From NCBI RefSeq assembly GCF_036014215.1, contig NZ_CP107922.1:217585-281584 (forward strand): a stretch of DNA of 64,000 nt, in the 5' to 3' direction. This DNA comes from Streptomyces sp. NBC_00440. Its GTDB lineage: Bacteria; Actinomycetota; Actinomycetes; Streptomycetales; Streptomycetaceae. Positions 1-64,000 of the stretch are shown one piece after another. The notes below the pieces were generated by a model, which did no database searches, was not told the origin of the DNA, and saw only the letters and a list, made by a program, of their open reading frames with translations. Both the position numbers and the translations under genes were made by a program. Each line of letters starts with the position of its first letter. Position 1 is the stretch's first letter.

Positions 1-145
1 ATCTCGACGCCCCGCTTTGTGCGAATGGACAGGTGCTGTACCTCGTCTGGGGGGCTGCCTCCAGGACGGTGAGCCGGTGTATCTGGTAGCGAGATCGGGC
101 TGTGGGGGCTGAAGGATGGAAGGAGGTGAATCTGTAGCTCGTCGA

Positions 146-162
146 CTATTACGTCGTAATAG
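146..162. promoter_or_regulatory. Perfect 17-base palindrome upstream of parA
   Basis: CTATTACG-T-CGTAATAG is a perfect inverted repeat around a single T, AT-rich in very GC-rich surroundings and about 300 bases upstream of parA. Bases 1-460 hold no convincing gene. Position next to parAB suggests a ParB-binding centromere site or an operator for parAB autoregulation; that role is inferred from position only. I did not find a second exact copy nearby. Confidence 0.4.
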
Positions 163-460
163 AGGAGCAGCTCGGTTGGTAGGGGTTGTTGTTCGACCGT
201 GGGGTGCTTGAGCACTTGGCTTTTGCGGGTGGAGCAGATCCGTTACGGGTAGCCCGGGGGCCTGGTGGGGACTGGCTCGCCGTCGGAGGCCCCTTGCGGG
301 CAACTGGTCATTGGGCGGGCCAGATGGGCAGGCGGGGTGTGGCGGTCGGTGAACCGGTGGGTGGGGGAGTGGAGGCGATGGTTCGTCACCAAGGTGACTG
401 ATGACCAACATCTAACGTGGTGATGCTTGAATCGATCTTTGGTGTTAGTAAGGTGTCTTC

Positions 461-1723
461 ATGACTTCGCCCTCCCCGAACGACCGCGAGAAGGTCGTCT
501 CGAAACTCCCAGGCGGGCTGCAGCAGGATCTGAAGATCCGCACTGCGCAGCACCGCGTCGACATTCAGCACGCTGTTGAGGCGGGCATCGCAGCCTGGCA
601 GGGACTGGGTTCGAACCTGGCCCCTGTTGATACGGCTGGAGCCAGGTCGTTCTCCACCTGGCTCCCCGAGGGGCAGTGGGAGAAGTTCCGCGCTCACTGC
701 GCAGCCCGCGGAGTGTCACTCATTCAGGGGCTGTCCCAGTCTGTGGCGCTGTGGCTGGAGAGGAATCCCGCTCCGACGGTTCAGCGGCCAGTGATCCCGC
801 GCCGAATCATCGTCTGCAACCAGAAAGGCGGAGTAGGCAAGACGGCCATCACAGCAGGGACCGGGGAGGCTCTTGCGGAGGACCCCAACCAGCTGTATCC
901 GGTCCGGATCTCGAAGCATTTCGCGGCCGTCCTCGCAGGTGCTGATGGGACCGCCCCCGACAGTGCGGAGGCCGACTCGGCTCTGAACTATGAGGACCTG
1001 CCCGGGCTCGGGCTGCGGGTTCTTCTCGTCGACTTCGATCCGCAGGGTCACCTCACCAAGCAGCTCGGCCAGCAGCCGCTGCCGATCGAGGATGACAGTC
1101 TGACCAAGTACATGGCAGGGGAGGGCAAGGGCGACATCCGCGACCTCATCGTCGCGATTGAGGAGGAACGCTTCGGCGACCGCCTGCACCTCCTGCCCGC
1201 CTGCACGGACGCGTTTCTCCTGGACGTGAAGCTCTCCGGTGTCCGTGCCCGCGAAGCTGCCCTTGAGCGTGCGATGGCCGTGGTCGAGGCCGACTACGAC
1301 GTACTGATCGTGGACTGCCCTCCCAGCCTGGGGCTCAGCATGGACGCCGCCGTCTACTACGGCCGGCGCCGGCCCGAGGAAGCAACGGGCAACTCCGGTG
1401 CTCTGGTTGTCGTTCAGGCCGAGGACAGCTCCGCCGATGCCTACGATCTGCTGACGACCCAGATCGAGGACCTTCGTGACGACATGCAGCTCGAGCTCGA
1501 CTACCTCGGCATTGTGGTCAACCACTACGACGCCCGCCGCGGATACATCGCTACGTCCTCCCTCGAGAACTGGATGGACATAAAGGATCCGCGAGTGGTC
1601 GGTGTCATCGCCGACCTCAAGGAACAGAAGGAGGCGGTCCGCGTGAAGCGCCCGCTGCTGGCCTATGCCCCCCGCTGTGACCAGTCCGTCGGAATGCGCG
1701 CCCTCGCCCGGGAGATCTCATGA
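461..1723 (+). CDS. parA: ParA-family partition ATPase
   Basis: This 420-residue protein is a ParA/MinD-type ATPase that would drive plasmid segregation together with the ParB encoded immediately downstream. The deviant Walker A motif KGGVGKT covers residues 122-128. A Walker A'-like segment (LLVDFDPQG) and a Walker B-like segment (LIVDCPPSLG) follow in the expected order. About 110 residues precede the ATPase core, as in larger plasmid ParAs that have an N-terminal DNA-binding region and often repress their own operon. The ATG start is preceded by AAGG at suitable spacing. The stop overlaps the parB start (ATGA), which suggests translational coupling. The family assignment is firm; which plasmid incompatibility group it belongs to cannot be read from the sequence. 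Confidence 0.93.
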   Translation: MTSPSPNDREKVVSKLPGGLQQDLKIRTAQHRVDIQHAVEAGIAAWQGLGSNLAPVDTAGARSFSTWLPEGQWEKFRAHCAARGVSLIQGLSQSVALWLERNPAPTVQRPVIPRRIIVCNQKGGVGKTAITAGTGEALAEDPNQLYPVRISKHFAAVLAGADGTAPDSAEADSALNYEDLPGLGLRVLLVDFDPQGHLTKQLGQQPLPIEDDSLTKYMAGEGKGDIRDLIVAIEEERFGDRLHLLPACTDAFLLDVKLSGVRAREAALERAMAVVEADYDVLIVDCPPSLGLSMDAAVYYGRRRPEEATGNSGALVVVQAEDSSADAYDLLTTQIEDLRDDMQLELDYLGIVVNHYDARRGYIATSSLENWMDIKDPRVVGVIADLKEQKEAVRVKRPLLAYAPRCDQSVGMRALAREIS

Positions 1724-2847
1724 GCAAGGCAGCATCGTTGGGGTCCGGTTCCTCCTTCCAGCGGACGCGTCCCATCAGCTCCCGTCGAGCCGCTGTGAAT
1801 GCGGCGACTAACGCACCGACCGAGGGCACGCCGCCCCCCGTTGAGCTTGAAGTGGGGCTGATCAGCCTCAACCCGCTCAACCCCCGCACATCGCTGGGCG
1901 ACCTCACCGACCTCGCCGGCAGTATTCGCGATCACGGGCAGAAGACCGCGATCAGTATCATGGGCAGGTTCGCCTATCTCAAAGCGAACCCCGACCAGGC
2001 CGAGGATGCACTCGAAGAGGGAACGAAGTACGTCGTCATCGACGGCAACTCCCGCTTGGCCGCCGCACGCGAGGCGGGAAACAAGACCGTCAAGGTCATG
2101 CTGGACGACGAGCTGGGCAGCAACCCCGATGAGATCCTCGAATCGGCCCTGGTCGCCAACATCCACCGCAACGACCTGGACCACCTCGACGAGGCAAACG
2201 CCCTCCAGCAACTCCTCAAGGTCCACGGCACGCAGGAAGCCCTCGCCGCACGGCTCCACCGATCACAGGGCTGGGTCTCCCAAAGGCTCGCCCTGCTCGG
2301 CCTGAACGACGATCTCAAGGCCAAACTGCAGAGCGGCGAGGAGCCAGCCGACCTGCTGCGCCGCGTGGGCAACAAGAAGGCCGATGAACAGGAAGAGCAC
2401 CTGCGACGGCTGAAAGCGAAGAAGGCCGAGGAAGACAGTGAGAAGGAGGCACGCCGAGCGGCCCGGCGAAAGCAGCCTCAGGATGAGCCTGTCGGAACCG
2501 AAGCTGACAAGCGGGGGAATGCGCTAGCCGACGGACGCCCGCGCGGCGAAAAGCAACCCGACGCCGAAGAAGTGGCGCCGCGGAAAGAGACGATCCCTGA
2601 CCCGCGCACGACGACGAAGCCGTCTGCCAGCATCGCGCCCCCGGCTAAGCCGCAGATCAAAATGCCCTGGGGCGACGAGGAGGCGGTCGGTGAGATCATG
2701 CTGGCGAAACTGAGTGAGAGTCAGTTCAGTGCGCAGATCCGTTGGGGGGCCGCCAGACTGTCCGAGCATCAGCGCGAGCTCCTCATCCAGGAACTCATCC
2801 AGCAGCGCGAAAACAACGCAGCCTCGATGCAAGCAGCAAAGGTGTGA
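1720..2847 (+). CDS. parB: ParB-family partition protein
   Basis: A 375-residue ParB/Spo0J-type centromere-binding protein, translationally coupled to parA. The N-terminal ParB/sulfiredoxin-type domain is seen from about residue 45 (SLNPLNPRTSLGDLTDLAGSI). The segment DGNSRLAAAREAG stands where canonical ParBs have the GERR nucleotide-binding box, so that box is altered. A KorB-like helix-turn-helix follows around residues 165-195 (QEALAARLHRSQGWVSQRLAL). The C-terminal half is highly charged, rich in Lys, Glu and Arg and probably coiled-coil, and could serve dimerisation. The partner is ParA upstream, and the DNA site may be the palindrome upstream of parA. The family is clear, but the altered GERR box means CTP-dependent clamp behaviour should not be assumed. 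Confidence 0.9.
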   Translation: MSKAASLGSGSSFQRTRPISSRRAAVNAATNAPTEGTPPPVELEVGLISLNPLNPRTSLGDLTDLAGSIRDHGQKTAISIMGRFAYLKANPDQAEDALEEGTKYVVIDGNSRLAAAREAGNKTVKVMLDDELGSNPDEILESALVANIHRNDLDHLDEANALQQLLKVHGTQEALAARLHRSQGWVSQRLALLGLNDDLKAKLQSGEEPADLLRRVGNKKADEQEEHLRRLKAKKAEEDSEKEARRAARRKQPQDEPVGTEADKRGNALADGRPRGEKQPDAEEVAPRKETIPDPRTTTKPSASIAPPAKPQIKMPWGDEEAVGEIMLAKLSESQFSAQIRWGAARLSEHQRELLIQELIQQRENNAASMQAAKV

Positions 2848-2866
2848 CTCCACTGAGTTCGGACGT

Positions 2867-2899
2867 GTCCTGCATCCAGCTGCATTCAGGATGCAGGAC
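2867..2899 (+). terminator. Hairpin after parAB
   Basis: GTCCTGCATCC (2867-2877) and GGATGCAGGAC (2889-2899) form a perfect 11-base-pair stem with an 11-base loop, 20 bases after the parB stop. There is no clear U-tract, as is usual in Streptomyces. It is probably a transcription terminator, but a palindromic protein-binding site is also possible. Confidence 0.55.
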
Positions 2900-3236
2900 C
2901 CTGTCGATGACCGCCCTTGGCTCCAAGCGGTCTGACGGACGAAATCGCATGTAGCGCGCAAAGGTGACGGAGCGTAGCTAAAGGTGGCCTCCAGAATGGC
3001 ACCTTAGGCGGCCGAACTCTGGGCCCCCGGTGTGATCGGGCCTTGGGGTGTTTGGCAGGCCGTCACATCGGCGTATGCGGCCTTTTGTATTGCCGGGGCG
3101 CGCCTTCCGCCCTGTAACTCTCCTGAGCGGTCGTCACACCACGTCTGGACTCCAGAGCCGGGGAGCATATCCGGGGACCAGAGACCTTTCGTATGAAGTC
3201 CGATGGAGGCCCAGTCGTCGGGGCGTGCCTTCCCGG

Positions 3237-3542
3237 TCACCTGGATCCGTGGTGATCATTTCCCAAGGCCGCAGCGTGAGGGTGTGTTTCAGTAGTGGCG
3301 ATACGAAGTCGCGCCATGCGTTCCCGGTGGTGGAGCCAGTCTCGCCATACGTCACGGCGGTGCTCGGATTCCTGAGGCAGAAGTGCCGGCAGGACACCGC
3401 TGACGACACTGGCCGCAGCGATGAGGGCAGCAACCCAACCGGGCGTACCCGCATATGTCTTGTCGGCCAGGGCAATGGCCCCAAGGCCGACGGGCGGGGC
3501 AGCCCAGATGATGAGGCGGCGTGCAGCGGGGCGGGCGCTCAT
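3237..3542 (-). CDS. Small membrane protein, function unknown
   Basis: A 101-residue protein with two hydrophobic stretches (about residues 8-22 and 30-48) followed by a charged C-terminal half. I chose the inner ATG at 3542 because AAGGA lies 8 bases upstream; an upstream in-frame ATG at 3632 lacks such a site and would add a low-complexity Arg-rich leader. The hydrophobic pattern fits an inner-membrane protein. No catalytic motif is visible and I do not recognise the family. It is transcribed toward parAB from the opposite strand. A longer open frame on the plus strand over the same bases looks like a shadow. Confidence 0.5.
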   Translation of the reverse strand: MSARPAARRLIIWAAPPVGLGAIALADKTYAGTPGWVAALIAAASVVSGVLPALLPQESEHRRDVWRDWLHHRERMARLRIATTETHPHAAALGNDHHGSR

Positions 3543-3664
3543 AACGGTGGTCCTTCGGGCTCGGAGGCGGACGCGCCAAATGCGCGCGCGGGGCGGAGCG
3601 TGCAGCAGTCCCAGCCCATGCGCCGCGGGCAACGGATCTGACAGCCCGAAGAATGGGGGAGCGG

Positions 3665-3800
3665 GGGGTTAGCGGCGCAAGCCCCAGCGGCAATCCCAGA
3701 TTGCGCACAGGCAAATCCGAAATTCAATGCCACGACCTGCAGGTTTTCGGGCCAGGGCCTGAATGACAGTCCCTGCCCCGATAAGGGGTTAGCGGTGCAA
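3665..3800. repeat. Pair of 16-base direct repeats 120 bases apart
   Basis: GGGGTTAGCGGCGCAA (3665-3680) recurs as GGGGTTAGCGGTGCAA (3785-3800), 15 of 16 bases identical. They lie in the gene-free stretch 3543-3882, in which nothing else was recognised. They could be protein-binding sites or the scar of a small insertion; the function is unknown. Confidence 0.4.
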
Positions 3801-3882
3801 CTCCTCCTCGGCGGCTGGACTCTGTGGGGGCGCCTCCGCCACGCAGGACCGGTACGGAGGCGCCTCTGCTGTGTGGGCAGGC

Positions 3883-4770
3883 TTACGCCATGGGGTTCGT
3901 TCCGGGAGAACGCAGTTCGCGACGACGGCGCTGCTCGGCGGCCAGACGCCGAGCCTTGCATCGCACCCGCTTGCCGAAGGCTTCCGGGTCCGTGGCGCCA
4001 GCACATGCCGCAGCCTCCACCCAGGTAGTGCCCTCACCCTCCGCGTACGCGAACACCACCTGCTGTTCAGCCGAGGTCAGGCCGCGCAGGACAGCATTGA
4101 GGCGCTCGTCCTCGAACACCCTGCCCGCCACGCGCTGCAGCAGGTCGACGTCGGCCGCGACCAGGTCATACAGCGACAGTCCGTTTCCGAGGGCGACGTC
4201 GAGGGACAGGACCCGGCCATGCCGAGTCTTGCGCCGCCACACTGGTACCAGCTGCCGGTGCAGCATGTGGGCCTCCGCTTTCAGCGCCGCTACAGCGGTC
4301 GAGGACAGCCTGCCCTCGGACCATAACGGTGCACTCCAGCCGCCGAGCAGGGCAGTCGAGATCGCCTCACGCCACCGGTCGCTGCGGGGGACGAGCAGGT
4401 TGTTGGCCGCAAGTCTGTCCACGCACCGCTCTTGCACCTCTTTGGCCAGCTCCCGGGTGAGCAAAGCTTCCTGAACGCTCAGTGCCGCGGAGAGGTCAGG
4501 AGCCATCTCCGACGGAAGACCGGGGATACGGTAAGTCACGTCGTACTTCTCCGTGTCGTGCAGCCGCTTGCTGACGGATACATCGACCAGGGCAACGCCG
4601 GATTCCGTGCCTGCTATGGCCTTTGGCCTCTTGTGCCCCTCGTTGGTGAGGAGTGCGGTGATGTGTATCCCGTGGAAGCTAGGACCGCCCCAAACAGACG
4701 GATCGTGCTGCGTTGTATGCGGTGCCTTATTTAGGGTCCTGGGTGTGGGGTTGCTGTGAGAGATGGTCAA
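3883..4770 (-). CDS. Plasmid protein with sigma-region-4-like C terminus
   Basis: A 295-residue soluble protein. The N-terminal 200 residues match no family I recognise. Residues about 230-285 (LRGLTSAEQQVVFAYAEGEG onward) have the layout of a sigma-70 region 4 or LuxR-like helix-turn-helix: a helix, a short acidic turn, a recognition-like helix and a basic tail. No region 2 is visible, so it is more likely a DNA-binding regulator than a working sigma factor. The probable start is TTG at 4770, preceded by AGGAAGG. The upstream region carries a sequence shared with the parA leader (near 4790), hinting at common control. A second sigma-like protein lies at 8610. Confidence is good that it is a gene and modest for the DNA-binding role. 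Confidence 0.65.
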   Translation of the reverse strand: MTISHSNPTPRTLNKAPHTTQHDPSVWGGPSFHGIHITALLTNEGHKRPKAIAGTESGVALVDVSVSKRLHDTEKYDVTYRIPGLPSEMAPDLSAALSVQEALLTRELAKEVQERCVDRLAANNLLVPRSDRWREAISTALLGGWSAPLWSEGRLSSTAVAALKAEAHMLHRQLVPVWRRKTRHGRVLSLDVALGNGLSLYDLVAADVDLLQRVAGRVFEDERLNAVLRGLTSAEQQVVFAYAEGEGTTWVEAAACAGATDPEAFGKRVRCKARRLAAEQRRRRELRSPGTNPMA

Positions 4771-4789
4771 CCTGCTGCCTTCCTTGCCT

Positions 4790-4806
4790 AATGAGGTGTC
4801 TTCACC
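4790..4806. promoter_or_regulatory. Motif shared with the parA leader
   Basis: The sequence TAATGAGGTGTCTTCA upstream of the gene at 4770 matches TAGTAAGGTGTCTTCA at 447-462, overlapping the parA ribosome-binding site (14 of 16 bases). The copy here also contains the small palindrome AGGTG-TCTT-CACCT. A shared operator for a plasmid regulator is plausible; a chance ribosome-binding-site-like match is the alternative. The rest of 4807-5135 holds nothing I can support. Confidence 0.3.
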
Positions 4807-5135
4807 TATCGGTCTTGGGCAGACCGGCTGGCGTCAATATTTCTTGAGCCCCTGCTGGTGATCTGCATCACGCCCAGGGCTGTGACTTGGCTGGCTCAGG
4901 TCGCGCTGTGTTCCAGGGGCCGGAGATGTCCGTAGCCAGGGCATACCCGGGGCTGTCGTCCAGAAGTTCCTTTGCGCCGGTTGTAACGCTGGTCGATGCG
5001 GGAGCCCTTGCGGTCGGCGCACCGCTGCCTCCGGTCCTGCCGGGCGTCGGCTTCGCGAGCACGTCACAGCGTCGCCCTTCGTGCGGCGACCGCCTGTGCG
5101 CGGTGCAGTTGAGGGATGCCCGCCGACGGCAGTAA

Positions 5136-5333
5136 GAGCGTGGGGCCGCGGCGCGGGAGACGCAGCGGCCGGTGTGTGCCCGCTGCGGGGAGGAGTTCAC
5201 CGATGAGCGCTGGCAGTCGAGCCGGTCGTCCCGATGGCGTGAGGGAGACGAACTGTGCTGGCCGCGGCTGGACGCACAGCATGAACAGGTGAGGGCGGAG
5301 AAGGCCGCGCGCCGCTTGGCGGAGAATGCCGGC
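5136..5333 (+). pseudogene. Zinc-ribbon-like coding remnant
   Basis: The frame shared with the gene at 5490 reads PVCARCGEEFTDERW near 5169-5213 and a helical, basic stretch after it. This looks like a real zinc-ribbon protein rather than random sequence. The same frame upstream is broken by a TAA at 5133-5135. No good start codon with a ribosome-binding site is present. It is probably a decayed gene or an N-terminal remnant; it could also be a genuine but non-canonical extension of the following gene. Confidence is low. Confidence 0.25.
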
Positions 5334-5489
5334 CCGGGAGGTGGCCGAAGCGGAGGTGAAGAAGAACTGGCCTGTTCGGCCGCGCCGGTAGCCGGCACGC
5401 GGGCGGGTGTCCTGAGGGCGTCTTGCCTGCTACCGGTCCAGGGCGGAAGGATCAGATGCGGACCATCCACAACTGAGGGGGAGAGCACG

Positions 5490-6017
5490 GTGAGCAACAA
5501 GCTGCTGGCACCGGACGGCTGGCTCGTAGTGGGGCTGCCCTGGCCGGAGCAGACCCAAGATGGCTGGGGTGAGTGCGCGGTGGCTGTCGCCCCGGAGATG
5601 ATCCCCCGCCACCTCGTCAGCAAAGGCGCCGGCATCGCGCTCGATCTCGCGACCGGCCTGGCCCGCGATCCGAACGACGGGCCGGGCAAAGCTGTCTTCT
5701 TCTCCGACGTCACCCTCTGGCTCGACAAGCAGGGCAAGGACTGGGCGGATTTCGGAGCCGACTACGAAGCCGTCATCGATGAACTCGTTAAGGCTCCGGT
5801 CCCGCAGCTCTACATGGCGCTCGTCCAGAAGGCCCACGCGATCCTGTGTGACGCCAGCCGCGATGGGGTGCGCCTGTATTACGCGGGCGGCGACGTCGAA
5901 CATGTCACCCCGCAGGTACGTGCTGACGTTCACGCCGCTATCACCACGAGCCTGGAGCGGGACTGGCCGCCCTACATTCAGAGCCTCATCGACCGCGGCG
6001 CACTCCAGACCCGATAG
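5490..6017 (+). CDS. Conserved-looking plasmid protein, function unknown
   Basis: A 175-residue soluble protein without transmembrane segments or an obvious catalytic motif. The GTG at 5490 is chosen because GAGGGGGAGA precedes it, although the same frame stays open for about 350 bases upstream. The sequence has normal Streptomyces codon use and a mixed alpha/beta composition (GWLVVGLPWPEQ at the start, a central acidic segment). A strong terminator hairpin follows directly. I do not recognise a family and propose no role. Confidence 0.6.
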   Translation: MSNKLLAPDGWLVVGLPWPEQTQDGWGECAVAVAPEMIPRHLVSKGAGIALDLATGLARDPNDGPGKAVFFSDVTLWLDKQGKDWADFGADYEAVIDELVKAPVPQLYMALVQKAHAILCDASRDGVRLYYAGGDVEHVTPQVRADVHAAITTSLERDWPPYIQSLIDRGALQTR

Positions 6018-6027
6018 CCACACGAGC

Positions 6028-6063
6028 ACGGGCTCCGATCTCTCTGGGGGGATCGGAGCCCGT
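6028..6063 (+). terminator. Strong hairpin terminator
   Basis: ACGGGCTCCGATC (6028-6040) and GATCGGAGCCCGT (6051-6063) form a perfect 13-base-pair stem with a 10-base loop, just after the stop of the gene ending at 6017. The 360 bases from here to the next gene at 6424 contain no supported gene. Confidence 0.75.
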
Positions 6064-6423
6064 CGACGTTTATGGGGGCCGGGGCCACGGTGCCAGCCCG
6101 GCAGCCTGGAACGTTCGTGACTCGGGCTCGCCTCAACCACTCGGCAAAGCTCCACGGAATCGGTTACGGCCTCCGAGGCCAGAGGGCAGGCTTCGTCCTC
6201 CGTCCTCGCGCCGCCGACGAGGTCTGGGCTGATGGCTTCGGCGAGGCAAGTATCGCTTCACGGCCGTTGGCTGAGGCGGGTCATCACCTACCCGTCCATG
6301 CCGGCGGCCGTTGGCACTCCCAGCTGGTGATCTCAAGTACGTGAAGGCGTGAGCGGACCGATCACACCGTGAGAGTGTGAAACCCGTTCATCATCACGCC
6401 AGCACAGGGAAAGGCTCCAGCAG

Positions 6424-8088
6424 GTGGCCGCGGGGACCAGGATTCAACTCAGCCGTACACACCGGATACTCATCGCGCTCGTGGTCGCGGGCGCGGTGAT
6501 CATCGCCGGGATCGGTTTCGTGGGTTCCTACGCGGCCGTGCGCGAACTCGCCCAGGAGAAGGGCTTCGGCTCCTTCTCGACGGTCTTCCCCATCGGTATC
6601 GACGCGGGGATCTGTGTGCTGCTCGCACTGGATCTGCTGCTGACCTGGATCCGTATCCCGTTCCTGCTGCTGCGCCAGACCGCGTGGCTGCTGACGGCCG
6701 CGACGATCGCGTTCAACGGCGCCGCGGCCTGGCCCGACCCGCTGGGGACCGGGATGCACGCGGTGATCCCGGTGCTGTTCGTGGTCTGCGTCGAGGCGGC
6801 GCGCCACGCGGTGGGCCGGATCGCCGACATCACGGCCGACAAGCACATGGAGGGCGTGCGCCTCACCCGCTGGCTGCTCGCACCGGTCCCCACCTTTCTG
6901 CTGTGGCGCCGGATGAAGCTGTGGGAGCTGCGCAGGTACGACGAGGTCATCAAGCTCGAACAGGACCGGCTGATCTACCAGGCCCGGCTCCAGGCCCGGT
7001 TCGGGCGCGCGTGGCGGCGCAAGGCGCCGATCGAGTCGCTGATGCCGCTGCGGCTGGCGAGGTACGGGGTTCCGCTCGCGGAGATGGCCCCCTCCGGGCT
7101 GGCGGCCGCCGGCATCGGTGAACCCGGAGCGCCGGCAGGGCACCTGGGCTTCGACCCTGCGGAACTGGCACACGCCGCCCTGACAGAGCGGGCCCTGGAG
7201 CCCGCACCATCCATCGAGCAGAACCGCCAGGCGGCGCCGCCGGCGGATGAACCGCCGACCGGGGGAGCGGCGTTCGAGCCAGTTGGGTTCGACTTCGACT
7301 ACTCCTCCGAGTTCCGCCAGTACGTCGCCGCGTACGACACAGTCCCGACAGACCGCCAGTTCTCCTTGTACCTCAGAGATTTCCACGGGGTTGTCGACCC
7401 GCAGACCGGCGATGTCATCCCAGAGCAGCGGATCGGGCCACACCTGGAGGAACTGCGTGGCGCCTTCCAGGAGGCGTTCCCGGAGGTCTACCTCCCCGAC
7501 GACCTCCCCGCACCATCGCCGTGGTTCGAGCCGCGGCCCGACCAGCCCGCGGAATTCGAGACGGATTCTGGTTTGCCCACCGCCGACGTTCCGGCTGAGC
7601 CTCACGCTGACCCTGAGCTCGAGCCCGACGCACCGGGGCGGCCGGCGCAGGCTGAGCCCTCCACGCGGGAGCCGGTGCTGGCGCCGACCGGATCCGCGGT
7701 CCCGGACCAGAGGGATGGCGGGGGAGTGCCCCAGCAGTTGTCGATCGGTGGTTCGTTCCAACGATCGGCTCCGTCCCAGCCGGATACAGAGTCGGCTGCT
7801 CCCTGGGTGGCTGCGGTGACCGACACGGGGGAGGCGACCGCGCGGGCGGCGGAGCCGGAGCACCAGGAGCCGGAACTGGATGCAGAGGAGCAGCGGATCC
7901 GGATGGTCGCCGGGTGGCTGGCCGAAGCGGAGGAGAGCAACAGGAAGCTCTCGGGCGCTGAGGTCGCGCGCCGTCTCGATGTCTCTCCGCGTACCGGCCA
8001 GCGTGCTCTCGGAGCGGCGAAGAAGTACCGGGAGGAGCAGTTGCGGCAGCACGGTCGCGCCCATCTCCGGTCCGTCGCTGATCGATGA
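6424..8088 (+). CDS. DUF2637 membrane protein with C-terminal HTH-like segment
   Basis: A 554-residue protein of the DUF2637 type, a family common on Streptomyces plasmids and integrative elements and linked by context to spreading and transfer (Spd-like) functions. Four hydrophobic segments lie in the first 130 residues (about 14-36, 52-75, 84-103 and 108-128). The middle of the protein is long, acidic and proline-rich. The last 50 residues (LSGAEVARRLDVSPRTGQRA, from about 508) form a helix-turn-helix-like unit, so the protein may tether DNA at the membrane. The GTG start has a weak AAGG-type site upstream. The iteron-like repeats begin at its 3' end. The assignment to DUF2637 rests on the four-segment N terminus; the DNA-tethering role is inference. 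Confidence 0.75.
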   Translation: MAAGTRIQLSRTHRILIALVVAGAVIIAGIGFVGSYAAVRELAQEKGFGSFSTVFPIGIDAGICVLLALDLLLTWIRIPFLLLRQTAWLLTAATIAFNGAAAWPDPLGTGMHAVIPVLFVVCVEAARHAVGRIADITADKHMEGVRLTRWLLAPVPTFLLWRRMKLWELRRYDEVIKLEQDRLIYQARLQARFGRAWRRKAPIESLMPLRLARYGVPLAEMAPSGLAAAGIGEPGAPAGHLGFDPAELAHAALTERALEPAPSIEQNRQAAPPADEPPTGGAAFEPVGFDFDYSSEFRQYVAAYDTVPTDRQFSLYLRDFHGVVDPQTGDVIPEQRIGPHLEELRGAFQEAFPEVYLPDDLPAPSPWFEPRPDQPAEFETDSGLPTADVPAEPHADPELEPDAPGRPAQAEPSTREPVLAPTGSAVPDQRDGGGVPQQLSIGGSFQRSAPSQPDTESAAPWVAAVTDTGEATARAAEPEHQEPELDAEEQRIRMVAGWLAEAEESNRKLSGAEVARRLDVSPRTGQRALGAAKKYREEQLRQHGRAHLRSVADR

Positions 8089-8331
8089 CCGATCCGTCTC
8101 CTGTGGCCCGATGACCGACTGCGGTCGTCGGGCCACCGTCATGTTCCGGCACCGCCGCGTGGCCGATCGGATCCGTCGGTGCCGCTGGCCGACTTGGCCG
8201 TGACCGATTCGGCGGGCCGTGACCGATGGGGCCGTGACCGGTTTCCGCGGGCCGTGACCGACAGGCTCGTGACCGATTCCGCGGACCGGGGCGGTGGCCG
8301 ATCCGTGTTCACCGGTCATCGGCCATGACCG
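8084..8331. repeat. Iteron-like GTGACCGAT repeats
   Basis: Five direct copies of GTGACCG(A/G)(T/C) start at 8200, 8219, 8234, 8254 and 8269, most preceded by GGGCC or GGCC, with spacings of 19, 15, 20 and 15 bases. Related TGACCGA copies occur at 8084 and 8110, and an inverted pair CGGTCAT/ATGACCG at 8313-8331. More copies lie inside the next gene (near 8756 and 8884). The tight, regular spacing is what replication iterons or a multi-site operator look like. The function is inferred. Confidence 0.65.
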
Positions 8332-8406
8332 AAGACGCGGGATCGGCCATGGCCGAGTAGCCGCTGCTGTGCCGTGTCGATCGGTCATCCGGCACGTGAT
8401 GAAGAA

Positions 8407-8566
8407 GGGCTTGCCCGCCCCCCGAGGGGGCTTGCCCACTGTTGCACGGCCCGGTCATGAGGGGGCTTGCCCACCCCCTGAGAGGGCTTGCCCAACCGGC
8501 GAATCCGGCACTTTCTGCCTGTGACCTGCGCCGTTCGGGAAATGGGCAAGCTTTCGGGCAAGCCCG
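8407..8566. repeat. GGGCTTGCCC repeat cluster
   Basis: Four direct copies of GGGCTTGCCC start at 8407, 8428, 8463 and 8484, most followed by A/G and a C-run. Two inverted copies (GGGCAAGC at 8544 and GGGCAAGCCC at 8556) lie immediately upstream of the gene starting at 8610. The sequence differs from the neighbouring GTGACCGAT family, so two DNA-binding proteins may act here. Together with 8084-8331 this fills the gap 8089-8609, which has no gene. Confidence 0.6.
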
Positions 8567-8609
8567 GGTGAGGAGAGTTCACGGCACGAGATCCGAGAGG
8601 AGCTGTGCC

Positions 8610-9500
8610 GTGCTCAACCTGTACTCCGCCCCGACCGCTGGCGGGATCTTCGACCGCCTGGACGCTGACTGGGCGACTCTGTGCGCGGACACCTCCGTCC
8701 AGAACGCCGTGGCCGATTGGCTCATGGCCGACAACCTGGCCGATGACGTCGCTGCCGTGACCGATTCCTGGGTGCGCACTCTGGGTCCCGCGCAGCTGCT
8801 CGCGATCCTCAAGCCGCGTACTGCGCACCTGCCGGATGAGCTGGCCGATGCCGTGCTGCGGGCCCTCCTCGTGCGCGCCGCCGGTCATGACCGATCGGCC
8901 ACGCTCGCTGCTCGCATCATCGTGCAGGCGATGATCCCGGCCGCGGTTCGTATGGCTCGCGGTCAGGTCCGCCCCTTCGGCGGCCGGTCCTTCGAGCACA
9001 TCGGCCACGTGACGGTCGTCGCTCTCTTCGAGGTGGCGTGCTCTGGCCGCATCCACCACCGGTCCGGCCGGCCGGCCGCGAACATCGCACTCGACGCTCT
9101 GAACCGGGTGTGCCGTGAGATCGCCCTCGAGTGTGAGGAACTCGGAGAATCCCTGGACGTCGCCGAGGATCTCGCCGACTCCGCACCCGGGCCTGCTGTC
9201 TGTGCCCGCGCGAGTTGGGTCAGCACCGCCGCGGCGGCCGCAGGACTCGAACCGGAACTCACCCGTGACGAAGCGGAAGTGAGCCGTGCGCGTCTGGAGC
9301 TCCTTGAGCTCGTCCTGGACGCGATGGAGGCCGGCACCCTCTCACCCGACGACGGGCGGGCGATCGCCTGGCACTACACCACCACTCCCGTCCCGGACGC
9401 CCGGGCCGCTTCTCTCGCCAACACCACCCCCGCCGCATGGCAGCGCCGACGCAGCCGCGCCGTGCAGCGGCTGAAGACCAGCCTCCAAACGGCCGCTTGA
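8610..9500 (+). CDS. Sigma-like plasmid protein downstream of iterons
   Basis: A 296-residue protein. I chose the GTG at 8610 because GAGAGGAG lies 7 bases upstream; the frame is open further upstream but there it runs through the repeat cluster. The overall look (helical N terminus, a basic central segment GQVRPFGGRSFEHIGHVTVV, and a C-terminal unit LSPDDGRAIAWHYTTTPVPD followed by WQRRRSRAVQRL) resembles sigma-70 family proteins, with a region-4-like end. Two copies of the upstream repeat fall inside its coding sequence, so it may be autoregulated or sit inside the recognised region. It heads toward the transfer operon and could be that operon's activator. This role is inference. Confidence 0.6.
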   Translation: MLNLYSAPTAGGIFDRLDADWATLCADTSVQNAVADWLMADNLADDVAAVTDSWVRTLGPAQLLAILKPRTAHLPDELADAVLRALLVRAAGHDRSATLAARIIVQAMIPAAVRMARGQVRPFGGRSFEHIGHVTVVALFEVACSGRIHHRSGRPAANIALDALNRVCREIALECEELGESLDVAEDLADSAPGPAVCARASWVSTAAAAAGLEPELTRDEAEVSRARLELLELVLDAMEAGTLSPDDGRAIAWHYTTTPVPDARAASLANTTPAAWQRRRSRAVQRLKTSLQTAA

Positions 9501-9540
9501 CCCTCCCTGATCCACCCACCCCGATACGAACGGAGTACCC

Positions 9541-9804
9541 ATGACCCCTCTCAAGAAGAATCTGGACGCGGACGAGGAGCGCGTCACCCGCGCCCACCGG
9601 CTACTGATCGGCCTCGGTGCCGCCCTCGTCCACCACCCGTTCGACGTCGCCACCCACGAGAGGCTGCGCGCCTTCCTGAGCGATGACGCCGAGACGGTCC
9701 TGATGTCCCTGCGCGTGCTGGAGCAACGGCCCGAGGCCGAGCTGCGCAAGCGGATCGCTGAACTCTCCGGCCACCACCTGCTTCCGCTCGGGGGCACAGC
9801 GTGA
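9541..9804 (+). CDS. Small soluble protein leading the transfer operon
   Basis: An 87-residue, mostly helical, charged protein with no membrane segment. The ATG is preceded by GGAG with good spacing. Its stop overlaps the next start (GTGA), so it is the first gene of the tightly packed transfer operon that runs to 18.1 kb. I do not recognise a family. A role as a small regulator or accessory of the secretion system is suggested only by position. Confidence 0.6.
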   Translation: MTPLKKNLDADEERVTRAHRLLIGLGAALVHHPFDVATHERLRAFLSDDAETVLMSLRVLEQRPEAELRKRIAELSGHHLLPLGGTA

Positions 9805-10931
9805 AGTCGCCCCTGCGGCCCCAACGGGCAAGAGGTGCCGGCACGGAGCAGGCCGACGCGAACGAGCAGGGCTGGTTCGTGGACGAGATGGGAGAAGAGG
9901 ACAGCCACAGCCAGGAGGCGTATCCGGCAGAGCAAGGAGGCTGGGCGACTGCCTCGGTGGGAGCCGTGGCCAACACCGTGGCCGTGATTCGGTGGACTGC
10001 CTGGGTCCTGCTGGTGTCAGGGCCTCTGCTGGGACTGCTCGCCCTCGCCAGCCAGCCGAGTGTGACCGCAGCGCCCCCGCCGGCTGTACAGAGGAGCCGC
10101 GGTGCGGAAGGCCAGGCGGGCCCGGCCGGCTTCGCCGCCCTGTATGTGACGGCGTACGTCGCAGCCGGGCAGGGCACCGAAAGCTCGCTGAGCCCGTACT
10201 TCCCAGATGTCCGTGACCTCACCCTGAGCGCGAAGCCCGGGTCACAGAAAGCGGAGCAGGCAGCCGCAGTGCGGGTGAAGCAGATGTCCGCCGGCTATTG
10301 GTCGGTCACGGTCGCCGCGCGGATCCCTCCCACCAGGGGATCGAAGACGAACGAGTCCGCCAGCAACACCGCTGAAGAAGCAGATCAGCCCGCCGGCAAC
10401 GCGCTGCGGTACTTCCAGGTCCCGGTCAAGGAGGCCGGCTCGGGCGCCCTGGTCGCGGTGGCGTTGCCCGCCGAGGTCTCGGCCCCCGGCCCGGGAGCGT
10501 CGCCGGAGCTCGACTACGGGCTCGCAGCCCCGGCCCAGTCCTCGGATGCGGCGGTCAAAACGCTGCAGGGGTTCCTGGGCGCGTATTTGACCGGCGGGAG
10601 CGACGACGTGGACCGCTACCTCGCCCCGCAGACGCATCTCTCGCCCATCTCGCCTGCGCCGTACAAGCAGGTGCAGATCGTCCAGCTCGCCGAGCACGGC
10701 ACCGACGAGCCAGGCAGCAACTGGCCCGCAGGCAAGGCACTGCCCGACAGGGCACAGCGCCAGCTGCTGGTCACCGTCGATGCCACCGGGACTGACGCCC
10801 AGACACGGCCCCTGACCTACGCCATCGCACTGGAAGCGCGCGCCGGGCGCTGGGAGATCTCATCCCTCGCCGCGGCGCCCGCTCTGAAGACCGTTCCGGC
10901 CACGGCCGGGCAAGAAGGAGAAGCCCCATGA
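9801..10931 (+). CDS. TcpC/VirB8-like conjugation protein
   Basis: A 376-residue bitopic membrane protein. It has an acidic cytoplasmic N terminus of about 60 residues, one transmembrane segment (about 61-85, WTAWVLLVSGPLLGLLALAS), and a large external part containing two alpha/beta domains of similar length. This is the layout of the TcpC family of Gram-positive conjugation proteins, which have two VirB8/NTF2-like domains and form part of the transfer channel. The following genes (small membrane proteins, VirB4-like ATPase, VirB6-like protein, cell-wall hydrolase) are the standard partners. Overlaps of 4 bases at both ends indicate coupled translation. The assignment rests on topology and context, because sequence motifs in this family are weak. 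Confidence 0.75.
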   Translation: MKSPLRPQRARGAGTEQADANEQGWFVDEMGEEDSHSQEAYPAEQGGWATASVGAVANTVAVIRWTAWVLLVSGPLLGLLALASQPSVTAAPPPAVQRSRGAEGQAGPAGFAALYVTAYVAAGQGTESSLSPYFPDVRDLTLSAKPGSQKAEQAAAVRVKQMSAGYWSVTVAARIPPTRGSKTNESASNTAEEADQPAGNALRYFQVPVKEAGSGALVAVALPAEVSAPGPGASPELDYGLAAPAQSSDAAVKTLQGFLGAYLTGGSDDVDRYLAPQTHLSPISPAPYKQVQIVQLAEHGTDEPGSNWPAGKALPDRAQRQLLVTVDATGTDAQTRPLTYAIALEARAGRWEISSLAAAPALKTVPATAGQEGEAP

Positions 10932-11257
10932 TGACAACGCACGCAGTACTGGCGGCCGGAGAGCTCGGCGACATCAGGACGCTCGGCGCGAACCTGAAAG
11001 ACATCCTCATCAACGTGATCGTCCCGCTGATGTGCATCGCCTTCGTGGTCTGGTCGTGGTTCAAGACCAAGTCGGCGGTGACCGCTCTGGTCGCCTGCGT
11101 CGCGGCAGGGGCGGTCTGGTGGGGCGTTACCAACCTCGCGACGCTACGCGACAAGACCGGTGAGGACCTCAACCCGTCAGGCCAGTCCCAGTCGGCCGTG
11201 GTGCACGTAGTTGCCGACATTCCCGGCACCCTCCCCGCGGTGCGAGGTGAGCAGTGA
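10928..11257 (+). CDS. Small two-span membrane protein of the transfer system
   Basis: A 109-residue protein with two strongly hydrophobic segments (about 27-47 and 51-72) and a polar C-terminal tail. Size, topology and position between the TcpC-like and the next small membrane gene fit a VirB2- or TcpD-type component of Gram-positive type IV secretion. It has no cleavable signal that I can see. It is ATGA-coupled to both neighbours. The exact family is uncertain. Confidence 0.65.
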   Translation: MMTTHAVLAAGELGDIRTLGANLKDILINVIVPLMCIAFVVWSWFKTKSAVTALVACVAAGAVWWGVTNLATLRDKTGEDLNPSGQSQSAVVHVVADIPGTLPAVRGEQ

Positions 11258-11922
11258 GTACCGCGACGGCCGGGGGAGCGGACAGTGAGGTGCTGGTCGG
11301 GCGGTGCTACACCAAAGCCCGACGGCACCCTTTGATGATCGGCAGGATTCCCGGTGGGCGGGGGCGCCTGTGGGGCGGCCCCTACACGGTGCCGCAAGTG
11401 ATCGTGCTGGTCGTCTCGTTCCTGCTGCTGATCCTCACCCGCCCGCTGTGGGCGCATTTCGGGCTGGTGGACGTTCTCATCGCTCTCGGTGTGCCCTTTG
11501 GGCTGTCGCTCCTGGTGCGGCATATCCACATCGACGGGCGCAATCCGCTGGCGGTGGCTGCCAGCGCGGTTGGGATGCTCGCGACGCCGCACGGCGGCCG
11601 GATGGGCGGGCGCCCGCTCAGCTCGCCCGGCCACCGGAGGCTGATCGGGGCCTGCACCCTCACCTGGGACCCGCAGCGCACCGAGGAGGAAGCGCCGGGA
11701 CCCGTCGCGTCGTGGGCCCCGCGCGCCCGGGCCCCGAGAGTGATCGCGGCTGCCGCACCCATGGTGCCCGCGCCCAACACCGCTCGGACTGCTGCCCGGC
11801 CGCCCGGGCAGCCGCGGGTGCAGTCGAGGGCCAGCGCGTTGCTCGCAGCCCGCCCGCTCGACGACAGCCGCCAGAGATCGCTGTCTGACTCTTCAACCGC
11901 TGAGGGAGTGGTGTCGCGATGA
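11254..11922 (+). CDS. TcpE/VirB3-like membrane protein
   Basis: A 222-residue protein. After a 47-residue cytoplasmic lead there are two adjacent transmembrane segments (about 48-66 and 72-90), then a long basic, Ala/Pro/Arg-rich cytoplasmic tail. Small two-span proteins directly upstream of the VirB4-like ATPase correspond to TcpE/PrgI/VirB3 in other systems, where they anchor the ATPase to the membrane. It overlaps the ATPase gene by 4 bases. Confidence in its role rests on this fixed gene order; the basic tail is longer than usual. Confidence 0.65.
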   Translation: MSTATAGGADSEVLVGRCYTKARRHPLMIGRIPGGRGRLWGGPYTVPQVIVLVVSFLLLILTRPLWAHFGLVDVLIALGVPFGLSLLVRHIHIDGRNPLAVAASAVGMLATPHGGRMGGRPLSSPGHRRLIGACTLTWDPQRTEEEAPGPVASWAPRARAPRVIAAAAPMVPAPNTARTAARPPGQPRVQSRASALLAARPLDDSRQRSLSDSSTAEGVVSR

Positions 11923-14474
11923 GGATGCCAGTACGTCATCTGGCCGGGAACGTCGTCTGGACGGTCAACGGCACGGTGTGGGCGCTGTTTCGGGTGCAGG
12001 GCGCCGATCAGGCGAACACCTCGCGCAAGGCCAAGCAGCAGCGGCTGGGAATGCTGGAGTCTCTGGTCAAGCAGCTGCGCGGCGAATCGATGCTTTTGTC
12101 GCTGTGCCCGCAGGTCGACCCGGTCTCCGTGGTCAAGAAGATGACCGCGGGCATCAACATGGCCGCCTCCCCGCGGTACACGCAGCTCGCGCACCGGGTC
12201 CTGGACCAGCTGGAGCAGCTGGAGCTGACCGGGCGTACCGACTGGCTCGCGGTGCCGTTGCCCGCATCGCGCCGGCAGACGGTCCGCGACGCGGTCGCAG
12301 CCGCGCGGGCCGAAGTCGCCCTCCAGCTGGGCCTGCTGCCTGCTGCGATCTCAGCCGCCGATGAGATGGAGCGCCTGGACCAGGCGGCGGCGCTCGCGTC
12401 AATGTGGCCCTCGGGTATCCATATGCGGCCCGCGACATCGGCGGAGATCTTGTGGGTCTACGGGCACAGCGCCCGGCGCGGTGTCCTCGAGCCGCTGCTG
12501 CCGGAAGGCCAGCGCGCCACGGTGGGACGAGGCCGCGGCCGCGGTGCGGCAGCCCTGGGGCAGGTAGTCCTAGCCGAAGGCGGTGAGCACATCGCCGAGG
12601 ACCTGAGGGAGGCGAAGGGCCAGAGCCGGGGGCGGCGGCGTGCGGGAAATCCGTTCGCCCGGCGGTGGCTGGAGGTGACCACCGAATGGGGGCCCTCCTA
12701 CCAGGCCATGCTCGCCCTGGCCGAGATGCCCGAAGCGTTCACCTTCCCCGGCTCCGAATACCTCGCCAACCTCGACCAGTTCAGCTTCCCCGTGGACTGG
12801 GTGGTGCGCCTGTCGGTGAGCGACGGCGCCACCGCGGAAGCCAAGACCCGCCGCAAGGCGCGGGAGCTGGCCAACCAGTACAGCGAGTACGAGGGCGAGA
12901 CCGCGGGTGTGCCGGCCTCTGTCGACAAGGCCGTCGGAGGACTGGACGAGTACCGGGAGCGCCTGACCGCCTCGACCACCGAGGTAGAGGTGCGGGCGAT
13001 GGGTGCCTTGTGCGTGTGGGGCGGCACCCCGCAGGAGGCAGAACGGCGGGCCGGTGAACTCGCCGGGTACTTCGCCGGGAACCAGTACACCTTCGCCCGG
13101 CCGCGCGGTGAGCAGGAGAGCCTCTGGTACGGGATGCTGCCCGGCGCCCGCACCCCGAAAGTGATGATGCAGTACGCGCAATACCTCCTCGCCCGGGACT
13201 TCGCGATGGCCGGCCCCTTCACCGGCGGCGGCCTGGGCGACGACTGCGGCCCGCTGTACGGGCTGCAGCTGACCGGCGGCGGGGTACGGCCTGTCCTGAT
13301 CGACTGGAGCCGGGGCCCGCGCAAGCATGCCTCGGCCAGCGCCGCCTACTGCGGTGAGCTCGGCGCGGGCAAGTCCGTGGCGATGAAGGCTGCGGTGTAT
13401 TTCGCCCTGTCCGCGGGCCGCCGGGCGGGGTCGCGCACCAGCCGGGGGCGTGCGGTGATCGTGGATCGTACGCCCCAGCAGGAATGGGTGCGCTTCGCGC
13501 GCTCCTGCCCCGGCGAAACGCAAGTCATCACCATCGACAACACCGCCTCGGTGTCGCTGGACCCGCTGCGGATCTTCACCAAGAAAGCTGAGGCGCAGCG
13601 GTTCACCGAGTCCTTCCTGACGTTGCTGCTGGGTATGTCGCCGATGGACGACGAGGGGATCGCGTTGTCCGAGGCGATCGAGTCGGTCCTTTCCGAGGAA
13701 GCGCCCTCCCTGCGGCGCCTGGCCGAGGAGCTCGCCACCCGGGGCGCTGAGGACCCGCACTCGCTGACCGTGTCCCGGCGCCTGAAAGCGGTCCAGCGCA
13801 AGGACCTCTCCCGGGCCCTGTTCGACGAATCGCTCCCCGTGGTGCGTGACTCTGACGCCGACACAGTGGTCTTCTCCGTGGCCTCGCTCGCCCTGCCCAA
13901 GAAACGGGAGATGGACGGCGGCCGGCTCGACCGCATGGAGTGGGAAAAGACGTTCGGGCGGGCCGCGATGTACCTGATCGCCGCCCTGTGCCGGAAGATC
14001 GCTTACGCCCGGCCGGAAGAGTTCGTCGCCGTGGTGTGGGACGAGTGCTGGTGGCTGACCTCGAGTCCGGAAGGTCTGGAGCTCCTGGTTGAGATCGTCC
14101 GCGACGGCCGCAAGCACAACACCGGCGCCCTGGTCGGCTCCCACGACCCCGACGACATCGGGCCCGCGAGCAGCGAACTCGGCCGGATCCTCCTGGGGCT
14201 CATCCCCCGCAAATTTTTGTTCCGCCACCAGGATGCCGCCCTCGCGCGGCGCGGCTTGGAGTTCCTGGGCTGCGACCCGCAGGACGAGGACCTCCTCGCC
14301 CTGGTCACCAGCGGCCTCTCACCGATCAACTTGTCGGACGAGGAACAGGCGGCACGCGCAGGGGAGTGCCTGCACCGGGACCTGATGGGCCGTATCGGCA
14401 CCATGCAGGTCCTCATTCCCGCCGACCCTCAGGCAGCCGAGAACATCCACTCCCAGCCCGTCCTCGCCGCATGA
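11919..14474 (+). CDS. VirB4-like conjugation ATPase
   Basis: An 851-residue ATPase of the VirB4/ConE/TcpF type, the motor that powers substrate movement through and assembly of the type IV secretion channel. The Walker A motif GELGAGKS covers about residues 479-486 with K485, and the Walker B motif VVWDECWWL has D708-E709. A C-terminal sensor-like segment follows (GRKHNTGALVGSHDPDDIGP). The N-terminal 450 residues match the typical VirB4 barrel-containing region in length. Gene order (TcpE-like before, VirB6-like after) fits. It has no transmembrane segment, so it should be membrane-associated through partners. The call is firm; directly coupled ATGA overlaps occur on both sides. Confidence 0.9.
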   Translation: MRMPVRHLAGNVVWTVNGTVWALFRVQGADQANTSRKAKQQRLGMLESLVKQLRGESMLLSLCPQVDPVSVVKKMTAGINMAASPRYTQLAHRVLDQLEQLELTGRTDWLAVPLPASRRQTVRDAVAAARAEVALQLGLLPAAISAADEMERLDQAAALASMWPSGIHMRPATSAEILWVYGHSARRGVLEPLLPEGQRATVGRGRGRGAAALGQVVLAEGGEHIAEDLREAKGQSRGRRRAGNPFARRWLEVTTEWGPSYQAMLALAEMPEAFTFPGSEYLANLDQFSFPVDWVVRLSVSDGATAEAKTRRKARELANQYSEYEGETAGVPASVDKAVGGLDEYRERLTASTTEVEVRAMGALCVWGGTPQEAERRAGELAGYFAGNQYTFARPRGEQESLWYGMLPGARTPKVMMQYAQYLLARDFAMAGPFTGGGLGDDCGPLYGLQLTGGGVRPVLIDWSRGPRKHASASAAYCGELGAGKSVAMKAAVYFALSAGRRAGSRTSRGRAVIVDRTPQQEWVRFARSCPGETQVITIDNTASVSLDPLRIFTKKAEAQRFTESFLTLLLGMSPMDDEGIALSEAIESVLSEEAPSLRRLAEELATRGAEDPHSLTVSRRLKAVQRKDLSRALFDESLPVVRDSDADTVVFSVASLALPKKREMDGGRLDRMEWEKTFGRAAMYLIAALCRKIAYARPEEFVAVVWDECWWLTSSPEGLELLVEIVRDGRKHNTGALVGSHDPDDIGPASSELGRILLGLIPRKFLFRHQDAALARRGLEFLGCDPQDEDLLALVTSGLSPINLSDEEQAARAGECLHRDLMGRIGTMQVLIPADPQAAENIHSQPVLAA

Positions 14475-17011
14475 GCGGGTACACAGCGGGACAGCGGCCG
14501 CGCATAGGCCAGGCACAAGATGTCAGGGCCGGAGCCTGGTGGGTAGTGCACCCCGGGCGGGCCGTGCTCGCCGCAGTGGTCATGCTGCTGCTCGCCCTCA
14601 TCACGTCGCTACTGCTCGCAGGGTCGGCCGGGGCAGACGACACATCCCCTGTCCCGGGCCCGACTCCCGGACTGACGCCGGCCGGGCCGGCCAATCTCCT
14701 CCCGCCCGCGTCGCCCTCCCCGAGCGGCACGACTGCACCAGCTACACCGGCGCCGCCGACAAGCACCCCGAGTAAGCCGAGCAAGGGGGAGACGGAGAAG
14801 GAGCGGCTCTCCCAGTTCGACAAGCGTGTTGCGCAGTACAAGAAGGACCGGCGCAACGGCGGAGTCCTGTCCGCGTTCGAGGTCACCGACAGGGATGGCA
14901 ACCCCGTCTCCTCCTACCGGGTGTTCTCCGATACCGGCAGCTGGAAGGACTGGGACCTGCACATCGATTCGTTCCTCGTCGAAAATCTTTTCCTCGCCTC
15001 GAAGTGGCTGGTCAGTTTCGCCTGCTTCCTCATCGCCTGGTCCCTGTCGTTCAAGCTGGCCGGCCTCCTCCTCAAGCCGGCCCTCGCGGTCTCCACGTCC
15101 CTCTACTCCAACGTCATGGTCCAGCTCGGCCTCCCCAGCTTGTTCCTGACCTACGCCGGGACCGTTGCCGCCTGGCATTTCATGTTCGGCAACCGGGTCC
15201 GCGGCTGGGGTGAGACAGCCGCCGCCCTGGTGATCTCCGCGCTCGCCCTCACCACGTTCGCCGCCCCGCCGACGATGCTGCTCTCCGAACAGAGCGGCGC
15301 CGTCGGCACGACACGGCAGCTGGCCACCGAGGTGGCCGCCCTGGTCCTGCAGAACGAGGAAACCCCCAAAGGCCCGGCCACGATGAGCGGCTGGGAAACC
15401 GTCAGCGCTGCCCGTCTGGCACGCCCGATCACCGACGAGCTGGTCGACGCGTTCGTCGTACGCCCGGCGATGCTGCTCTCCTACGGGCAGACCTTCGACG
15501 GGAAATGCGCGAAGAGCTTCCGCGACTCACGCATCCGGCAGGCCGTCCTGGACGCCCAGGTCGACGACGCGGTGAACTCCAAGTCGACCGACCAGCTGAA
15601 GAAACTGCCCTGGATCGGCTCGCTCATCCCCGACGCCAGCAGCACGCTCCCCGACAGCCTGCGCGACCTGGTCCAGGGCGACGGCCCCGTAAAAGACTTC
15701 GAGAAGACCTGCGTCAAAGGCGATACCGGGGCGCTGAAGAAGGCGTCCGTGGACAAGGTCGGCGGCGCGGCCTTCATGACCTTCGCCGCGTTCCTGGTCT
15801 GCCTGTTCATCGTCATCGTGGCCGGCGCGTTCCTGATGTCGCAGGTGTGGATCGCTTTCGAAGCGATGATCGCCCGGGTCGCCTTCACCGTCGGGGTGCT
15901 GCCCGGGCCGGGACGGGCCTGGCTCTGGGCCAGAGGCGCCTCCGTCCTCAAATCCCTCGCCCTGATGGTCCTGTCCGTCGTCTCCCTCGCCGTGCTGATC
16001 CTCGTCATCAAAGCGATCCTCAACACCCCGGAGAAAGACCTGCCCGGCGGGCTCACCGTGCGGTTCATCGTCATCGACATCCTGTGCATCGGCGGCTTCA
16101 TCTTCCGCAAACGCCTCACCGCCACCACCAAGAAGATGGCCATGCGCGCTCGCGCCCGGATCGGCTCCAGCCCCCTCGGCGGAGCAGCGCCGGCAGACCT
16201 CGGGCAGCAGAGCCCAAAGGGCCACCTCGGCCGCAGGCTCGCGGTCGGCGCGCTGATGCTCGGTGCGATGGCAGCGACCGGCGGCACCGGTGCCGCCGCC
16301 ATGGGAACCACGGGCGGGGTACGCGGCAGTGCCGCTCTGGCCGCCCGGCTCAGCCGCAGTGGCGGCCGCGCCATCGGCGGCACGGTGAAGGCCGCCGCCA
16401 GCACCACAGGCTCCGCGCTCAGAGGCGGTGTTGCGCTGGGGAAGGTCGGGCTGAAGTCCACAGTGGGGCTGCCGGTGTACGGGCCGCGGGCCGCACGGCT
16501 GGTGGGTTCGGCTGCACGGCAGCTGCCGGCGCAGGCGTCCAGCGCTGTGAGTGGCGGAGTCCAGCAGCTTCAGCAGCGGCTGACCGACATCCAGCAGCGA
16601 TACGTACATCCCGCGCAGAACTTCACCGGCGAGTACACCCACAACCTGCGCTCCCTCGGCCGCCTCGTCACCGGCCGCAGCCAGCAAGGCCCCTACATCC
16701 CACGCCACCGACCGCTGCCCCCGCCTGCCTCGCGTCGATCCACTGTTCCGGCAGCAGGTGTTCCTGCGCACCCCCCGTTCCCCGCCCCTGCCCCTGCCCC
16801 GGCTCCCGTTCCGCCCGCGCGGCGCCGGCCCGTTCCGGCGCGGGTTCCGCAACCCCCTGCCAGTACGGCTCAGGCCGCGCTGCAGCAGCGCCTGCACCGC
16901 ATCCGAACCCGCCAGGCAGCAACATCGCCGCACCAGCCAACTCCGCCGGCGGCGCCTGCCGTTCGTCCACCGCGGGCACGGCCCGCGCCCCGCCGAGGGG
17001 GCCGACCGTGA
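14471..17011 (+). CDS. VirB6-like polytopic conjugation protein
   Basis: An 846-residue membrane protein. The ATG at 14471 overlaps the stop of the ATPase gene (ATGA), so the in-frame extension further upstream is not used. It starts with a membrane segment or signal (about 30-52, LAAVVMLLLALITSLLLAG), then a Pro/Thr/Ser-rich stretch and at least six hydrophobic segments between residues 170 and 560 (for example WLVSFACFLIAWSLSFKLAG). The C-terminal 280 residues are basic, Ala/Gly- and then Pro-rich and probably disordered. This matches VirB6/TrbL/TcpH-type channel proteins of Gram-positive conjugation systems. The next gene is GTGA-coupled. Confidence 0.8.
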   Translation: MSGYTAGQRPRIGQAQDVRAGAWWVVHPGRAVLAAVVMLLLALITSLLLAGSAGADDTSPVPGPTPGLTPAGPANLLPPASPSPSGTTAPATPAPPTSTPSKPSKGETEKERLSQFDKRVAQYKKDRRNGGVLSAFEVTDRDGNPVSSYRVFSDTGSWKDWDLHIDSFLVENLFLASKWLVSFACFLIAWSLSFKLAGLLLKPALAVSTSLYSNVMVQLGLPSLFLTYAGTVAAWHFMFGNRVRGWGETAAALVISALALTTFAAPPTMLLSEQSGAVGTTRQLATEVAALVLQNEETPKGPATMSGWETVSAARLARPITDELVDAFVVRPAMLLSYGQTFDGKCAKSFRDSRIRQAVLDAQVDDAVNSKSTDQLKKLPWIGSLIPDASSTLPDSLRDLVQGDGPVKDFEKTCVKGDTGALKKASVDKVGGAAFMTFAAFLVCLFIVIVAGAFLMSQVWIAFEAMIARVAFTVGVLPGPGRAWLWARGASVLKSLALMVLSVVSLAVLILVIKAILNTPEKDLPGGLTVRFIVIDILCIGGFIFRKRLTATTKKMAMRARARIGSSPLGGAAPADLGQQSPKGHLGRRLAVGALMLGAMAATGGTGAAAMGTTGGVRGSAALAARLSRSGGRAIGGTVKAAASTTGSALRGGVALGKVGLKSTVGLPVYGPRAARLVGSAARQLPAQASSAVSGGVQQLQQRLTDIQQRYVHPAQNFTGEYTHNLRSLGRLVTGRSQQGPYIPRHRPLPPPASRRSTVPAAGVPAHPPFPAPAPAPAPVPPARRRPVPARVPQPPASTAQAALQQRLHRIRTRQAATSPHQPTPPAAPAVRPPRARPAPRRGGRP

Positions 17012-18114
17012 ACGGAAAGAGAGCAGCTCTGCTCGTCGGCGCCCTGCTGTGCCCTGGAGTGCTGCTCCTCGCAGTGATCATCCTGTTCGTGGCCGCTGTC
17101 GCCGGCGGTGCTGCCGACCACGAAGACGACACCGGCGCAGACGCCGCCGGGTGGGCCACTCCGGCACAGGTCGACGGCATCAACCCGGTGATGCTCGACG
17201 CGTACGGAAAGGCTGCCCAGTCCGTCACCCGGCTCCGGCCCCAGTGCAAGGGGATGCGGTGGTCCATCGTCGCCGGCATAGGGAAGATCGAGTCCAACCA
17301 CGCCGCCGGCCGCCACATCGCAGCCGACGGAGCCATCACCCCGCACATCCTCGGCCCCCGCCTCGACGGCAGCGGCGTCGGCGGAAACACCAGCGCGATC
17401 TCCGACACCGACGGCGGGCGCCTGGACGGAGACCCCCAGTTCGACCGGGCCGTGGGACCGATGCAGTTCCTGCCCGGCACCTGGAACGGGAGCAGCTGGC
17501 AGGACGGGAACGGCGACGGCGTCAAAGACCCGCACAACGCCTTCGACGCAGCCCTGGGCACCGCCGTCTACCTGTGCGGCACCGGGGCCGTCGACCTCAG
17601 CAAACAAGATCAGCTCGACAAGGCGATCTTGCGCTACAACCACTCCCAGACCTACGTCAATGACGTCACCGGTTGGATCCGTACGTACGACCAGACGGGC
17701 GCTTCCTCCAGCGACACCGCTGTCGGCGGGCGTGCCGGTGCTGTCATCGAGGCTGCCCGCGCCCAGCTCGGCGGCAAGTACGTCTGGGGCGGCGGCGACA
17801 TCAACGGCCCCACCAAAGGCGGCTTCGACTGCTCCGGCCTCATGCTCTACGCCTTCCACCAAGGCGCCGGCATCACCCTGCCCCGCACCTCACAGACCCA
17901 GCGCACGGTCGGAACCAAAGTCTCCAACCGCAGCCAGTTGCAGCCCGGCGACCTCATCGTCTTCAACAACGACGGCGCCTGGGGACACGTCGGACTTTAT
18001 GTCGGAGGCGGCCAGATGATCGACGCCCCCAACCCGTCAAAGCCAATCGAGCAGGTCGCCGTCACCACGGGATACTGGACGCAGTTCGACTGGGACATCC
18101 GCCGGGTCCTGTGA
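17008..18114 (+). CDS. Transglycosylase / NlpC-P60 cell-wall hydrolase of the transfer system
   Basis: A 368-residue, membrane-anchored, two-domain peptidoglycan hydrolase that would open the wall for the conjugation channel. A single hydrophobic segment (about 7-31) leads into a lytic-transglycosylase-like domain with the probable catalytic Glu at residue 95 (GKIESNHA). The C-terminal domain is NlpC/P60 with the catalytic Cys275 (FDCSGLML) and His327 (WGHVGLYVGG). Both domains look intact. The GTG at 17008 overlaps the preceding stop (GTGA); the frame is open further upstream only as a shadow of the VirB6-like gene. It closes the first transfer operon. Such VirB1-like fusions are the rule in Gram-positive systems (TcpG/CwlT type). 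Confidence 0.92.
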   Translation: MNGKRAALLVGALLCPGVLLLAVIILFVAAVAGGAADHEDDTGADAAGWATPAQVDGINPVMLDAYGKAAQSVTRLRPQCKGMRWSIVAGIGKIESNHAAGRHIAADGAITPHILGPRLDGSGVGGNTSAISDTDGGRLDGDPQFDRAVGPMQFLPGTWNGSSWQDGNGDGVKDPHNAFDAALGTAVYLCGTGAVDLSKQDQLDKAILRYNHSQTYVNDVTGWIRTYDQTGASSSDTAVGGRAGAVIEAARAQLGGKYVWGGGDINGPTKGGFDCSGLMLYAFHQGAGITLPRTSQTQRTVGTKVSNRSQLQPGDLIVFNNDGAWGHVGLYVGGGQMIDAPNPSKPIEQVAVTTGYWTQFDWDIRRVL

Positions 18115-18429
18115 TTCGCCTCAGAACAGGCTCGTCGCAGTGGGAAGAATCGTTGAGAGCCCGCGTGCCAGCCTCTACGAGTCCGCAAGGTCCAATCACA
18201 CCAGGGGGCCGGAGATCGCCCGTCTGAGCCCCCATTCTGTCCGTCGTTTTTCTTCCGATATGCGAAGAAAACGCGGTAGTGACCGTACCTGTGACGTGAG
18301 ATCAGGTGAGCGGCCGATGTGCTTCGCGGCCATGGGCGGCGTAGAGCTCGATGGTGTCTGTCCCGTCTCAACGAGCCGAGCCGCGTCCGTTTCATCGAAC
18401 TCGGTCGACTGGGCTGGCGAACAAGGCGC
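18115..18429. other. Gene-free stretch after the transfer operon
   Basis: Open frames on both strands here have poor codon bias and no ribosome-binding sites. I see no strong hairpin or repeat. Confidence 0.4.
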
Positions 18430-18885
18430 TTACTGGGAGGGCAGCGAGAACCGTGTGTTCCTCCGGAACCGCCCTACGGCCGCCGACCAGATGTCCTCAC
18501 CAACAGGCGTGCTGCATCCGTCTTCGGGGAGCTGAGCCTCGTCATCTCCCTCGCACGTCTCCTCGCCGAGGGCTTGAGTGAGCATCTCCCATTCAGCGGC
18601 ACGATCAGCGGCAGGCCCGCCCAGGAACAGCGCCGCCGCCTGCCGGAGGAGAATGCCTGCGCCCTCCAGCGCAGCGTGTGCGCGCCCGATCTCATGCCAG
18701 CCCGTGCCTGTCATCCGCGCCGCGTCGGTGGCCTCGCATGATGCCGAGTGCATTTTCAGCACGAGCCGATTCACGGTCTCCAGTGCCAGCTGCGGGTCTG
18801 CCGTCACCTGTCGTTGGAACTCAGCCAGGAGTACTTCTTCGGCCAGCGCCCAGGGCGTTGATGACTCTGCCTTCTCGTCGTTCAC
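18430..18885 (-). CDS. Small acidic protein, function unknown
   Basis: A 151-residue, acidic, helical protein without membrane segments. The GTG at 18885 has only a weak upstream site. Composition (AEEVLLAEFQRQVTADPQLA at the start) and third-position GC support a real gene on the minus strand, opposite to the transfer genes around it. It sits between the two transfer gene clusters. I do not recognise a family and no motif is visible. Confidence 0.5.
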   Translation of the reverse strand: MNDEKAESSTPWALAEEVLLAEFQRQVTADPQLALETVNRLVLKMHSASCEATDAARMTGTGWHEIGRAHAALEGAGILLRQAAALFLGGPAADRAAEWEMLTQALGEETCEGDDEAQLPEDGCSTPVGEDIWSAAVGRFRRNTRFSLPSQ

Positions 18886-18991
18886 GTCTGCTCAACGAGC
18901 CCAACGTCGGTCGCGCGGTCGAGAAGAGTAAAGCAGTGGTAAAGCCTCGCGGGTGATGTCTGGATGAGCCTCCGGACCGGACTTGGTCAGG

Positions 18992-19075
18992 GTGAAGGGC
19001 ATTTTCCTCACCACCCAGGAGGCCATCGTGAACGACGCCACAGCCTGCCGCTTCTCTGACCGGCGGTCGGCATGA
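18992..19075 (+). CDS. Possible 27-residue leader peptide
   Basis: A GTG-started frame of 27 codons ends in a TGA that overlaps the ATG of the next gene (ATGA). An inner GTG at 19028 has AGGAGG 5 bases upstream, which would give a 15-residue peptide. The strong internal ribosome-binding site and stop-start overlap suggest translational coupling into the second transfer operon. Whether the peptide has its own function is unknown. Confidence 0.3.
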   Translation: MKGIFLTTQEAIVNDATACRFSDRRSA

Positions 19076-19539
19076 ACACCCCCCTCCCGAATCCGGGCCA
19101 TCTGCTCGACATCGCGCACTGGATCGCCATGTCAGCCCCGTACCTCGCACTCGTGGTGCTCCTGGGCGGCGCAGCCTGGGGCTGGACGCAATGGCAGCGC
19201 GCCCGGCGAGTCGAGGAGACTCTCCTCGGCCGAGTCACGGTGGAGCTCATCCCCACCAGCACCTTCGACCCGAGCGAAGGTGAAGTCGGGCGCTACGCCC
19301 ACCAGTTGAGCCGGGCGCGCTACTCCGTGGCGAAGACGCCTGCCCGCGGCGCTGGTGTCCGCCTGCGCTACAGCGCTGAAGAGGGTCACATACGCTGCTA
19401 CGTCGAGGGGCCCGCCAGGGCCGGGGCTGTACTGGCCATGCCGGGGTTCGCCGAAGTGGAAGTCCGCGCCGCCCGCGCCGACCAGCACATTGAACCGGTC
19501 CGCTTCACTCCTCCCGTCCAGAGGGAGGGGGAGAAGTGA
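19072..19539 (+). CDS. Membrane partner of the coupling ATPase
   Basis: A 155-residue protein with one transmembrane segment (about 24-42, YLALVVLLGGAAWGWTQW) and a cytoplasmic domain of about 110 residues. It is GTGA-coupled to the downstream coupling-type ATPase, which has no membrane segment of its own. I therefore infer that this protein supplies the membrane anchor, as split coupling-protein systems do. The family is not recognised by motif. The strength of the call comes from operon position and topology. Confidence 0.6.
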   Translation: MNTPLPNPGHLLDIAHWIAMSAPYLALVVLLGGAAWGWTQWQRARRVEETLLGRVTVELIPTSTFDPSEGEVGRYAHQLSRARYSVAKTPARGAGVRLRYSAEEGHIRCYVEGPARAGAVLAMPGFAEVEVRAARADQHIEPVRFTPPVQREGEK

Positions 19540-21713
19540 GCGCGACTGTCAGTCTCGCCAAGCCCTCCAGCAGCGAAGAGGCCCCGTCCTCTACCGGCAC
19601 GCGGTACGTCGAGCGCGCCGAGCTGGTGCTGGGGATGCCCGACCAGAAGCCCCTCGCTCCACTGGGTCTGAACCCTGACCCACTGCAACAGCTGGCAGCT
19701 GCGATGGCCACCGTGCGCACCGGGGCCGGCCAGCGCGCGGACGTGGCTCTCGACTTGATCCCGGTCAGGGAAGGTGAGCTCACCCGCCGTCGCCGTCGGC
19801 TGCTGGCCCGCTCGAAAAGGCGTGGCCCCTCCGCGTACGGCGAGAAGCTCACCGGAGGTCTCAGTGGGGGAGGGCTGCTGGAGTCCGTCGCGGCCGGCTT
19901 GAACGGGGGCAAGACCTCTGCGGGATCGCGTGCCGGGCGTCTGCCACGGATGACGGATGTCCGTGACGGCATGGGAAAGTTCAGCCCGGGGGCGGGTGTC
20001 GTCTTCGCCGTGCAGGTCTTGCTGCGTACCGAGGCCGCGCACCCGCAGGCCGCCTTGGAACGTATGCATCAGCTGCTCGCGGCCTTCGCGATCACCTCGG
20101 GGGAGAACTACTTCAAGCCCCGTAAGCCGCGTACGCGCCGGGCCATTGCGTCCTTCGACCGGCGGTTCGCGAGGGGCGAGTTCCGTCCGCGCAAGCGGCA
20201 GTGGCTGACGGTCCCGGAGCTGGCCGGCTTCCTGAAGCCGCCGACCTGTAAGTGCAACGCCTTCAGCGTCGTACGCTCCGGCGGTCTCGTCCCGCCCGCA
20301 CCAGCAAAGCTCCCCGTCTACACCGGCCAGTCCGACCTGGTGCCCCTCGGCGCTGTGACCTACCCGGACGGCCGGGAACGTATCGGCGCCGCCCGTGTGA
20401 AGGACCTGCTCTTCGGGCTGTCGCTCGGCAAGAGCGGGCACGGCAAGACAGAGGCCGCTCTCGTCCAGGCCATCGCGCTCGCTCACAACGGGTACGGCAC
20501 CTGGTTCCTGGACCCGCACGGTGAGGCATGGGCGAGGGCGAAGCCGTACCTGGCTCACCCGCACATCCAGTCCCGGGTATGGGAGATCGATCTGGCCGCC
20601 GCCGAGCCGGATCAACTGGTCGTCTCCTGGAATCTGCTGTCCATGGAGCGGCGCAAGGCATCCGACATCCAGAAGATCGTGCGCGCGGTCACCGAGGGCA
20701 TCGCAGCCGCCCAGAACTGGGGCGACCACGCCCCCCGGGCCCGGACGATCCTCGCCCGCTCAGCCCAGGCGCTGGCTCTGCTCAACATGAAGGCAGTGCA
20801 GGCCGGAAGGCCGGATCTGCAGTGCACGCTGTTCCAGGTGCGGTCCTGGCTGACCGACGAGGACTGGCGCGAGGCGCTGCTGCCACAACTGCCCCGGCGG
20901 GTGCAGAACTACTGGACCAAGACCTTTCCCAAGCTTGCGTCGGACTCGGTGCCCACCGTCACGTACGCCATTGACCGCCTCGACACCTCCCCGGCCCTGC
21001 AGGCGTTCTTCGGCTCCCCGCGCTCCGGCTACGACGTGCGCACCGCCATGGACACCGGCCGGGTCGTGTTCGTGTGCCCCAGCGGCTCGGAATCCGACGA
21101 CCTCGTCTCCTGCCTGCTCATCCACGACCTGCACCGCGCCGGCCTCTCCCGCCAGGACACCCACCGCCACCAACGGCGCACCTTCTGGGCCTGGGGAGAC
21201 GAACTCACCGCCCTGGACTCCTCCTCCAAGGGCTTCCTCGCCGCGATCGCCGAGCAGCTGCGCAAATACGAGGTCCGGTTCATCGGCATGACACAGATGG
21301 CTTTGCGGCTCTCCGCGATCACCCGCCAGGCGCTGCTGCAGAACCAGTCCATGCTGTCGACCTGCGCCGCCGACTTCGACGAAGCCACGTTCGTGGCCCG
21401 CCGCTGGAACGGGCAGGTCAGCGCCCAGACCATCACCGAACTGCCCAAGTACCACTACGTGGTGTCGATCAACCTGGACGGCGCCCCGAGCACACCGTTC
21501 CGGGTACGGGGCCTGCCCGTCGAAGAGATCTTCGCCCACTACAACAACCCGGGCGGGATCCCCGCACTCGATGCCGCGATCGACGCCAGCATGAGCCGCC
21601 GGCCCCTCGCCGAGATCCTCGACGAGCTCGAAGACCTCGACGCGAACATCCTCGCCCACTTCACCGGATCCCAGCCCGGCCGTGCTGGGGACCCGACCAC
21701 CCTCCTCGACTAG
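19536..21713 (+). CDS. Type IV coupling-protein-like ATPase (VirD4/TraG/HerA class)
   Basis: A 725-residue P-loop ATPase. Walker A GKSGHGKTEA has K304. A Walker B-like acidic pair lies in FWAWGDELTAL, followed by a sensor segment IGMTQMALRL about 40 residues later. The arrangement matches TraG/VirD4- and HerA-type DNA pumps, which hand DNA to the secretion channel. The N-terminal 280 residues have no membrane span, unlike classical VirD4; the small gene upstream probably supplies it. The downstream replication-relaxation gene fits a transfer and replication module. It is the only coupling ATPase in the window, so it should be the plasmid transfer motor. Start GTG at 19536 overlaps the previous stop. 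Confidence 0.85.
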   Translation: MSATVSLAKPSSSEEAPSSTGTRYVERAELVLGMPDQKPLAPLGLNPDPLQQLAAAMATVRTGAGQRADVALDLIPVREGELTRRRRRLLARSKRRGPSAYGEKLTGGLSGGGLLESVAAGLNGGKTSAGSRAGRLPRMTDVRDGMGKFSPGAGVVFAVQVLLRTEAAHPQAALERMHQLLAAFAITSGENYFKPRKPRTRRAIASFDRRFARGEFRPRKRQWLTVPELAGFLKPPTCKCNAFSVVRSGGLVPPAPAKLPVYTGQSDLVPLGAVTYPDGRERIGAARVKDLLFGLSLGKSGHGKTEAALVQAIALAHNGYGTWFLDPHGEAWARAKPYLAHPHIQSRVWEIDLAAAEPDQLVVSWNLLSMERRKASDIQKIVRAVTEGIAAAQNWGDHAPRARTILARSAQALALLNMKAVQAGRPDLQCTLFQVRSWLTDEDWREALLPQLPRRVQNYWTKTFPKLASDSVPTVTYAIDRLDTSPALQAFFGSPRSGYDVRTAMDTGRVVFVCPSGSESDDLVSCLLIHDLHRAGLSRQDTHRHQRRTFWAWGDELTALDSSSKGFLAAIAEQLRKYEVRFIGMTQMALRLSAITRQALLQNQSMLSTCAADFDEATFVARRWNGQVSAQTITELPKYHYVVSINLDGAPSTPFRVRGLPVEEIFAHYNNPGGIPALDAAIDASMSRRPLAEILDELEDLDANILAHFTGSQPGRAGDPTTLLD

Positions 21714-21727
21714 CACCGGAGAACGTC

Positions 21728-22672
21728 ATGCCGTACCCGCACACCGGCCCCACCGGGCTCGGACAGATCGCCCAGCAGGCCATGCAGGTCCTCTACCAGC
21801 ACCGCCTGGTCTCCACCCGGCAGATGCACCAGCTCATCACCCCCCACCACACCCGCGCCGAGTTCCTGCGCCGCCAACTCCACACCCTGCGGGCAGCCGG
21901 TATGGCCGACACGGTCGGCAGACGCCTGACCGGGCAGACCGAACTGCTGTGGTGGCTCACGGACCAGGGCGCCCGGGCCGTCGAGGCGGTCGGCCTGCTG
22001 CCCCAGCGCCCCTACCGGATGAGCCCCGAAGCAGCGCTGGGCCCCCTGCAGGAACACACCCTGGCCACCGTCGAATCCGGCCTCGCCTTCGTCGACTGGG
22101 CCCGACGCCTCGGCCACGAATGCGGCCCCCTCGACTGGTCCCCCGAGACCGCGCACCACTACCGCGACGACAGCCGCCCCGGTGAAGACCTCTGCCTCAT
22201 CCCCGACGCCGTCCTCAGCTACGTCCACACCGACACCCAAGCCAGGCAGCGCACCCTGCTGACCTTCTTCATCGAGGTCGACCGCACCCAGATGACGATC
22301 GCCCGACTCGCGCAGAAGCTCCACGCATACGCCGCCTACCACGAGTTCACCCCCCAGCCCTCCGTCCCCCGCGGCGCTCGCCCCGTACGCCGGCCCGCTT
22401 CGGCACCCGCCTGGCGCAGCCGCTACGCGGTCTTCCCCCGACTGCTCCTGGTCCTCACCGGCGCGTCCGAAGCCCGGCTGGACCGCAGGATCGCCGACCT
22501 TCGCAGCCTCGCCGCCAGCGACCCGATGCTCGCCACTACCGCGGTGCGGGCTGGTGTGACCACCCTGGACCAGCTCCGCGACCGGGGCCCGTTCGCCCCC
22601 GTCTTCACGCCCGTGTTGGGCAGCCCCGACCTCAGCGACGCATGGCTGCGCCTGCAGCCCATCGCCGCCTGA
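21728..22672 (+). CDS. Replication-relaxation family protein
   Basis: A 314-residue protein of the replication-relaxation type found on actinobacterial and firmicute plasmids next to coupling ATPases. An N-terminal winged-helix segment is seen at about residues 10-70 (VLYQHRLVSTRQMHQLITPH), then a beta-rich domain with FFIEVDRTQMTIARLAQKL near residue 180. The latter resembles a restriction-endonuclease-like core with an acidic residue followed by Glu-x-Asp. The ATG at 21728 is chosen because GGAG lies 7 bases upstream. It may act at the transfer or replication origin, replacing a classical relaxase in function, but that is unproven. Confidence 0.75.
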   Translation: MPYPHTGPTGLGQIAQQAMQVLYQHRLVSTRQMHQLITPHHTRAEFLRRQLHTLRAAGMADTVGRRLTGQTELLWWLTDQGARAVEAVGLLPQRPYRMSPEAALGPLQEHTLATVESGLAFVDWARRLGHECGPLDWSPETAHHYRDDSRPGEDLCLIPDAVLSYVHTDTQARQRTLLTFFIEVDRTQMTIARLAQKLHAYAAYHEFTPQPSVPRGARPVRRPASAPAWRSRYAVFPRLLLVLTGASEARLDRRIADLRSLAASDPMLATTAVRAGVTTLDQLRDRGPFAPVFTPVLGSPDLSDAWLRLQPIAA

Positions 22673-22701
22673 CCGCCCCCTTCTGGAAGGACGACCACCT
22701 C

Positions 22702-23070
22702 ATGCTGTTCAGCCGCTTCAGGAAGTCACCGCCGCCCCCGGCCGCACCGGCCCCGGTCGACTACCGCGCCTGCGACGATCTCGGCGCCCTCACACGCCCG
22801 TTCTCCCCGCTCATCGGCGAAATGCTTGCCGTGTACTGCCATACCCGCCCCCTCGGAGCGCTCTCCCAGAGCGAGAAGTGCCTCGAGGAATACCGGATGA
22901 CAGCCCGTCAGATCATCCACCACCTCCTCGAAGGCTGGCAGAACCAGACCGACGATCTAGGCACGATCGACGACCTCCTCATCCACCCCCGTCAATCCCG
23001 CACGGCAAAAGTCCCCACAACCCGGGCCGCCGAGAACGCGGCCACCCGGGACCACCACCTTGCATCGTGA
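22702..23070 (+). CDS. Small soluble protein of the transfer/replication module
   Basis: A 122-residue protein. It is not membrane-bound and is helical in the middle (DDLGALTRPFSPLIGEMLAV onward). The ATG at 22702 follows GGAAGG with good spacing. It lies 29 bases after the replication-relaxation gene and directly before the Rep-like gene, so the three are probably co-transcribed. No family is recognised. Confidence 0.6.
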   Translation: MLFSRFRKSPPPPAAPAPVDYRACDDLGALTRPFSPLIGEMLAVYCHTRPLGALSQSEKCLEEYRMTARQIIHHLLEGWQNQTDDLGTIDDLLIHPRQSRTAKVPTTRAAENAATRDHHLAS

Positions 23071-23152
23071 GCGCACACCACCGGCCATCCAGCAGACTCC
23101 CTGCGCCCCTCCCCGAAGGGGGAGGGGCGGCCGGCAAGGCCCCCTGAACGAC

Positions 23153-24583
23153 GTGACACCTGACCGCCGGGCCCGGCCCCGGCCGGCTCCGGGCCCGGCC
23201 TTCACTCTCGTGCGTGATGATTCCGAACACGAGATGGGCACGACCGCCTCCCGCCAACTGCGCCGCGCCGGCGACTTCCGAGCCGCCGCACGGTTCATGA
23301 TCGGCCGGGGTATCCATCCGAAGGCCGGCCGCACGACGCTGCGCCTCGCGGAGGTCTTCGCGGCCCGCATGGAGCGGAGTAGAGACGGGCACCTCCCGTT
23401 CAGCGTCGAGGCGACCGCACGGCAACTCGGCCTCTGCCGGCGCACGGTTCTCGCCCACGCGAAGTACCTGCGCGAGCTCGGCCTTCTCGCCTACGTGGAA
23501 CACGGATCGAAGACCAACGCGCTACGGACACGCCACGGTGCAGCCTGGACAGCCGCACACGGGTACCGCCGCACGGCCACCATCTTCGCCGCAGTCGCAC
23601 CCTACGTCTGGGACGACGCAGAGGGCCGCAGGATCGACGGCACCGGCTACACAGCCCGGCCCATCGGAGTCACCGAGCAGGGCCGGGCACACGCTATCGA
23701 CACGGCCCGCCGAGTTGCTACGAAGGCCCAGGCCAGGAGCGCTTCGTGCACCCCTTCTTTGGTGGTCCCACAGGACCACCGTCAGATGCAGGTAGTGGGA
23801 GGTAAGAAATACACCCCGCGCAAGCGCGCGAGGAACCCGCAGAAGCCCTCCCTCCCGTCCTCCATCCACCCCAGCGTCTCCACGGCCGAATGCGCCCGCG
23901 GGATCGCTCTCGCCGAGCAACTGCAGCGAGAGGTGTGGTGGCTGAACCGCGGCTGCGCCCGCCGACTCGGCTACGTCCTGCGCCCGCTGACGACCAGCGG
24001 CTGGACCGTTCAGTCACTGGCCGCCGAGCTTCTGACCTGGGGTGTACCAGGCCATCTCCGCGATCCGGCAGCATACGTACGCCACGAGCTCCAGCGCCGC
24101 CAGCAGCACGCCGGCCTGCCCGGCCCTGCCACACCAGCCGTGCGGGACGACCAGGTCGACGACACCGGCCTCCGCCACCGAGCCATGCTCCGCCGCCGAC
24201 AAGAACAGAGCGCCCCGGTCTGGCATCGCTACCTCAATGAGATCCGGCCCGGCCTACGCCGCCGACAGGCCCAAGTACGCGCGAACACCCAAGCGAGGGC
24301 CCCGCAGCGCGTGGACTACCAACCGATGATCCGCGAGAGCGAACGGGCATTCGCCCAGGCACTGCCAACTCAGTCCTGGGGCGAGGACGTGTCCGCGCGC
24401 GACGTCTACCAGGCCCGCGCGAGGGGGCTGCCCAGTCCCGCCGGCCGTGCCGCACCGGAGGACGACCGCGGATGGCTGGTGTACCTACGCGACCAGCAGG
24501 AAGCAGAGCGCGCCTGCGCCGTGCTGCGCGCCGAACTGGAGAACTGGGAAGCCGAACACGTTCTTTCGGCTCAGGCTCAGTGA
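23153..24583 (+). CDS. Winged-helix Rep-like protein
   Basis: About 476 residues from the GTG at 23153. The ATG at 23234 is an alternative start, and neither has a strong ribosome-binding site. Residues about 45-130 form a clear winged helix-turn-helix (LRLAEVFAARMERS, then FSVEATARQLGLCRRTVLAH and LRELGLLAYVEHG), as in theta-type plasmid initiators and related regulators of actinomycetes. The remainder is basic and Arg-rich with long helices. Its place after the replication-relaxation gene supports a role in plasmid replication. A transfer regulator is the alternative. No iterons were seen immediately beside it; the repeats near 8.1-8.6 kb are candidates for its target. Confidence 0.6.
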   Translation: MTPDRRARPRPAPGPAFTLVRDDSEHEMGTTASRQLRRAGDFRAAARFMIGRGIHPKAGRTTLRLAEVFAARMERSRDGHLPFSVEATARQLGLCRRTVLAHAKYLRELGLLAYVEHGSKTNALRTRHGAAWTAAHGYRRTATIFAAVAPYVWDDAEGRRIDGTGYTARPIGVTEQGRAHAIDTARRVATKAQARSASCTPSLVVPQDHRQMQVVGGKKYTPRKRARNPQKPSLPSSIHPSVSTAECARGIALAEQLQREVWWLNRGCARRLGYVLRPLTTSGWTVQSLAAELLTWGVPGHLRDPAAYVRHELQRRQQHAGLPGPATPAVRDDQVDDTGLRHRAMLRRRQEQSAPVWHRYLNEIRPGLRRRQAQVRANTQARAPQRVDYQPMIRESERAFAQALPTQSWGEDVSARDVYQARARGLPSPAGRAAPEDDRGWLVYLRDQQEAERACAVLRAELENWEAEHVLSAQAQ

Positions 24584-24647
24584 CGGGCCAGGCGAAGGGG
24601 CCCGGGCACCAGGGGCGGGGGCCCGGCCGGGCGAATCGTCTCGCAGG

Positions 24648-25340
24648 TCAGTGCGGGGCTGCGTTGATCAGGTCCATGAGTACCCGGCGATCCGTCAGGT
24701 CCCGTGCTACCGCCGTTGCACCGGCCGCCCACAAATCCTGCTCCGAGCTGCGCCCAGAGGCCACACCCAGCACTCTCACGCCGTTGTCACGACCGGCAGC
24801 GACGTCAGCAGGCGTGTCGCCGATCAAAAGGACATCATCTGCCGTGATATCGGAGTGGCCCTGACCAGCATGTTCCATGGCCTTGCGTACCAGTTCCGCC
24901 CGCTCATCGTGATCCTCGCCGTACCCGCCCAGCTCGAAGCGGATGTGCGTATCCAGGCCGAAGGCGGCGAGCTTCACCTCGGCGGCCGTACGGATGTTGC
25001 CGGTGACCACCGTCTGTACGACCCCGCTCAAGCCGGACACCGTATCCAGGGTGGCCGCGGCGCCAGGTAGAGCGTGGCCGCGCTCCCGCAGTTCCCCGGC
25101 CCGGGCTCGGTGCAGCTCAGCAGAGCAGCGCGCGAACCTCTCGAACATCCGGCGATCGCTGTCAATGCCGTGAAGCCTCGCCGTCTCACGGAAGATGACG
25201 GGCTCGGTCATCCCGTCGACAGCGGCCTGCTCCCGCATCGGCACTCCAGTGACCTGCTCGAAGCCCTCGGCGAAGATCTCCCGGCCGACGCCACGTGTGG
25301 CGATGAGCGTGTGGTCGATGTCCCACAGAACCAACTTCAC
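24648..25340 (-). CDS. HAD-superfamily phosphatase
   Basis: A 230-residue HAD hydrolase of the phosphoglycolate-phosphatase-like group. Motif I is LWDIDHTL (nucleophile Asp and acid/base Asp) at about residues 4-11. Motif II Thr lies in TVVTGN, and motif IV is LLIGDTPADVAAG. A helical cap lies between motifs I and II. The GTG at 25340 is chosen because GGAGG lies 8 bases upstream and motif I then sits at the N terminus as usual. It is divergent from the XRE regulator at 25469. The substrate cannot be predicted. It seems to be cargo unrelated to transfer. Confidence 0.85.
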   Translation of the reverse strand: MKLVLWDIDHTLIATRGVGREIFAEGFEQVTGVPMREQAAVDGMTEPVIFRETARLHGIDSDRRMFERFARCSAELHRARAGELRERGHALPGAAATLDTVSGLSGVVQTVVTGNIRTAAEVKLAAFGLDTHIRFELGGYGEDHDERAELVRKAMEHAGQGHSDITADDVLLIGDTPADVAAGRDNGVRVLGVASGRSSEQDLWAAGATAVARDLTDRRVLMDLINAAPH

Positions 25341-25468
25341 TCTGCCGCCTCCGATTACCTGCCATTGCCCACCGGGCATCACCGTGTCACACGTTGGTGT
25401 ACTTCCAACTGCCCGCCTGCTACCGGCGCATACGCTGGACGTACGCCAGGCAGGAGTGAGGTCCGAAC

Positions 25469-26674
25469 ATGAGCTTGCCCACGCTTCCTATCGGCGAGCG
25501 CATCCGCCATCACCGTCTCCGGCAGGGTCGCACGCAGGCGGTCGTCGCCGGCTTGTGCGGCATCACCGAGGACTACCTCTCGCAGGTGGAGCGGGGCCGG
25601 AAGACCCCCTCGTCCGAGGTGCTCGCAAGGCTCGCCGTGCAATTCGGAGTGACCGCAGGGGCGCTGCTGGGCGACCCCGTCGAGGACGTCCCACTCGCGC
25701 CCGCGACGCCAGGGGCTGACGTGGTGCGCGCGCTCCTGGGCCAACAACCCAGCGCCGGCCCCGCGCCCACCACCGCGGTGACACTGCGCGAGCGGGTGGA
25801 GAACATCTGGCGTATCTGGCAGACATCACCCACCCGGTTCACCGACGCCGAACTTCTACTGCCGGACCTGATCACAGACGTGGAGACCGCCGTACGAGCC
25901 AGCCGGCATACAACCGAGAGCGGCGAGCGCCGCGTACTGCTGCGCATCTCCGCCGACCTGTACGGACTGCTGCGCTCGTACTGCCGCCGGGCCGGGCGCC
26001 TCGACCTGGCGCTGATGGTCGCCGACCGGGCGCTCCGCGCGGCCGAGGACGCGGACGACCCGCTGCGGATCGCCGCGGCCCAGTGGAACCTCGGCCACGT
26101 GCTGCTCTCCCAGCCAGGAGACGAACACGCCGCACGCGACACCGCCCTCCGGGCAGCCGAGGCGCTTCAGCGCGAACTGCAGGGCCCGGAGGCGGTCGCC
26201 GTCCAGGGCGCGCTGGAGCTGGTGGCGGTGGTGGCAGAAGCCCGCACCCGCCGCGCCTGGGCGGCCCGGGACAGGCTGGCCAACCGTGTCGCCCCGCTCG
26301 CGAAGCAAGCGGGGGAGGGGAACACCATGTGGACCGTCTTCGGCCCCGTGAATGCCGAACTTCACGCGGTCTCCGTAGAGATGCTCGACGGCAATGCGGT
26401 CGAAGGGCTGCGTCTGGCCGACAAGGTCGACACCGACCAGCTCCCCTCCCGCGAGCGGCGCATGACCTTCGGCCTGGAGGTAGCCCGCTGCTACGCACTG
26501 CGCAGGGAGGACGCCGCCGTCCTCGTTCACCTCCTGGAGCTCGAAGTGCTCGCGCCCGAGGATCTCCAGCGCAGTCCTCTCGCTCGGGAGCTCGTCATCT
26601 CTCTGGTGCAGCGCTCCCGGCCCACCTACCGCAAACAGGCGACGGCTCTGGCCGAGCGGCTCAGTCTGCTCTGA
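25469..26674 (+). CDS. XRE-family regulator with TPR-like C terminus
   Basis: A 401-residue regulator. The N-terminal XRE/Cro-type helix-turn-helix covers about residues 8-65 (GERIRHHRLRQGRTQAVVAG, then ITEDYLSQVERGRKTPSSEV). The long helical C-terminal region resembles the tetratricopeptide-like sensory domains of Streptomyces XRE regulators. It diverges from the HAD gene across 128 bases, so it may control both. The next gene, at 26773, is in the same direction. The ligand is unknown. Confidence 0.85.
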   Translation: MSLPTLPIGERIRHHRLRQGRTQAVVAGLCGITEDYLSQVERGRKTPSSEVLARLAVQFGVTAGALLGDPVEDVPLAPATPGADVVRALLGQQPSAGPAPTTAVTLRERVENIWRIWQTSPTRFTDAELLLPDLITDVETAVRASRHTTESGERRVLLRISADLYGLLRSYCRRAGRLDLALMVADRALRAAEDADDPLRIAAAQWNLGHVLLSQPGDEHAARDTALRAAEALQRELQGPEAVAVQGALELVAVVAEARTRRAWAARDRLANRVAPLAKQAGEGNTMWTVFGPVNAELHAVSVEMLDGNAVEGLRLADKVDTDQLPSRERRMTFGLEVARCYALRREDAAVLVHLLELEVLAPEDLQRSPLARELVISLVQRSRPTYRKQATALAERLSLL

Positions 26675-26772
26675 CGAGCCCGGCCTGCGAGCACACCCGG
26701 TCTCTCAGTCCGGGTTGAAGAGATCCTCTGCCCGTACGGTCCCCACACCTCTGGAGACCGATCACGGGAAGC

Positions 26773-27363
26773 ATGCGCATGAGCCCAACGGCAGCCGGGA
26801 TCCCCGGCCACAACGGAACACTGATCGCGGCAGCTGGACAGCGGTGGGACGCCGTGCGCGTCCCGCGCTTCATCGGACTGCAGGCCCTGAACCATCTCGT
26901 CGGGCAGGAGGGCGCGATCGTGATGGATCCCGGAAATCGCCGGGTGTATTTCCTCGTTCCACCCGGAACCACGCGATCCTGGAATCTTCCTCAGACGACG
27001 GCGCTCGGCGAGACAAGCCACGTCGTCCTGCCGGCCGACGACAAGGAGATCCCGCCCGGGCCCTACTGGCTCGTCTCGCCCCGTCGTGGCCGTCTGTGCA
27101 CCAGCACGGAAGCTCTTCACAACGCGTTGCGGACTGTCCTTGGCCCCCGGCCCACCACGAACGATCAGGACCGTGTCCGGCCGGATCTGGGGAAGCAGAA
27201 CATCGATCAGGTCAAAGGACTGGCTTGCGCTCTGTGCGGGGCGCGGCTGTATGCGACCCGGAGCCTCGGAGTGTTCTGTACTGGGGACCTCTTGCTGCAG
27301 GATCCGACCGAACTGTGGGCGTGTAATCCCGTCTGCCGACGAATCGACAATCCCACTCCGTGA
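26773..27363 (+). CDS. Conserved actinobacterial protein of unknown function
   Basis: A 196-residue soluble protein. The ATG at 26773 or the next in-frame ATG at 26779 could start it; GGGAAG fits the second better. The segment AGQRWDAVRVPRFIGLQALN followed by GAIVMDPGNRRVYFLVPPGT resembles the N-terminal fold of bifunctional primase/polymerase-type proteins common in Streptomyces, but no catalytic acidic pair is evident. A C-terminal CxxC and a later Cys pair (LACALCGARLY, CNPVC) could bind zinc. It follows the XRE gene and is followed by a hairpin. I do not assign a function. Confidence 0.6.
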   Translation: MRMSPTAAGIPGHNGTLIAAAGQRWDAVRVPRFIGLQALNHLVGQEGAIVMDPGNRRVYFLVPPGTTRSWNLPQTTALGETSHVVLPADDKEIPPGPYWLVSPRRGRLCTSTEALHNALRTVLGPRPTTNDQDRVRPDLGKQNIDQVKGLACALCGARLYATRSLGVFCTGDLLLQDPTELWACNPVCRRIDNPTP

Positions 27364-27369
27364 ATTCAC

Positions 27370-27394
27370 CGGACGCTCCGACCCCGGAGGTCCG
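27370..27394 (+). terminator. Hairpin after the 26.8-kb gene
   Basis: CGGAC-g-CTCCG pairs with CGGAG-GTCCG around a 4-base loop, 7 bases after the stop. It is a 10-base-pair GC-rich stem with one bulge and a likely terminator. The rest of 27395-27621 holds no supported gene. Confidence 0.55.
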
Positions 27395-27621
27395 TCAGAA
27401 GGGACAGGCGGCAAACGAATCGCCTCTGATGTTCTCGCCGTGCGGGATTGTGTCGGTTTATGGCCCGAGGTGTGGTGTGAACTGGTAATACGGGCTGTGT
27501 TGTTGGGGGATCTTTGCGTAACGTAGGGGAACAGGCGGTCACCTGTGGCTGCTGGTGCAGCCAGCAAGCGCATCACGCCGCAGGTCAGCATGGTGCCGCC
27601 GAGAACGTACGGGGAGGCGTA

Positions 27622-28212
27622 GTGGCACAGCCAGCACGATCGGAACGTCGGGTTCGCAACCGGGGAGTTCGGCCCGCAGTCGTCTTTCTCGCGGCATGCA
27701 CTCTCGTAACGCTGTCCGCTTGCAGTTCCGACGGTGGCGATCCCACTGAAAACAAGCCGACCAGCGCCTCCCCCTCGCCGACCGTCGACGCGAAGGAAGC
27801 CCAAGCACGGAAGGCTGTACTGACTGCCTATTCCGGCATGCGGCAGGAGCAGACGAAGGCGTACGCGGTGGGAAAAGACTCCGGGACGAAGCTCAATACC
27901 TACGCCTCGGACAAGGCACTCGCCAAGATCGAAGGTGAGCTTTTCCAGTACCGGCAGGCCGGCGTCGTCTTCAAGGGCAAGCCGAAGAGCATCGCCAAGG
28001 TGACGGCTATCGATCTCGCACAGTCTCCCCACAAGGCCATGGTGTCTGAGTGCTTCATCACCACGGACTGGACTGCGGTGAAGAAGGACAGCGGTAAGGA
28101 CGTCACCAGCCCCAATCAGGTTCACCGGTACACGGTGACCGGCTCAGTACGCACGATCGGCGATCGGTGGATGGTCGTGGACTACGCAGTCGACAAGCAG
28201 CACACATGCTGA
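27622..28212 (+). CDS. Lipoprotein
   Basis: A 196-residue exported lipoprotein. From the GTG at 27622 (GGGGAGG 5 bases upstream) there is a basic start, a hydrophobic core (about 14-32, VVFLAACTLVTLSAC) and a lipobox LSAC with the lipid-bearing Cys, then a Ser/Thr/Pro spacer. The mature domain is a small alpha/beta fold (KAYAVGKDSGTKLNTYASDK) reminiscent of NTF2-like extracytoplasmic domains. It overlaps the next secreted protein gene by 7 bases. Together they precede the Tad locus, so they may be surface accessories of the pilus. This link is contextual. Confidence 0.75.
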   Translation: MAQPARSERRVRNRGVRPAVVFLAACTLVTLSACSSDGGDPTENKPTSASPSPTVDAKEAQARKAVLTAYSGMRQEQTKAYAVGKDSGTKLNTYASDKALAKIEGELFQYRQAGVVFKGKPKSIAKVTAIDLAQSPHKAMVSECFITTDWTAVKKDSGKDVTSPNQVHRYTVTGSVRTIGDRWMVVDYAVDKQHTC

Positions 28213-29204
28213 GGAAAGCCACAGGCACCGTCGGGCTCGCGATCGTACTGACGCTTGCCGGTGCCCCGATCGCGGAGGCGAACCCCCACCCGAAGCCGAC
28301 CATTGCCCCACCCACGGACTGCGGCGACATGTCCGTCTGTATCGGGGCCGGGGTTGGCGGCTCGGACAGTAAGCCCGCCGCCCCGGAACATGGCCGCACC
28401 GGCAAGACCGCAGCGCGGAAGCCGGGCAAGAAGCCAACCTGTGACGTCTACGCAGGCCCTGGCTACGTCACCGTGGGCGACCCCGGACCGCAGACCGGCA
28501 CAATCAAAATGCCCTGCAACGACCCTGAACTCGGCCAGTTCTCCGGTGGCTGTTACTACAAGACGGCTCAGCCGCAGCCTCCGGCCAGCGACCCCGCGTG
28601 GAAGGGCCACAAGCCCGGGAGCGGAGCGATCTACCAGCGCACCTGCCCCATCGGCACTTCCGACGATCCCAACAACACCCAGTTGCAGGGCTTCGTTTGG
28701 ATGGCCAAGCCTCCGGCGGCCGCAGCAGTGGACCCTGCGCAGCTCGCGCGGGAAGCCGTCGACAAAATGACGCTGCTCGGCCCGAGAATCGGGATCACAC
28801 CCAAGCCCGGTGGCAAGGGCGTAGTGGGCATGCCGGTCTACATGTGGACAGCGAAAGGCGCCGAGACCTACGGCCCGAACGTCGCCAGCGCGTCGGCCGG
28901 CGGGGTGACCGTGAAGGCCACCGCGAAGGTCTCCAAGATCGTCTGGAATCTCGGAGACGGATCCAGCGTCACGTGCACCACGGCCGGCACCCCCTACCGC
29001 GCCGAGTACGGCAAGAACCCCTCCCCGGACTGCGGCCACCATTACAGCGAACCGTCCTCGACTCAGCCGTCGGGGAAGTTCCACGTCACCGCCACTTCGA
29101 CCTGGTCGATCGACTGGCAGGGCGGCGGCCAGACCGGCCAGCTCACCGAGGTCAGGAACAGCGCCGTGGACATCACGGTCGTTGAGGTCCAGGTCCTCAA
29201 CTAA
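28206..29204 (+). CDS. Secreted protein upstream of the Tad locus
   Basis: A 332-residue protein with a signal peptide (about 1-25, ending APIAEA). The mature part has several Cys and Pro/Gly-rich linkers. The C-terminal region (WNLGDGSSVTC, then GHHYSEPSS and FHVTATSTWSIDW) looks like a PKD/Ig-like beta-sandwich, a fold frequent in Tad-associated surface proteins of Streptomyces. The ATG at 28206 overlaps the lipoprotein stop. It is probably anchored or associated with the pilus. Not a recognised enzyme. Confidence 0.7.
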   Translation: MLRKATGTVGLAIVLTLAGAPIAEANPHPKPTIAPPTDCGDMSVCIGAGVGGSDSKPAAPEHGRTGKTAARKPGKKPTCDVYAGPGYVTVGDPGPQTGTIKMPCNDPELGQFSGGCYYKTAQPQPPASDPAWKGHKPGSGAIYQRTCPIGTSDDPNNTQLQGFVWMAKPPAAAAVDPAQLAREAVDKMTLLGPRIGITPKPGGKGVVGMPVYMWTAKGAETYGPNVASASAGGVTVKATAKVSKIVWNLGDGSSVTCTTAGTPYRAEYGKNPSPDCGHHYSEPSSTQPSGKFHVTATSTWSIDWQGGGQTGQLTEVRNSAVDITVVEVQVLN

Positions 29205-29239
29205 GCGTTCACGAAAAGACTTGAAAGGCCCCTCGCCGC

Positions 29240-29938
29240 ATGGAACCCCCCGTCGCCGCACCTCCGCTGCCGCGCCCGCAGACTCCCGGCCGTCCCGAGA
29301 TCCCCATCACCACCACGCCTCCGGTCAAGCGGGAGCGACGCTGGTCGGTTGCTGCACTGTGTATCGTCCTCGCGGTGCTCGGCGGGCTGGGCGCGGCCGC
29401 GGCCGTCACGTCATCCAGCGACCGCGTGAAGGTTCTCGCGATCGCCCGGGACGTGCCGGCAGGACAGGCCATCACCGATGGAGACCTGGTCGTGGCCGAG
29501 GTGTCCGCCGACGGCGCCCTGACCCCGGTCCCCGCCGGACAGCGGAGCAGTATCGTCGGCAAGCGCCCGGCCGTCGACCTGCGCAAAGGTGGACTCCTGA
29601 CCTCCTCGCAGCTGGGCGCGGGGACCGGGCTTGGGGATGACAAAGAGCAGGTCGGTGTGCAGGTCAAGCGCGGCCAGTCACCGGCGGGAACGCTCGCCCC
29701 CGGTGACAAGGTCCTCGCAGTGACCACCCCGGCCCAGGGCGACACCACCACCGGCGACAAGAGCGGTGAGACGCCGCCGTCGACGCTCAACGGGGTGGTC
29801 GTGTCGGTGTCCCGGCCGGACGCGTCCGGCACGGTGGTCGTCAACCTCGCGGTAGCGGACACCGACGGTCCGCTCCTGGCCACCCGCGCCGCCGTAGGCC
29901 GGATCTCGCTGGTCCGCGAACCGAGGAGCAGCCGATGA
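29240..29938 (+). CDS. cpaB: CpaB/RcpC-like SAF-domain pilus assembly protein
   Basis: A 232-residue protein with one transmembrane segment (about 35-57) followed by a SAF domain (VLAIARDVPAGQAITDGDLV) and a second beta-rich part. This is the Flp pilus assembly protein CpaB of Tad systems. It is ATGA-coupled to the TadZ-like gene and opens the Tad operon. In Gram-negative bacteria CpaB works with the outer-membrane secretin; in Gram-positives its role is less clear and may be in wall passage. The family call is firm from the SAF motif and gene order. Confidence 0.85.
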   Translation: MEPPVAAPPLPRPQTPGRPEIPITTTPPVKRERRWSVAALCIVLAVLGGLGAAAAVTSSSDRVKVLAIARDVPAGQAITDGDLVVAEVSADGALTPVPAGQRSSIVGKRPAVDLRKGGLLTSSQLGAGTGLGDDKEQVGVQVKRGQSPAGTLAPGDKVLAVTTPAQGDTTTGDKSGETPPSTLNGVVVSVSRPDASGTVVVNLAVADTDGPLLATRAAVGRISLVREPRSSR

Positions 29939-30810
29939 CGGTCACCGCTCTTGTCTCCGCGAAGTCCTCCGGCGTCACCACCACCGCCCTGTCCCTGTCC
30001 CTGGCCTCGAAGCGCGCCTCGCTGCTCGCCGAGTGCGATCCGGGCGGCGGCACGATCCGTGCCGGGTTCCTGCAGAACGCGGTCAGCGCCGGGTTCGGCC
30101 TCTACCATCTGGCGGCCGCCGAACGGACTGGACCGGACGCGCTCGCCAGCGCTTTCACCAACCACCTGTGGCCGATGGACGAGGCGGGCCACCGCAAACT
30201 CCTTGCCGGCCTCACCGATCCGGCCCAGGCGGCCGCCCTCAGCCGTACCTGGCCGGCCCTCGCGGAGGTCCTGCAGGTGCTCTCTGCCGAAGCCGGGTAC
30301 GACGTGTTCATCGACGGCGGGCGCCTCGCCCTGGAATCCGGGCACCTGCACCCCACACTGACTCCCACCCCGCTCCTCCACCAGGCCGATCTCGTCCTGC
30401 TGGTCGTCCGCGGCACCGAGCAGTCCCTCACGCTGGCCCGCCACCTCATCGACCCGCTCCGCACCGAGCTGCGCGAACGCGGTACCGGTGACGACGCCCT
30501 GGGCCTGCTGCTGATCGAGGACGGCGCCTACCGGGCGCACCAGGTCGCCGAGGCGCTCAAGACACCTGTACTGGCCGCGCTGCCCTTCGACCCGGACACG
30601 GCCGGCTACCTCACCCAGGGCGGCCGGCCCCCACGCGGCTACAGCAGGAGCCCATTGCTGCGGCATGCGCGTACCGCAACGGAAGCGTTCGAAGCTGCGG
30701 CCGCCCGCCGTCAGATCCAGCGCGAGTACCCGCCGCGCCCGGCCAACCCGCAGCTCGCCGGTGTGCTGCAGCGGCTCAGCCAGCAGCAGCCGGGCGGCCC
30801 CCGTGGCTGA
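29935..30810 (+). CDS. tadZ: TadZ/CpaE-like MinD-type protein
   Basis: A 291-residue protein of the ParA/MinD superfamily. The N terminus has a P-loop-like segment SAKSSGVTTTALSL in which the usual Lys-Gly-Gly is replaced, followed by LLAECDPGGG where ParA has its DxDPQG. Such degenerate P-loops are typical of TadZ/CpaE proteins, which position the Tad machine at a cell pole. Here they position the apparatus encoded next to it. Start and stop overlap neighbours by 4 and 8 bases. Confidence 0.75.
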   Translation: MTVTALVSAKSSGVTTTALSLSLASKRASLLAECDPGGGTIRAGFLQNAVSAGFGLYHLAAAERTGPDALASAFTNHLWPMDEAGHRKLLAGLTDPAQAAALSRTWPALAEVLQVLSAEAGYDVFIDGGRLALESGHLHPTLTPTPLLHQADLVLLVVRGTEQSLTLARHLIDPLRTELRERGTGDDALGLLLIEDGAYRAHQVAEALKTPVLAALPFDPDTAGYLTQGGRPPRGYSRSPLLRHARTATEAFEAAAARRQIQREYPPRPANPQLAGVLQRLSQQQPGGPRG

Positions 30811-32356
30811 CACCCACCAGCGCCCCGGCACCAACGGGCATCCACCACCGATGGGCCGCGAAGAACTCGCCGGGCTCCTCGCAGGACGCCTCGGCCAGCG
30901 CCGCCCCGAACCCACCCATCCCGCCGCCGCCCCGGCCCAACAGCCACCGGCCGACCAGGCGGGCCCGGCCGCGGTACCGCGTCTGGCCGGCCTGCCGGGC
31001 GAACTGCCCGTGGGCTGGGAGGTGATCGAAGCTCTGCAGTCGGACGTCTCGCAGCAGCTCAGCGACCGCGACCCCGACAAGCTCCTCGAGGAAGCCGACC
31101 GCCGGGCCATGGCCCGCTCCCTGGTCACCACCGCCGTCGCCGACTGGTCCGCCAAGTACGCGCAGGGCAACACACCCCTGACCGAAGAGCACGAAGCGAC
31201 GATCCGCACCGCGGTGTTCAACGCGATGTACCGGGGCGGGCGCCTGCAGTCCCTCCTCGACGAGGACGGTGTCGAAGACGTCATGGTCGACGGGCTGCGC
31301 GCGCACGTCGAGTACTTCGACAAACCCCGGCGCACCATTGAGCGCGTCGCCGACTCCCATGAGGAACTCATCACGTGGGTCAACCGGATGGCCCGCCTGT
31401 CCGGGCACGGTGAGCGCGGCCTGACCCAGGCGACCCCGATGGTCGGGTTCCGGATGCCCGACGGCTCCCGTGTCACGTCCTCGCTGCTGACCAGCCGGCC
31501 CTCGGTCGTCATCCGAAAGCACCGCATCCGTCAGCACGGCATCGCCGAGCTGACGCAGTGGGGCTCCATCAACCCGATCCTGGAGCGGTTCCTGACTGCC
31601 TGCGTCCACGCCCGGATGAACGTCCTGGTCGTCGGCGACATGGGTGCCGGAAAGACATCGTTGCTGCGGGCCCTGGGCCGGGAGATCCCGGCATCCGAGC
31701 GGCTCGTCACCCTGGAGTCGGACCGGGAGCTTTACCTGGACGAACCAGGGCCCAAGCCGGGGCCGGTCACGTTCGCCTTCGAGGCCCGCCAGTCCAACGG
31801 TGAGCGCCTGGGCGATAAAGCTGCCGGCGAGGTCACCATCTCCGACATGTTCGCAACAGCCTTGCGTTACAACGCATCGAGGGTGATCGTCGGCGAGGTC
31901 CGCTCCACCGAGATCGTCCCGATGCTGCAGGCCATGTCCGCGGGCGGCTCCGGATCGATGTGCACCCTCCATGTCCGGCGACCCCACGCGATCATCAGCC
32001 GCCTCGTTCAGCTGTGCACCGAAGCCGGGATGGCCACCGAAGCCGCCCACCACCTCATCGCTTCGTCCATCGACGTCGTCGTGTACCTCACCTACCTGGA
32101 CGAAACCGCGATCGGCGGCCGCAAGCACCGCTTCGTCTCCCACATCTACGAAGTCCACGACGTCGTCGGCGAAGGCGGCAGACCAACAACGACGGAACTC
32201 TTCGCCCCCCACGGCCAGGAAGCACGCGCCGTCTACAAGAACATGCCGACCTTCATCGCCGATCTGGAACGCACCAACGTCTTCCACCGGCCGTGGCTGA
32301 CGGACAACCCCCACGGCGCCTGGGGTCCCGCACTGCAGACGGTGAGCCCACGGTGA
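30803..32356 (+). CDS. tadA: TadA/CpaF pilus assembly ATPase
   Basis: A 517-residue secretion ATPase of the TadA/CpaF (VirB11-like) group, the motor for Flp pilus extension. GDMGAGKTS is the Walker A (K284). Downstream are an Asp/Glu box (LESDRELYLDE), the Walker B region (VIVGEVRS) and a His-containing box (SMCTLHVRRP). The N-terminal 60 residues are Pro-rich. The GTG at 30803 overlaps the preceding stop. It is GTGA-coupled to tadB. The assignment is firm and distinguishes this motor from the VirB4 and coupling ATPases of the transfer system. Confidence 0.92.
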   Translation: MADTHQRPGTNGHPPPMGREELAGLLAGRLGQRRPEPTHPAAAPAQQPPADQAGPAAVPRLAGLPGELPVGWEVIEALQSDVSQQLSDRDPDKLLEEADRRAMARSLVTTAVADWSAKYAQGNTPLTEEHEATIRTAVFNAMYRGGRLQSLLDEDGVEDVMVDGLRAHVEYFDKPRRTIERVADSHEELITWVNRMARLSGHGERGLTQATPMVGFRMPDGSRVTSSLLTSRPSVVIRKHRIRQHGIAELTQWGSINPILERFLTACVHARMNVLVVGDMGAGKTSLLRALGREIPASERLVTLESDRELYLDEPGPKPGPVTFAFEARQSNGERLGDKAAGEVTISDMFATALRYNASRVIVGEVRSTEIVPMLQAMSAGGSGSMCTLHVRRPHAIISRLVQLCTEAGMATEAAHHLIASSIDVVVYLTYLDETAIGGRKHRFVSHIYEVHDVVGEGGRPTTTELFAPHGQEARAVYKNMPTFIADLERTNVFHRPWLTDNPHGAWGPALQTVSPR

Positions 32357-33267
32357 CCACATCCCAGCTCGCTCTGGTCGCAGCCTGCTGCGCCGTTCTC
32401 ACCGTCACGGGGATCGTCCTCGCTGTCCGGGAACTGCGCGGCCGCGTACGCGATCCGATCAAGCCCGCCTCCCGGATGACGGGCCGGCTCCAGCGCGCGA
32501 AGGCTGAACTGCCCGAAGCCTGGCAGCAACGCTGGAAATATCTCCTCGGCACCGCCGGCCTGGTCACTCTCGTGGTGTGGGCGTGGACCGGCTGGCCCGT
32601 CCACGGCCTCCTCGCCGGGGCCGCCGTGCTCGGCCTGCCCTACACCCTGAACCCCGGCACCGCGGCGACGGTACGCATCGAGCGCCTCGAAGCGCTCGCC
32701 CAGTGGCTCAACCACCTGGCCGGCGTACACACCGCGGGCATCAGCCTCCCGCAGACCATCCGCGCCAGCGCCAAGAACGCACCCGCACCCATCGCCCAGA
32801 ACGTACGGGCCCTCGCCGACCGCCTGGGCGCCGGGATGGAAGCGCAGGACGCCTTCGCGCGCTTCGCCGACGAACTCGCCGACGGGGTCTCCGACCACGT
32901 GGTGCTGCTCTTCCAGTCCCACGCCGTCTACAAGGGACCCGGGCTCTCCGACGCCCTGGAAGCCCTCGCAGTCACCATCCATCAGCAAGCCGCCGACGCC
33001 CGCGACATCGAAGCCGACCGTGCCAAGGTCCGTAAATCCTCCCGCATGGTGTCCGTCGTGATCTGCGTCATCGTGATCGGCTGCATGCTCAACAACGCCT
33101 GGTCGGGCTGGTACCAATCCCCGCTGGGACAGATCGTCCTCGCCGGCCTGGGCGCCGCCTTCGCCTGGACCCTGAGCTGGCTGCGCCGCATCGCCCGCAC
33201 CAAGCCCGACCCCCGCCTGCTGGACCCGCTGCCCGCCTACCTCACCACCATCGGAGGCCAGCGATGA
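32353..33267 (+). CDS. tadB: TadB-like inner-membrane platform protein
   Basis: A 304-residue protein with hydrophobic segments near residues 4-22, 58-95, 235-255 and 258-280, and a cytoplasmic T2SSF domain between (WLNHLAGVHTAGISLPQTIR to ADRAKVRKSSRMV). This is the GspF-type platform protein TadB on which the TadA ATPase acts. It is GTGA-coupled to tadA and ATGA-coupled to tadC. The call is firm from the T2SSF pattern and order. Confidence 0.85.
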   Translation: MTTSQLALVAACCAVLTVTGIVLAVRELRGRVRDPIKPASRMTGRLQRAKAELPEAWQQRWKYLLGTAGLVTLVVWAWTGWPVHGLLAGAAVLGLPYTLNPGTAATVRIERLEALAQWLNHLAGVHTAGISLPQTIRASAKNAPAPIAQNVRALADRLGAGMEAQDAFARFADELADGVSDHVVLLFQSHAVYKGPGLSDALEALAVTIHQQAADARDIEADRAKVRKSSRMVSVVICVIVIGCMLNNAWSGWYQSPLGQIVLAGLGAAFAWTLSWLRRIARTKPDPRLLDPLPAYLTTIGGQR

Positions 33268-34157
33268 TCCCCCTGCAGGCCGTCCTGCCAGCCGCCGCCT
33301 CCGGAGCCCTGATCGGCCTCGCCGTCCGGGCCGCCTGGCCGGCGAAAGCAGACCTGGCCAGCGCCCTGGACCACCTGGACGCCACCAAAGCCCCCACAAC
33401 CCTGTCCACCGCAGCCCTGCCGGGAACGGACTCGCTGCCCTCGCGCGTGGGCACCCGGCTGCTCAGCGAGTTCGGCGGCCGCATCACCCTGCCCGTCAAG
33501 GACCTCGCGCTGCTGCGCAAGAGCCCCGCCGAACACCTCGGCAAACGCGTCCTGTTCGCCCTGTACGGGCTGCTCTTCCCCCAGCTGATGCAGGCCATGC
33601 TCGCCCTGGCGGGCGCCCCGTGGCCCTACGCCATGCCGCTCATCGCATCTCTGGGCCTGGCAACCCTGATGTGGTTCTGGCCCGGCAAAGACATCGCCCG
33701 GGAGGCAGCCGCCGCGCGCCTGGTCGTACGGCACGCGGCCGCCTCCTACCTCGAACGCGTCGCCCTCGCCCGCATCGCCAACTCCGGGGCCGCGCAGGCC
33801 CTGATACAGACCGCGGAAGTCGGCGACGGATGGATCTTCGTGCGGATGCGGCAGATCTTCCACCAGGCTGACCTGGCCGGAGTCACCGTCTGGGACGCCC
33901 TCAAGCAACTCGGAGACGAACTCGACATCCCCGAACTGACCCGCCCCGCCGACACCCTCGCGCTCGCCGGCGACGGCGCCGCCGTCTACACCACCCTGCA
34001 GGCCCAGGCCCGCCAACTGCGCATCGCGCTGCTCTCGGACCAGAAAGCCCAGGCGAACGCGGCGTCAGCGGCGATGGTTCTTCCCGTCACCTTCGGCGTG
34101 ATCCTCATGCTCGTCTTCGTGATGATCCCCATCACGATCACCATCCTCGGCACCTGA
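33264..34157 (+). CDS. tadC: TadC-like inner-membrane platform protein
   Basis: A 297-residue second GspF-type platform protein. Membrane segments are visible near residues 8-25, 90-140 and 270-292, with a cytoplasmic T2SSF domain (SYLERVALARIANSGAAQAL to LRIALLSDQKAQANAASAAM). It forms a pair with TadB. 22 bases separate it from the pilin gene downstream. Confidence 0.85.
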   Translation: MIPLQAVLPAAASGALIGLAVRAAWPAKADLASALDHLDATKAPTTLSTAALPGTDSLPSRVGTRLLSEFGGRITLPVKDLALLRKSPAEHLGKRVLFALYGLLFPQLMQAMLALAGAPWPYAMPLIASLGLATLMWFWPGKDIAREAAAARLVVRHAAASYLERVALARIANSGAAQALIQTAEVGDGWIFVRMRQIFHQADLAGVTVWDALKQLGDELDIPELTRPADTLALAGDGAAVYTTLQAQARQLRIALLSDQKAQANAASAAMVLPVTFGVILMLVFVMIPITITILGT

Positions 34158-34179
34158 CCCCAAAGGGAGAGAAGCAGCT

Positions 34180-34368
34180 ATGGACATCGAGGTCCTCACC
34201 GCGTGGATGCGCCTGCGCTACGAGCAGCTCAAAGCAGCCCGCGACGCCGGACAGAACAGCACGGAAGTCGCCCTCATCGCCGGGGCCTTCCTCGTTGCGG
34301 CCGGCCTGGTCATCGTCGCGATCAAAACGAAGCTCGCGGAAAAGATCGGCATCATCAACGGCGGATGA
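34180..34368 (+). CDS. flp: Flp-type major pilin
   Basis: A 62-residue prepilin. A short polar leader ends at Gly24-type position in ARDAGQNSTEVALIAG. Cleavage after Gly would give QNSTE, with the Glu at +5 that class III (Flp) pilins need, followed by a 20-residue hydrophobic helix and a short tail. GGGAGAG lies 8 bases upstream of the ATG. It sits between tadC and the TadE-like genes, exactly where Flp pilin genes occur in actinomycete Tad loci. A prepilin peptidase (TadV) was not found in the window, so processing must rely on a host enzyme or one encoded elsewhere. Confidence 0.8.
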   Translation: MDIEVLTAWMRLRYEQLKAARDAGQNSTEVALIAGAFLVAAGLVIVAIKTKLAEKIGIINGG

Positions 34369-34826
34369 ACACGACCGGTCGAGACAACAGACCAAGAAGA
34401 AGGGGCGGCGGGGTGAGGAAGCGGCTGAACACATGGCGGGCCGGCGCCCTGGGACCGCAGGGCGACCGCGGGTTCGGGAGCGTCGAAGTCGCGATCCTGG
34501 CCATCGCCGTCCTGGCCCTCCTCCTCACCTCCATCCAGGTCGGGTTCTACTACCACGCACGCAAGGTCGCCCAGTCCGCCGCCCGCCAGGGCGTCGAGGC
34601 CGGCCGGGCCTTCGGCGCCACCGACAGCGACGGAGTGGCCCAGGCACAGGACTTCCTCGCCCGGTTCGGCAACAGCGTGCGGGGCGCGAGCGTGTCACCC
34701 GCCGGCAGCACCGCCCAGCAGATCCGCATCACCGTGCACGGCACCGTTGCCACCCTCGTCCCCGGCCTCGAACTGAACGTCACCCAGTACGCCGAAGGCC
34801 CCATCGAACGGTTCACAAACCCATGA
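34365..34826 (+). CDS. TadE-like pseudopilin
   Basis: A 153-residue protein. A basic leader ends in GDRGFGSVEVAILAIAVLAL, giving a G/FGSVE processing site with Glu at +5 and a hydrophobic helix, followed by an extracytoplasmic domain of about 100 residues. This is the TadE minor-pilin layout. The ATG overlaps the pilin stop (ATGA), and its own stop overlaps the next gene. Confidence 0.8.
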   Translation: MNTTGRDNRPRRRGGGVRKRLNTWRAGALGPQGDRGFGSVEVAILAIAVLALLLTSIQVGFYYHARKVAQSAARQGVEAGRAFGATDSDGVAQAQDFLARFGNSVRGASVSPAGSTAQQIRITVHGTVATLVPGLELNVTQYAEGPIERFTNP

Positions 34827-35275
34827 ACGGCCCCAGCAGACGACTCCCGCAGGCCCTGCGCCAGGACCGGGGCAGCTACGCGGTCGAGACAGCCGTGCTC
34901 GCCCCGGCGCTCATCGCCCTACTGCTCCTCATGGTCGCCTTCGGCCGGGTCGTCGACGCGAACGGCGCCGTCGACTCCGCAGCCCGCGCCGCAGCCCGGG
35001 CCGCCTCCCTCGAACGAGACGCCTCCACCGCACAGTCCCAGGCCCAGACTGCGGCCGAACAGAGCCTCGACGGCGAGGGCATCACCTGCCGGACCAGCAG
35101 CGTCACCGTAGACACATCCGGCTACAGTCTGGACGTCGGGACCGCGGCCACCGTGACCGCGACCATCGCCTGTACTGCGGATCTCTCCGACATCGGCCTG
35201 CCGGGACTGCCCGGCTCGAAAACCCTGCGAGCGTCATGGACCAGCCCCATCGACACCTACCGGGGGCGCCAGTGA
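34823..35275 (+). CDS. TadE/TadF-like pseudopilin
   Basis: A 150-residue pseudopilin with the leader QDRGSYAVETAVLAPALIAL (G/SYAVE, Glu at +5) and a hydrophobic helix. The extracytoplasmic domain carries two Cys (ITCRTSS and TIACTAD) that could form a disulfide. It is the second of three consecutive pseudopilin genes. Start ATG overlaps the previous stop; its end overlaps the next start by 4 bases. Confidence 0.75.
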   Translation: MNGPSRRLPQALRQDRGSYAVETAVLAPALIALLLLMVAFGRVVDANGAVDSAARAAARAASLERDASTAQSQAQTAAEQSLDGEGITCRTSSVTVDTSGYSLDVGTAATVTATIACTADLSDIGLPGLPGSKTLRASWTSPIDTYRGRQ

Positions 35276-35736
35276 CCCGCACCGTGCGCAGATTCGTAGA
35301 CCGGCGCCGCACCGTACTGCGCGTCCGGGGTGACCGCGGTTCCATGTCGCTGTTCTTCGCGATCACGTCCGTGGCGATCCTCATGGTCATGGGACTCCTC
35401 GTTGACGGCGGCGGCGCCCTGAACGCGGAAAACCGCAGCACCTCCCTGGCCCAGGAAGCCGCCCGCACCGCCGGCCAGCAACTCGACCCGGCGCAGGCCA
35501 CCGAAGGCACCGCCATCACGATCGACCCGGACGCCGCCCGCGCGGCTGCCCAGGACTACCTCGCAGGCGCGAACGTCCAGGGAGACGTGGAGATCACCGA
35601 CGGCGGGCAGACCCTCAATGTGACTGTCCACGACACCTACCGCACCAAGTTCGCCGTCCTGCTCGGCAAGAGCACGCTCGATGTGACCGGTACCGCCAAG
35701 GCCCATCTACAAACCCAACCCGCTGCTGGAGGCTGA
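35272..35736 (+). CDS. TadG-like pilus protein
   Basis: A 154-residue protein with a basic leader, GDRGSMSLFFAITSVAILMV, one hydrophobic helix and a short external domain. Here the residue at +5 is Phe, not Glu, so classic prepilin processing may not occur; that is common for TadG-like proteins. The GTG at 35272 overlaps the previous stop, preferred over an ATG 36 bases upstream. It completes the trio of minor pilin-like genes. Confidence 0.7.
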   Translation: MTRTVRRFVDRRRTVLRVRGDRGSMSLFFAITSVAILMVMGLLVDGGGALNAENRSTSLAQEAARTAGQQLDPAQATEGTAITIDPDAARAAAQDYLAGANVQGDVEITDGGQTLNVTVHDTYRTKFAVLLGKSTLDVTGTAKAHLQTQPAAGG

Positions 35737-35744
35737 GCCGCACC

Positions 35745-38700
35745 ATGGCCCATCGCACCCCCGGACCCCTGCGCGCCCTCGGCGTCCTGCTGCGCGCCCT
35801 GACCGGACTCGCCCTCCTGCTCGCCCTGGTCGCCGGCGTCCCCTACGCGCTGCTTGCCGTCGGACACCAGCCGACCGAACTCACCGGTGGCTGGGACCTG
35901 CTGATGAGCCAGGACGACGGCACCGCCTTCCTCGTAGTCCTCACCCTCCTCGGCTGGGCCGCCTGGACCGCCTTCACCTTCTCCGTCCTCGTCGAACTCG
36001 TGGCCGTGCTGCGCCGCCGCTCCGCCCCCCGGATCAAGGGCTTGGGCGGCCTGCAGTCCTTCGCCGGGTTCCTGGTCGGCGCGGTCGTGCTGCTCGCGCC
36101 GACCGCAGCCTCGGCCGCCGTCGTCTCACCCGCCTCCGCCGCCACCGTCCACACCGCGGTGAGCGAGCCGGGCCCGACCACAGCCCCCAGTGGGAACAGC
36201 ACGAGTTCCCCGAGTTCTCAGAGCGCCTGGCCCCAGCACACGGTCACCTCGCCCACCGAGTCGCCGTGGGACCTGGCCGAGACGTACCTCGGCAACGGGC
36301 AGCGATGGAAGGACATCGCAGCCCTCAACCCCGGCATCCCGGAACTCGCCGCCGGCGACGGGTACCTGCCGCTGGGCACGGTCGTCAGTCTTCCCGCGGA
36401 CGCCCGCTCCACGAAGCCGGCCACCAGCCAGGCCCCGGCGGCCACCACCACACCAGGCTCCGACGCCACCCCCCACGCAGCTGCGGCCGCCGGAGGCGAC
36501 GAGAAGACTCCAGAGGCGGAAACCGTCCATGCCGGAGACAGCCTCTGGTCCATCGCAGCCCGCCACGGCGACCCCAACCAATGGCGTGCCATCTACGACG
36601 CCAACAAGGGAGAAGCCCAGCCCGGGGGAGGCCACTTCGACAACCCGGACCTCATCTACCCGGGCCAGAAACTCGACATCCCGCAGCAGGCCGAAGAGGG
36701 AAGCCCCGCCCCCGAAGCCCGCACGGACAACCCGCCCCCCACCACACATCAGCACACCCCCACCAGCAAGACCCCGGAAACCGACCACGACGACCGCCAG
36801 GGCCCTGCACAGCACCCGGCACCCCCGACCATCACCGCCCCGGCCCCGAGCAGCACAGCCAACCCGGCCCCCGACACCACCACCCGCACGCCTGCTCCCA
36901 GCGCCCAGAACACCCGCCCGGCCCAAGTCCAGCCCACCCACGAACAGAACGACCAGGCCCTCGCACCGGCCGCCATGTGGATGGGCGCCGGAGCGCTGGC
37001 CGCAGCCCTGATCGGCACCCTCGCCCTAAGACGCCGACTCCAACAGCGCCGCCTGCGCCCCGGCCGGCGCATCCCGATGCCACAAGGCCGGGCAGCCGCG
37101 ACCGAACAAGGACTGCGCGCCGCCCAGCACCCCACGGGCTTCGACCTGCTCGACACCGCGCTGCGCACCCTCGCCCTCAACCTGGCAGCGGTCGGACGCG
37201 AACTTCCCGTCGTGGAAGCTGTGGTCCTGCACGAGTCCCGCGTCGAACTGCACCTCGACCAGGACACAGCCCCGATGAAGCCGTTCGCATCCGCGGCCGG
37301 CCGCCAGGACCTGTGGACCTGCTCAGCCACCAACCCCGACCTGGCCGACGACGAAACCCTGCAGGACGCAGACGCCCCCTACCCCGTACTCGTCTCGATC
37401 GGCTGGGACGCACAGGGTCACCTCGTCCTCATCGACCTCGAACACGTCGGCATCCTCCAACTGGCCGGAGACGAAGACTTCGCCCGCCACGTCCTGCAAG
37501 CCATCGCCGTGGAGCTCGCCAACACCCCGGTACCCGGCCACCTAGAAGTAGCCGCACTCGGCGATACGACACCCGGCCTCGAAGCGGCCGCCCCCGAACG
37601 CGTCGCCCGAACCGTCGTAGCCGACGCAGCTACCGACCTGGCCGCTCACACAGCCGACCAGCGTCGCGCCCTCACCACAATCGGCGCCACCTCACTGCGC
37701 CAGGCGCGGCTGAGCGATGACACCGCAGGCGACTGGACCCCGCACGTTGTCCTGGCCGAGAACCTGCCCGAGGGAGCCGACACCGACCGGCTCCTCGACG
37801 CGCTCACCCAACAACCCACCACAGCGGCCGCCGTCATCACCACCAACCCCGCCGGCCCGGAGGCGGGGGCCTGGACACTGAGCTGCCAAAGCCCGGACGA
37901 CACCATCGTGCTCCCCGGCTCCCGTCTCCCCATCCGTCTCCAGGGCCTGTCCGACGAACACTTCGCCGACGCCATCGAGCTGCTCACCCTCGCCGCCAGC
38001 GAGACAGACGTTCCCGCACCCGAGTGGGTCACCGCCGACCCGGACGACGATGCCACCGCGGACGAACCCGGCGAAGACGGTCTACCCGCGGAGTACGCCG
38101 ACCTCGAAGAAGAATCCCTCGACGACGACAGCAGCACGCATCCAGCGCAGAAAGACGACCACGACCTGGCGGCCGTGCCCACGGACCCGGAGAACAACCC
38201 ACCCGAACCTGAGGACGTGGCCGAGACAGACAACGGACCCAGCGTCATCAACCACGACCCGCAGGAGAATCCGCGACCCGAACCCGCCAACCACCCCACG
38301 GTGCTCGCTGCCCCGTGCGCGCCGCCAGCCCGGGCCGTCCATGCGACCGTCCCAGCTCCGGCCTCCACGACACCACCTCCGATCGAGGAACCGGCCCCGT
38401 CAAGCGGACCACGGGTACTCCTTCTCGGCAGCGTCCAGATCGAAGGCGCCACCGGCAGGCTCGACTCCAACCGAAAGAACATCGGTGTCGAACTCGTCGC
38501 CTATCTCGCCCTCAACCCAGGCGTCGACCACCACGCGATCGACGACGCCCTTTGGCCTGGCCGCCAAGTCAAGAAAGAGATGCGCAATTCGGTCATCTCC
38601 CGAACCCGGTCCTGGCTCGCCAAGGACGAAGACGGCGCCCCCCACTTGCCCCGCGTCCCGGACTCCGGCGACAGCCGCTACCGACTCGGACCCAAGATCA

Positions 38701-39161
38701 CCTGCGACTGGACCAGCTTTCAGAAACACGCCCGCAGGGGACTTGCCGACCGGGGAGAGGACGGTGACCTCGCCTTGCGTCGTGCTCTCGCGCTGGTCCG
38801 CGGCCGACCCTTCGCGGGCATCAACCCCGTGCGCTACGCCTGGGCCGAGCCAATCATCCAGGAGATGGTCTCCGCGATCGCGCACGTCGCCTACGAACTG
38901 TCCACGCGGCTCCGCGAAGCCGGAGACATCCCAGGCGCCCTCCTGGCGGCCCGCCAAGGTCTCCTCGCTTGCGAGGAGAACGAAACGCTGCACCGCCAGA
39001 TCTTCCTCGCCCACCACGCCGCCGGCGACATCGAGGCCCTGCGGAAAGCCGCCGCGAATCTCATGAAGATCAACGAACAACTCGGCGGCGGCGTCGACAT
39101 GGACGAAGACACGGCAGAACTCCTGCGCGACCTGCTGCCCCGGCCTGCCATCGCCCACTGA
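35745..39161 (+). CDS. LysM-BTAD membrane protein of the Tad locus
   Basis: A 1138-residue protein with an unusual domain order. Hydrophobic segments lie in the first 125 residues (about 15-40, 62-85, 104-122). Two LysM peptidoglycan-binding domains follow (about 165-215 and 259-313), then Pro/Thr-rich linkers and another membrane segment (about 410-428). A large cytoplasmic part follows, ending in a BTAD-type bacterial transcriptional activator domain (from about 889, LLLGSVQIEGATGRLDSNRK, to the end) with an OmpR-like winged helix (NSVISRTRSWLAKD) and a helical-repeat tail. It can therefore touch the cell wall outside and possibly DNA inside. Proteins of this type end many Streptomyces Tad loci. 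It could sense pilus or wall state; this is inference. Confidence 0.85.
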   Translation: MAHRTPGPLRALGVLLRALTGLALLLALVAGVPYALLAVGHQPTELTGGWDLLMSQDDGTAFLVVLTLLGWAAWTAFTFSVLVELVAVLRRRSAPRIKGLGGLQSFAGFLVGAVVLLAPTAASAAVVSPASAATVHTAVSEPGPTTAPSGNSTSSPSSQSAWPQHTVTSPTESPWDLAETYLGNGQRWKDIAALNPGIPELAAGDGYLPLGTVVSLPADARSTKPATSQAPAATTTPGSDATPHAAAAAGGDEKTPEAETVHAGDSLWSIAARHGDPNQWRAIYDANKGEAQPGGGHFDNPDLIYPGQKLDIPQQAEEGSPAPEARTDNPPPTTHQHTPTSKTPETDHDDRQGPAQHPAPPTITAPAPSSTANPAPDTTTRTPAPSAQNTRPAQVQPTHEQNDQALAPAAMWMGAGALAAALIGTLALRRRLQQRRLRPGRRIPMPQGRAAATEQGLRAAQHPTGFDLLDTALRTLALNLAAVGRELPVVEAVVLHESRVELHLDQDTAPMKPFASAAGRQDLWTCSATNPDLADDETLQDADAPYPVLVSIGWDAQGHLVLIDLEHVGILQLAGDEDFARHVLQAIAVELANTPVPGHLEVAALGDTTPGLEAAAPERVARTVVADAATDLAAHTADQRRALTTIGATSLRQARLSDDTAGDWTPHVVLAENLPEGADTDRLLDALTQQPTTAAAVITTNPAGPEAGAWTLSCQSPDDTIVLPGSRLPIRLQGLSDEHFADAIELLTLAASETDVPAPEWVTADPDDDATADEPGEDGLPAEYADLEEESLDDDSSTHPAQKDDHDLAAVPTDPENNPPEPEDVAETDNGPSVINHDPQENPRPEPANHPTVLAAPCAPPARAVHATVPAPASTTPPPIEEPAPSSGPRVLLLGSVQIEGATGRLDSNRKNIGVELVAYLALNPGVDHHAIDDALWPGRQVKKEMRNSVISRTRSWLAKDEDGAPHLPRVPDSGDSRYRLGPKITCDWTSFQKHARRGLADRGEDGDLALRRALALVRGRPFAGINPVRYAWAEPIIQEMVSAIAHVAYELSTRLREAGDIPGALLAARQGLLACEENETLHRQIFLAHHAAGDIEALRKAAANLMKINEQLGGGVDMDEDTAELLRDLLPRPAIAH

Positions 39162-39183
39162 ACTACAAGCCCAGGAACTCCGT

Positions 39184-39540
39184 ATGCCGACAACCTCACC
39201 ACTCCGCGACGGCCCCGCCCGTCTCCGGACCGCCCACACCGAGGTGACCCTGGAAATCGCCTCGTCCCCCAAGGCCCGCACCCGCGGCCTGCTCGGCCGC
39301 GACGGCATCGACGGAGCCATCCTCATCACCCCATCCAGCAGCGTTCACACACTGCGCATGCGCTTCACCATCGACGTCGCCTACCTCGACAGACAACTGC
39401 GCGTCGTCGACGTCCACACCTTGAAGCCCAACCGCCTCGGAGCACCCCGCCGGCACGCCCGCCACGTCCTGGAAGCCGAGGCCGGAGCCATGGCGCGCTG
39501 GAACATCCAGCGCGGTACGCACCTTTCGATCCACCAGTGA
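39184..39540 (+). CDS. DUF192 protein
   Basis: A 118-residue DUF192-family protein. The family signature is visible: LEIASSPKARTRGLLGRDGI, then HTLRMRFTIDVAYLD and a C-terminal Gly-rich end. The function of the family is unknown; members are frequently found at the end of actinobacterial Tad loci, as here. AGGA lies 7 bases before the ATG. There is no signal peptide, in contrast with many Gram-negative members. Confidence 0.85.
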   Translation: MPTTSPLRDGPARLRTAHTEVTLEIASSPKARTRGLLGRDGIDGAILITPSSSVHTLRMRFTIDVAYLDRQLRVVDVHTLKPNRLGAPRRHARHVLEAEAGAMARWNIQRGTHLSIHQ

Positions 39541-40247
39541 CCAGGCTGACCGATCGTCCGCGCGAGGGCGGCCCGCGCACCGACGGCGCGAGTGGAGCCG
39601 CCGCCCACTGGGCGCGTGCTGTCGGGACACTCCGCTGCGAGGGTTGCACCCAAAGGTGTCTGCAGAGTGGGCTGCAGAGGTGCCTCCAGAGCTGTACCGG
39701 AGGTACTACCGGAGGTGTGAACCCACCTTTTGTGATCTTGGGTGTTTTGCCTGGTCACCCCACGCGGGCAAGCCCTCGCCGCTTGCCGACACCTCTTCCT
39801 CCGCGATAGCCGGAGGCAGAGGCTCTGTGTTCTGATGCTCGGCGCGGCGAGGCTCCCGTCGCCTCGGCCCTCCAGCCGACCAGCTCCCTACTCGGTGTCC
39901 AGACCGCTATCCCGCCTCTGGGCGGAGGCACCCGCGAGCGGGGGAGCCGATCCCACTGCCGTGGGAGATCGTTGCCCTGACCGACCGGAATCCGGTGTCG
40001 GTGCTCGGCAGCAGCCCATCGTCGATGGATGGTGGTTCCGCTCCTCTCACGGGGATGCTTGCACGAGGTCCTCAGCCGGGCCGTCACAGTTCTCTGAGGG
40101 CCTCGTGCCCGCCGGTCCCGCGGCGGGCGGGATTCACACGTTGGCGGGCTGTGACTCCTCCAGCACCTCGGCGACTCGGAGGAGGTTCGACGCCGGGTTC
40201 AGGGTGTCGTCCCGGGAAGCAGATTCGAACAGGAGTACGCTGTCGGG
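39541..40247. other. Gene-poor stretch with small GGAGGT repeats
   Basis: No frame here looks coding; one GTGA-coupled frame of 90 codons (39537-39809) is low-complexity. The stretch near 39650-39730 contains repeated GCTGCAGAGGTG-like and TACCGGAGGT units (two copies 12 bases apart). These may be protein-binding sites or simple-sequence drift. Confidence 0.35.
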
Positions 40248-40592
40248 GTGGCGACGTACGACTTCCCTCCGGACCTGCGCGATGCCCAGGTCGAGCTCCA
40301 CCGGATCCGAGCCGAACACCAGGCTCTGACACGCGAGCTGGCCCGCTCGGTAGAGCCAATGGGTGTCGTAGAGAATCCGGACCACTGGTACCGGCGCAAC
40401 CACCCTCTTCCGGCGTCGCCCGGCTACACACCGCAGCAGCGCGAGCAGGTGTCCGAGCTGCACGCACGCCTGCTGGAGGCCACGGTGCGAGTGAGTACGC
40501 ATCCTTACTGGTCCAGCCTGAGGGGCGAGGACCTGGTCGCTGCCCGTATGGAGCTCAAGCGAGTCGAGGCGGCCGGGGCCGAACCGGCGTAA
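40248..40592 (+). CDS. Small helical protein, function unknown
   Basis: A 114-residue soluble protein started by GTG with AGGAG about 12 bases upstream, somewhat far. It is helical and charged (LRDAQVELHRIRAEHQALTR) with a conserved-looking core YTPQQREQVSELHARLLEAT, STHPYWSSLRGEDLVAARM. A decayed relative of the same core lies 700 bases downstream (41036-41284), which supports its being a real gene. No family is recognised. Confidence 0.6.
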   Translation: MATYDFPPDLRDAQVELHRIRAEHQALTRELARSVEPMGVVENPDHWYRRNHPLPASPGYTPQQREQVSELHARLLEATVRVSTHPYWSSLRGEDLVAARMELKRVEAAGAEPA

Positions 40593-40711
40593 CGCCATGC
40601 CGCCGGAGCCCGACGACGGGCCCCTCCCCATCACCGTGCTGCTGCCCTACCGCAGTCGTGCGTCTTGCGCCCTCGACGGCATCCGGGTCCCGATCACCGT
40701 GCCCCTGATGG

Positions 40712-40903
40712 TCACGACTTCCCGGACCTGGCCAGTAGAACTAAGAACACAACGCCGAGACAGCTGATCACCTTCGGGTACCGCAGGACCAGTGCCAGAG
40801 GGAATCGCCAACCCTTGTACTGCCTCAAGGACGGCCGCTCACGCTGGCGTCGGGCCTCGCGGATCCCCTTCTTGACACCGCGTGCGATGGAGCGCTCATC
40901 CAC
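40712..40903 (-). CDS. 63-residue membrane protein
   Basis: A short protein with a basic N-terminal half (VKKGIREARRQRERPSLRQY) and one hydrophobic segment near the C terminus (about 46-58, ISCLGVVFLVLLA). The GTG at 40903 has AAAGGGA 6 bases upstream on the minus strand. It fits a small tail-anchored membrane protein. It overlaps the upstream end of a decayed gene on the other strand. Such small basic single-span proteins are sometimes toxins, but nothing here proves it. Confidence 0.5.
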   Translation of the reverse strand: MDERSIARGVKKGIREARRQRERPSLRQYKGWRFPLALVLRYPKVISCLGVVFLVLLARSGKS

Positions 40904-41035
40904 AGCTGTCCCTTTCCCCCAGTCCGTGACGCCATTGAGGCGACGGTTGACGATCTCACGACGCCCACATCCGACGTCCTCTCGCCGAACAGCTCGGGGA
41001 ACTCCGGAACCCGCGATCCGTGTGGATCGCCGCCC

Positions 41036-41284
41036 GGGTACACACCGGAGCAGCGCGAGCAGGCCGTCGAGCAACAGGCTCGCTTGCTGGAGTCCACGAT
41101 GCGGGTGAGTACGCATCCGTTCTGGTCCAGCCTGGGTGGAGAGGACCTGGTCGCTGCCCGCATGGCGCTCAAGCATGTCGAGGACGAGGTGGACCTGGAC
41201 GACGCGCTCACCACGCTGAGAAGGCCGGGGAGCGCAGCCTGTAAATCATGTGACGCAGCCGAATCACTGATGCCGCTGCTGTAG
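41036..41284 (+). pseudogene. Decayed paralogue of the gene at 40248
   Basis: The frame reads YTPEQREQAVEQQARLLEST followed by RVSTHPFWSSLGGEDLVAAR and continues past the end of the intact copy to a stop at 41282-41284. The match to the 40248 protein is nearly continuous over 50 residues. Upstream the frame stays open but has no start codon for a long distance and loses similarity, so this is a 5'-truncated copy produced by local duplication. Confidence 0.6.
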
Positions 41285-41313
41285 CGGGTCGGCAAGCAGG
41301 GGCGGCACGGGGG

Positions 41314-42320
41314 ATGCATGGGTGGAGGGTGCTCAGCTCTCCGCTCCTCCCGATGCTGGCCCGCACCGCGAAGACCCTTCCCCGCCCGGACGCGTTGCCG
41401 GGCGGCACGCAGTATGAGGCAAAAGTGGACGGCTTCCGCTGCCTGATCTTCACCGGCTCGGACGGGGTGTTCCTCCAGTCTCGCAGCGGCAGCCTGGCCC
41501 TCACACGGGCCTTCCCGGAAGTCGTTGACGCCGCGGCCGCCCTCCGCGACGAAGGCATGGTTCTGGACGGCGAACTCGTGGCCCAGAACGAAGGCCGGCT
41601 CGACTTTCCCGCCCTGCAGGCCCGAGCCCGTCACACCAAGTCCCGGGCTCGTGAACTGGCCACGCAGTCACCGGCCGAGGTGATTCTCTTCGACGTGCTC
41701 CAGCTCCGCGGCCGTGAGCTCCTGGATGTTCCGCTCTACGAGCGGCGCACCTTGCTTGAGGACTTGTTCGTCCGTCGTGCGCTGGAAGCGCCGTGGGCGC
41801 TGTGCCCGGCCACCGGCGACGTGGTCGAAGCCGCAGCGTGGCTGGACCCGGCCTGGGGGCGAGTAGGCGTGGAAGGCTGTGTGGCCAAGGCCCGCAACGG
41901 CAGATACCAGCCCTCGGCGAGAGGCTGGACCAAGGTCCGCTCCCGCGAGTCGGCGGAGGCGGTCATCGGGGCCGTCACCGGCAGCCGGGCACATCCTTCC
42001 GGTGTGCTGCTGGGCCGCTGGGACCAGAACGAAGAACTGAGATTGGTCGCCCGCAGCACACCGCTCCCGGCACGACTGCGGGCCGAACTAGCCGGCCTGC
42101 TCGCCCCAGCAGGAGCCGAGCACCCCTGGCATGGTGTCCGATTTGCTGCCGGGTGGGGCAGCCGAGATCTGCTGAACTTCACCTGCGTGCAGCCCGACGT
42201 TGTTGGCGAATTCGAGGGTGACGCCGCTATCGATCGGGCCGGTGGCGTCACCCCGTGCGCCTCATCCGGTTGCGCCTGGACCGCGCACCGGAGACGGTTC
42301 CCGGCTTCGGCACCGGCTGA
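41314..42320 (+). pseudogene. ATP-dependent DNA ligase with frameshift near its 3' end
   Basis: About 310 residues of an ATP-dependent DNA ligase of the actinobacterial LigC/LigD-ligase-domain type. Motif I is YEAKVDGFR with the adenylated Lys37. Motif III (VLDGELVA), motif IV (EGCVAKA) and motif V (WTKVRSR) are present, followed by an OB-fold end (VQPDVVGEFEGD). After about base 42240 the frame departs from the family. In the next frame, WRHPVRLIRLRLDRAPETV runs to a TGA at 42318-42320, which is the usual family ending. One missing base near 42236-42243 explains this. The read frame as given continues to 42387 with an unrelated tail. The nucleotidyltransferase core is intact, so some activity is possible. 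A sequencing error must be excluded. Confidence 0.8.
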
Positions 42321-42341
42321 TCGGCTGCCGGGCGGGGGGCG

Positions 42342-42578
42342 TCACCGATCGGGCAGCTTGCGGCGGAGACTGTCCATCGAGGTCTGAACGCCTTCAAGCT
42401 GTTCACCGAGCACGCGCATACGCCAAGTCATGTGTTCCATCCGGGCAGCGGCCGCCAACGACCCGAAGGTCTGCGCCAGCTCAACCGCTCCAGGGTGCCC
42501 CTCCTGTGCCTTCTTGGCCCAACCCAGAGCGAGCCCCTCGAAACGCTTGGCGCGCTCCACCGCCTCGTGCGTGGCCAT
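42342..42578 (-). CDS. Small helical protein, function unknown
   Basis: A 78-residue amphipathic, helical protein (MATHEAVERAKRFEGLALGW). The ATG has GGGAGG 7 bases upstream, a good site. It is convergent with the ligase gene. No family is recognised; it could be a small regulator. Confidence 0.6.
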   Translation of the reverse strand: MATHEAVERAKRFEGLALGWAKKAQEGHPGAVELAQTFGSLAAAARMEHMTWRMRVLGEQLEGVQTSMDSLRRKLPDR

Positions 42579-42708
42579 GCGGACCTCCCAGCTCGACTTG
42601 TCTCACGTTTGCACCGTCCGCGCCGGTCAGATGGACGAGAGGCCAAGAGACTGCCACGCCGGGACGTTCGGGTTCGGGCGGTGTCGTACCCCGCCTGGGA
42701 CGGGTCTA

Positions 42709-44232
42709 CTACCGGCGCGACCACACGTCGTGTAGCACCTGCGCATCGGCTTCGAGGACATCTCGGAGGTCGTCCGGGTCATCCGGCAGATCGAGGTCCA
42801 GGCGGGATGCCGCCTCTCTGAAAGCCGAGAGAACACTGGGATCGGGATCGTAGACAGCGAGCAGCGTGGTCAGCAGTGGCTCGTCTGCGGCAGTGTCCTG
42901 GTCGACCAGGTAGAGGAGCTCTGCCAGGTGCCACGGTTTTACCCCGGCGAGTGCGGCTGACCCGAGCTGGCTGCGTACCTTCGACCAGGAGCACGATTTC
43001 TGCTCGCGCGCCGTCTTCCTGAGTGCTCCGCGGACAGCGGCTGCCGCGCTCTTGAGTCGCGCGGTGTGAGCGCGGTACTCCTCGATGGCGTCCTCGCGCC
43101 GGGGCTGCCCGCCCGTCGGCTCAGCTACCGGTCTCTGCCGTGGTCCTGGGATGTCGGCGCTGACCGGGCCAGCGGGCCGTTTCGGAGCGAAGGTACTGCG
43201 CACCACCGGGGCGGGGGCGGTGCGGGCCCGCCGCTTCTTCAAGGGTCGGTGCGGGACGGGGCTCGGCTTGAGGCCGACTCCGCGCTCCATGCGCAGCAAC
43301 GCGTCGCCGGCCGCCCGCAAAAGCTCGATCTCCTCCAGCGTTGCGCCCTCACACGTGGCGGCTTCCGCGCGTCCCAGGCACAGACGTAGCTTCGTCACAT
43401 TGAGCTTCTCGGCAACGGCCCGTTCGAGCTCGTGCATGACGGTGGCCCGGTCGTACCCCTGCTGGTCGTTGACTGCAGCCGCTGCAACGGGTGGTGCAGC
43501 GGCTGGTAGGGGCGCTCGTGTGGTGCGCAGGCCCAGGGGGTGCCGGGTAGTGCGCAGTCGGCGGACTTCCTCGACGGCCGGGGTGGACAGGCCGTCCGGG
43601 GCCAGTGCGCATTCGCTCAGCTCGAACCAAGTCTCACCGGCATACGTTCTGGTCCCGACCTGGACCCGCCGACGCGTGCCCGCCGGCACACACCGGACAA
43701 GGTTGACGTAGCCGTAACGGGCGAGCGGACCCTCCACGTGGTCCGTCAGATGCTCGGACAGCAGCACATGGGCGAGGTCCTGGTCGCCGAGGTCCGCGCT
43801 GTGGTTGGCGGAGAGCAGCACGCGCAGCCCGGCGCCGTCCGGTGAGGTGAACAGGACCGCTCCTGCACCGGTGCCGTCCGCGGCGCGCTCGAGGCCGGCG
43901 GTGGCATGGCTGCCCTGTTCGGTGATCCAGTCGAGCATGTCCTGCTTGATGTACAGGTGGTCCGCGCTGGACACCCCTGATGCCGTCCGCTGGCACCTGA
44001 ACGCCGTACTGGCATGGGGATGGTGGGCGAAATGGCAGACTCGATTGGTGCACAGACGGGTGGTGAGCTGCTGGCCGCACCCGCCCAGCCACTCCCCGCA
44101 CCAGTACGTGTCACCGGCGTGCTGGCGACGGAACCCGTCAAGCTCTATCGCTTCCAGCGGGAGCACCACTGGTATTTCCGAGTCGGGGGCGCCGATCACG
44201 GCCGTCTGCACCCGCCGCTTGTCCAGGGCCAC
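42709..44232 (-). CDS. CoiA-like zinc-finger protein
   Basis: A 507-residue protein of the competence-protein CoiA-like type. The N-terminal part has a zinc-ribbon-like cluster: WCGEWLGGCGQQLTTRLCTN followed by VCHFAHHPH. A compact domain follows with SADHLYIKQDMLDWITEQG, where CoiA-like proteins have a nuclease-like fold. The C-terminal 250 residues are helical, Arg-rich and without known domains. The GTG start has GGAGG upstream. It may act in DNA processing or defence, like the neighbouring ligase and PIN protein. Similar proteins are widespread in Streptomyces without known function. Confidence 0.65.
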   Translation of the reverse strand: MALDKRRVQTAVIGAPDSEIPVVLPLEAIELDGFRRQHAGDTYWCGEWLGGCGQQLTTRLCTNRVCHFAHHPHASTAFRCQRTASGVSSADHLYIKQDMLDWITEQGSHATAGLERAADGTGAGAVLFTSPDGAGLRVLLSANHSADLGDQDLAHVLLSEHLTDHVEGPLARYGYVNLVRCVPAGTRRRVQVGTRTYAGETWFELSECALAPDGLSTPAVEEVRRLRTTRHPLGLRTTRAPLPAAAPPVAAAAVNDQQGYDRATVMHELERAVAEKLNVTKLRLCLGRAEAATCEGATLEEIELLRAAGDALLRMERGVGLKPSPVPHRPLKKRRARTAPAPVVRSTFAPKRPAGPVSADIPGPRQRPVAEPTGGQPRREDAIEEYRAHTARLKSAAAAVRGALRKTAREQKSCSWSKVRSQLGSAALAGVKPWHLAELLYLVDQDTAADEPLLTTLLAVYDPDPSVLSAFREAASRLDLDLPDDPDDLRDVLEADAQVLHDVWSRR

Positions 44233-44556
44233 ATGACCTCCAGCTCACCAAGGGGCAGAACTACAGCCCCACACTGATCTCGGATCACCGTCGGACAGCG
44301 ACCCGCCCAAGCTACCGACGTTAGCGGGCTCCTCTGACAATCCGGCCACATTCCGTCAGATCACAGGACAACACCGTTGATGGACCAGACGATCGCGCGA
44401 CGGCTACGCGCGAGCAGGTGGCTGTGTCGACTGCGGGCCAGCCGTGGTCAGGGTTAACCACAGCCCCGACCACCCACCTTGGTCAGCGAGCCGACTCGAA
44501 GGGGCGGCCGCCGGATTCGACGGCCGCTCCTCGCTGGTCTGGTCTCCGCTTCTGGC
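44233..44556. other. Intergenic region upstream of the CoiA-like gene
   Basis: No coding frame is convincing. On the minus strand, TTGTCA (about 44334) followed some 17 bases later by a TAG-containing hexamer could be a promoter for the CoiA-like gene; confidence in this is low. Confidence 0.3.
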
Positions 44557-46113
44557 TCAGCCCCCGCTCTCGCCCTCATCGGTCTCTGCCGTGTCCGACA
44601 CCCCGGCATCGTGTGCTTCGTCTGCGGGATTGGCCAGCGTCCCATCCAGATCTGCGATGGTCTTGTAGGCCTCCTGTTGCAACGCCAGGTTGACCTTGGG
44701 CATCGCCGCAAGGATCTGTTCCAGTGCGGTCATCCGCGGCTGGAGGAGCCCCGAGAAGTCGAGTTTCGGGAGGCTGGCAGCGAGAGTTTTGGCGAATTCA
44801 TGCTGTGTGCCCAGGACCGTGGGAGTGATCCGAGGCATCGACGCAAGGACCTGTTCCGCTACAGTCATTCGCGGCTTGAGGATGCCAGCGAAGTCGAGTT
44901 TCACCTGGTTCTCAGCGAGCACACGTGCTGTGCTTTGGTAGGCGCTGAAAGTAGCCAGATCAGGCTTGGGCAAGGACGCCAGGATCCGGGCTGTCACAGC
45001 GGATACAGCCGATGCCGAGACGTCCGGGGCACCGGCGAGACTGCCGGCCACTCGGCTAACCAGGCGCTCGGCAGTCTGCCTGAGACTCCGCAGGACGTTC
45101 ATGCACCGGTCGTCAGCCGTATCTGGCATGCCAGGGGCGCCAGAGAGGATCGTCGGCGATTCATCTTTCTCGTCCGTCGAGAAGAGGATCTTCATGCGCC
45201 ATACGCAGGCAACACTCAGCGCGCTCTCGCCATCACCGCTAACCGCGCTGCCGTACAACAGCCATTCAACGTCAGCTGTGTACCAGACATGCTGGTCGAT
45301 CTCGTGCCCGGTGACGTTCTTGACGGATAGCAACTCGACAGCTGGAGCGGCCAGCCAGGTACGCCAGACGATCTCAGCATCAGAAGCTCCCAGACCGGGG
45401 AACCCCACCTCGGAGTCCAGGGCTTCCACAGCAGTCTGGGCCACCTGATCGCGCATGGCCCCGGACCGCAGCAATTCCTCCGCAGCGGCTTCGGCCGACT
45501 CCCCGGACACTTCGGTGGCGAAGGTCGCGACGACCTCGTTGAAGTCCTTCAGCCGCGTCAGCCGGTTCTCCAGGCCGCGTACGTCCTCGTTCATCGGGTA
45601 CTTGTAGACCGTCCCGTCACCGAAGTCTTTGGTGTTGTTGGTGACGAAGTAGACGTGCTCATCGGGGTTGCTCTCCAAGAACTCCAGGATGGAGAACCAG
45701 ATGGCGACGTCCCGGGCCCCCTCCGAGTGATCATCGTCGACGGAGCGCTTCGCCGGCGGAAGCGCCATCGCCTCCCGGGCCAGCGCCTTGAGAGCGACTT
45801 CACCGCTGGTTTGGATCACCTCGAAGACGTCTGCATAGGCAGAACGCCAGTGATCCAGGAAGCGCTCCACACCGATCGGCTCCAGCGTGCTTTCCAGTTC
45901 CCAGGGCACGGCACGGCGCAGCTTCTCCAGCGCGTTCAGGGCGCCCATGTACTGGTTGGGATAGTGCCTTGCCTTATGCGCCGCCAGCTCTTCCAGCACT
46001 ATCCAGGGCACTGCCACCCGTTGGTGCTCTGACTTACGGAGTTTGCGGATGATGTCGGCCTTGACGCCGTCCGGCGGGACAAGGTTGAACGCGTTCGTAT
46101 CAAAAACTATCAA
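44557..46113 (-). CDS. PIN-domain (DUF4935-like) protein with C-terminal repeats
   Basis: A 518-residue protein. The N-terminal 180 residues form a PIN nuclease domain: MIVFDTNAF with Asp5, an EEL segment near residue 42, the acidic run SVDDDHSEGARD, and YFVTNNTKDF near the end, as in metal-dependent RNases. The middle has an immunoglobulin-like or sensor region (HVWYTADVEWLLYGS). The C terminus contains two repeats of about 46 residues, KLDFAGILKPRMTVAEQVLA and KLDFSGLLQPRMTALEQILA, each followed by MP(R/K)(I/V). TTG is the probable start, with GGAGG 5 bases upstream. No antitoxin-like partner is adjacent. A role in defence or stress-induced RNA cleavage is possible; the repeats may mediate oligomerisation. 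Confidence 0.75.
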   Translation of the reverse strand: MIVFDTNAFNLVPPDGVKADIIRKLRKSEHQRVAVPWIVLEELAAHKARHYPNQYMGALNALEKLRRAVPWELESTLEPIGVERFLDHWRSAYADVFEVIQTSGEVALKALAREAMALPPAKRSVDDDHSEGARDVAIWFSILEFLESNPDEHVYFVTNNTKDFGDGTVYKYPMNEDVRGLENRLTRLKDFNEVVATFATEVSGESAEAAAEELLRSGAMRDQVAQTAVEALDSEVGFPGLGASDAEIVWRTWLAAPAVELLSVKNVTGHEIDQHVWYTADVEWLLYGSAVSGDGESALSVACVWRMKILFSTDEKDESPTILSGAPGMPDTADDRCMNVLRSLRQTAERLVSRVAGSLAGAPDVSASAVSAVTARILASLPKPDLATFSAYQSTARVLAENQVKLDFAGILKPRMTVAEQVLASMPRITPTVLGTQHEFAKTLAASLPKLDFSGLLQPRMTALEQILAAMPKVNLALQQEAYKTIADLDGTLANPADEAHDAGVSDTAETDEGESGG

Positions 46114-46228
46114 CTACGCCTCCATGGTCATGAACAGGCAGTATCCCAACTGAGATCACACAGGACCCCCATAACCAGGAGACAGGGGACCGGGTGCGCC
46201 CATAACCGCACCCATGTCGTACGGGTGC

Positions 46229-46379
46229 TCTACACGCATCGGGACCGCCTTACCGAACCCCTCCCGGCCGGTACATAGTCGGCAGGCGGCCGGGCTCAAG
46301 GTCCCAGGCTCTACACGCACTCCAGTGCGATGCCACGGCTTCCGGGCCGGCATCAAACTCGAGTGCGTGTAGGCCCTGG
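46229..46379. repeat. Imperfect inverted repeat with a third copy
   Basis: CTACACGCACTC (46311-46322) and GAGTGCGTGTAG (46361-46372) are perfect 12-base arms. They extend to 17 of 19 matched bases (46304-46322 and 46361-46379) around a 38-base spacer. A further GCTCTACACGCATC copy lies at about 46229. This gap (46114-46443) has no gene. It could be a recombination or protein-binding site, or a large hairpin. Confidence 0.45.
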
Positions 46380-46443
46380 GGTGAGGTGCTGCTGGCCTGC
46401 CCGGGTTAGGGGAAGTCCCGTTCGACTTCGGCTGACCACACAC

Positions 46444-46480
46444 AGCGGGGTCGGGCAGGGTCACCCTGTCTGGCCCCGCT
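46444..46480 (-). terminator. Large hairpin terminator
   Basis: AGCGGGGTCGGGCAGGG and CCCTGTCTGGCCCCGCT form a 17-base stem with three mismatches or wobbles and a TCA loop, just after the 3' end of the minus-strand pseudogene ending at 46497. It is likely a terminator for that gene. Confidence 0.6.
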
Positions 46481-46496
46481 GCTCGTTCCTGGCTGT

Positions 46497-47309
46497 TCAC
46501 CGGCTGTGGCGGATGCGCGGTCCCCACGCGAATTCGAGGTCGTCCAGGAAGACGGTCTCCAGCTCCGTCTTCCACTGGCTGCGCAGACTGAACGGGTTGG
46601 TCTCCATCCGCTCCAGGATGACCAGGGTCTCGGGCTGTCCGACCAGCGCGTACCGGCGGTGCGAGGCGGGCCTGCTGCCCTGCCCCCAGTCGCGCAGCAG
46701 TTCCTCCAGACGCGCGCGGTGCTGCTCCACGAACACCTCCAAGCGCTCGATGTACCCCTCGCGTTCCTCGGTGCGCACCGTGCTCAGCGCGACGTCCAGG
46801 AACTCACCGTCCGGCCAGTGACGCTCGCCCGGCGCGGCCAGAGCCCACGTGAACCGCTCCGCGGCCACCAGGACGTCCTTCGCGTCCACTGCCGCGGCCG
46901 GGGCCGGTTCCTGCAGCGGAGCTTCCTCCGGGTCGGGGGAGGCCGGCTGCCGTAGGTGGGCGATCAGCATGGCGCTGGAGGCGGCGCGCCCGCGCTGCGC
47001 GTGGGCGGTGGTGTCGGCGATGCGCAGCAGGTAGCTGGCGACGTCGCGGACTCCGGTGTCTCAGCCGGCCTCGAAGCGTTCCTCGGACCCGTTTGGGGCG
47101 CTGCTCTCGGAGATCCAGGTGTGGGCCCCGGCCACCGCCCCGGCCTCCACTTTCGACACGATCTCGTCCGCCTGCTCGTGTCCGATTCCGACGGCAGCCA
47201 GGGCCTGGAAGACCGTGAACCGTGCCGCCGTGGCCTCGCTCTGGTGGTGGCTGATGCGGGCCAGCTCCTGGCCGTACGCGTCCGCGTCATGCTGTTGCTC
47301 GGTGCTCAT
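46497..47309 (-). pseudogene. Subtelomeric-type gene interrupted by one TGA
   Basis: The frame runs from an ATG at 47309 (GGAG upstream) through one in-frame TGA at 47061-47063 to a normal stop at 46497. Conceptual length is about 270 residues. The N-terminal 110 residues match the intact protein at 62882-63571: both have EAGAVAGA, and FEAG-stop-DTGV here aligns with FENGWDEGV there. The stop therefore replaces a conserved Trp (TGG to TGA). Reading continues in frame with good codon use afterwards (ATAARFTVFQALAAVGIGHE before, and YLLRIADTTAHAQRGRAASS after). The C-terminal part differs from the paralogue. It is best explained as a recent nonsense mutation; restart at the ATG at 46970 could still make a 157-residue fragment. 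Confidence 0.75.
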
Positions 47310-47463
47310 GCTGCCCACTCCAGTCCGAGGTCGGCCAACTGCCGGAGCTTGTCGGTGGTGAGCTTGGCCCGCTGTGAGTGGGCGTGTTGGTGGCATTGGG
47401 TGGGTGTCAGCGGGGTGGGGCGGTGCGTGCCTGGTCGCGTCGTATGCGTGGGCGGTTGATCCT

Positions 47464-47690
47464 GCTGTCATGGGGTGACCAAGCGGCTGCTGTTTTGTGG
47501 CGAGGACGGGGCAGGTTGGCTGTCATGGGGGTGGCTGTTCCTATGGGCGGGGCTCCCGGGGTGTGGCCTGGTGTTGGTCGGGTGGGCGGTCGTGGAGTGC
47601 TTGGAGGATGTCGGCTTGGTGTTGCTGGCGCCCCTGGAGGGATGAGGTGCCTGCCGGCTGCTGTCGTGGGGTAACCGGGTGGCTGTCACG
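47464..47690. repeat. Transposon-end-like repeats of an older element
   Basis: Three related units occur: GCTGTCATGGGGTGACC followed by GGCTGCTG (47464-47492), GGCTGTCATGGGGGTGGCTG (47519-47538) and GCTGTCGTGGGGTAACC followed by GGCTGTC (about 47659-47687). The first starts with TGTCA, as many Tn5053/Tn7-like ends do. They lie in a G/T-rich, gene-free tract (47310-47775) directly ahead of the TniA/TniB relic and read toward it. They fit transposase-binding sites at a left transposon end; this needs a motif test. Confidence 0.45.
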
Positions 47691-47775
47691 GTGTGGTTAG
47701 CAGGTCGCGGTCCAACTGTGTTGGGTTTGCCTGTTTCTGTATGGGTGGGTGGCCGGGGCGGGTGGGGTTGGCCGT

Positions 47776-48770
47776 GTGACGGTTTTACAGACCCCGGTGG
47801 GGGAGGCGGTGCCGGGTCCGGCTGGTTCGGCGGAGGCCGGGCGGGTGGAGCGGGCCGTGGTGCGGCGGCTGCTGGCGGTGGATCGGGGTGAGGGCGGTCT
47901 GTCGGCGTTGCACGTGCGGATCGCGGCCGGGCTGGCGGGGGTGTCGGAGCGGACGGTGTGCGGTGGCTGCAGCAGGGGCGCGAGGGGCGGGTGGAGGCGC
48001 GGCCGCGGCAAGGCGGGTTCGTGGTAGGTGACGCCTTGTGGGAGGTGCTCACGCAGGTGGGCGGGAACGTCGCCGAGCTGCGCCGCAGGATGCTCCGGGC
48101 GCAGGACGAGGGCGTGCTTCAGCGGTGGGGTGTCGAGGTGGTGCCGTCGTTGGCGACGCTGCACCGTGCGATCAAGGACGAGCTGAGGGCGGGCCGGGTG
48201 CTTCAGGCCGCCCGCGCGGCGTCGGGCCGGGTGGAGCCGAGCCGGTACGACCGGGCGCTGGCCGAACTCGGCTTCGCCGATGGTGCGGACGGCCCGCCGG
48301 TCGTGGACGGTCCGGACGCCATGCCGTCCGGTACGGGTGGTGAGGAACGGCCCGGCGTGGTGAAGGGTGCTGCGCGTGCCCGGGTGTCGGGTGGGGTGCG
48401 CCTGTACGCGCCGGGAGCGCGGCTGGTGTCCACGCGGCAGGTGGCCGGGGTGGTGGAGGCGGTGGGACACACGGTCGCCGCGCGGGGGATCGGCTGCGTA
48501 TACGGGGACACGGGGCTGGGGAAGACGGTCGCGGTCGAGCAGGCTCTGCACCTGCTGCCTGCCCGGGTGCCGGTGTGGCGGGCGGTGGTGGGAGTCAAGC
48601 CCGGGCTGCCGCAGGTGCGGGCCGCGTTGTGCGAGGCACTGGGGCTGCCGTCGGGGTCGCTGACCCACCGTGCCGGACCGGCTGACCAGGCGCTGGCGGA
48701 GGCGCTGGCTGAGCCGGGTGTGCTGTTCCTCGACGACGCGCAGCGTCTGTCGCCGCCGGTGTGTGGATGA
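47776..48770 (+). pseudogene. Fused TniA/TniB relic (frameshift, deletion, truncation)
   Basis: Three kinds of damage are visible. First, the N-terminal HTH of a Mu/TniA-type transposase reads LSALHVRIAAGLAGVSERTV in one frame and continues RWLQQGREGRVEARPRQGG in another, so one base is missing near 47957-47961. Second, at about 48230-48400 the transposase sequence passes into a TniB/TnsC-type ATPase, which suggests an internal deletion joining the two genes. Third, the ATPase (Walker A GDTGLGKTV; Walker B-like LFLDDAQRLSPPV) stops right after the Walker B region at 48770, where other sequence begins. It is a different lineage from the intact tniA/tniB at 53.6-56.8 kb. Non-functional. Confidence 0.75.
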
Positions 48771-48889
48771 CCGGGTTATTCGTGAGGTGGGGGTTGCTTT
48801 TCTGCAGCTGTCTCGTTGATGGATTCGGTGGCACAGGGGTTGTTCAGGTGCCGCCTTAACCAAGAGTCATTGCTGGTTGGCGGTGGAGT

Positions 48890-49948
48890 GTGGCGGGGAA
48901 GCCGTTTCTTCGGCTGGTCGAGGGCGGGCTCTGCGGCCCTGCTCCCGAGGCCGGGCAGGTACCCGATGTGTGGGCGTTCCAGGCCCGCTGCGTGCAGGCA
49001 TTCGCCTCGACATGGACAGCGAGAGGCTTCGCTCCCACCACGATCGGCTGCTATACGTCGCTGCTGGAACGGGTGCTGGACCACTATGACCGGCCGGTGT
49101 GGCAGATCGAGCCGGCCGACGTGGACGCGATGCTCCACTCCCTGGTGGTGGCGGGGCGGGCGGCGGGGACCAGACGCCAGTACCTGCAGATGCTCCGCAC
49201 GTTCCTCACCTTCGTCCAGGCCCGCTACGCCACCGAGATCCGCACCCTGTACGGCACCCCGGTGGCCAACCCGCTGGACCGGTTCAACCGGCTGCGCCAT
49301 GTCTTCGACGACACCCCGCGCACCCTGCCGCCCACCGCCGAGCGCCTCACCGCGTTCTTCGCCTTCGCCCGCCAGCGCCTGACCACTACGTCCGACTACC
49401 CGGCCGCGGCAAGGGACTACGCACTGCTGCGCACCCTCTACCACTCCGCTCCCAGAGTGAGCGAAGCCATTCGCTTCGACCAATGCGACGTCCATCCCGC
49501 ACTCGGCCCGACAGGCAAGCTCCACGTCCGATTCGGCAAGGCGGCCAACACCTCGGGACCCCGCCCGAGATGGGCACCCATGCTCGACGGACTGGACCAG
49601 ATCCTCGCCTGGTACCTGGGAGACGTACGCCCCTTCTTCCCCGACACCACCCCGCTGTTCTGCGACGCCCACGGCCAGCCGCTGAAGCCGGACACCGTAC
49701 GCGACCGCCTCTCCCACCTCCTGGACCTGGAAGGCCGCCCCGCAGACGACCGGTTCACCCCGCACGATCTGCGCCGGGCCTGCGCGACCCACCACTACGA
49801 GAAGGGCATGGACCTGCTCGCAGTCCAGCAGCTCCTCGGTCACTGGCACATCGCCTCGACGATGGCCTACGTGCGGCCCTCGCTCACCTTCGTCGAAGAC
49901 GCCTGGCGCCGCGCCACGTCGACCGCCGTCACTAGCCTGGCCGGCTGA
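48890..49948 (+). CDS. Tyrosine recombinase
   Basis: A 352-residue tyrosine recombinase/integrase. An N-terminal SAM-like core-binding domain (about 25-125, FASTWTARGFAPTTIGCYTS) precedes the catalytic domain. Box I Arg lies in SAPRVSEAIRF, box II is TPHDLRRAC (His-x-x-Arg), the late His is in LLGHWHIAST, and the nucleophile Tyr is in MAYVRPS. All catalytic residues are present, so it should be active. It heads a three-gene cassette (recombinase, small HTH protein, zinc-finger recombinase-like protein) that separates the TniB relic from the older helicase tail. The start codon (GTG at 48890) is not certain. Confidence 0.85.
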   Translation: MAGKPFLRLVEGGLCGPAPEAGQVPDVWAFQARCVQAFASTWTARGFAPTTIGCYTSLLERVLDHYDRPVWQIEPADVDAMLHSLVVAGRAAGTRRQYLQMLRTFLTFVQARYATEIRTLYGTPVANPLDRFNRLRHVFDDTPRTLPPTAERLTAFFAFARQRLTTTSDYPAAARDYALLRTLYHSAPRVSEAIRFDQCDVHPALGPTGKLHVRFGKAANTSGPRPRWAPMLDGLDQILAWYLGDVRPFFPDTTPLFCDAHGQPLKPDTVRDRLSHLLDLEGRPADDRFTPHDLRRACATHHYEKGMDLLAVQQLLGHWHIASTMAYVRPSLTFVEDAWRRATSTAVTSLAG

Positions 49949-49966
49949 CCCCAGGGCAGGACACCC

Positions 49967-50326
49967 ATGACCACACCACCCCCTCTGCACGCCGTCGAGC
50001 CCGTGACCCCGCCACCGCAGGTGGAGTGGAGACTTCGGATGACCGCGGCACAGCGCGGTATCTGGACCGGCACCGAACTGCGCCGCCTGCTCGCCGAGCG
50101 GGCCGGCCTCGAGCTGTCTGCGGCATCGGTGTCCGCCCTGTTCACCAAACAGCCCTCCCAGGTGAAGCTCTCCACCCTGGCCGCCCTGTGCGCCGCCCTG
50201 GACTGCACCCCAGGCGACCTGCTTACCGTCGGCGAGCCCGCCATACCCCCACCACCTACACCACGCACCACCCCACCACCTCGACAGCAGCCCGTGCCCA
50301 GCCACCGATCCCTGCCACCGCTGTGA
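49967..50326 (+). CDS. Small Cro/C1-type HTH protein
   Basis: A 119-residue protein with a Cro/C1-type helix-turn-helix at about residues 30-90 (GIWTGTELRRLLAERAGLEL, then LSTLAALCAALDCTPGDLL) and a Pro-rich tail. Its stop overlaps the next start (GTGA). It probably binds the ends or promoter of the cassette and assists the two flanking recombinase-like proteins. The HTH is clear, and the role is inferred from the gene trio. Confidence 0.75.
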   Translation: MTTPPPLHAVEPVTPPPQVEWRLRMTAAQRGIWTGTELRRLLAERAGLELSAASVSALFTKQPSQVKLSTLAALCAALDCTPGDLLTVGEPAIPPPPTPRTTPPPRQQPVPSHRSLPPL

Positions 50327-51891
50327 CCGCACCCCGCCCCGCACACCCCGCGACGGACCCGCCCACGACCACCCGTGCCACACCCTCTCGTGTCAAAGAC
50401 AACTGCCCGGCCTGCCACCGACTGCGCTGGCTGCACCCCGACACCGGCCGCTGCCCCTGGTGCTCACGCACCTGCACCCTCTGCGGCGCACCACGGCGCT
50501 CCGCCCAGGACCTGTGCGCGGCATGCCGACGCCGATCCGCAGGACAACGAGCTCGGGGCCCCTGCCAGCACTGCGGACGCCGACGTGCCCTCGACGCGGC
50601 GACCCAGCACTGCCGAGCCTGTACCGACCCCGCTGCCGCCCCGCCCCCGGCCCACTGCGAGCAATGCGGAACCAGCGGCCAGTGGGCCAAAGGCCTCTGC
50701 AAGCGCTGCTACGAGCATTCACCCCACACCGTCCTGACCCGCGCGGCCGGCTGGGCCAAGCGCATGCCCGCCCCGCCCTCCTGGTGGAGCGGCCTCGCCG
50801 CACACCTCGCAGCGCACCGACACCCGATCTACGCGGCCGACCTCATCGCCACCACCGCGCGCCTGCTCCTCCACGCCGAGTCCTGCGACCCCCGCAGCCT
50901 CCTCGCCCGCGCCAAAAGCGATGCCCCCGAACTCGTCGGAGCGCTCACCGACTTCTTCCGCACCCACGGCCACCTCGACCCACCCCCACCCCCACGCCTC
51001 GCCGACAGACGAGCAACAGAACGCCGATCCCGCCGCATCGAGTCCACACCCGCCCCTCTGCGCTCCCAGACCGAGAAGTTCGCCGCCTTCCTCCTGCTCC
51101 AGCGCGAGCAAGCCGAACACCTGGGGCTACGGCCCAACCAGCTGAAAACCATCGAGATCCGACTCGCAGCCGTCCGCGACCTGGCCCTCCACCTCCACAC
51201 CGAGGGCCACACGAACTGGGCCAGTGTCACCACCGCCCACATGGAATCCTTCCTGGCCCTCAACCCGGCCCTCCGCGCATCCCGACTCGCGGGACTGCGT
51301 CAGTTCTTCGCGTACGCCCACCACGCCAAAGTCATCCTCCACAACCCGACCGACCCCATAACCGCCGTACAGCACAGGGGGTTTCACGGCCCCACCCTCA
51401 CTCTGACCCAACAGCGCACCCTGTACCAGCGGTGGACCACCCACCACGACATCCACCCGCACGAGGCATTCATCGGCCTCGCCGCCCTGCTCCACGCAGC
51501 AACCATCACCGAGCTGCGCCAGCTCACTGACACCGGGATCAACCCCCATCACCACAGCGTCCACTTCCCCGGCAGATCCCTGGCCATCCCGCTCGACGAC
51601 GCGACCTGGACCGCACTCCAACGCTGCCAAGAACACCGACACCAACTCGGCTCGGACAACCCCCACCTGCTCGTCACCCGGCTCACCCGCACCCACCACG
51701 GCCCCGCCGGCGCCGCTCACATCCGCGACACCCTCGCCCCTACCGGCCTCCGGCCCCGCATCCTGCGCTCTACTCGCCTGCTCACCCTCGCCGATGAACT
51801 CGACGCTAAGATCCTCACCACCTCACTGGGGATGTCCTACGCAGGAGTCGCCCACTACCGGCCCAGCCCGAACCTCACCAAGCCAATATGA
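50323..51891 (+). CDS. Zinc-finger tyrosine-recombinase-like protein, catalytically degenerate
   Basis: A 522-residue protein started by GTG at 50323, overlapping the HTH gene. The first 170 residues contain at least three zinc-finger-like CxxC pairs (CPACHRLRWL, CPWCSRTCTLCGAPR, CEQCGTSGQW). The C-terminal 300 residues have the fold pattern of a tyrosine recombinase: a SAM-like domain, then LLHAATITELRQL where box I should be, and LRPRILRSTRLLTLADEL where box II should be, ending LGMSYAGVAHYRP. The box I Arg and the His of box II are missing and the His after LG is Met, although the Tyr may be retained. It is probably a regulatory or DNA-bridging partner of the active recombinase at 48890. 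Confidence 0.7.
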   Translation: MTAPRPAHPATDPPTTTRATPSRVKDNCPACHRLRWLHPDTGRCPWCSRTCTLCGAPRRSAQDLCAACRRRSAGQRARGPCQHCGRRRALDAATQHCRACTDPAAAPPPAHCEQCGTSGQWAKGLCKRCYEHSPHTVLTRAAGWAKRMPAPPSWWSGLAAHLAAHRHPIYAADLIATTARLLLHAESCDPRSLLARAKSDAPELVGALTDFFRTHGHLDPPPPPRLADRRATERRSRRIESTPAPLRSQTEKFAAFLLLQREQAEHLGLRPNQLKTIEIRLAAVRDLALHLHTEGHTNWASVTTAHMESFLALNPALRASRLAGLRQFFAYAHHAKVILHNPTDPITAVQHRGFHGPTLTLTQQRTLYQRWTTHHDIHPHEAFIGLAALLHAATITELRQLTDTGINPHHHSVHFPGRSLAIPLDDATWTALQRCQEHRHQLGSDNPHLLVTRLTRTHHGPAGAAHIRDTLAPTGLRPRILRSTRLLTLADELDAKILTTSLGMSYAGVAHYRPSPNLTKPI

Positions 51892-51988
51892 CGGTCCGAG
51901 CCCGGCGAACCGCTTGAGCTGCTCCTCGCAATGTCTATGTCCACCCAGGCATGGTGCCTTAGCGGTCTCTGGATCACCCCACGCCGTA

Positions 51989-52023
51989 GAGGGTTGCCTC
52001 CCGGCACACGGCAGGCAACCCTC
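51989..52023. terminator. Bidirectional hairpin terminator
   Basis: GAGGGTTGCCT (51989-51999) and AGGCAACCCTC (52013-52023) form a perfect 11-base-pair stem with a 13-base loop. It lies between the convergent recombinase-like gene and the helicase-tail remnant. Confidence 0.7.
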
Positions 52024-52032
52024 CGCCGGAAC

Positions 52033-52377
52033 TCATGCCCAGTCCACGCCCAGCTCCCGCAGTGCGTCCCGCTGCTCCTGGGCGAGCTTCTCCCGCCTCG
52101 ATTTGGTGTTGGAGACCCACACACCGAGCCGGACGGCCACGGGTTCCGTCTCACCGGCGACTGTGATTTCTTCGCTGTGCCCCCTTGGTACTGGCCGGTG
52201 GGCGCCTTCCCGATCGACCCACTGCGCGAGAGCCGTCAGGCCGCGCTGGAATGCCTGCTGCGCCTTGCCCTGGCTCTTCGCCGTGGGCGCGGCCGCCGGG
52301 GCGGGAGAAGGGGCCTCAGCGCCCTTGATGCCCAGCGCGGTCAGCCGCTCGCGCTGCTCTGTGACGGAGTAGTGATC
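52033..52377 (-). pseudogene. Tail of an older TtrA-like helicase gene
   Basis: The last 110 codons match the C terminus of the helicase at 60176-62845 almost end to end: EQRERLTALG here and EQQERLTTLG there, KAQQAFQRGL in both, REGAHRPVPR in both, then LGVWVSNT and the same type of ending before the stop. DNA identity is roughly three quarters by eye. Similarity stops abruptly at about 52377; upstream codons of the open frame are Pro/Arg-rich shadow. So only the 3' end of a helicase-type gene remains, with its missing 5' part on the telomere side, exactly at the inner border of the transposition operon. Confidence 0.8.
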
Positions 52378-52619
52378 TTCAGGGGGTTGGGCTGTTCTGG
52401 TCTGGTGTTCCGTCTTTTGGGGTGGGATTCGGGACGGCTGAAGCGGTTGGGTTCGGGCGTGATGGGCCGGGGCTGGTGAGTGTGTTCGGTTTGGTTGTTC
52501 GGGCTCTTGGCCTGTGGTCCGGTAGTTGTGTGGGATTGATCTTGGTTTTCTTGTAGGTGTGGTGGCACGCCCGTAGGTGGCCGTACCAATGCGCCGGGGT
52601 GGATGGGGACTTGTGCTGG
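52378..52619. other. Putative inner end of the telomeric transposon
   Basis: A G/T-rich stretch without genes. Imperfect repeats of the type GGTTGGGnTTCGGG recur near 52384, 52418, 52444 and 52487 (for example GGGTGGGATTCGGGACGG and GCGGTTGGGTTCGGGCG). A TGTGACGG begins at 52360. It lies between the truncated helicase tail and the last gene of the transposition operon, where transposase-binding sites are expected. The exact border cannot be fixed by eye. Confidence 0.4.
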
Positions 52620-53575
52620 TCAGTGGCGTGTGTGGGTGAGGAAGGCCCGGAGGGGATCGTTCGCGTTGCTGGCCAGGCGGGGCAGTCCGAGTCGGTGGGC
52701 GATGAGGTTGAGGGCCTTGCCGGTGTCGCGGTGTGGCCGGTTCGGGAGGGCGGCGAGTGCGCGGGCGAGGGTGACGGTTTCCGGGTAGGTCACCAGGTCG
52801 CGGGTCAGCAGGGCGGGGGAGGCGTTGCCTGTGGTGGTCAGGTGGGGGTTGGCCTTGCAGAGCCGGGTCAGGCGGGTGTGCCAGCGGTGGGTGAGGTGTT
52901 GCTGGTGGTCGTACCAGCGGGTGGTGATGGCGCGTGCTGCGGTCCAGGCGGTGGCAGCTCGGGGGTGTCGTAGCAGGCGCTGGTGGGGGCGCGATGTGCG
53001 GCGGCGAGTTCGGGCACGCCCTGGATACGGACGCTGGTGGCGAGTCGTGGGTCGGGGGCGGCTTGGTGGTGGCGTGGGCACACCAGCCGGTGCGGCGGCC
53101 GATGAACCCAGGCGGTGTCGGTGGTGCCGTGGCTGCGGTGGCGGGTGCACAGGGCGCAGGCGCGGACGGGCTGCTGCTCGGCATCGAGCCGCTTCCAGCG
53201 CGCGGCGGCAGCGATGTGGTGGGCGTCGTCGGTGGGTACGAGGCGGGGCAGGGCGCGCGTCAGGTGGGGGAGTGGCGTGCGGGTCAGGACGGCGAGGTGC
53301 TGGGTCGCGGTGTGGTTGAGGTGGAGTTCGGCTGCGGGTGGCGTGCCGTGGCGATGGAGGGTGATGTTGGCGCCGTCGAGGAGCTGGGGCAAGGTCAGCT
53401 GGTAGGTGTCGGCGAGGCGTTGGGTGTAGGAGGCGGTTGCTTCGCCGGGCAGTGGCCGTACACGGGAGACGCCCGGTGCGGCTGACGGGATCCGCAGCCA
53501 TGTCCCTGCGGCGACGATGCGCTGTGCAGCAGCGGCCCCTGCCGCGGCGCGGGTTGTGACGTCTGTCCGGCTCAC
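52620..53575 (-). pseudogene. tniQ: TniQ-family protein, frameshifted
   Basis: About 318 residues of a TniQ/TnsD-type target-selection protein in two frames. The N-terminal part (to about residue 195) has the TniQ start (LRIPSAAPGVSRVRPLPGEA) and a zinc-finger pair (CALCTRHRSHG, LVCPRHH). The frame then breaks at a run of five G (52985-52989, plus strand). In the next frame the protein continues HQRLLRHPRAATAWTAARAI to a TGA at 52620. The fused TniQ-HA protein has the same order without a break (VIRAHERLL), which shows that the shift is real relative to the family. The GTG at 53575 overlaps the tniB stop (GTGA). It is either mutated, programmed or a sequencing error in the G-run. Confidence 0.75.
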
Positions 53576-54675
53576 GACGTGCTGGTGTTCCGGCTTCGCG
53601 GCCGGGTGCGGGGTTGGTGGTGCTGTTCGGCGAGGTGGTCGAGGCGGATGGCGTCGAGGGTGGTTTTGGTGATGCGTTCGGTGCCGTCGATGAGGGCGGT
53701 GATGGCTGCTTGGCGGATGAGGCGGGCGAGGCTGCCGATGCGGCCGGCGGTGCGCTCGTGCAGGTACGGGGCCAGCCGGGGGAGGGTTCCGGGCCGGTGA
53801 TGGCGCAGATCCAGTGCGGTTTCCATGGCGGTGATGAGGTCGCGGAAGGGTTCTTCGTCGCCGAGGCGGGCGGGGAAGGGGTCGCAGTCGATGAGGGAGG
53901 CGCGTCCGGCGAGCTGGGCGCCGCGTACGCCGGTGAACAGGGGCGTGGTGGTGACGTCGATGCCGGCATAGACGAAGGTGGCGCCGATGCGTTCAGTGAG
54001 ATCTTTGATCAGGTCGGCGCTCTGGGCGCCGGTGGTGGTGCGGGGGTTGAGCCGGTGGATCTCGTCGATCATCACCAGCTGGACTTTGGCGGCGGTGTAG
54101 GTGTGGCAGACAGCGTTCGTGATCTGGGTCTGGGACATGCCTGTGGTGACGGGGATGCCGAGGTAGCGGGCGAATTCGATGGCGAGGGTCTTGGCGCTGG
54201 CGGCGGGCGGGACCAGGACGTAGGCGACGGGGGCTTGTCCGGCTGCTGCCGTGGCGCCGTGGCGGCGGATGTGGGCGAGGTGGCAGGCGCGGCCGACCTG
54301 GAGCAGGGCGGTGGTTTTCCCGGCGCCGGCGGGACCGGTGACGATGAGGGAGGGCCGGGCAGTGACGGTCTGGTGGCGGCCGAGGATCATCAGGGTGCGC
54401 ACGTTCTTGGCGAGGGCGTCGATGGCGGGGGTGCGCACGGTGACGAACCGCGAGTGGTAGGCCAGGCGTTCCTCGAGGCTGCGGTGCGGTGTGCCGGGTG
54501 GGGGAGGAGCTGCCACGGGTGTGGTGGCGAAGGCCTGGAAGCCGTCCCAGGTGGTCACCGCCTGTGGCTGCGGATCAGGGGCGCCGCCGGCACTTGCCGC
54601 GGTGCCGGGATTCCGGTGCGCTGTCGACGGGCATGGGCCGGCCGGTGCACCGCTCGTGCTCGACGAGGCGTTCAC
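53572..54675 (-). CDS. tniB: TniB/TnsC-type transposition ATPase
   Basis: A 367-residue AAA+ ATPase of the TniB/TnsC group that selects target DNA and activates the transposase. The Walker A motif is TGPAGAGKTTALL with K120, the Walker B motif is LVMIDEIHRL, and a sensor segment follows (GATFVYAGID). A Thr/Pro-rich lead of about 60 residues precedes the core. The GTG at 54675 overlaps the tniA stop (GTGA), and its own stop overlaps the tniQ start. The call is firm; all ATPase motifs look intact, unlike the relic at 47.8-48.8 kb. Confidence 0.9.
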   Translation of the reverse strand: MNASSSTSGAPAGPCPSTAHRNPGTAASAGGAPDPQPQAVTTWDGFQAFATTPVAAPPPPGTPHRSLEERLAYHSRFVTVRTPAIDALAKNVRTLMILGRHQTVTARPSLIVTGPAGAGKTTALLQVGRACHLAHIRRHGATAAAGQAPVAYVLVPPAASAKTLAIEFARYLGIPVTTGMSQTQITNAVCHTYTAAKVQLVMIDEIHRLNPRTTTGAQSADLIKDLTERIGATFVYAGIDVTTTPLFTGVRGAQLAGRASLIDCDPFPARLGDEEPFRDLITAMETALDLRHHRPGTLPRLAPYLHERTAGRIGSLARLIRQAAITALIDGTERITKTTLDAIRLDHLAEQHHQPRTRPRSRNTSTS

Positions 54676-56831
54676 CACTGCTCGGCTTCCGCTTCGGCGT
54701 CCCACAGCCCGTACCCGCCTGCCTCGGGCGGCAGCACGCTCGCGCCCTCCGGCTCGCTAACGTCGGTCTCGTCGGCCGCGGTATCGACACTGATGAGGTC
54801 GTCCAGGCTCTCGCTCCAGTCCGGTGCCGGGGCCGGTGCGGTCTCTGCGTCGAGTGGGCGCCGTTGGCCTGGAAGATCGGGCAACTGTGCTGCCGTACCG
54901 GCGCGGGAGGCTCTCCGACGGCGGGTTTTCTGCTCGGTCTCGGCGGGGTGGCGGGTGCGGCGCAGGAGCTGGTCGAGGGCGTCGGCGAGGTCGGCCTCAT
55001 GCTGCTCCCGGTCCCCGCGTTGTTCGACCTCGGCCTGGACGTGGCGCCAGATGGCGTCGTTGAAGGGCTGGTGGACGTGGTCGCGGTGGATCCAGGGGAT
55101 TTCGTGGAGGTGTCCGTCGGTGAGGCGGACGAAGATCTGGCGGGCGTCGTGGGGGTTGTGGTGGACCTCCCACTTGCCGTCCTTGCTGGTGATGGGGGAG
55201 CGCTCGCTGCGGTGGGGGTCGAGGATGTCGTGGTTGTAGGTGCGGTAGTCGAGGCGGATGCCGCGTTCGGTGATGGGCTGCCAGCGCACGGGCAGCAGTT
55301 CGAGGTAGTCGGCCCCGGTCAGCGGCACAGGCACGTAGCCGCTGATGGTGATCAGTGCGGCCCACATTTGGTTCGGGGTGAGGGCGGTTTTGGGCAGGAC
55401 GGGGTGGCGCAGTCCGTCGTGGGGACGGTTCTGCCAGCCGCAGGTGATCCACTCGTCGAGGAAGTCCTGCAGCTGCCCAATCGTCCAGCGGGCCTCGGCC
55501 GCGGTCTTGGAGCCGCGGCGCTGGGGGTTGGATCCGGTGTGGCCGGCGACGTGCTGGCAGAACAGGTCGTTGATCGAGCCGAAGGTCCGCTCCACCACGG
55601 CCTTGGCCTGCGGCCGTCTCGGTGGAGCGGGCTGCACGTTTACCCCGAGCGTCTCGCAGGCGGCGACGAAGCCCTGCGAGAGGTAGATCTTGCCGCGGTC
55701 GACGACAATCGTCTCGGGCACGATCACCGGCCGCGCGGCCGCGCCCTCCAGGCGCTTGTCCAGCGACAGCATCCGCTCAAAGGGCACTTCGGCCCGCGAC
55801 AGGTGAAGCGAGGTGGGCCAGGTCGGCCGAGCAGGGTGGGGAACAGCCATTTCCGCCAGGAGGAGGGCGGCGTCGACGGCTTTGGTGCTGTGCGGGCGCA
55901 GGATGGCGGCCAGGATGGAGCGGGTGGCGACGTCGACGGCGATCGTCAGCTCCGGCCGGCCCAGGCTGCCGCCCTCGAGGACGGCCATGATGTCCAGACG
56001 GGTGGTGTCGATCTGCACCTGCTCCCCGGGCCGCAGCACCACCGGCGCTGCCGACGAGGCGCGGGCGGGTGCGGTGGCGGTACGCGCGGGCCGACCCGGA
56101 CGATCGGCCGGGTCGGCCAGCACACTCACCAGCCGGTAGAACGACGACCGCGACGGCATCTCCACCACCCCGCGCCCGTGCGTATCCTCCAGGATCTGCC
56201 CGACCAGTACCTGCAGTCCCTTCACCGTTCCCTTCGACCGGCCCCGCTGGCGCCGCAGCGCCTCCAGCACAGCAGCCACGACCCGCTCGTCGGCATACCC
56301 CGTCGGATGACGCCCACGGGCCGGCACCGCACGCTTGTCGACCAGCCCCCACAAACCCTGCTTGCGGTAGGCGTGCCGCATCCGCTGCACCGTCGTAGGC
56401 GTCACCCGGGCGAAGCCGAGCGCTGCCAGTTCCTTCGCCTTGGCCGCGTCCCGCTGCGCCAGCGTCCACCGCTCGGGGTCGTACTCCGGCCGCATCGTCT
56501 GGGCGTCACGGCTGCCCGGGGCATGCGGCAGCCCGGTCTCCACTTCCCGGATATGGGGCAGCCAGGCCAGCGCCCGCTGCTGGGCCGCCACCGGAACGGT
56601 CTCGAACAGTCCCCACTGCGGCACCGCGTCCGGCGCCCGCGCGCCCACTACTTCGAAGCCCGGGTCGGCGAACAACCGCCCCAGCAGCAGGCTCGTTTCG
56701 GTGCCGTCCTCCTGCAGCAGGTAGACCTGCTGGCCCTGCAAGGCGGCGACCTGCCAGGTCTGTCCCCGGTAGGCGACGTGCGCGCCGACCTCCACCACCG
56801 GCCGCGGGCTCCTACCGAGTGTGCTGCCCAC
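54672..56831 (-). CDS. tniA: TniA/TnsB-type DDE transposase
   Basis: A 719-residue Mu/TnsB-class transposase that would join the 3' ends. HTH domains are in the first 230 residues (LAALGFARVTPTTVQRMRHA and so on), then the RNase H-like core with D275 (VQIDTTRLDI), D378 (IVVDRGKIY) and E414 (AKAVVERTF), spaced 36 residues in the last step as usual. A Mu C-terminal beta-barrel region follows, then an acidic tail of about 80 residues that could contact TniB. I prefer the GTG at 56831 (AGGAAGGGG upstream), giving a 20-base overlap with the TnsA-like gene; a longer open frame upstream is a shadow of that gene. The catalytic triad is intact. Confidence 0.92.
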   Translation of the reverse strand: MGSTLGRSPRPVVEVGAHVAYRGQTWQVAALQGQQVYLLQEDGTETSLLLGRLFADPGFEVVGARAPDAVPQWGLFETVPVAAQQRALAWLPHIREVETGLPHAPGSRDAQTMRPEYDPERWTLAQRDAAKAKELAALGFARVTPTTVQRMRHAYRKQGLWGLVDKRAVPARGRHPTGYADERVVAAVLEALRRQRGRSKGTVKGLQVLVGQILEDTHGRGVVEMPSRSSFYRLVSVLADPADRPGRPARTATAPARASSAAPVVLRPGEQVQIDTTRLDIMAVLEGGSLGRPELTIAVDVATRSILAAILRPHSTKAVDAALLLAEMAVPHPARPTWPTSLHLSRAEVPFERMLSLDKRLEGAAARPVIVPETIVVDRGKIYLSQGFVAACETLGVNVQPAPPRRPQAKAVVERTFGSINDLFCQHVAGHTGSNPQRRGSKTAAEARWTIGQLQDFLDEWITCGWQNRPHDGLRHPVLPKTALTPNQMWAALITISGYVPVPLTGADYLELLPVRWQPITERGIRLDYRTYNHDILDPHRSERSPITSKDGKWEVHHNPHDARQIFVRLTDGHLHEIPWIHRDHVHQPFNDAIWRHVQAEVEQRGDREQHEADLADALDQLLRRTRHPAETEQKTRRRRASRAGTAAQLPDLPGQRRPLDAETAPAPAPDWSESLDDLISVDTAADETDVSEPEGASVLPPEAGGYGLWDAEAEAEQW

Positions 56832-57762
56832 TGCGCTCGCCCCTTCCTTGGCTGCCGCCGGCGCCCAGCTGCTTTTCGACGCCCCCACCAATGCGTTCTG
56901 CGTCAGAGCAGACCAGCGCCTCCTCGTGCAGCGGCTCATCAAGAGGCGTCGTCAGATGCCCGCACCACAGCGCGTGATAGACAGCCGGCAGCACTTGCAG
57001 CGGATCGCCTACTGCGGCTGCGCCGCCGGCCAGCGGCCGGGGCCCGGCGAACGCTTCGGCCAGCGTGGCCCGCAGCCCGGGCGGGCCCTGATTACGTGGG
57101 TGGCGGTAGCCGGCCAGCCACCGCAAGTTCGCCGCCACCACCGCTGGAGGTGGCTCAAGGCGCCGGTAAGCCCAGCCCACGCGGGCACACGCCGCCTCCA
57201 GGACCATCCGCGCCCGCTGCGCCCTGTCTGCCCCGGTGGTCGGGCTGGAGGGGCAGTCGGCGAGCAGGCCGGTGCCTTCGGTGTACCGGGCGAACAACTG
57301 AGGCACCCACGAGCGCACCCGCCCGTCGGGATCCCGCCACAGCAGCCGTACCGGACGTGCGGACAGGCCGGTCACGTCCGGATTCCGGTCCAGGACCATC
57401 AGCTGGGTGCGCATTGCTGCCGAACCGTGTACGACGTGCCGTCCGGTGGTCGCCGACCACCACCAGCCCGGCCCCCACCGGCGGCCCGGAACGACCGGAA
57501 ACGCGGATACCGGCGCGAGGTCCTCGAACCGCACCGATGCCGTCGCCTGATCCCACGGCAACTGCGTCAACTGCCCGGCGGCCGTGACGAACGCGGCCTC
57601 GATTCCCGCACCGCCGCCCCCTGCGGTAGCCTGCTGCACCCGCCTGCCGTGCTCGTGCCCCTCCACACTCAACAGCCAAGTGCATGGGTGGCTGCTGAAC
57701 GCCGTGATCTGGATCCGCCACCCGAACGGGTGAACGGCGGCCGCGACGCCGAGCTCCTGCAC
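56812..57762 (-). CDS. TnsA-like protein with substituted catalytic positions
   Basis: A 316-residue protein of the actinobacterial TnsA-like heteromeric transposase endonuclease type. The family core WWWSATTGRHV is followed by LMVLDRNPDV, then a FARYTEGTG segment, and a C-terminal WLAGYRHPRN to FAGPRPLAGG region. In family members as I know them, a Glu follows the SATTG-HV segment, an Asp lies in a HVPDF-type segment and a Lys or Asp in a VDV(K/R)P-type segment. Here these read HGSAAM, SWVPQLF and LLADCPS, so the Glu, Asp and Lys positions all appear changed. It may be a non-cutting structural subunit. It starts with GTG at 57762, only 6 bases after the upstream stop. Confidence 0.75.
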   Translation of the reverse strand: MQELGVAAAVHPFGWRIQITAFSSHPCTWLLSVEGHEHGRRVQQATAGGGGAGIEAAFVTAAGQLTQLPWDQATASVRFEDLAPVSAFPVVPGRRWGPGWWWSATTGRHVVHGSAAMRTQLMVLDRNPDVTGLSARPVRLLWRDPDGRVRSWVPQLFARYTEGTGLLADCPSSPTTGADRAQRARMVLEAACARVGWAYRRLEPPPAVVAANLRWLAGYRHPRNQGPPGLRATLAEAFAGPRPLAGGAAAVGDPLQVLPAVYHALWCGHLTTPLDEPLHEEALVCSDAERIGGGVEKQLGAGGSQGRGERSGQHTR

Positions 57763-57768
57763 CCGTGG

Positions 57769-60159
57769 TCAGACCAGGGAGGTTCTCAGTTCCTGCAGGA
57801 GCCGCTGTTGGCCGGGCAACAAGGCGTGGCGTTGAGCGAGTTGCTCGCTGAACCAGGAGCGCAGCTTGGGCGGTGGTTCGAGGCCGGCGATGAGCAGGAG
57901 ACGCAGATGGTGGTAGTCGCGCTGCCAGGCGAACGCCCACGGAGGGAACCACCACGGATCCAGAGCAGCGAGGGCCTGCATGCCCGGCCACGGAGCCGGT
58001 GTGCGGCGCGCGTGGGCTCCGGCCTCTCCGCGTTTGCTGGTGAGCCACCTTCCCAGCGGGAACCCGTTGTGCTGAACGGGGTGCGGCAGCGCCAGGTGGC
58101 CGTGAACGCCGACGTAGTCCCGGGCATGGGCCAAGCCCACGGCGAAGTCGATCCGGGCGCCGGTGGGGTGGTACCACGCGGTCTGCCTCGCTTGTGCGGC
58201 CTCGGCGGTGACGCCCATCTCCCGCAGTAGATCTTGCTGGCGGGGGTGGAGCTCTTCGAACAGGGCGCACTGCGCGTACAGCCATGATCTGGCAGACGCC
58301 CCCACCCCGGCGAAGCCATCCCCCGGCACCAGCAGCTGATTGCTGCCGCACTGCTTGCGGGCGTGGTGGTAGGCGCGTTGCCATGCCATGGGCCACGGCG
58401 GGTTCCACCACGGGTCGATGGCGGACAGTGCACGGCTCCGGTCGGTTTCCTTCTCCGCCATACGGGCCCGGCTGCGTTGGCTCATCAGCCACTGCCCAAG
58501 AGGAAAACCGTCCTGCCGCGTGCTCTTGGACGTGGCGAGGTGGCCGTGGACGGCGGCAAAGGCTCGGGCGTAGTCCAGGCCGGCCGCGAAGGCCTGAGCA
58601 AGGCTGTTACGGCGAGGGCGTGCTGAGCGGGCGTGCGCGGGCCGGATTCCGAGATCTGCGAGCAGGCGTTGCTGGCCCACGTGGAGGTCGTCGTACCGGG
58701 AACACTGCTCATGGAGCCACTCGCCCAAGGCGAGGCTGGTGCCGGGGAATCCTGCCGTGGCGTCAACGAGGCCATGCTTTTGAACGTGTACCAGGGCGCG
58801 GTGGTACGTCCGTCGCCAGGAGATGGGCCAGGGACCATTCCACCAGGGATCGATGCGATGCAACGCCTGCGCCCGCTCGATGGGGAGCGCTGCTACTCCG
58901 GTTCTCTGATTGGCCAGCCACGGCCCCAGAGCAAAACCCTCGTGACGGCCGTACTTGGGAACAGCGAGATGCCCGTGACGCGCCGCGTAGGAACGGGCGT
59001 GTGCCAAGCCGACCTGATACGCCTGCTCTGCACGGGACTGCCTTCCTCCTACCGGAGCACTGCCGACGTGCTGGAGGCGCAACTCCCGCAGCTGCGCCGC
59101 AAGCCCACGAGGCCGGTGCGCGACCGGAACCGCCCACACCTCTTCCTCGGACACTGCTCCGCGCTCCCGCCGCACACACGCCCGCACCCAGGCGAACAAG
59201 GCTCCTGCACTGGAGGAGGCAAGCTGTTCCACCAGCCACGGGCGGCCCAGACGGCGAGCCAGCTCGGTCAGCAGACGGGGAACCTCGGCCAACGTGTGCG
59301 GCATCTGACCGTGCGTGTCCTCTAATACGCGTTGTCGCCACAACCGGTCACATAGAACCGTCGTGACCGCGACAGCCTCGGGATACGTCACCACGTCCCG
59401 GGCGAGCACCGCCACCTCACCCTCGGGGAGATCGGCACAGACACGACCAAGACGCGCCGGCCAGATCACTTCGTCCCGCCGGCCCGCGTCCCACCAGGAG
59501 GCAACGACCGCCTGGGCCACGGCAAAAGCGCTCTCGCACGAGCCCCTACGGCGCAGCATCGGCAGAAGGCGCTCGTGCGCACGTATCACCTCCGGTAGCC
59601 CGGAGAGGCTCACCTGGCCTTCGACCAGCGTGGCTCTGTCCAGCGCCAGTGAGTCGAGGGACCAGCACTGGTGCCTGATGCAGATCCTTGAACGCAGGTC
59701 GCAGTACAGACGGACAGACCAGGGAGCGCCTGTCCGGGCCGCCGTACACAGACGGCATCCCAGCATGACGGCAGGAACTGTGCTGCCGGAGGCGAAGCGC
59801 ACGTTCGGCTGGTCACCGTTCGCCTTCGCGTCAGCGCCCCCATCCCAGGAAGGCAGCGCGCGGGACAGATGCGACTCCGGCACCTGGCAGAAGGAAGCCA
59901 GCCGGCGCCGCACCGCGGACGCCAGGAACAACTCGCCGACGAGACAGCCCTCTCCCCAGACACCACGCACGCCAGGGCCCGCCATCGCAGACAACAGGCC
60001 CGTCACAGTGACGTTGTAGCGAGAGGCCAGCCGATTCACGAATGACATCGTCGTTTCACCTGCCACCGGGGCCAGCCGGACGACACCGGACACAGGCCAC
60101 GAGGAAAACGAATCCGTCACTTGACACTCCACAGCTTCACCGGCGTGCGCGACCGGCAT
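57769..60159 (-). CDS. TniQ-helicase-associated-domain fusion protein
   Basis: A 796-residue fusion. Residues 1 to about 330 are a TniQ-type domain: SGVVRLAPVAGETTMSFVNR at the start, a zinc-finger-like CRLCTAARTG and ICIRHQCW pair, then VIRAHERLL and LARDVVTYPEAV, as in the short TniQ of this operon. From about 390 to the end there are three repeats of about 145 residues. Each contains a GHLA-type half (HGHLAVPKYG, HGHLATSKST, HGHLALPHPV) and a DPWWxxPWP-type half (at Asp437, Asp582 and Asp734), that is, helicase-associated (HA) units. A similar unit (DPDWNCPWPLDWQRHY) is in the adjacent helicase. I do not know another TniQ protein with HA repeats. It probably selects the target, using the HA units to read DNA. 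Confidence 0.8.
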   Translation of the reverse strand: MPVAHAGEAVECQVTDSFSSWPVSGVVRLAPVAGETTMSFVNRLASRYNVTVTGLLSAMAGPGVRGVWGEGCLVGELFLASAVRRRLASFCQVPESHLSRALPSWDGGADAKANGDQPNVRFASGSTVPAVMLGCRLCTAARTGAPWSVRLYCDLRSRICIRHQCWSLDSLALDRATLVEGQVSLSGLPEVIRAHERLLPMLRRRGSCESAFAVAQAVVASWWDAGRRDEVIWPARLGRVCADLPEGEVAVLARDVVTYPEAVAVTTVLCDRLWRQRVLEDTHGQMPHTLAEVPRLLTELARRLGRPWLVEQLASSSAGALFAWVRACVRRERGAVSEEEVWAVPVAHRPRGLAAQLRELRLQHVGSAPVGGRQSRAEQAYQVGLAHARSYAARHGHLAVPKYGRHEGFALGPWLANQRTGVAALPIERAQALHRIDPWWNGPWPISWRRTYHRALVHVQKHGLVDATAGFPGTSLALGEWLHEQCSRYDDLHVGQQRLLADLGIRPAHARSARPRRNSLAQAFAAGLDYARAFAAVHGHLATSKSTRQDGFPLGQWLMSQRSRARMAEKETDRSRALSAIDPWWNPPWPMAWQRAYHHARKQCGSNQLLVPGDGFAGVGASARSWLYAQCALFEELHPRQQDLLREMGVTAEAAQARQTAWYHPTGARIDFAVGLAHARDYVGVHGHLALPHPVQHNGFPLGRWLTSKRGEAGAHARRTPAPWPGMQALAALDPWWFPPWAFAWQRDYHHLRLLLIAGLEPPPKLRSWFSEQLAQRHALLPGQQRLLQELRTSLV

Positions 60160-60175
60160 AGGGCTCCCACTGCCT

Positions 60176-62845
60176 CTACGCCGCCCATTCCATGCCGAGC
60201 CCCCGTAGCGCGTCCAGCTGCTCCGGGGTGAGCTTGTCGCGCCTCGCGCGGGTGTTCGATACCCACACGCCTAGCTTGACGACCACCGGCTCCGTCTCGC
60301 CGTCAACCGCGATCTCCTCAGCGTGGCTGCGGGGTACCGGCCGGTGGGCACCCTCCCGCTCTACCCACTGGGTGAGGGCTGCCAGTCCACGCTGGAACGC
60401 CTGCTGCGCTTTGCCCGGCCCCTTCGCCGCAGGCGTTGCCGCCGGGGCAGGAGACGGGGTCTCAGTGGGCTGCACCCCCAGCGTTGTCAGCCGTTCCTGC
60501 TGTTCGGCGGAGAACTGTGTCCAGGTGCTCGCTTCTCTTTGCCGCATGAGCCATCGTCCGATGTCGTCGCCCTCGAAGAGCACGCCGGGTTGGATGTCGG
60601 GCAGGTGGCCGTCGGCGTCGGCGAGGTCGGAGAGGACGCGGTAGTGCCGCTGCCAGTCGAGCGGCCAGGGGCAGTTCCAGTCCGGGTCGATCGCCGCCAG
60701 CTGCGCGGCACGCACCGCCGCTCGCTCCGGGTCCTTGCCCAGGCCGTTCTTCTGCCCCTTCCGCCGGAGGTTCGCCAGGTGCTGCCCGATGGGCACCATC
60801 GCCTCGCCCTCGCCCCAGACGGCGTCCTGCCGGGGTGCGAGGTGTCCGGTGGCTCGCCGGTAGGACCGGAACGCGGCGAGTTTGTTCTCCCACGCTTCGT
60901 CGCCGGGTTCCCACACCATCCCGGCGTCGTCGAGGAGCTCCTTGCGGTGGGGGTCGAGTTCGCCTGTGCGCTGGGCGCGGCGTTGCTGGTGCACCCACCG
61001 GCCCAGGGGGTAGTCCTTCGTCACGCCGACTGCGGTCTCGGTGTCGTACGGCACGGCGTACAGGCCGGTGATCTCGTTCTCGGTACGCCAGCGGATGAGG
61101 GCTTGGTAGCCCTCCAGCCAGACGAGGGATTCGGGCCGGATGACGCGGCAGCGGGTCAGAGCAGCGATGTTGGCGGCGTCCCGGGGAGAAGCAAAGTTGA
61201 CCACGACCGAGGTGACCCGGTCGACCTCCTGCTGCGCCTCGTCGCTCGCCTCTTGCCCGTCTCCGTTCTGCGCCCCGGTCGCGGGGGTGGGGCGGACGTG
61301 GATGCGCCGCCGCTCGGCGCCGCGGGTCAGGGCGTGGGAGGCGAGCTGGTCGACCATGCGTTCCGAGTGCGAGCGCAGGGCTTGGAGGATGTCGACCAGG
61401 GGTTGGTAGCTGGCCGAGGCGATCATGTCCTTCGGGTCCTCCTCGGGCTGGAGGAAGACAGGGATGATGATCCGGGCGGTCTTGGTCGTGCCGTCCGGGT
61501 TGGGGCGCAGGGCGCGTCCGATGTTCTGAACGACGTCGACCTGGGAGCTGCGCGAGCCGACGATGCACACGGCCTCGACCCCGCGCAGTCCGGTGATATC
61601 GACCCCGACCCCGAGCGCCCGTACCGAGGAGAGGAACGCCCGGTGTACGCGTCGGTTCTGGGCGTTGATGCCGTTGGCGAACCGGTGGATCACCGCACGC
61701 CGGTGCGCGATGGGATGGTCCCCGCACAGCCAGTCCGCCCATACCCGGTCCGGAGGCACGTGACGGGCCTCCTCCAGCTCGTACAGCTCAGCATCGATCG
61801 ACGACGCGGGCAGTTCCTCCGCCCCGGCCAGCGCCGCCGCGGAGGCCTCGGCGGTATACAGTTCGGCGGCCGTGCGCGGCATCTGCTCGGCGAACGCGGC
61901 CGCCTCCTCCACCCGCTGGTGGAACACCATGGTGGTGTGCAGATTCTGCTGCGCCGCGTGCTCCAGCAGCGCCGCTTGGAGCAGGGCCATGCGCCGGCCA
62001 CGCAGGGTGTCCCCGGACAGGCCCAGGACCGGGTCCGGGTCGCGGATCTCCAGCACGTCGATCTCGAACCCCGCAAGGATCGAGCGTTCCACTGCCTCCG
62101 CCAGACCGAGATCAAAAATCCGGGTGCCGTAGGTGCTGGAGTCATCCTCCATCGACGCGATCACCACCTCCCGGCCGTCCCGCCCGCGCTGCGGCCGGGG
62201 CGCGGCGAGGATCCGCGGGGTGGCGGTCAGGTAGAGCCGGAAGTCGACAGGGATCCGACTGTTGTCGTGGATCGCCGCCCACGGCCGCCCCATGTCTCCG
62301 GCCGTCATGTGCCCCTCGTCCAGAATGGCCAGGTCAAACGGAGCCATCCGCTGCCCGTACAGCCGCTCCCCGCCGGCCAGAGCCGATTCCAACGGCCCAG
62401 GGACAGTCCGGCGACCAGTGACGTCGGCGGGGTCCTCGCGGTCCACGAGGGAGGCGTAGGTGGCGAACACGACCACCGGCCCGGTCCCGGCCCACAGGGC
62501 GAGCTGGATCGGGTTGGTGGTGGTGCGCACTCCGAGCTGCTCCAGGACCTCGTCCTTGTCCACCGAGCAGACTGCGACCATCGGCGCCCGGTGCCCGACC
62601 CGCCGCCAGGACTGGGCACTCTGCACGATCAGGTCCAGCGTGGGCACCATCACCAGAATCCGCCCGCCCGGGAAGTACTCCAGAGCGCATGCAGCGGTGG
62701 TGATCGTCTTGCCGGACCCGGTCGCAGACACCCCCATCGCACGCGCCCCTTCCGGAGGAACAGGCGATCTTGCAGGAAATCCAACCCAGTTACGAAAACT
62801 CAACTTCTGGTCGACCTGGTGTTCCTTGAGCGGAACCAAAAGCAT
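60176..62845 (-). CDS. ttrA: TtrA-like terminal helicase with HA domains
   Basis: An 889-residue superfamily 2 DEAD/DEAH-type helicase. Walker A ATGSGKT has K46, motif II is DEGH (residues 176-179), and a motif VI-like NIGRALRPN follows RSSQVDVVQ. The C-terminal third holds HA units (FRSYRRATGHLAPRQDAVWG, DPDWNCPWPLDWQRHY, and the tail QRGLAALTQWVEREGAHRPV). Its position, starting 1.15 kb from the window end beside the telomere and reading inward, matches ttrA, the terminal helicase gene of Streptomyces chromosomes and linear plasmids, implicated in transfer of linear replicons. I chose the ATG at 62845 (GGGAGGG 7 bases upstream) over a TTG at 62851. Only 16 bases separate it from the TniQ-HA gene. 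Confidence 0.85.
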   Translation of the reverse strand: MLLVPLKEHQVDQKLSFRNWVGFPARSPVPPEGARAMGVSATGSGKTITTAACALEYFPGGRILVMVPTLDLIVQSAQSWRRVGHRAPMVAVCSVDKDEVLEQLGVRTTTNPIQLALWAGTGPVVVFATYASLVDREDPADVTGRRTVPGPLESALAGGERLYGQRMAPFDLAILDEGHMTAGDMGRPWAAIHDNSRIPVDFRLYLTATPRILAAPRPQRGRDGREVVIASMEDDSSTYGTRIFDLGLAEAVERSILAGFEIDVLEIRDPDPVLGLSGDTLRGRRMALLQAALLEHAAQQNLHTTMVFHQRVEEAAAFAEQMPRTAAELYTAEASAAALAGAEELPASSIDAELYELEEARHVPPDRVWADWLCGDHPIAHRRAVIHRFANGINAQNRRVHRAFLSSVRALGVGVDITGLRGVEAVCIVGSRSSQVDVVQNIGRALRPNPDGTTKTARIIIPVFLQPEEDPKDMIASASYQPLVDILQALRSHSERMVDQLASHALTRGAERRRIHVRPTPATGAQNGDGQEASDEAQQEVDRVTSVVVNFASPRDAANIAALTRCRVIRPESLVWLEGYQALIRWRTENEITGLYAVPYDTETAVGVTKDYPLGRWVHQQRRAQRTGELDPHRKELLDDAGMVWEPGDEAWENKLAAFRSYRRATGHLAPRQDAVWGEGEAMVPIGQHLANLRRKGQKNGLGKDPERAAVRAAQLAAIDPDWNCPWPLDWQRHYRVLSDLADADGHLPDIQPGVLFEGDDIGRWLMRQREASTWTQFSAEQQERLTTLGVQPTETPSPAPAATPAAKGPGKAQQAFQRGLAALTQWVEREGAHRPVPRSHAEEIAVDGETEPVVVKLGVWVSNTRARRDKLTPEQLDALRGLGMEWAA

Positions 62846-62881
62846 TTTCAAGCCCTCCCTAATACTTGTCCCTGATGTCTT

Positions 62882-63571
62882 TCAGAGGGCCGCGTGCGGA
62901 GTGCAGGCCGCGCCCGAGTCATTCCAGATCGACGCATCCGCCTTGTGCCAGCCGCCGGGCTTTCCGTCTTTGAAGGGAGGCTTGTCGTCCGGGTCGTAGT
63001 GGCCGGCATTGAGTGTGCAGACGACGTAGTCCCCGTCGCTGTTCACGGTTCGCGCGGTGCACAGAGCGCCGGCCTCGCCCAGCGCCGCCAGCACCCGGCG
63101 CCACTGCGTGGTGTTCGGATGCGTGCGCGGCAGCACAGTCCCCCGGACGAACCTCTCCAGCCGAACAAGGTCCGACCGCTCACGCCGCCTCACGCCCGCC
63201 AGATGCACGGCCAGCTCAGCGGCCCCGGCCGACCTGCCGGCACGCCGGGACCAGTCACGGTCCGCGATGCCCACCAGGGCCTCGCTCACGGCCGTTACGC
63301 CTTCGTCCCAGCCGTTCTCGAAGACCGGGCCCCGGCAGGCCGGCGCCATGCCGTCCAACTCGACCACCTCGCCGGCGGCCCCGGCGACCGCTCCGGCCTC
63401 CAGGGAGGCCAGCAGGTCGTCCGCCTCAGCCGCGGGCACGCCCTGCGCCTCCAGGAGCGCGAACAGCTTCAACCGGGCGTTGGTGCCCGCCGTCTGATAC
63501 TGGCTCACCCTGCGCACAGAATCGCTGCTCAGCGCGGGGCCCGTTCCGATAGATTCGCTGTGACCAGTCAT
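62882..63571 (-). CDS. Subtelomeric protein of unknown function
   Basis: A 229-residue soluble protein, the outermost gene and the first of the inward-reading operon. The N-terminal half is helical (RVSQYQTAGTNARLKLFALL, EAGAVAGA, FENGWDEGV) and shared with the TGA-interrupted gene at 46497-47309. The C-terminal part has two possible metal-binding clusters (CTARTVNSDGDYVVCTLNAG with His nearby, and CTPH near the end). GAGAGGAA lies 9 bases upstream of the ATG. It is 36 bases ahead of the helicase gene. No known family; a telomere- or transposition-related role is suggested by position only. Confidence 0.7.
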   Translation of the reverse strand: MTGHSESIGTGPALSSDSVRRVSQYQTAGTNARLKLFALLEAQGVPAAEADDLLASLEAGAVAGAAGEVVELDGMAPACRGPVFENGWDEGVTAVSEALVGIADRDWSRRAGRSAGAAELAVHLAGVRRRERSDLVRLERFVRGTVLPRTHPNTTQWRRVLAALGEAGALCTARTVNSDGDYVVCTLNAGHYDPDDKPPFKDGKPGGWHKADASIWNDSGAACTPHAAL

Positions 63572-63605
63572 CGACGGGCCGTTCCTCTCGAATATTAAGG
63601 GGTCT

Positions 63606-63668
63606 CTGGGCGACTGTTGGGTGTCCTATATTTTCGCCAACGGTACATGCTGCATCAATTTGATGCAG
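63606..63668 (-). promoter_or_regulatory. Promoter region with palindrome for the telomere-proximal operon
   Basis: CTGCATCA-ATT-TGATGCAG (63650-63668) is a perfect 8-base inverted repeat. On the minus strand it overlaps TTGATG, a candidate -35 box, and about 18 bases later lies the AT-rich AAAATATAGG. This is the most AT-rich spot in the last 5 kb. It is a likely promoter of the seven-gene operon with an operator over the -35 region. Confidence 0.55.
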
Positions 63669-63721
63669 CGATACACTAGAACCCACACGAACGAGCGACC
63701 CCTCCTCCTTGCAGCCAGCCC

Positions 63722-64000
63722 GGCCCGCGTCAGCGGGCCTTGAGGCCCTGGAGGCGAAGCCGGAGGGGCCGTTGGGCGGGGGAGCGCAGCGGACCCGCTT
63801 GGCCAGGTTGGAGCGCAGCGGAAACCTGGCCACTTGGGCGCAGCCCAAGGAGGCTCGGGAGCGCAGCGGACGGGCCGTCAACCATCCCGCGCAGCGGGAT
63901 GGTTGCACAGTGGCGCAGCCACTCGTTGGCGCTCACGCGGAGCGTGAGCGCAACACCAGGCGCAGCCCGGGTGTTCGCTTGCACATCGCGCAGCGATGTG
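63722..64000. other. Archetypal Streptomyces right telomere (outermost palindrome not included)
   Basis: Successive foldback palindromes, most with GCA loops: GGCCCGC/GCGGGCC (63722-63739), GGCCAGGTT/AACCTGGCC (63801-63831), CTTGGGC-GCA-GCCCAAG (63833-63849), a perfect 12-base stem around GCA (63879-63905), AGTGGC-GCA-GCCACT (63909-63923), GCGCTCACGC-GGA-GCGTGAGCGC (63929-63951), an imperfect ACACC/GGTGT hairpin (63953-63974) and CACATCGC-GCA-GCGATGTG (63982-64000). Read inward, this matches the archetypal telomere, whose first palindrome begins CCCGCGGAGCGGG. Only that terminal palindrome is missing. The ACACC hairpin lacks one base relative to the archetype as I remember it. These structures serve telomere patching with the terminal protein. 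Confidence 0.92.

Follow-up and report, generated by a model that had tools for sequence, protein, structure and literature searches.

The ends of Streptomyces replicons are characterised by fast turnover, and a ttrA-like helicase gene is commonly found as their outermost gene. Telomeric transposons, some of them Tn7-like, were reportedly described by Hsieh et al. in 2025 from Streptomyces and cyanobacteria as elements with a single transposon end, the telomere serving as the second boundary. Related to the exchange of telomeres between Streptomyces chromosomes and linear plasmids, the available parts of two published studies (PMC7205883, PMC8743542) attribute the turnover, and arms and telomeres held in common, to homologous recombination.

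The window analysed here, which is the whole stretch of 64 kb from Streptomyces sp. NBC_00440, corresponds to C2:217585-281584 of a contig of 281,584 bp, so that position 64000 of the window is the contig end. Telomere palindromes occupy 63690..64000 (no strand) and reach the contig end; the terminal bases of the window match the start of the S. uncialis locus L014, which we take to be an archetypal telomere, minus about 16 nt. The contig is a linear plasmid of the Streptomyces type, and its terminal 64 kb hold an operon placed at the telomere, where a preliminary description had already anchored it.

The terminal operon and its proteins

The operon consists of seven genes, all of them on the minus strand, which are read from the telomere inward in the order given by the preliminary description. 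The ends of the open reading frames and the candidate starts (ATG 63571, ATG 62845, ATG 60159 and GTG 57762 for the first four genes from the telomere; GTG 56831, GTG 54675 and GTG 53575 for TniA, TniB and the last TniQ) agree with the spacing given there: gaps of 36, 16 and 6 bases followed by overlaps of 20, 4 and 4 bases.

The telomere-proximal gene (62882..63571) has no assigned function and no match in NCBIfam, Pfam or PHROGs, and it is conserved next to the TtrA-like helicase gene (80-83% in L014, L039 and L046). It is followed by an intact TtrA-like helicase gene with four HA stretches (60176..62845; PF04851, PF00270, PF03457) and by a TniQ-HA fusion (57769..60159), in which a TniQ domain (PF06527, 28.3 bits, against a cut-off of 27) is combined with four HA stretches (PF03457, 140.7 bits). 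Further inward, a TnsA-like endonuclease subunit (56812..57762; NF033179, 281.9 bits, cut-off 110), a TniA/TnsB-like DDE transposase (54672..56831), a TniB/TnsC-like ATPase (53572..54675; PF05621, 53.5 bits) and the N-terminal part of a TniQ protein (52868..53575; PF06527, 42.5 bits) are encoded. The transposase is recognised by phrog_310, a transposase family of PHROGs (153.1 bits), and by its acidic motifs (D 275, D 378 and E 414, numbered from GTG 56831), its scores for rve (29.5) and Mu-C (18.9) being under the Pfam cut-offs. Family profiles and gene order bear out the earlier statement that a TtrA-like helicase is built into a transposition operon.

TnsA-like endonuclease, TniB/TnsC ATPase and TniQ are found in one operon, in which one TniQ gene of the two has a frameshift: the C-terminal part of the last TniQ continues in another frame to 52620, owing to 2 extra bases (52988-52989) relative to both relatives compared (L093 and L014). 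Since the frameshift, with identical extra bases, is present in all three copies of the genome, the copy in the window may have lost part of its activity; alternatively, a run of C may have been misassembled.

The inner end and the junctions with ttrA

Positions 52360..64000 (minus strand) very probably constitute a Tn7-like transposon whose sole transposon end, TGTGACGGAG at 52360, is the inner one, whose other boundary is the telomere and whose place of insertion is a fixed site in ttrA-like genes. This reading is drawn from an identical copy, from the junctions and from empty sites. The inner end is a conserved non-coding region (52360..52620, no strand) that closes with CCGTCACA when read from the telomere towards the inside. 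It could be aligned in ten elements, the conserved blocks being those seen by eye only, and a repeat search for candidate TnsB-type sites in the 300-bp inner end found no repeats. The preliminary description was right to see a transposon-like end here, but its coordinate, 52378, is superseded: copies, junctions and comparison with empty sites place the true end at 52360. In the telomere-proximal 1.15 kb no second end rises above shuffled sequences, the best match reaching 21.1 bits against a mean of 20.3 and a maximum of 26.8 bits in 60 shuffles.

The element is present at three of the four ends of the genome, namely the right end of C2 (the window) and the right and left ends of C1, the chromosome; neither a 1-kb DNA probe nor a TniA search at E<=1e-60 detected further full-length copies in the genome. 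Between the window and C1-right there are 79 differing positions from 52036 to 52358 and zero from 52359 to 63831, and the few differences among copies are clustered in the telomere palindromes. Directly inboard of the copies lie two distinct 3' pieces of TtrA-like helicase genes, about 75% identical and cut at one codon. The piece in the window (52033..52359, minus strand) is what remains of an older ttrA-like helicase gene, namely its final 108 codons, as indicated by its translation and by the intact allele in L099, and it matches the C-terminus of the element's own helicase at 73%. The insertion codon is common, with a 2-bp wobble, to four distinct ttrA alleles in three genomes (one in C2-right and C1-left, the others in C1-right, L014 and L093).

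The preliminary description had proposed looking for the same seven-gene order beside other telomeres and for strains with and without the element at one site, and both have been found. S. uncialis (L014) and K. papulosa (L093) carry the seven genes with the order and the junction of the window, the former where a contig ends in telomere-type sequence and the latter beside the telomere of a linear plasmid. Empty sites with an intact helicase occur in L099 (98.0% over 3602 bp to the inboard flank) and L175 (96.6% over 3354 bp), and in uninterrupted ttrA alleles of other strains similarity is lost no more than 3 bases from the element end. As read from these junctions, the target of the seven-gene transposon is the ttrA gene, at a fixed site in its 3' part. 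Only in the seven-gene lineage can this targeting be regarded as firm, because no helicase frame is visible by eye at the junctions of other family members (L017, L022, L057, L094, L019, L025 and L023); the flank of L096 and L097 is that of L017.

An exchange of ends between ttrA genes, by homologous recombination or break-induced replication and with the transposition genes as passengers, is another explanation, which we consider improbable. Recombination has been put forward as a means of telomere exchange, as far as the available parts of PMC7205883 and PMC8743542 go, and the left end of C2 is the same as the window over 60619-64000 save for one indel and falls to about 80% at 60201-60618, within the helicase gene; this fourth end was likely acquired by homologous recombination. 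However, divergence between the window and C1-right reaches to 1-2 bases from the transposon end despite the adjoining 323 bp of related ttrA, and an identical junction exists in L014 and L093. Owing to this sharp divergence and shared junction, we do not attribute the Tn7-like junctions to homologous recombination. An assembly artefact, in which one end sequence was pasted on several contig ends, is very improbable: long identical terminal repeats are difficult to assemble and the inter-copy differences are as few and as clustered as stated, but L014 and L093 are independent assemblies sharing the junction, and the flanks agree with the empty sites of other strains up to a point at most 3 bases short of the end.

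The telomere-bounded transposon is also consistent with the position of TniA relatives elsewhere. Among 31 loci on contigs larger than 100 kb, where the end of a draft contig need not be a telomere, the locus edge is at most 20 kb from the contig end in 14 of the 16 with TniA identity of at least 54% (the exceptions are L033, at 31 kb, and L056, at 292 kb) and in none of the 15 below 54%. Among plasmids, the best 40 of 3,465 records were considered, with four of the eight records at 60-80% identity outside those 40. Thirty-four of them are larger than 100 kb with TniA identity above 50%, and in 32 of these (5.3 expected) TniA lies no more than 30 kb from an end, reading inward in all except H33, i.e. 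in 31 of 32; the distance to an end is 145 kb for H28 and 57 kb for H35. These genes are not mostly at internal sites, which together with the single inner end, the telomere boundary and the lack of a second end in the telomere-proximal 1.15 kb upholds the earlier proposal of a transposon that uses the telomere as one end. A conventional Tn7-like transposon with two ends, deprived of the outer one when the arm broke and a telomere was added, would likewise have one end; nevertheless, it is very improbable given that gene order, telomere distance and end are alike in three genomes and that the close TniA relatives are mostly terminal.

The single end, the telomere boundary, the same-site junctions, the empty sites and the three copies in one genome are read directly from the sequences. 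Insertion of such a telomere-bounded transposon at the fixed site in the 3' region of a ttrA-like helicase gene would entail the loss of everything outboard, and the replicon would gain a new arm with a fresh helicase, a fresh telomere and transposition genes. The site may be recognised by TniQ or TniQ-HA, and a two-ended substrate might be provided by the joining or pairing of two telomere-bearing copies, a model that Hsieh et al. are said to have put forward.

The older element and its Walker B junction

The end interrupted by the transposon resembles an element of earlier date that is likewise bounded by the telomere; it encodes a tyrosine recombinase and appears to have entered ATPase genes just past the Walker B motif. 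This second kind of telomere-bounded element is apparently new. The preliminary description had missed it, as well as the ttrA target and the three copies in this genome. Its inner part (48762..52032, plus strand) lies in the region aligned at 98.0% over 3602 bp to L099. It encodes a XerC/D-like tyrosine recombinase (48890..49948, plus strand; PF00589, 81.7 bits) with the R, HxxR, H and Y motifs, a small HTH regulator (50039..50326, plus strand; located by its offset from L099 10476-10763 and translated) and a partner protein of 375 aa (50764..51891, plus strand), delimited by alignment and annotated as integrase in L103 and L110. For the partner, no tyrosine recombinase was matched among solved structures, and comparison with the recombinase profile gave no significant match (probability 2.6%). 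A 621-aa open reading frame was rejected as the partner gene, given that the annotation in relatives begins at the equivalent of 50764.

Inboard of the element, an AAA ATPase gene (47958..48761, plus strand; PF13401, 37.2 bits) is truncated just past Walker B (LDDAQRLSPPV). The last 15 bp, from the Walker B codons to the element (48747..48761, no strand), form a block whose equivalent differs between sister plasmids though the surroundings are near-identical. The block is carried in opposite directions in two sister plasmids, and the switch lies in the same Walker B codons both times. The genome has a second copy of the older element on C1 left, each copy with a separate block, and NBC_00466 and NBC_01023 have the element at both ends. 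The Walker B junction is found in 16 of 18 terminal-type loci, some of which are not independent; all 12 plasmid relatives above 60% identity among the matches listed are near plasmid ends, and empty sites exist. For neither ATPase 1 nor ATPase 2 was the 3' half found outboard of the element in any of the ten copies searched. L109-L112, distant and mostly internal relatives of the recombinase, have another target. Besides, a weak match of 56 residues to the 5' half of ATPase 2 was observed outboard in L100, L101, L113 and L116 (36%, E 6e-5).

The chances seem evenly balanced that the older element represents a second, independent telomeric class, stacked with the Tn7-like transposon, in which one reciprocal crossover on linear DNA swaps the arms. 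A tyrosine recombinase would need only one site on linear DNA; a crossover between the inner site of the element and the Walker B site of another replicon's ATPase gene would exchange telomere, ttrA and cargo with neither a second end nor a circular intermediate. The targets of both stacked elements would then be genes that terminal mobile elements carry. Gene conversion between two inserted copies might instead have moved the 15-bp block with no site-specific recombination, which is possible but rather doubtful. Conversion tracts could extend to the edge of homology where the element is at both ends, as in NBC_00466 and NBC_01023, and the copies of the window genome do have their own blocks; on the other hand, the block moved in opposite directions at the same codons, the recombinase has its catalytic motifs and the Walker B junction recurs in those 16 loci.

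Comparison with known systems

These data suggest that mobile elements, one nested in another, can take the place of the ends of linear bacterial chromosomes. Telomere replacement becomes testable as a programmed process because the breakpoints are sharp, common to different species and adjacent to genes for transposition or for a recombinase, and because unoccupied sites exist for both elements. Moreover, a Tn7-like system whose TniQ-HA protein is unusual would have a defined target (ttrA, 108 codons before its end), the movement of a one-ended tyrosine-recombinase element on linear DNA would follow a simple model, and serial ttrA scars would be a readable record of earlier telomere replacements. 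In the titles, abstract starts and passages available from some journals, no report of ttrA-targeted or tyrosine-recombinase telomeric elements in Streptomyces was found.

The window element resembles the telomeric transposons that Hsieh et al. reportedly described in having one end and the telomere as boundary. With Tn7 at attTn7 it shares TnsA, TnsB, TnsC and a TniQ-family targeting protein, and like Tn7 it has one fixed position of insertion in the 3' region of a conserved gene. In contrast to Tn7, it has one end only, its target is truncated and all the outboard DNA replaced, and that target is a telomere helicase gene, a version of which is part of the element itself. The older element is similar to Tn554-type and other tyrosine-recombinase elements in its tyrosine recombinase, its fixed site within a conserved gene and the short donor-derived sequence carried. 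However, it is bounded on the outside by the telomere, the split gene does not continue outboard with its 3' half and its partner is not provably a recombinase, whereas Tn554 has a second tyrosine recombinase, TnpB; the older element was not classed with the Tn554 type, in which two ends lie inside one split gene, as none of the ten copies searched showed a 3' half outboard. Finally, unlike the recombination-based exchange presented in the available parts of PMC7205883 and PMC8743542, the breakpoints described here are marked by the ends of mobile elements.

The telomeric Tn7-like element

The seven genes of the Tn7-like element (52360-64000, minus strand) follow one another from the telomere inward as the telomere-proximal gene, TtrA-like helicase, TniQ-HA, TnsA-like, TniA, TniB and TniQ, with gaps of 36, 16 and 6 bases and then overlaps of 20, 4 and 4 bases. 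This order and spacing, proposed in the preliminary description, are borne out by the open reading frames and start codons, and the gene families by profile matches; the assignment of TniA rests on a PHROGs match and the D, D, E motifs, its Pfam matches being below the cut-off. The transposon-like inner end is present as well, but at 52360 and not at 52378. With respect to both relatives compared, in K. papulosa (L093) and S. uncialis (L014), the last TniQ contains two extra bases (52988-52989), in a run of C, which shift the frame; since all three copies in the genome have them, the frameshift is either genuine or an assembly error common to the copies. The telomere-proximal protein (62882-63571) is conserved at 80-83% in L014 and in two other compared loci, L039 and L046, and its family search gave no match.

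Base 64000 is the end of C2, a contig of 281,584 bp (window G000:C2:217585-281584), and the outermost sequence corresponds to the start of L014 minus about 16 nt, which we take to be the archetypal Streptomyces telomere. Probing with 1 kb of the TnsA/TniA region revealed three full-length identical copies, at the right end of C2 and at the left and right ends of C1 (8,402,968 bp), the other four matches in the genome being only 36-66 bp long. One Tpg gene scored above the cut-off; it lies on C1, about 98 kb from the right end and outside the element. Small palindrome indels (63832-63982) distinguish the copies of the end, and C1 right is without the last 18 bases, both likely due to assembly limits at telomeres.

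Insertion into ttrA and distribution of relatives

ttrA is described in passages of PMC8743542 and PMC9195940 as a terminal helicase gene. When the window was aligned with C1-right, 79 of the 83 differing positions fell within 52036-52358, none within 52359-63831 and four in the telomere palindromes. The inboard pieces come from the 3' parts of two distinct TtrA-like helicase genes; they share about 75% identity, and each is 77-79% identical to the helicase that the element itself carries. The element therefore occupies the same position in two distinct ttrA alleles, offset by 2 bp. The same seven-gene order is found beside other ends, in S. uncialis (contig end) and K. papulosa (linear plasmid, telomere), where the junction is that of the window and leads into the final ~107 codons of ttrA. 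This brings the tally to five copies in four distinct targets and three genomes. The transposon end is conserved in all ten elements aligned and closes with CCGTCACA; in the outer 1.15 kb there is no match to it above shuffles, which agrees with the proposal of a telomere on the outside and a transposon end on the inside only.

Strains with and without the element at the same site, which the preliminary description had called for, were also found. Over 3,602 bp, the inboard side of the window matches the right plasmid end of NBC_00455 (L099) with 98.0% identity, and over 3,354 bp that of C1-right matches a plasmid end of NBC_01217 (L175) with 96.6%. ttrA is unoccupied and intact in both, the alignments ending 3 bases beyond the element's end and within about a base of it, respectively.

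TniA matched 3,465 plasmid records, of which the best 40 were used (four of the eight records at 60-80% identity lie outside those 40). Among them, 34 exceeded 100 kb in length and 50% identity, H2, H4, H19, H25, H38 and H39 being left out; 32 of these 34 matches are 30 kb or less from an end vs 5.3 expected, and 31 of those 32 read inward. The exceptions are H28 (145 kb from an end), H35 (57 kb) and H33 (opposite direction). As for contig loci, 31 of the best 79 of 116 are on contigs above 100 kb. The locus edge is less than 20 kb from the contig end in 14 of the 16 with at least 54% TniA identity (L033, at 31 kb, and L056, at 292 kb, are the others), and in none of the 15 below 54%. Lower-identity TniA matches were often internal in a search of 61 genomes. 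Within the genus, nine genomes out of 150 encode TniQ-HA proteins at E<=1e-100, the window genome counted.

For the seven-gene lineage the targeting of ttrA is firm. Beyond this lineage, L016 and L020 have past the end a frame that by eye resembles the closing codons of a helicase gene of the HA type; longer helicase pieces lie inboard in L026, L036 and L098, and weaker ones in L095 and L070/L071. No such frame was seen by eye in L017, L022, L057, L094, L019, L025 or L023, and the flank of L096 and L097 is that of L017. We infer that the HA domains of TniQ-HA may be linked with the HA-coding target.

Two of these relatives have features of their own. In L057 (14566-15542) the end of the element is directly followed by another TniB-like gene (67%), so that one element may be nested in another. 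In L094 (4012-7783), on a small linear plasmid, DarT-like, ADP-ribosylglycohydrolase and 3'-5' exonuclease genes, possibly defence cargo, lie between an HA protein and TnsA.

A proposed older tyrosine-recombinase element

The C1-left and C2-right copies are alike over 15.2 kb, starting at about 48758, inboard of which there are two different AAA ATPase genes, each cut directly past Walker B. This shared part, a probable older element, encodes a XerC-like recombinase that has its catalytic motifs, together with an HTH protein and a partner protein of 375 aa, and includes the ttrA scar. Relatives of the recombinase occur in 120 plasmid records, of which the best 40 were used; these include 12 of the 13 records with at least 60% identity. 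Each of the 12 is no more than 40 kb from an end (2.4 expected) and reads outward. Among the 28 below 60%, nine are that close to an end (8.2 expected), and three of the nine read outward. On chromosomes, one 65% relative is 64 kb and one partial 77% relative 23.6 kb from the contig end, those of 52-54% being mostly elsewhere.

The usual order in terminal loci is cut ATPase, recombinase, HTH, partner, cargo, ttrA (inward) and telomere; L105 is without annotated helicase, and L104 and L108 without any annotation. Outboard of the older element no Tn7-like genes are annotated in the terminal loci, and none were found when L099, L100 and L103 were searched. Of 18 terminal-type loci, not all of them independent of one another, 16 show the Walker B junction; the DEAQ codons are missing from L107 and L114, where a single strain carries the same element on two plasmids. 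L135 and L136 provide the empty site for one ATPase and L137 that for a different one; for C1-left, the unoccupied gene is the second ATPase in L135 and L136. A search of ten copies found the 3' half of neither ATPase 1 nor ATPase 2 outboard in any of them. ATPases split by this element also occur in ATPase - DDE transposase - ATPase modules, about 3-15 kb from linear-plasmid ends (L135 12239-15909, L137 10228-14025, L136 6283-9928, L096 3179-7180), which could represent yet another kind of mobile element at replicon ends.

In three sister plasmids, one and the same flank occurs with different 15-bp blocks, which lie between the element and the Walker B codons. On flank A, block 1 is found in NBC_00455 and NBC_01023 and block 2 in NBC_00466; on flank B, block 2 is found in NBC_00466 and block 1 in NBC_01023. 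The flanks are identical to two decimals over 300 bp, as are the NBC_00466 and NBC_01023 elements in their first 5 kb. Block 1 is the native sequence of ATPase A, matching L135 exactly and L136 with a single difference, and block 2 agrees with ATPase B at 13 of 15 bases in L137. It thus seems that the arm moved end-to-end in opposite directions with 15 bp of the donor gene, the switch lying in GAGGCACAGCGC. Gene conversion is a serious rival for this pattern. Each copy in the window genome carries a block of its own, that of C1-left being near-native, so carry-over of the 15 bp is not universal.

Probable history of the ends and published work on telomeres

A tyrosine-recombinase end carrying ttrA would have existed first, and the Tn7-like element would then have entered its ttrA, giving the composite that now sits at C1-left and at C2-right, in a different ATPase gene at each. 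At C1-right the Tn7-like element is in another ttrA, and no recombinase gene is found in the 7 kb inboard. C2-left (L011) has its outer 3.4 kb in common with the window, joined within its own helicase gene near 60619, a junction best explained by homologous recombination. The outer part of this chimeric helicase matches the window exactly and the inner ~420 bp at about 80%, the mark of a crossover inside ttrA. In L100 (9108-10175) and L113, ttrA is cut elsewhere, the match in L100 covering residues 534-890; outboard of it follow an ABC-three-component system and a new ttrA, perhaps the product of another telomere replacement.

Telomere exchange is suggested in a passage of PMC8743542, and recombination is given as the cause of telomere replacement in part of PMC7205883. 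TnsA-like genes are mentioned in the relevant portion of PMC9045324 only for assembly comparison. At the right terminus of a Kitasatospora megaplasmid, a section of PMC7188733 reports a TnsA-like transposase among the nearby transposases.
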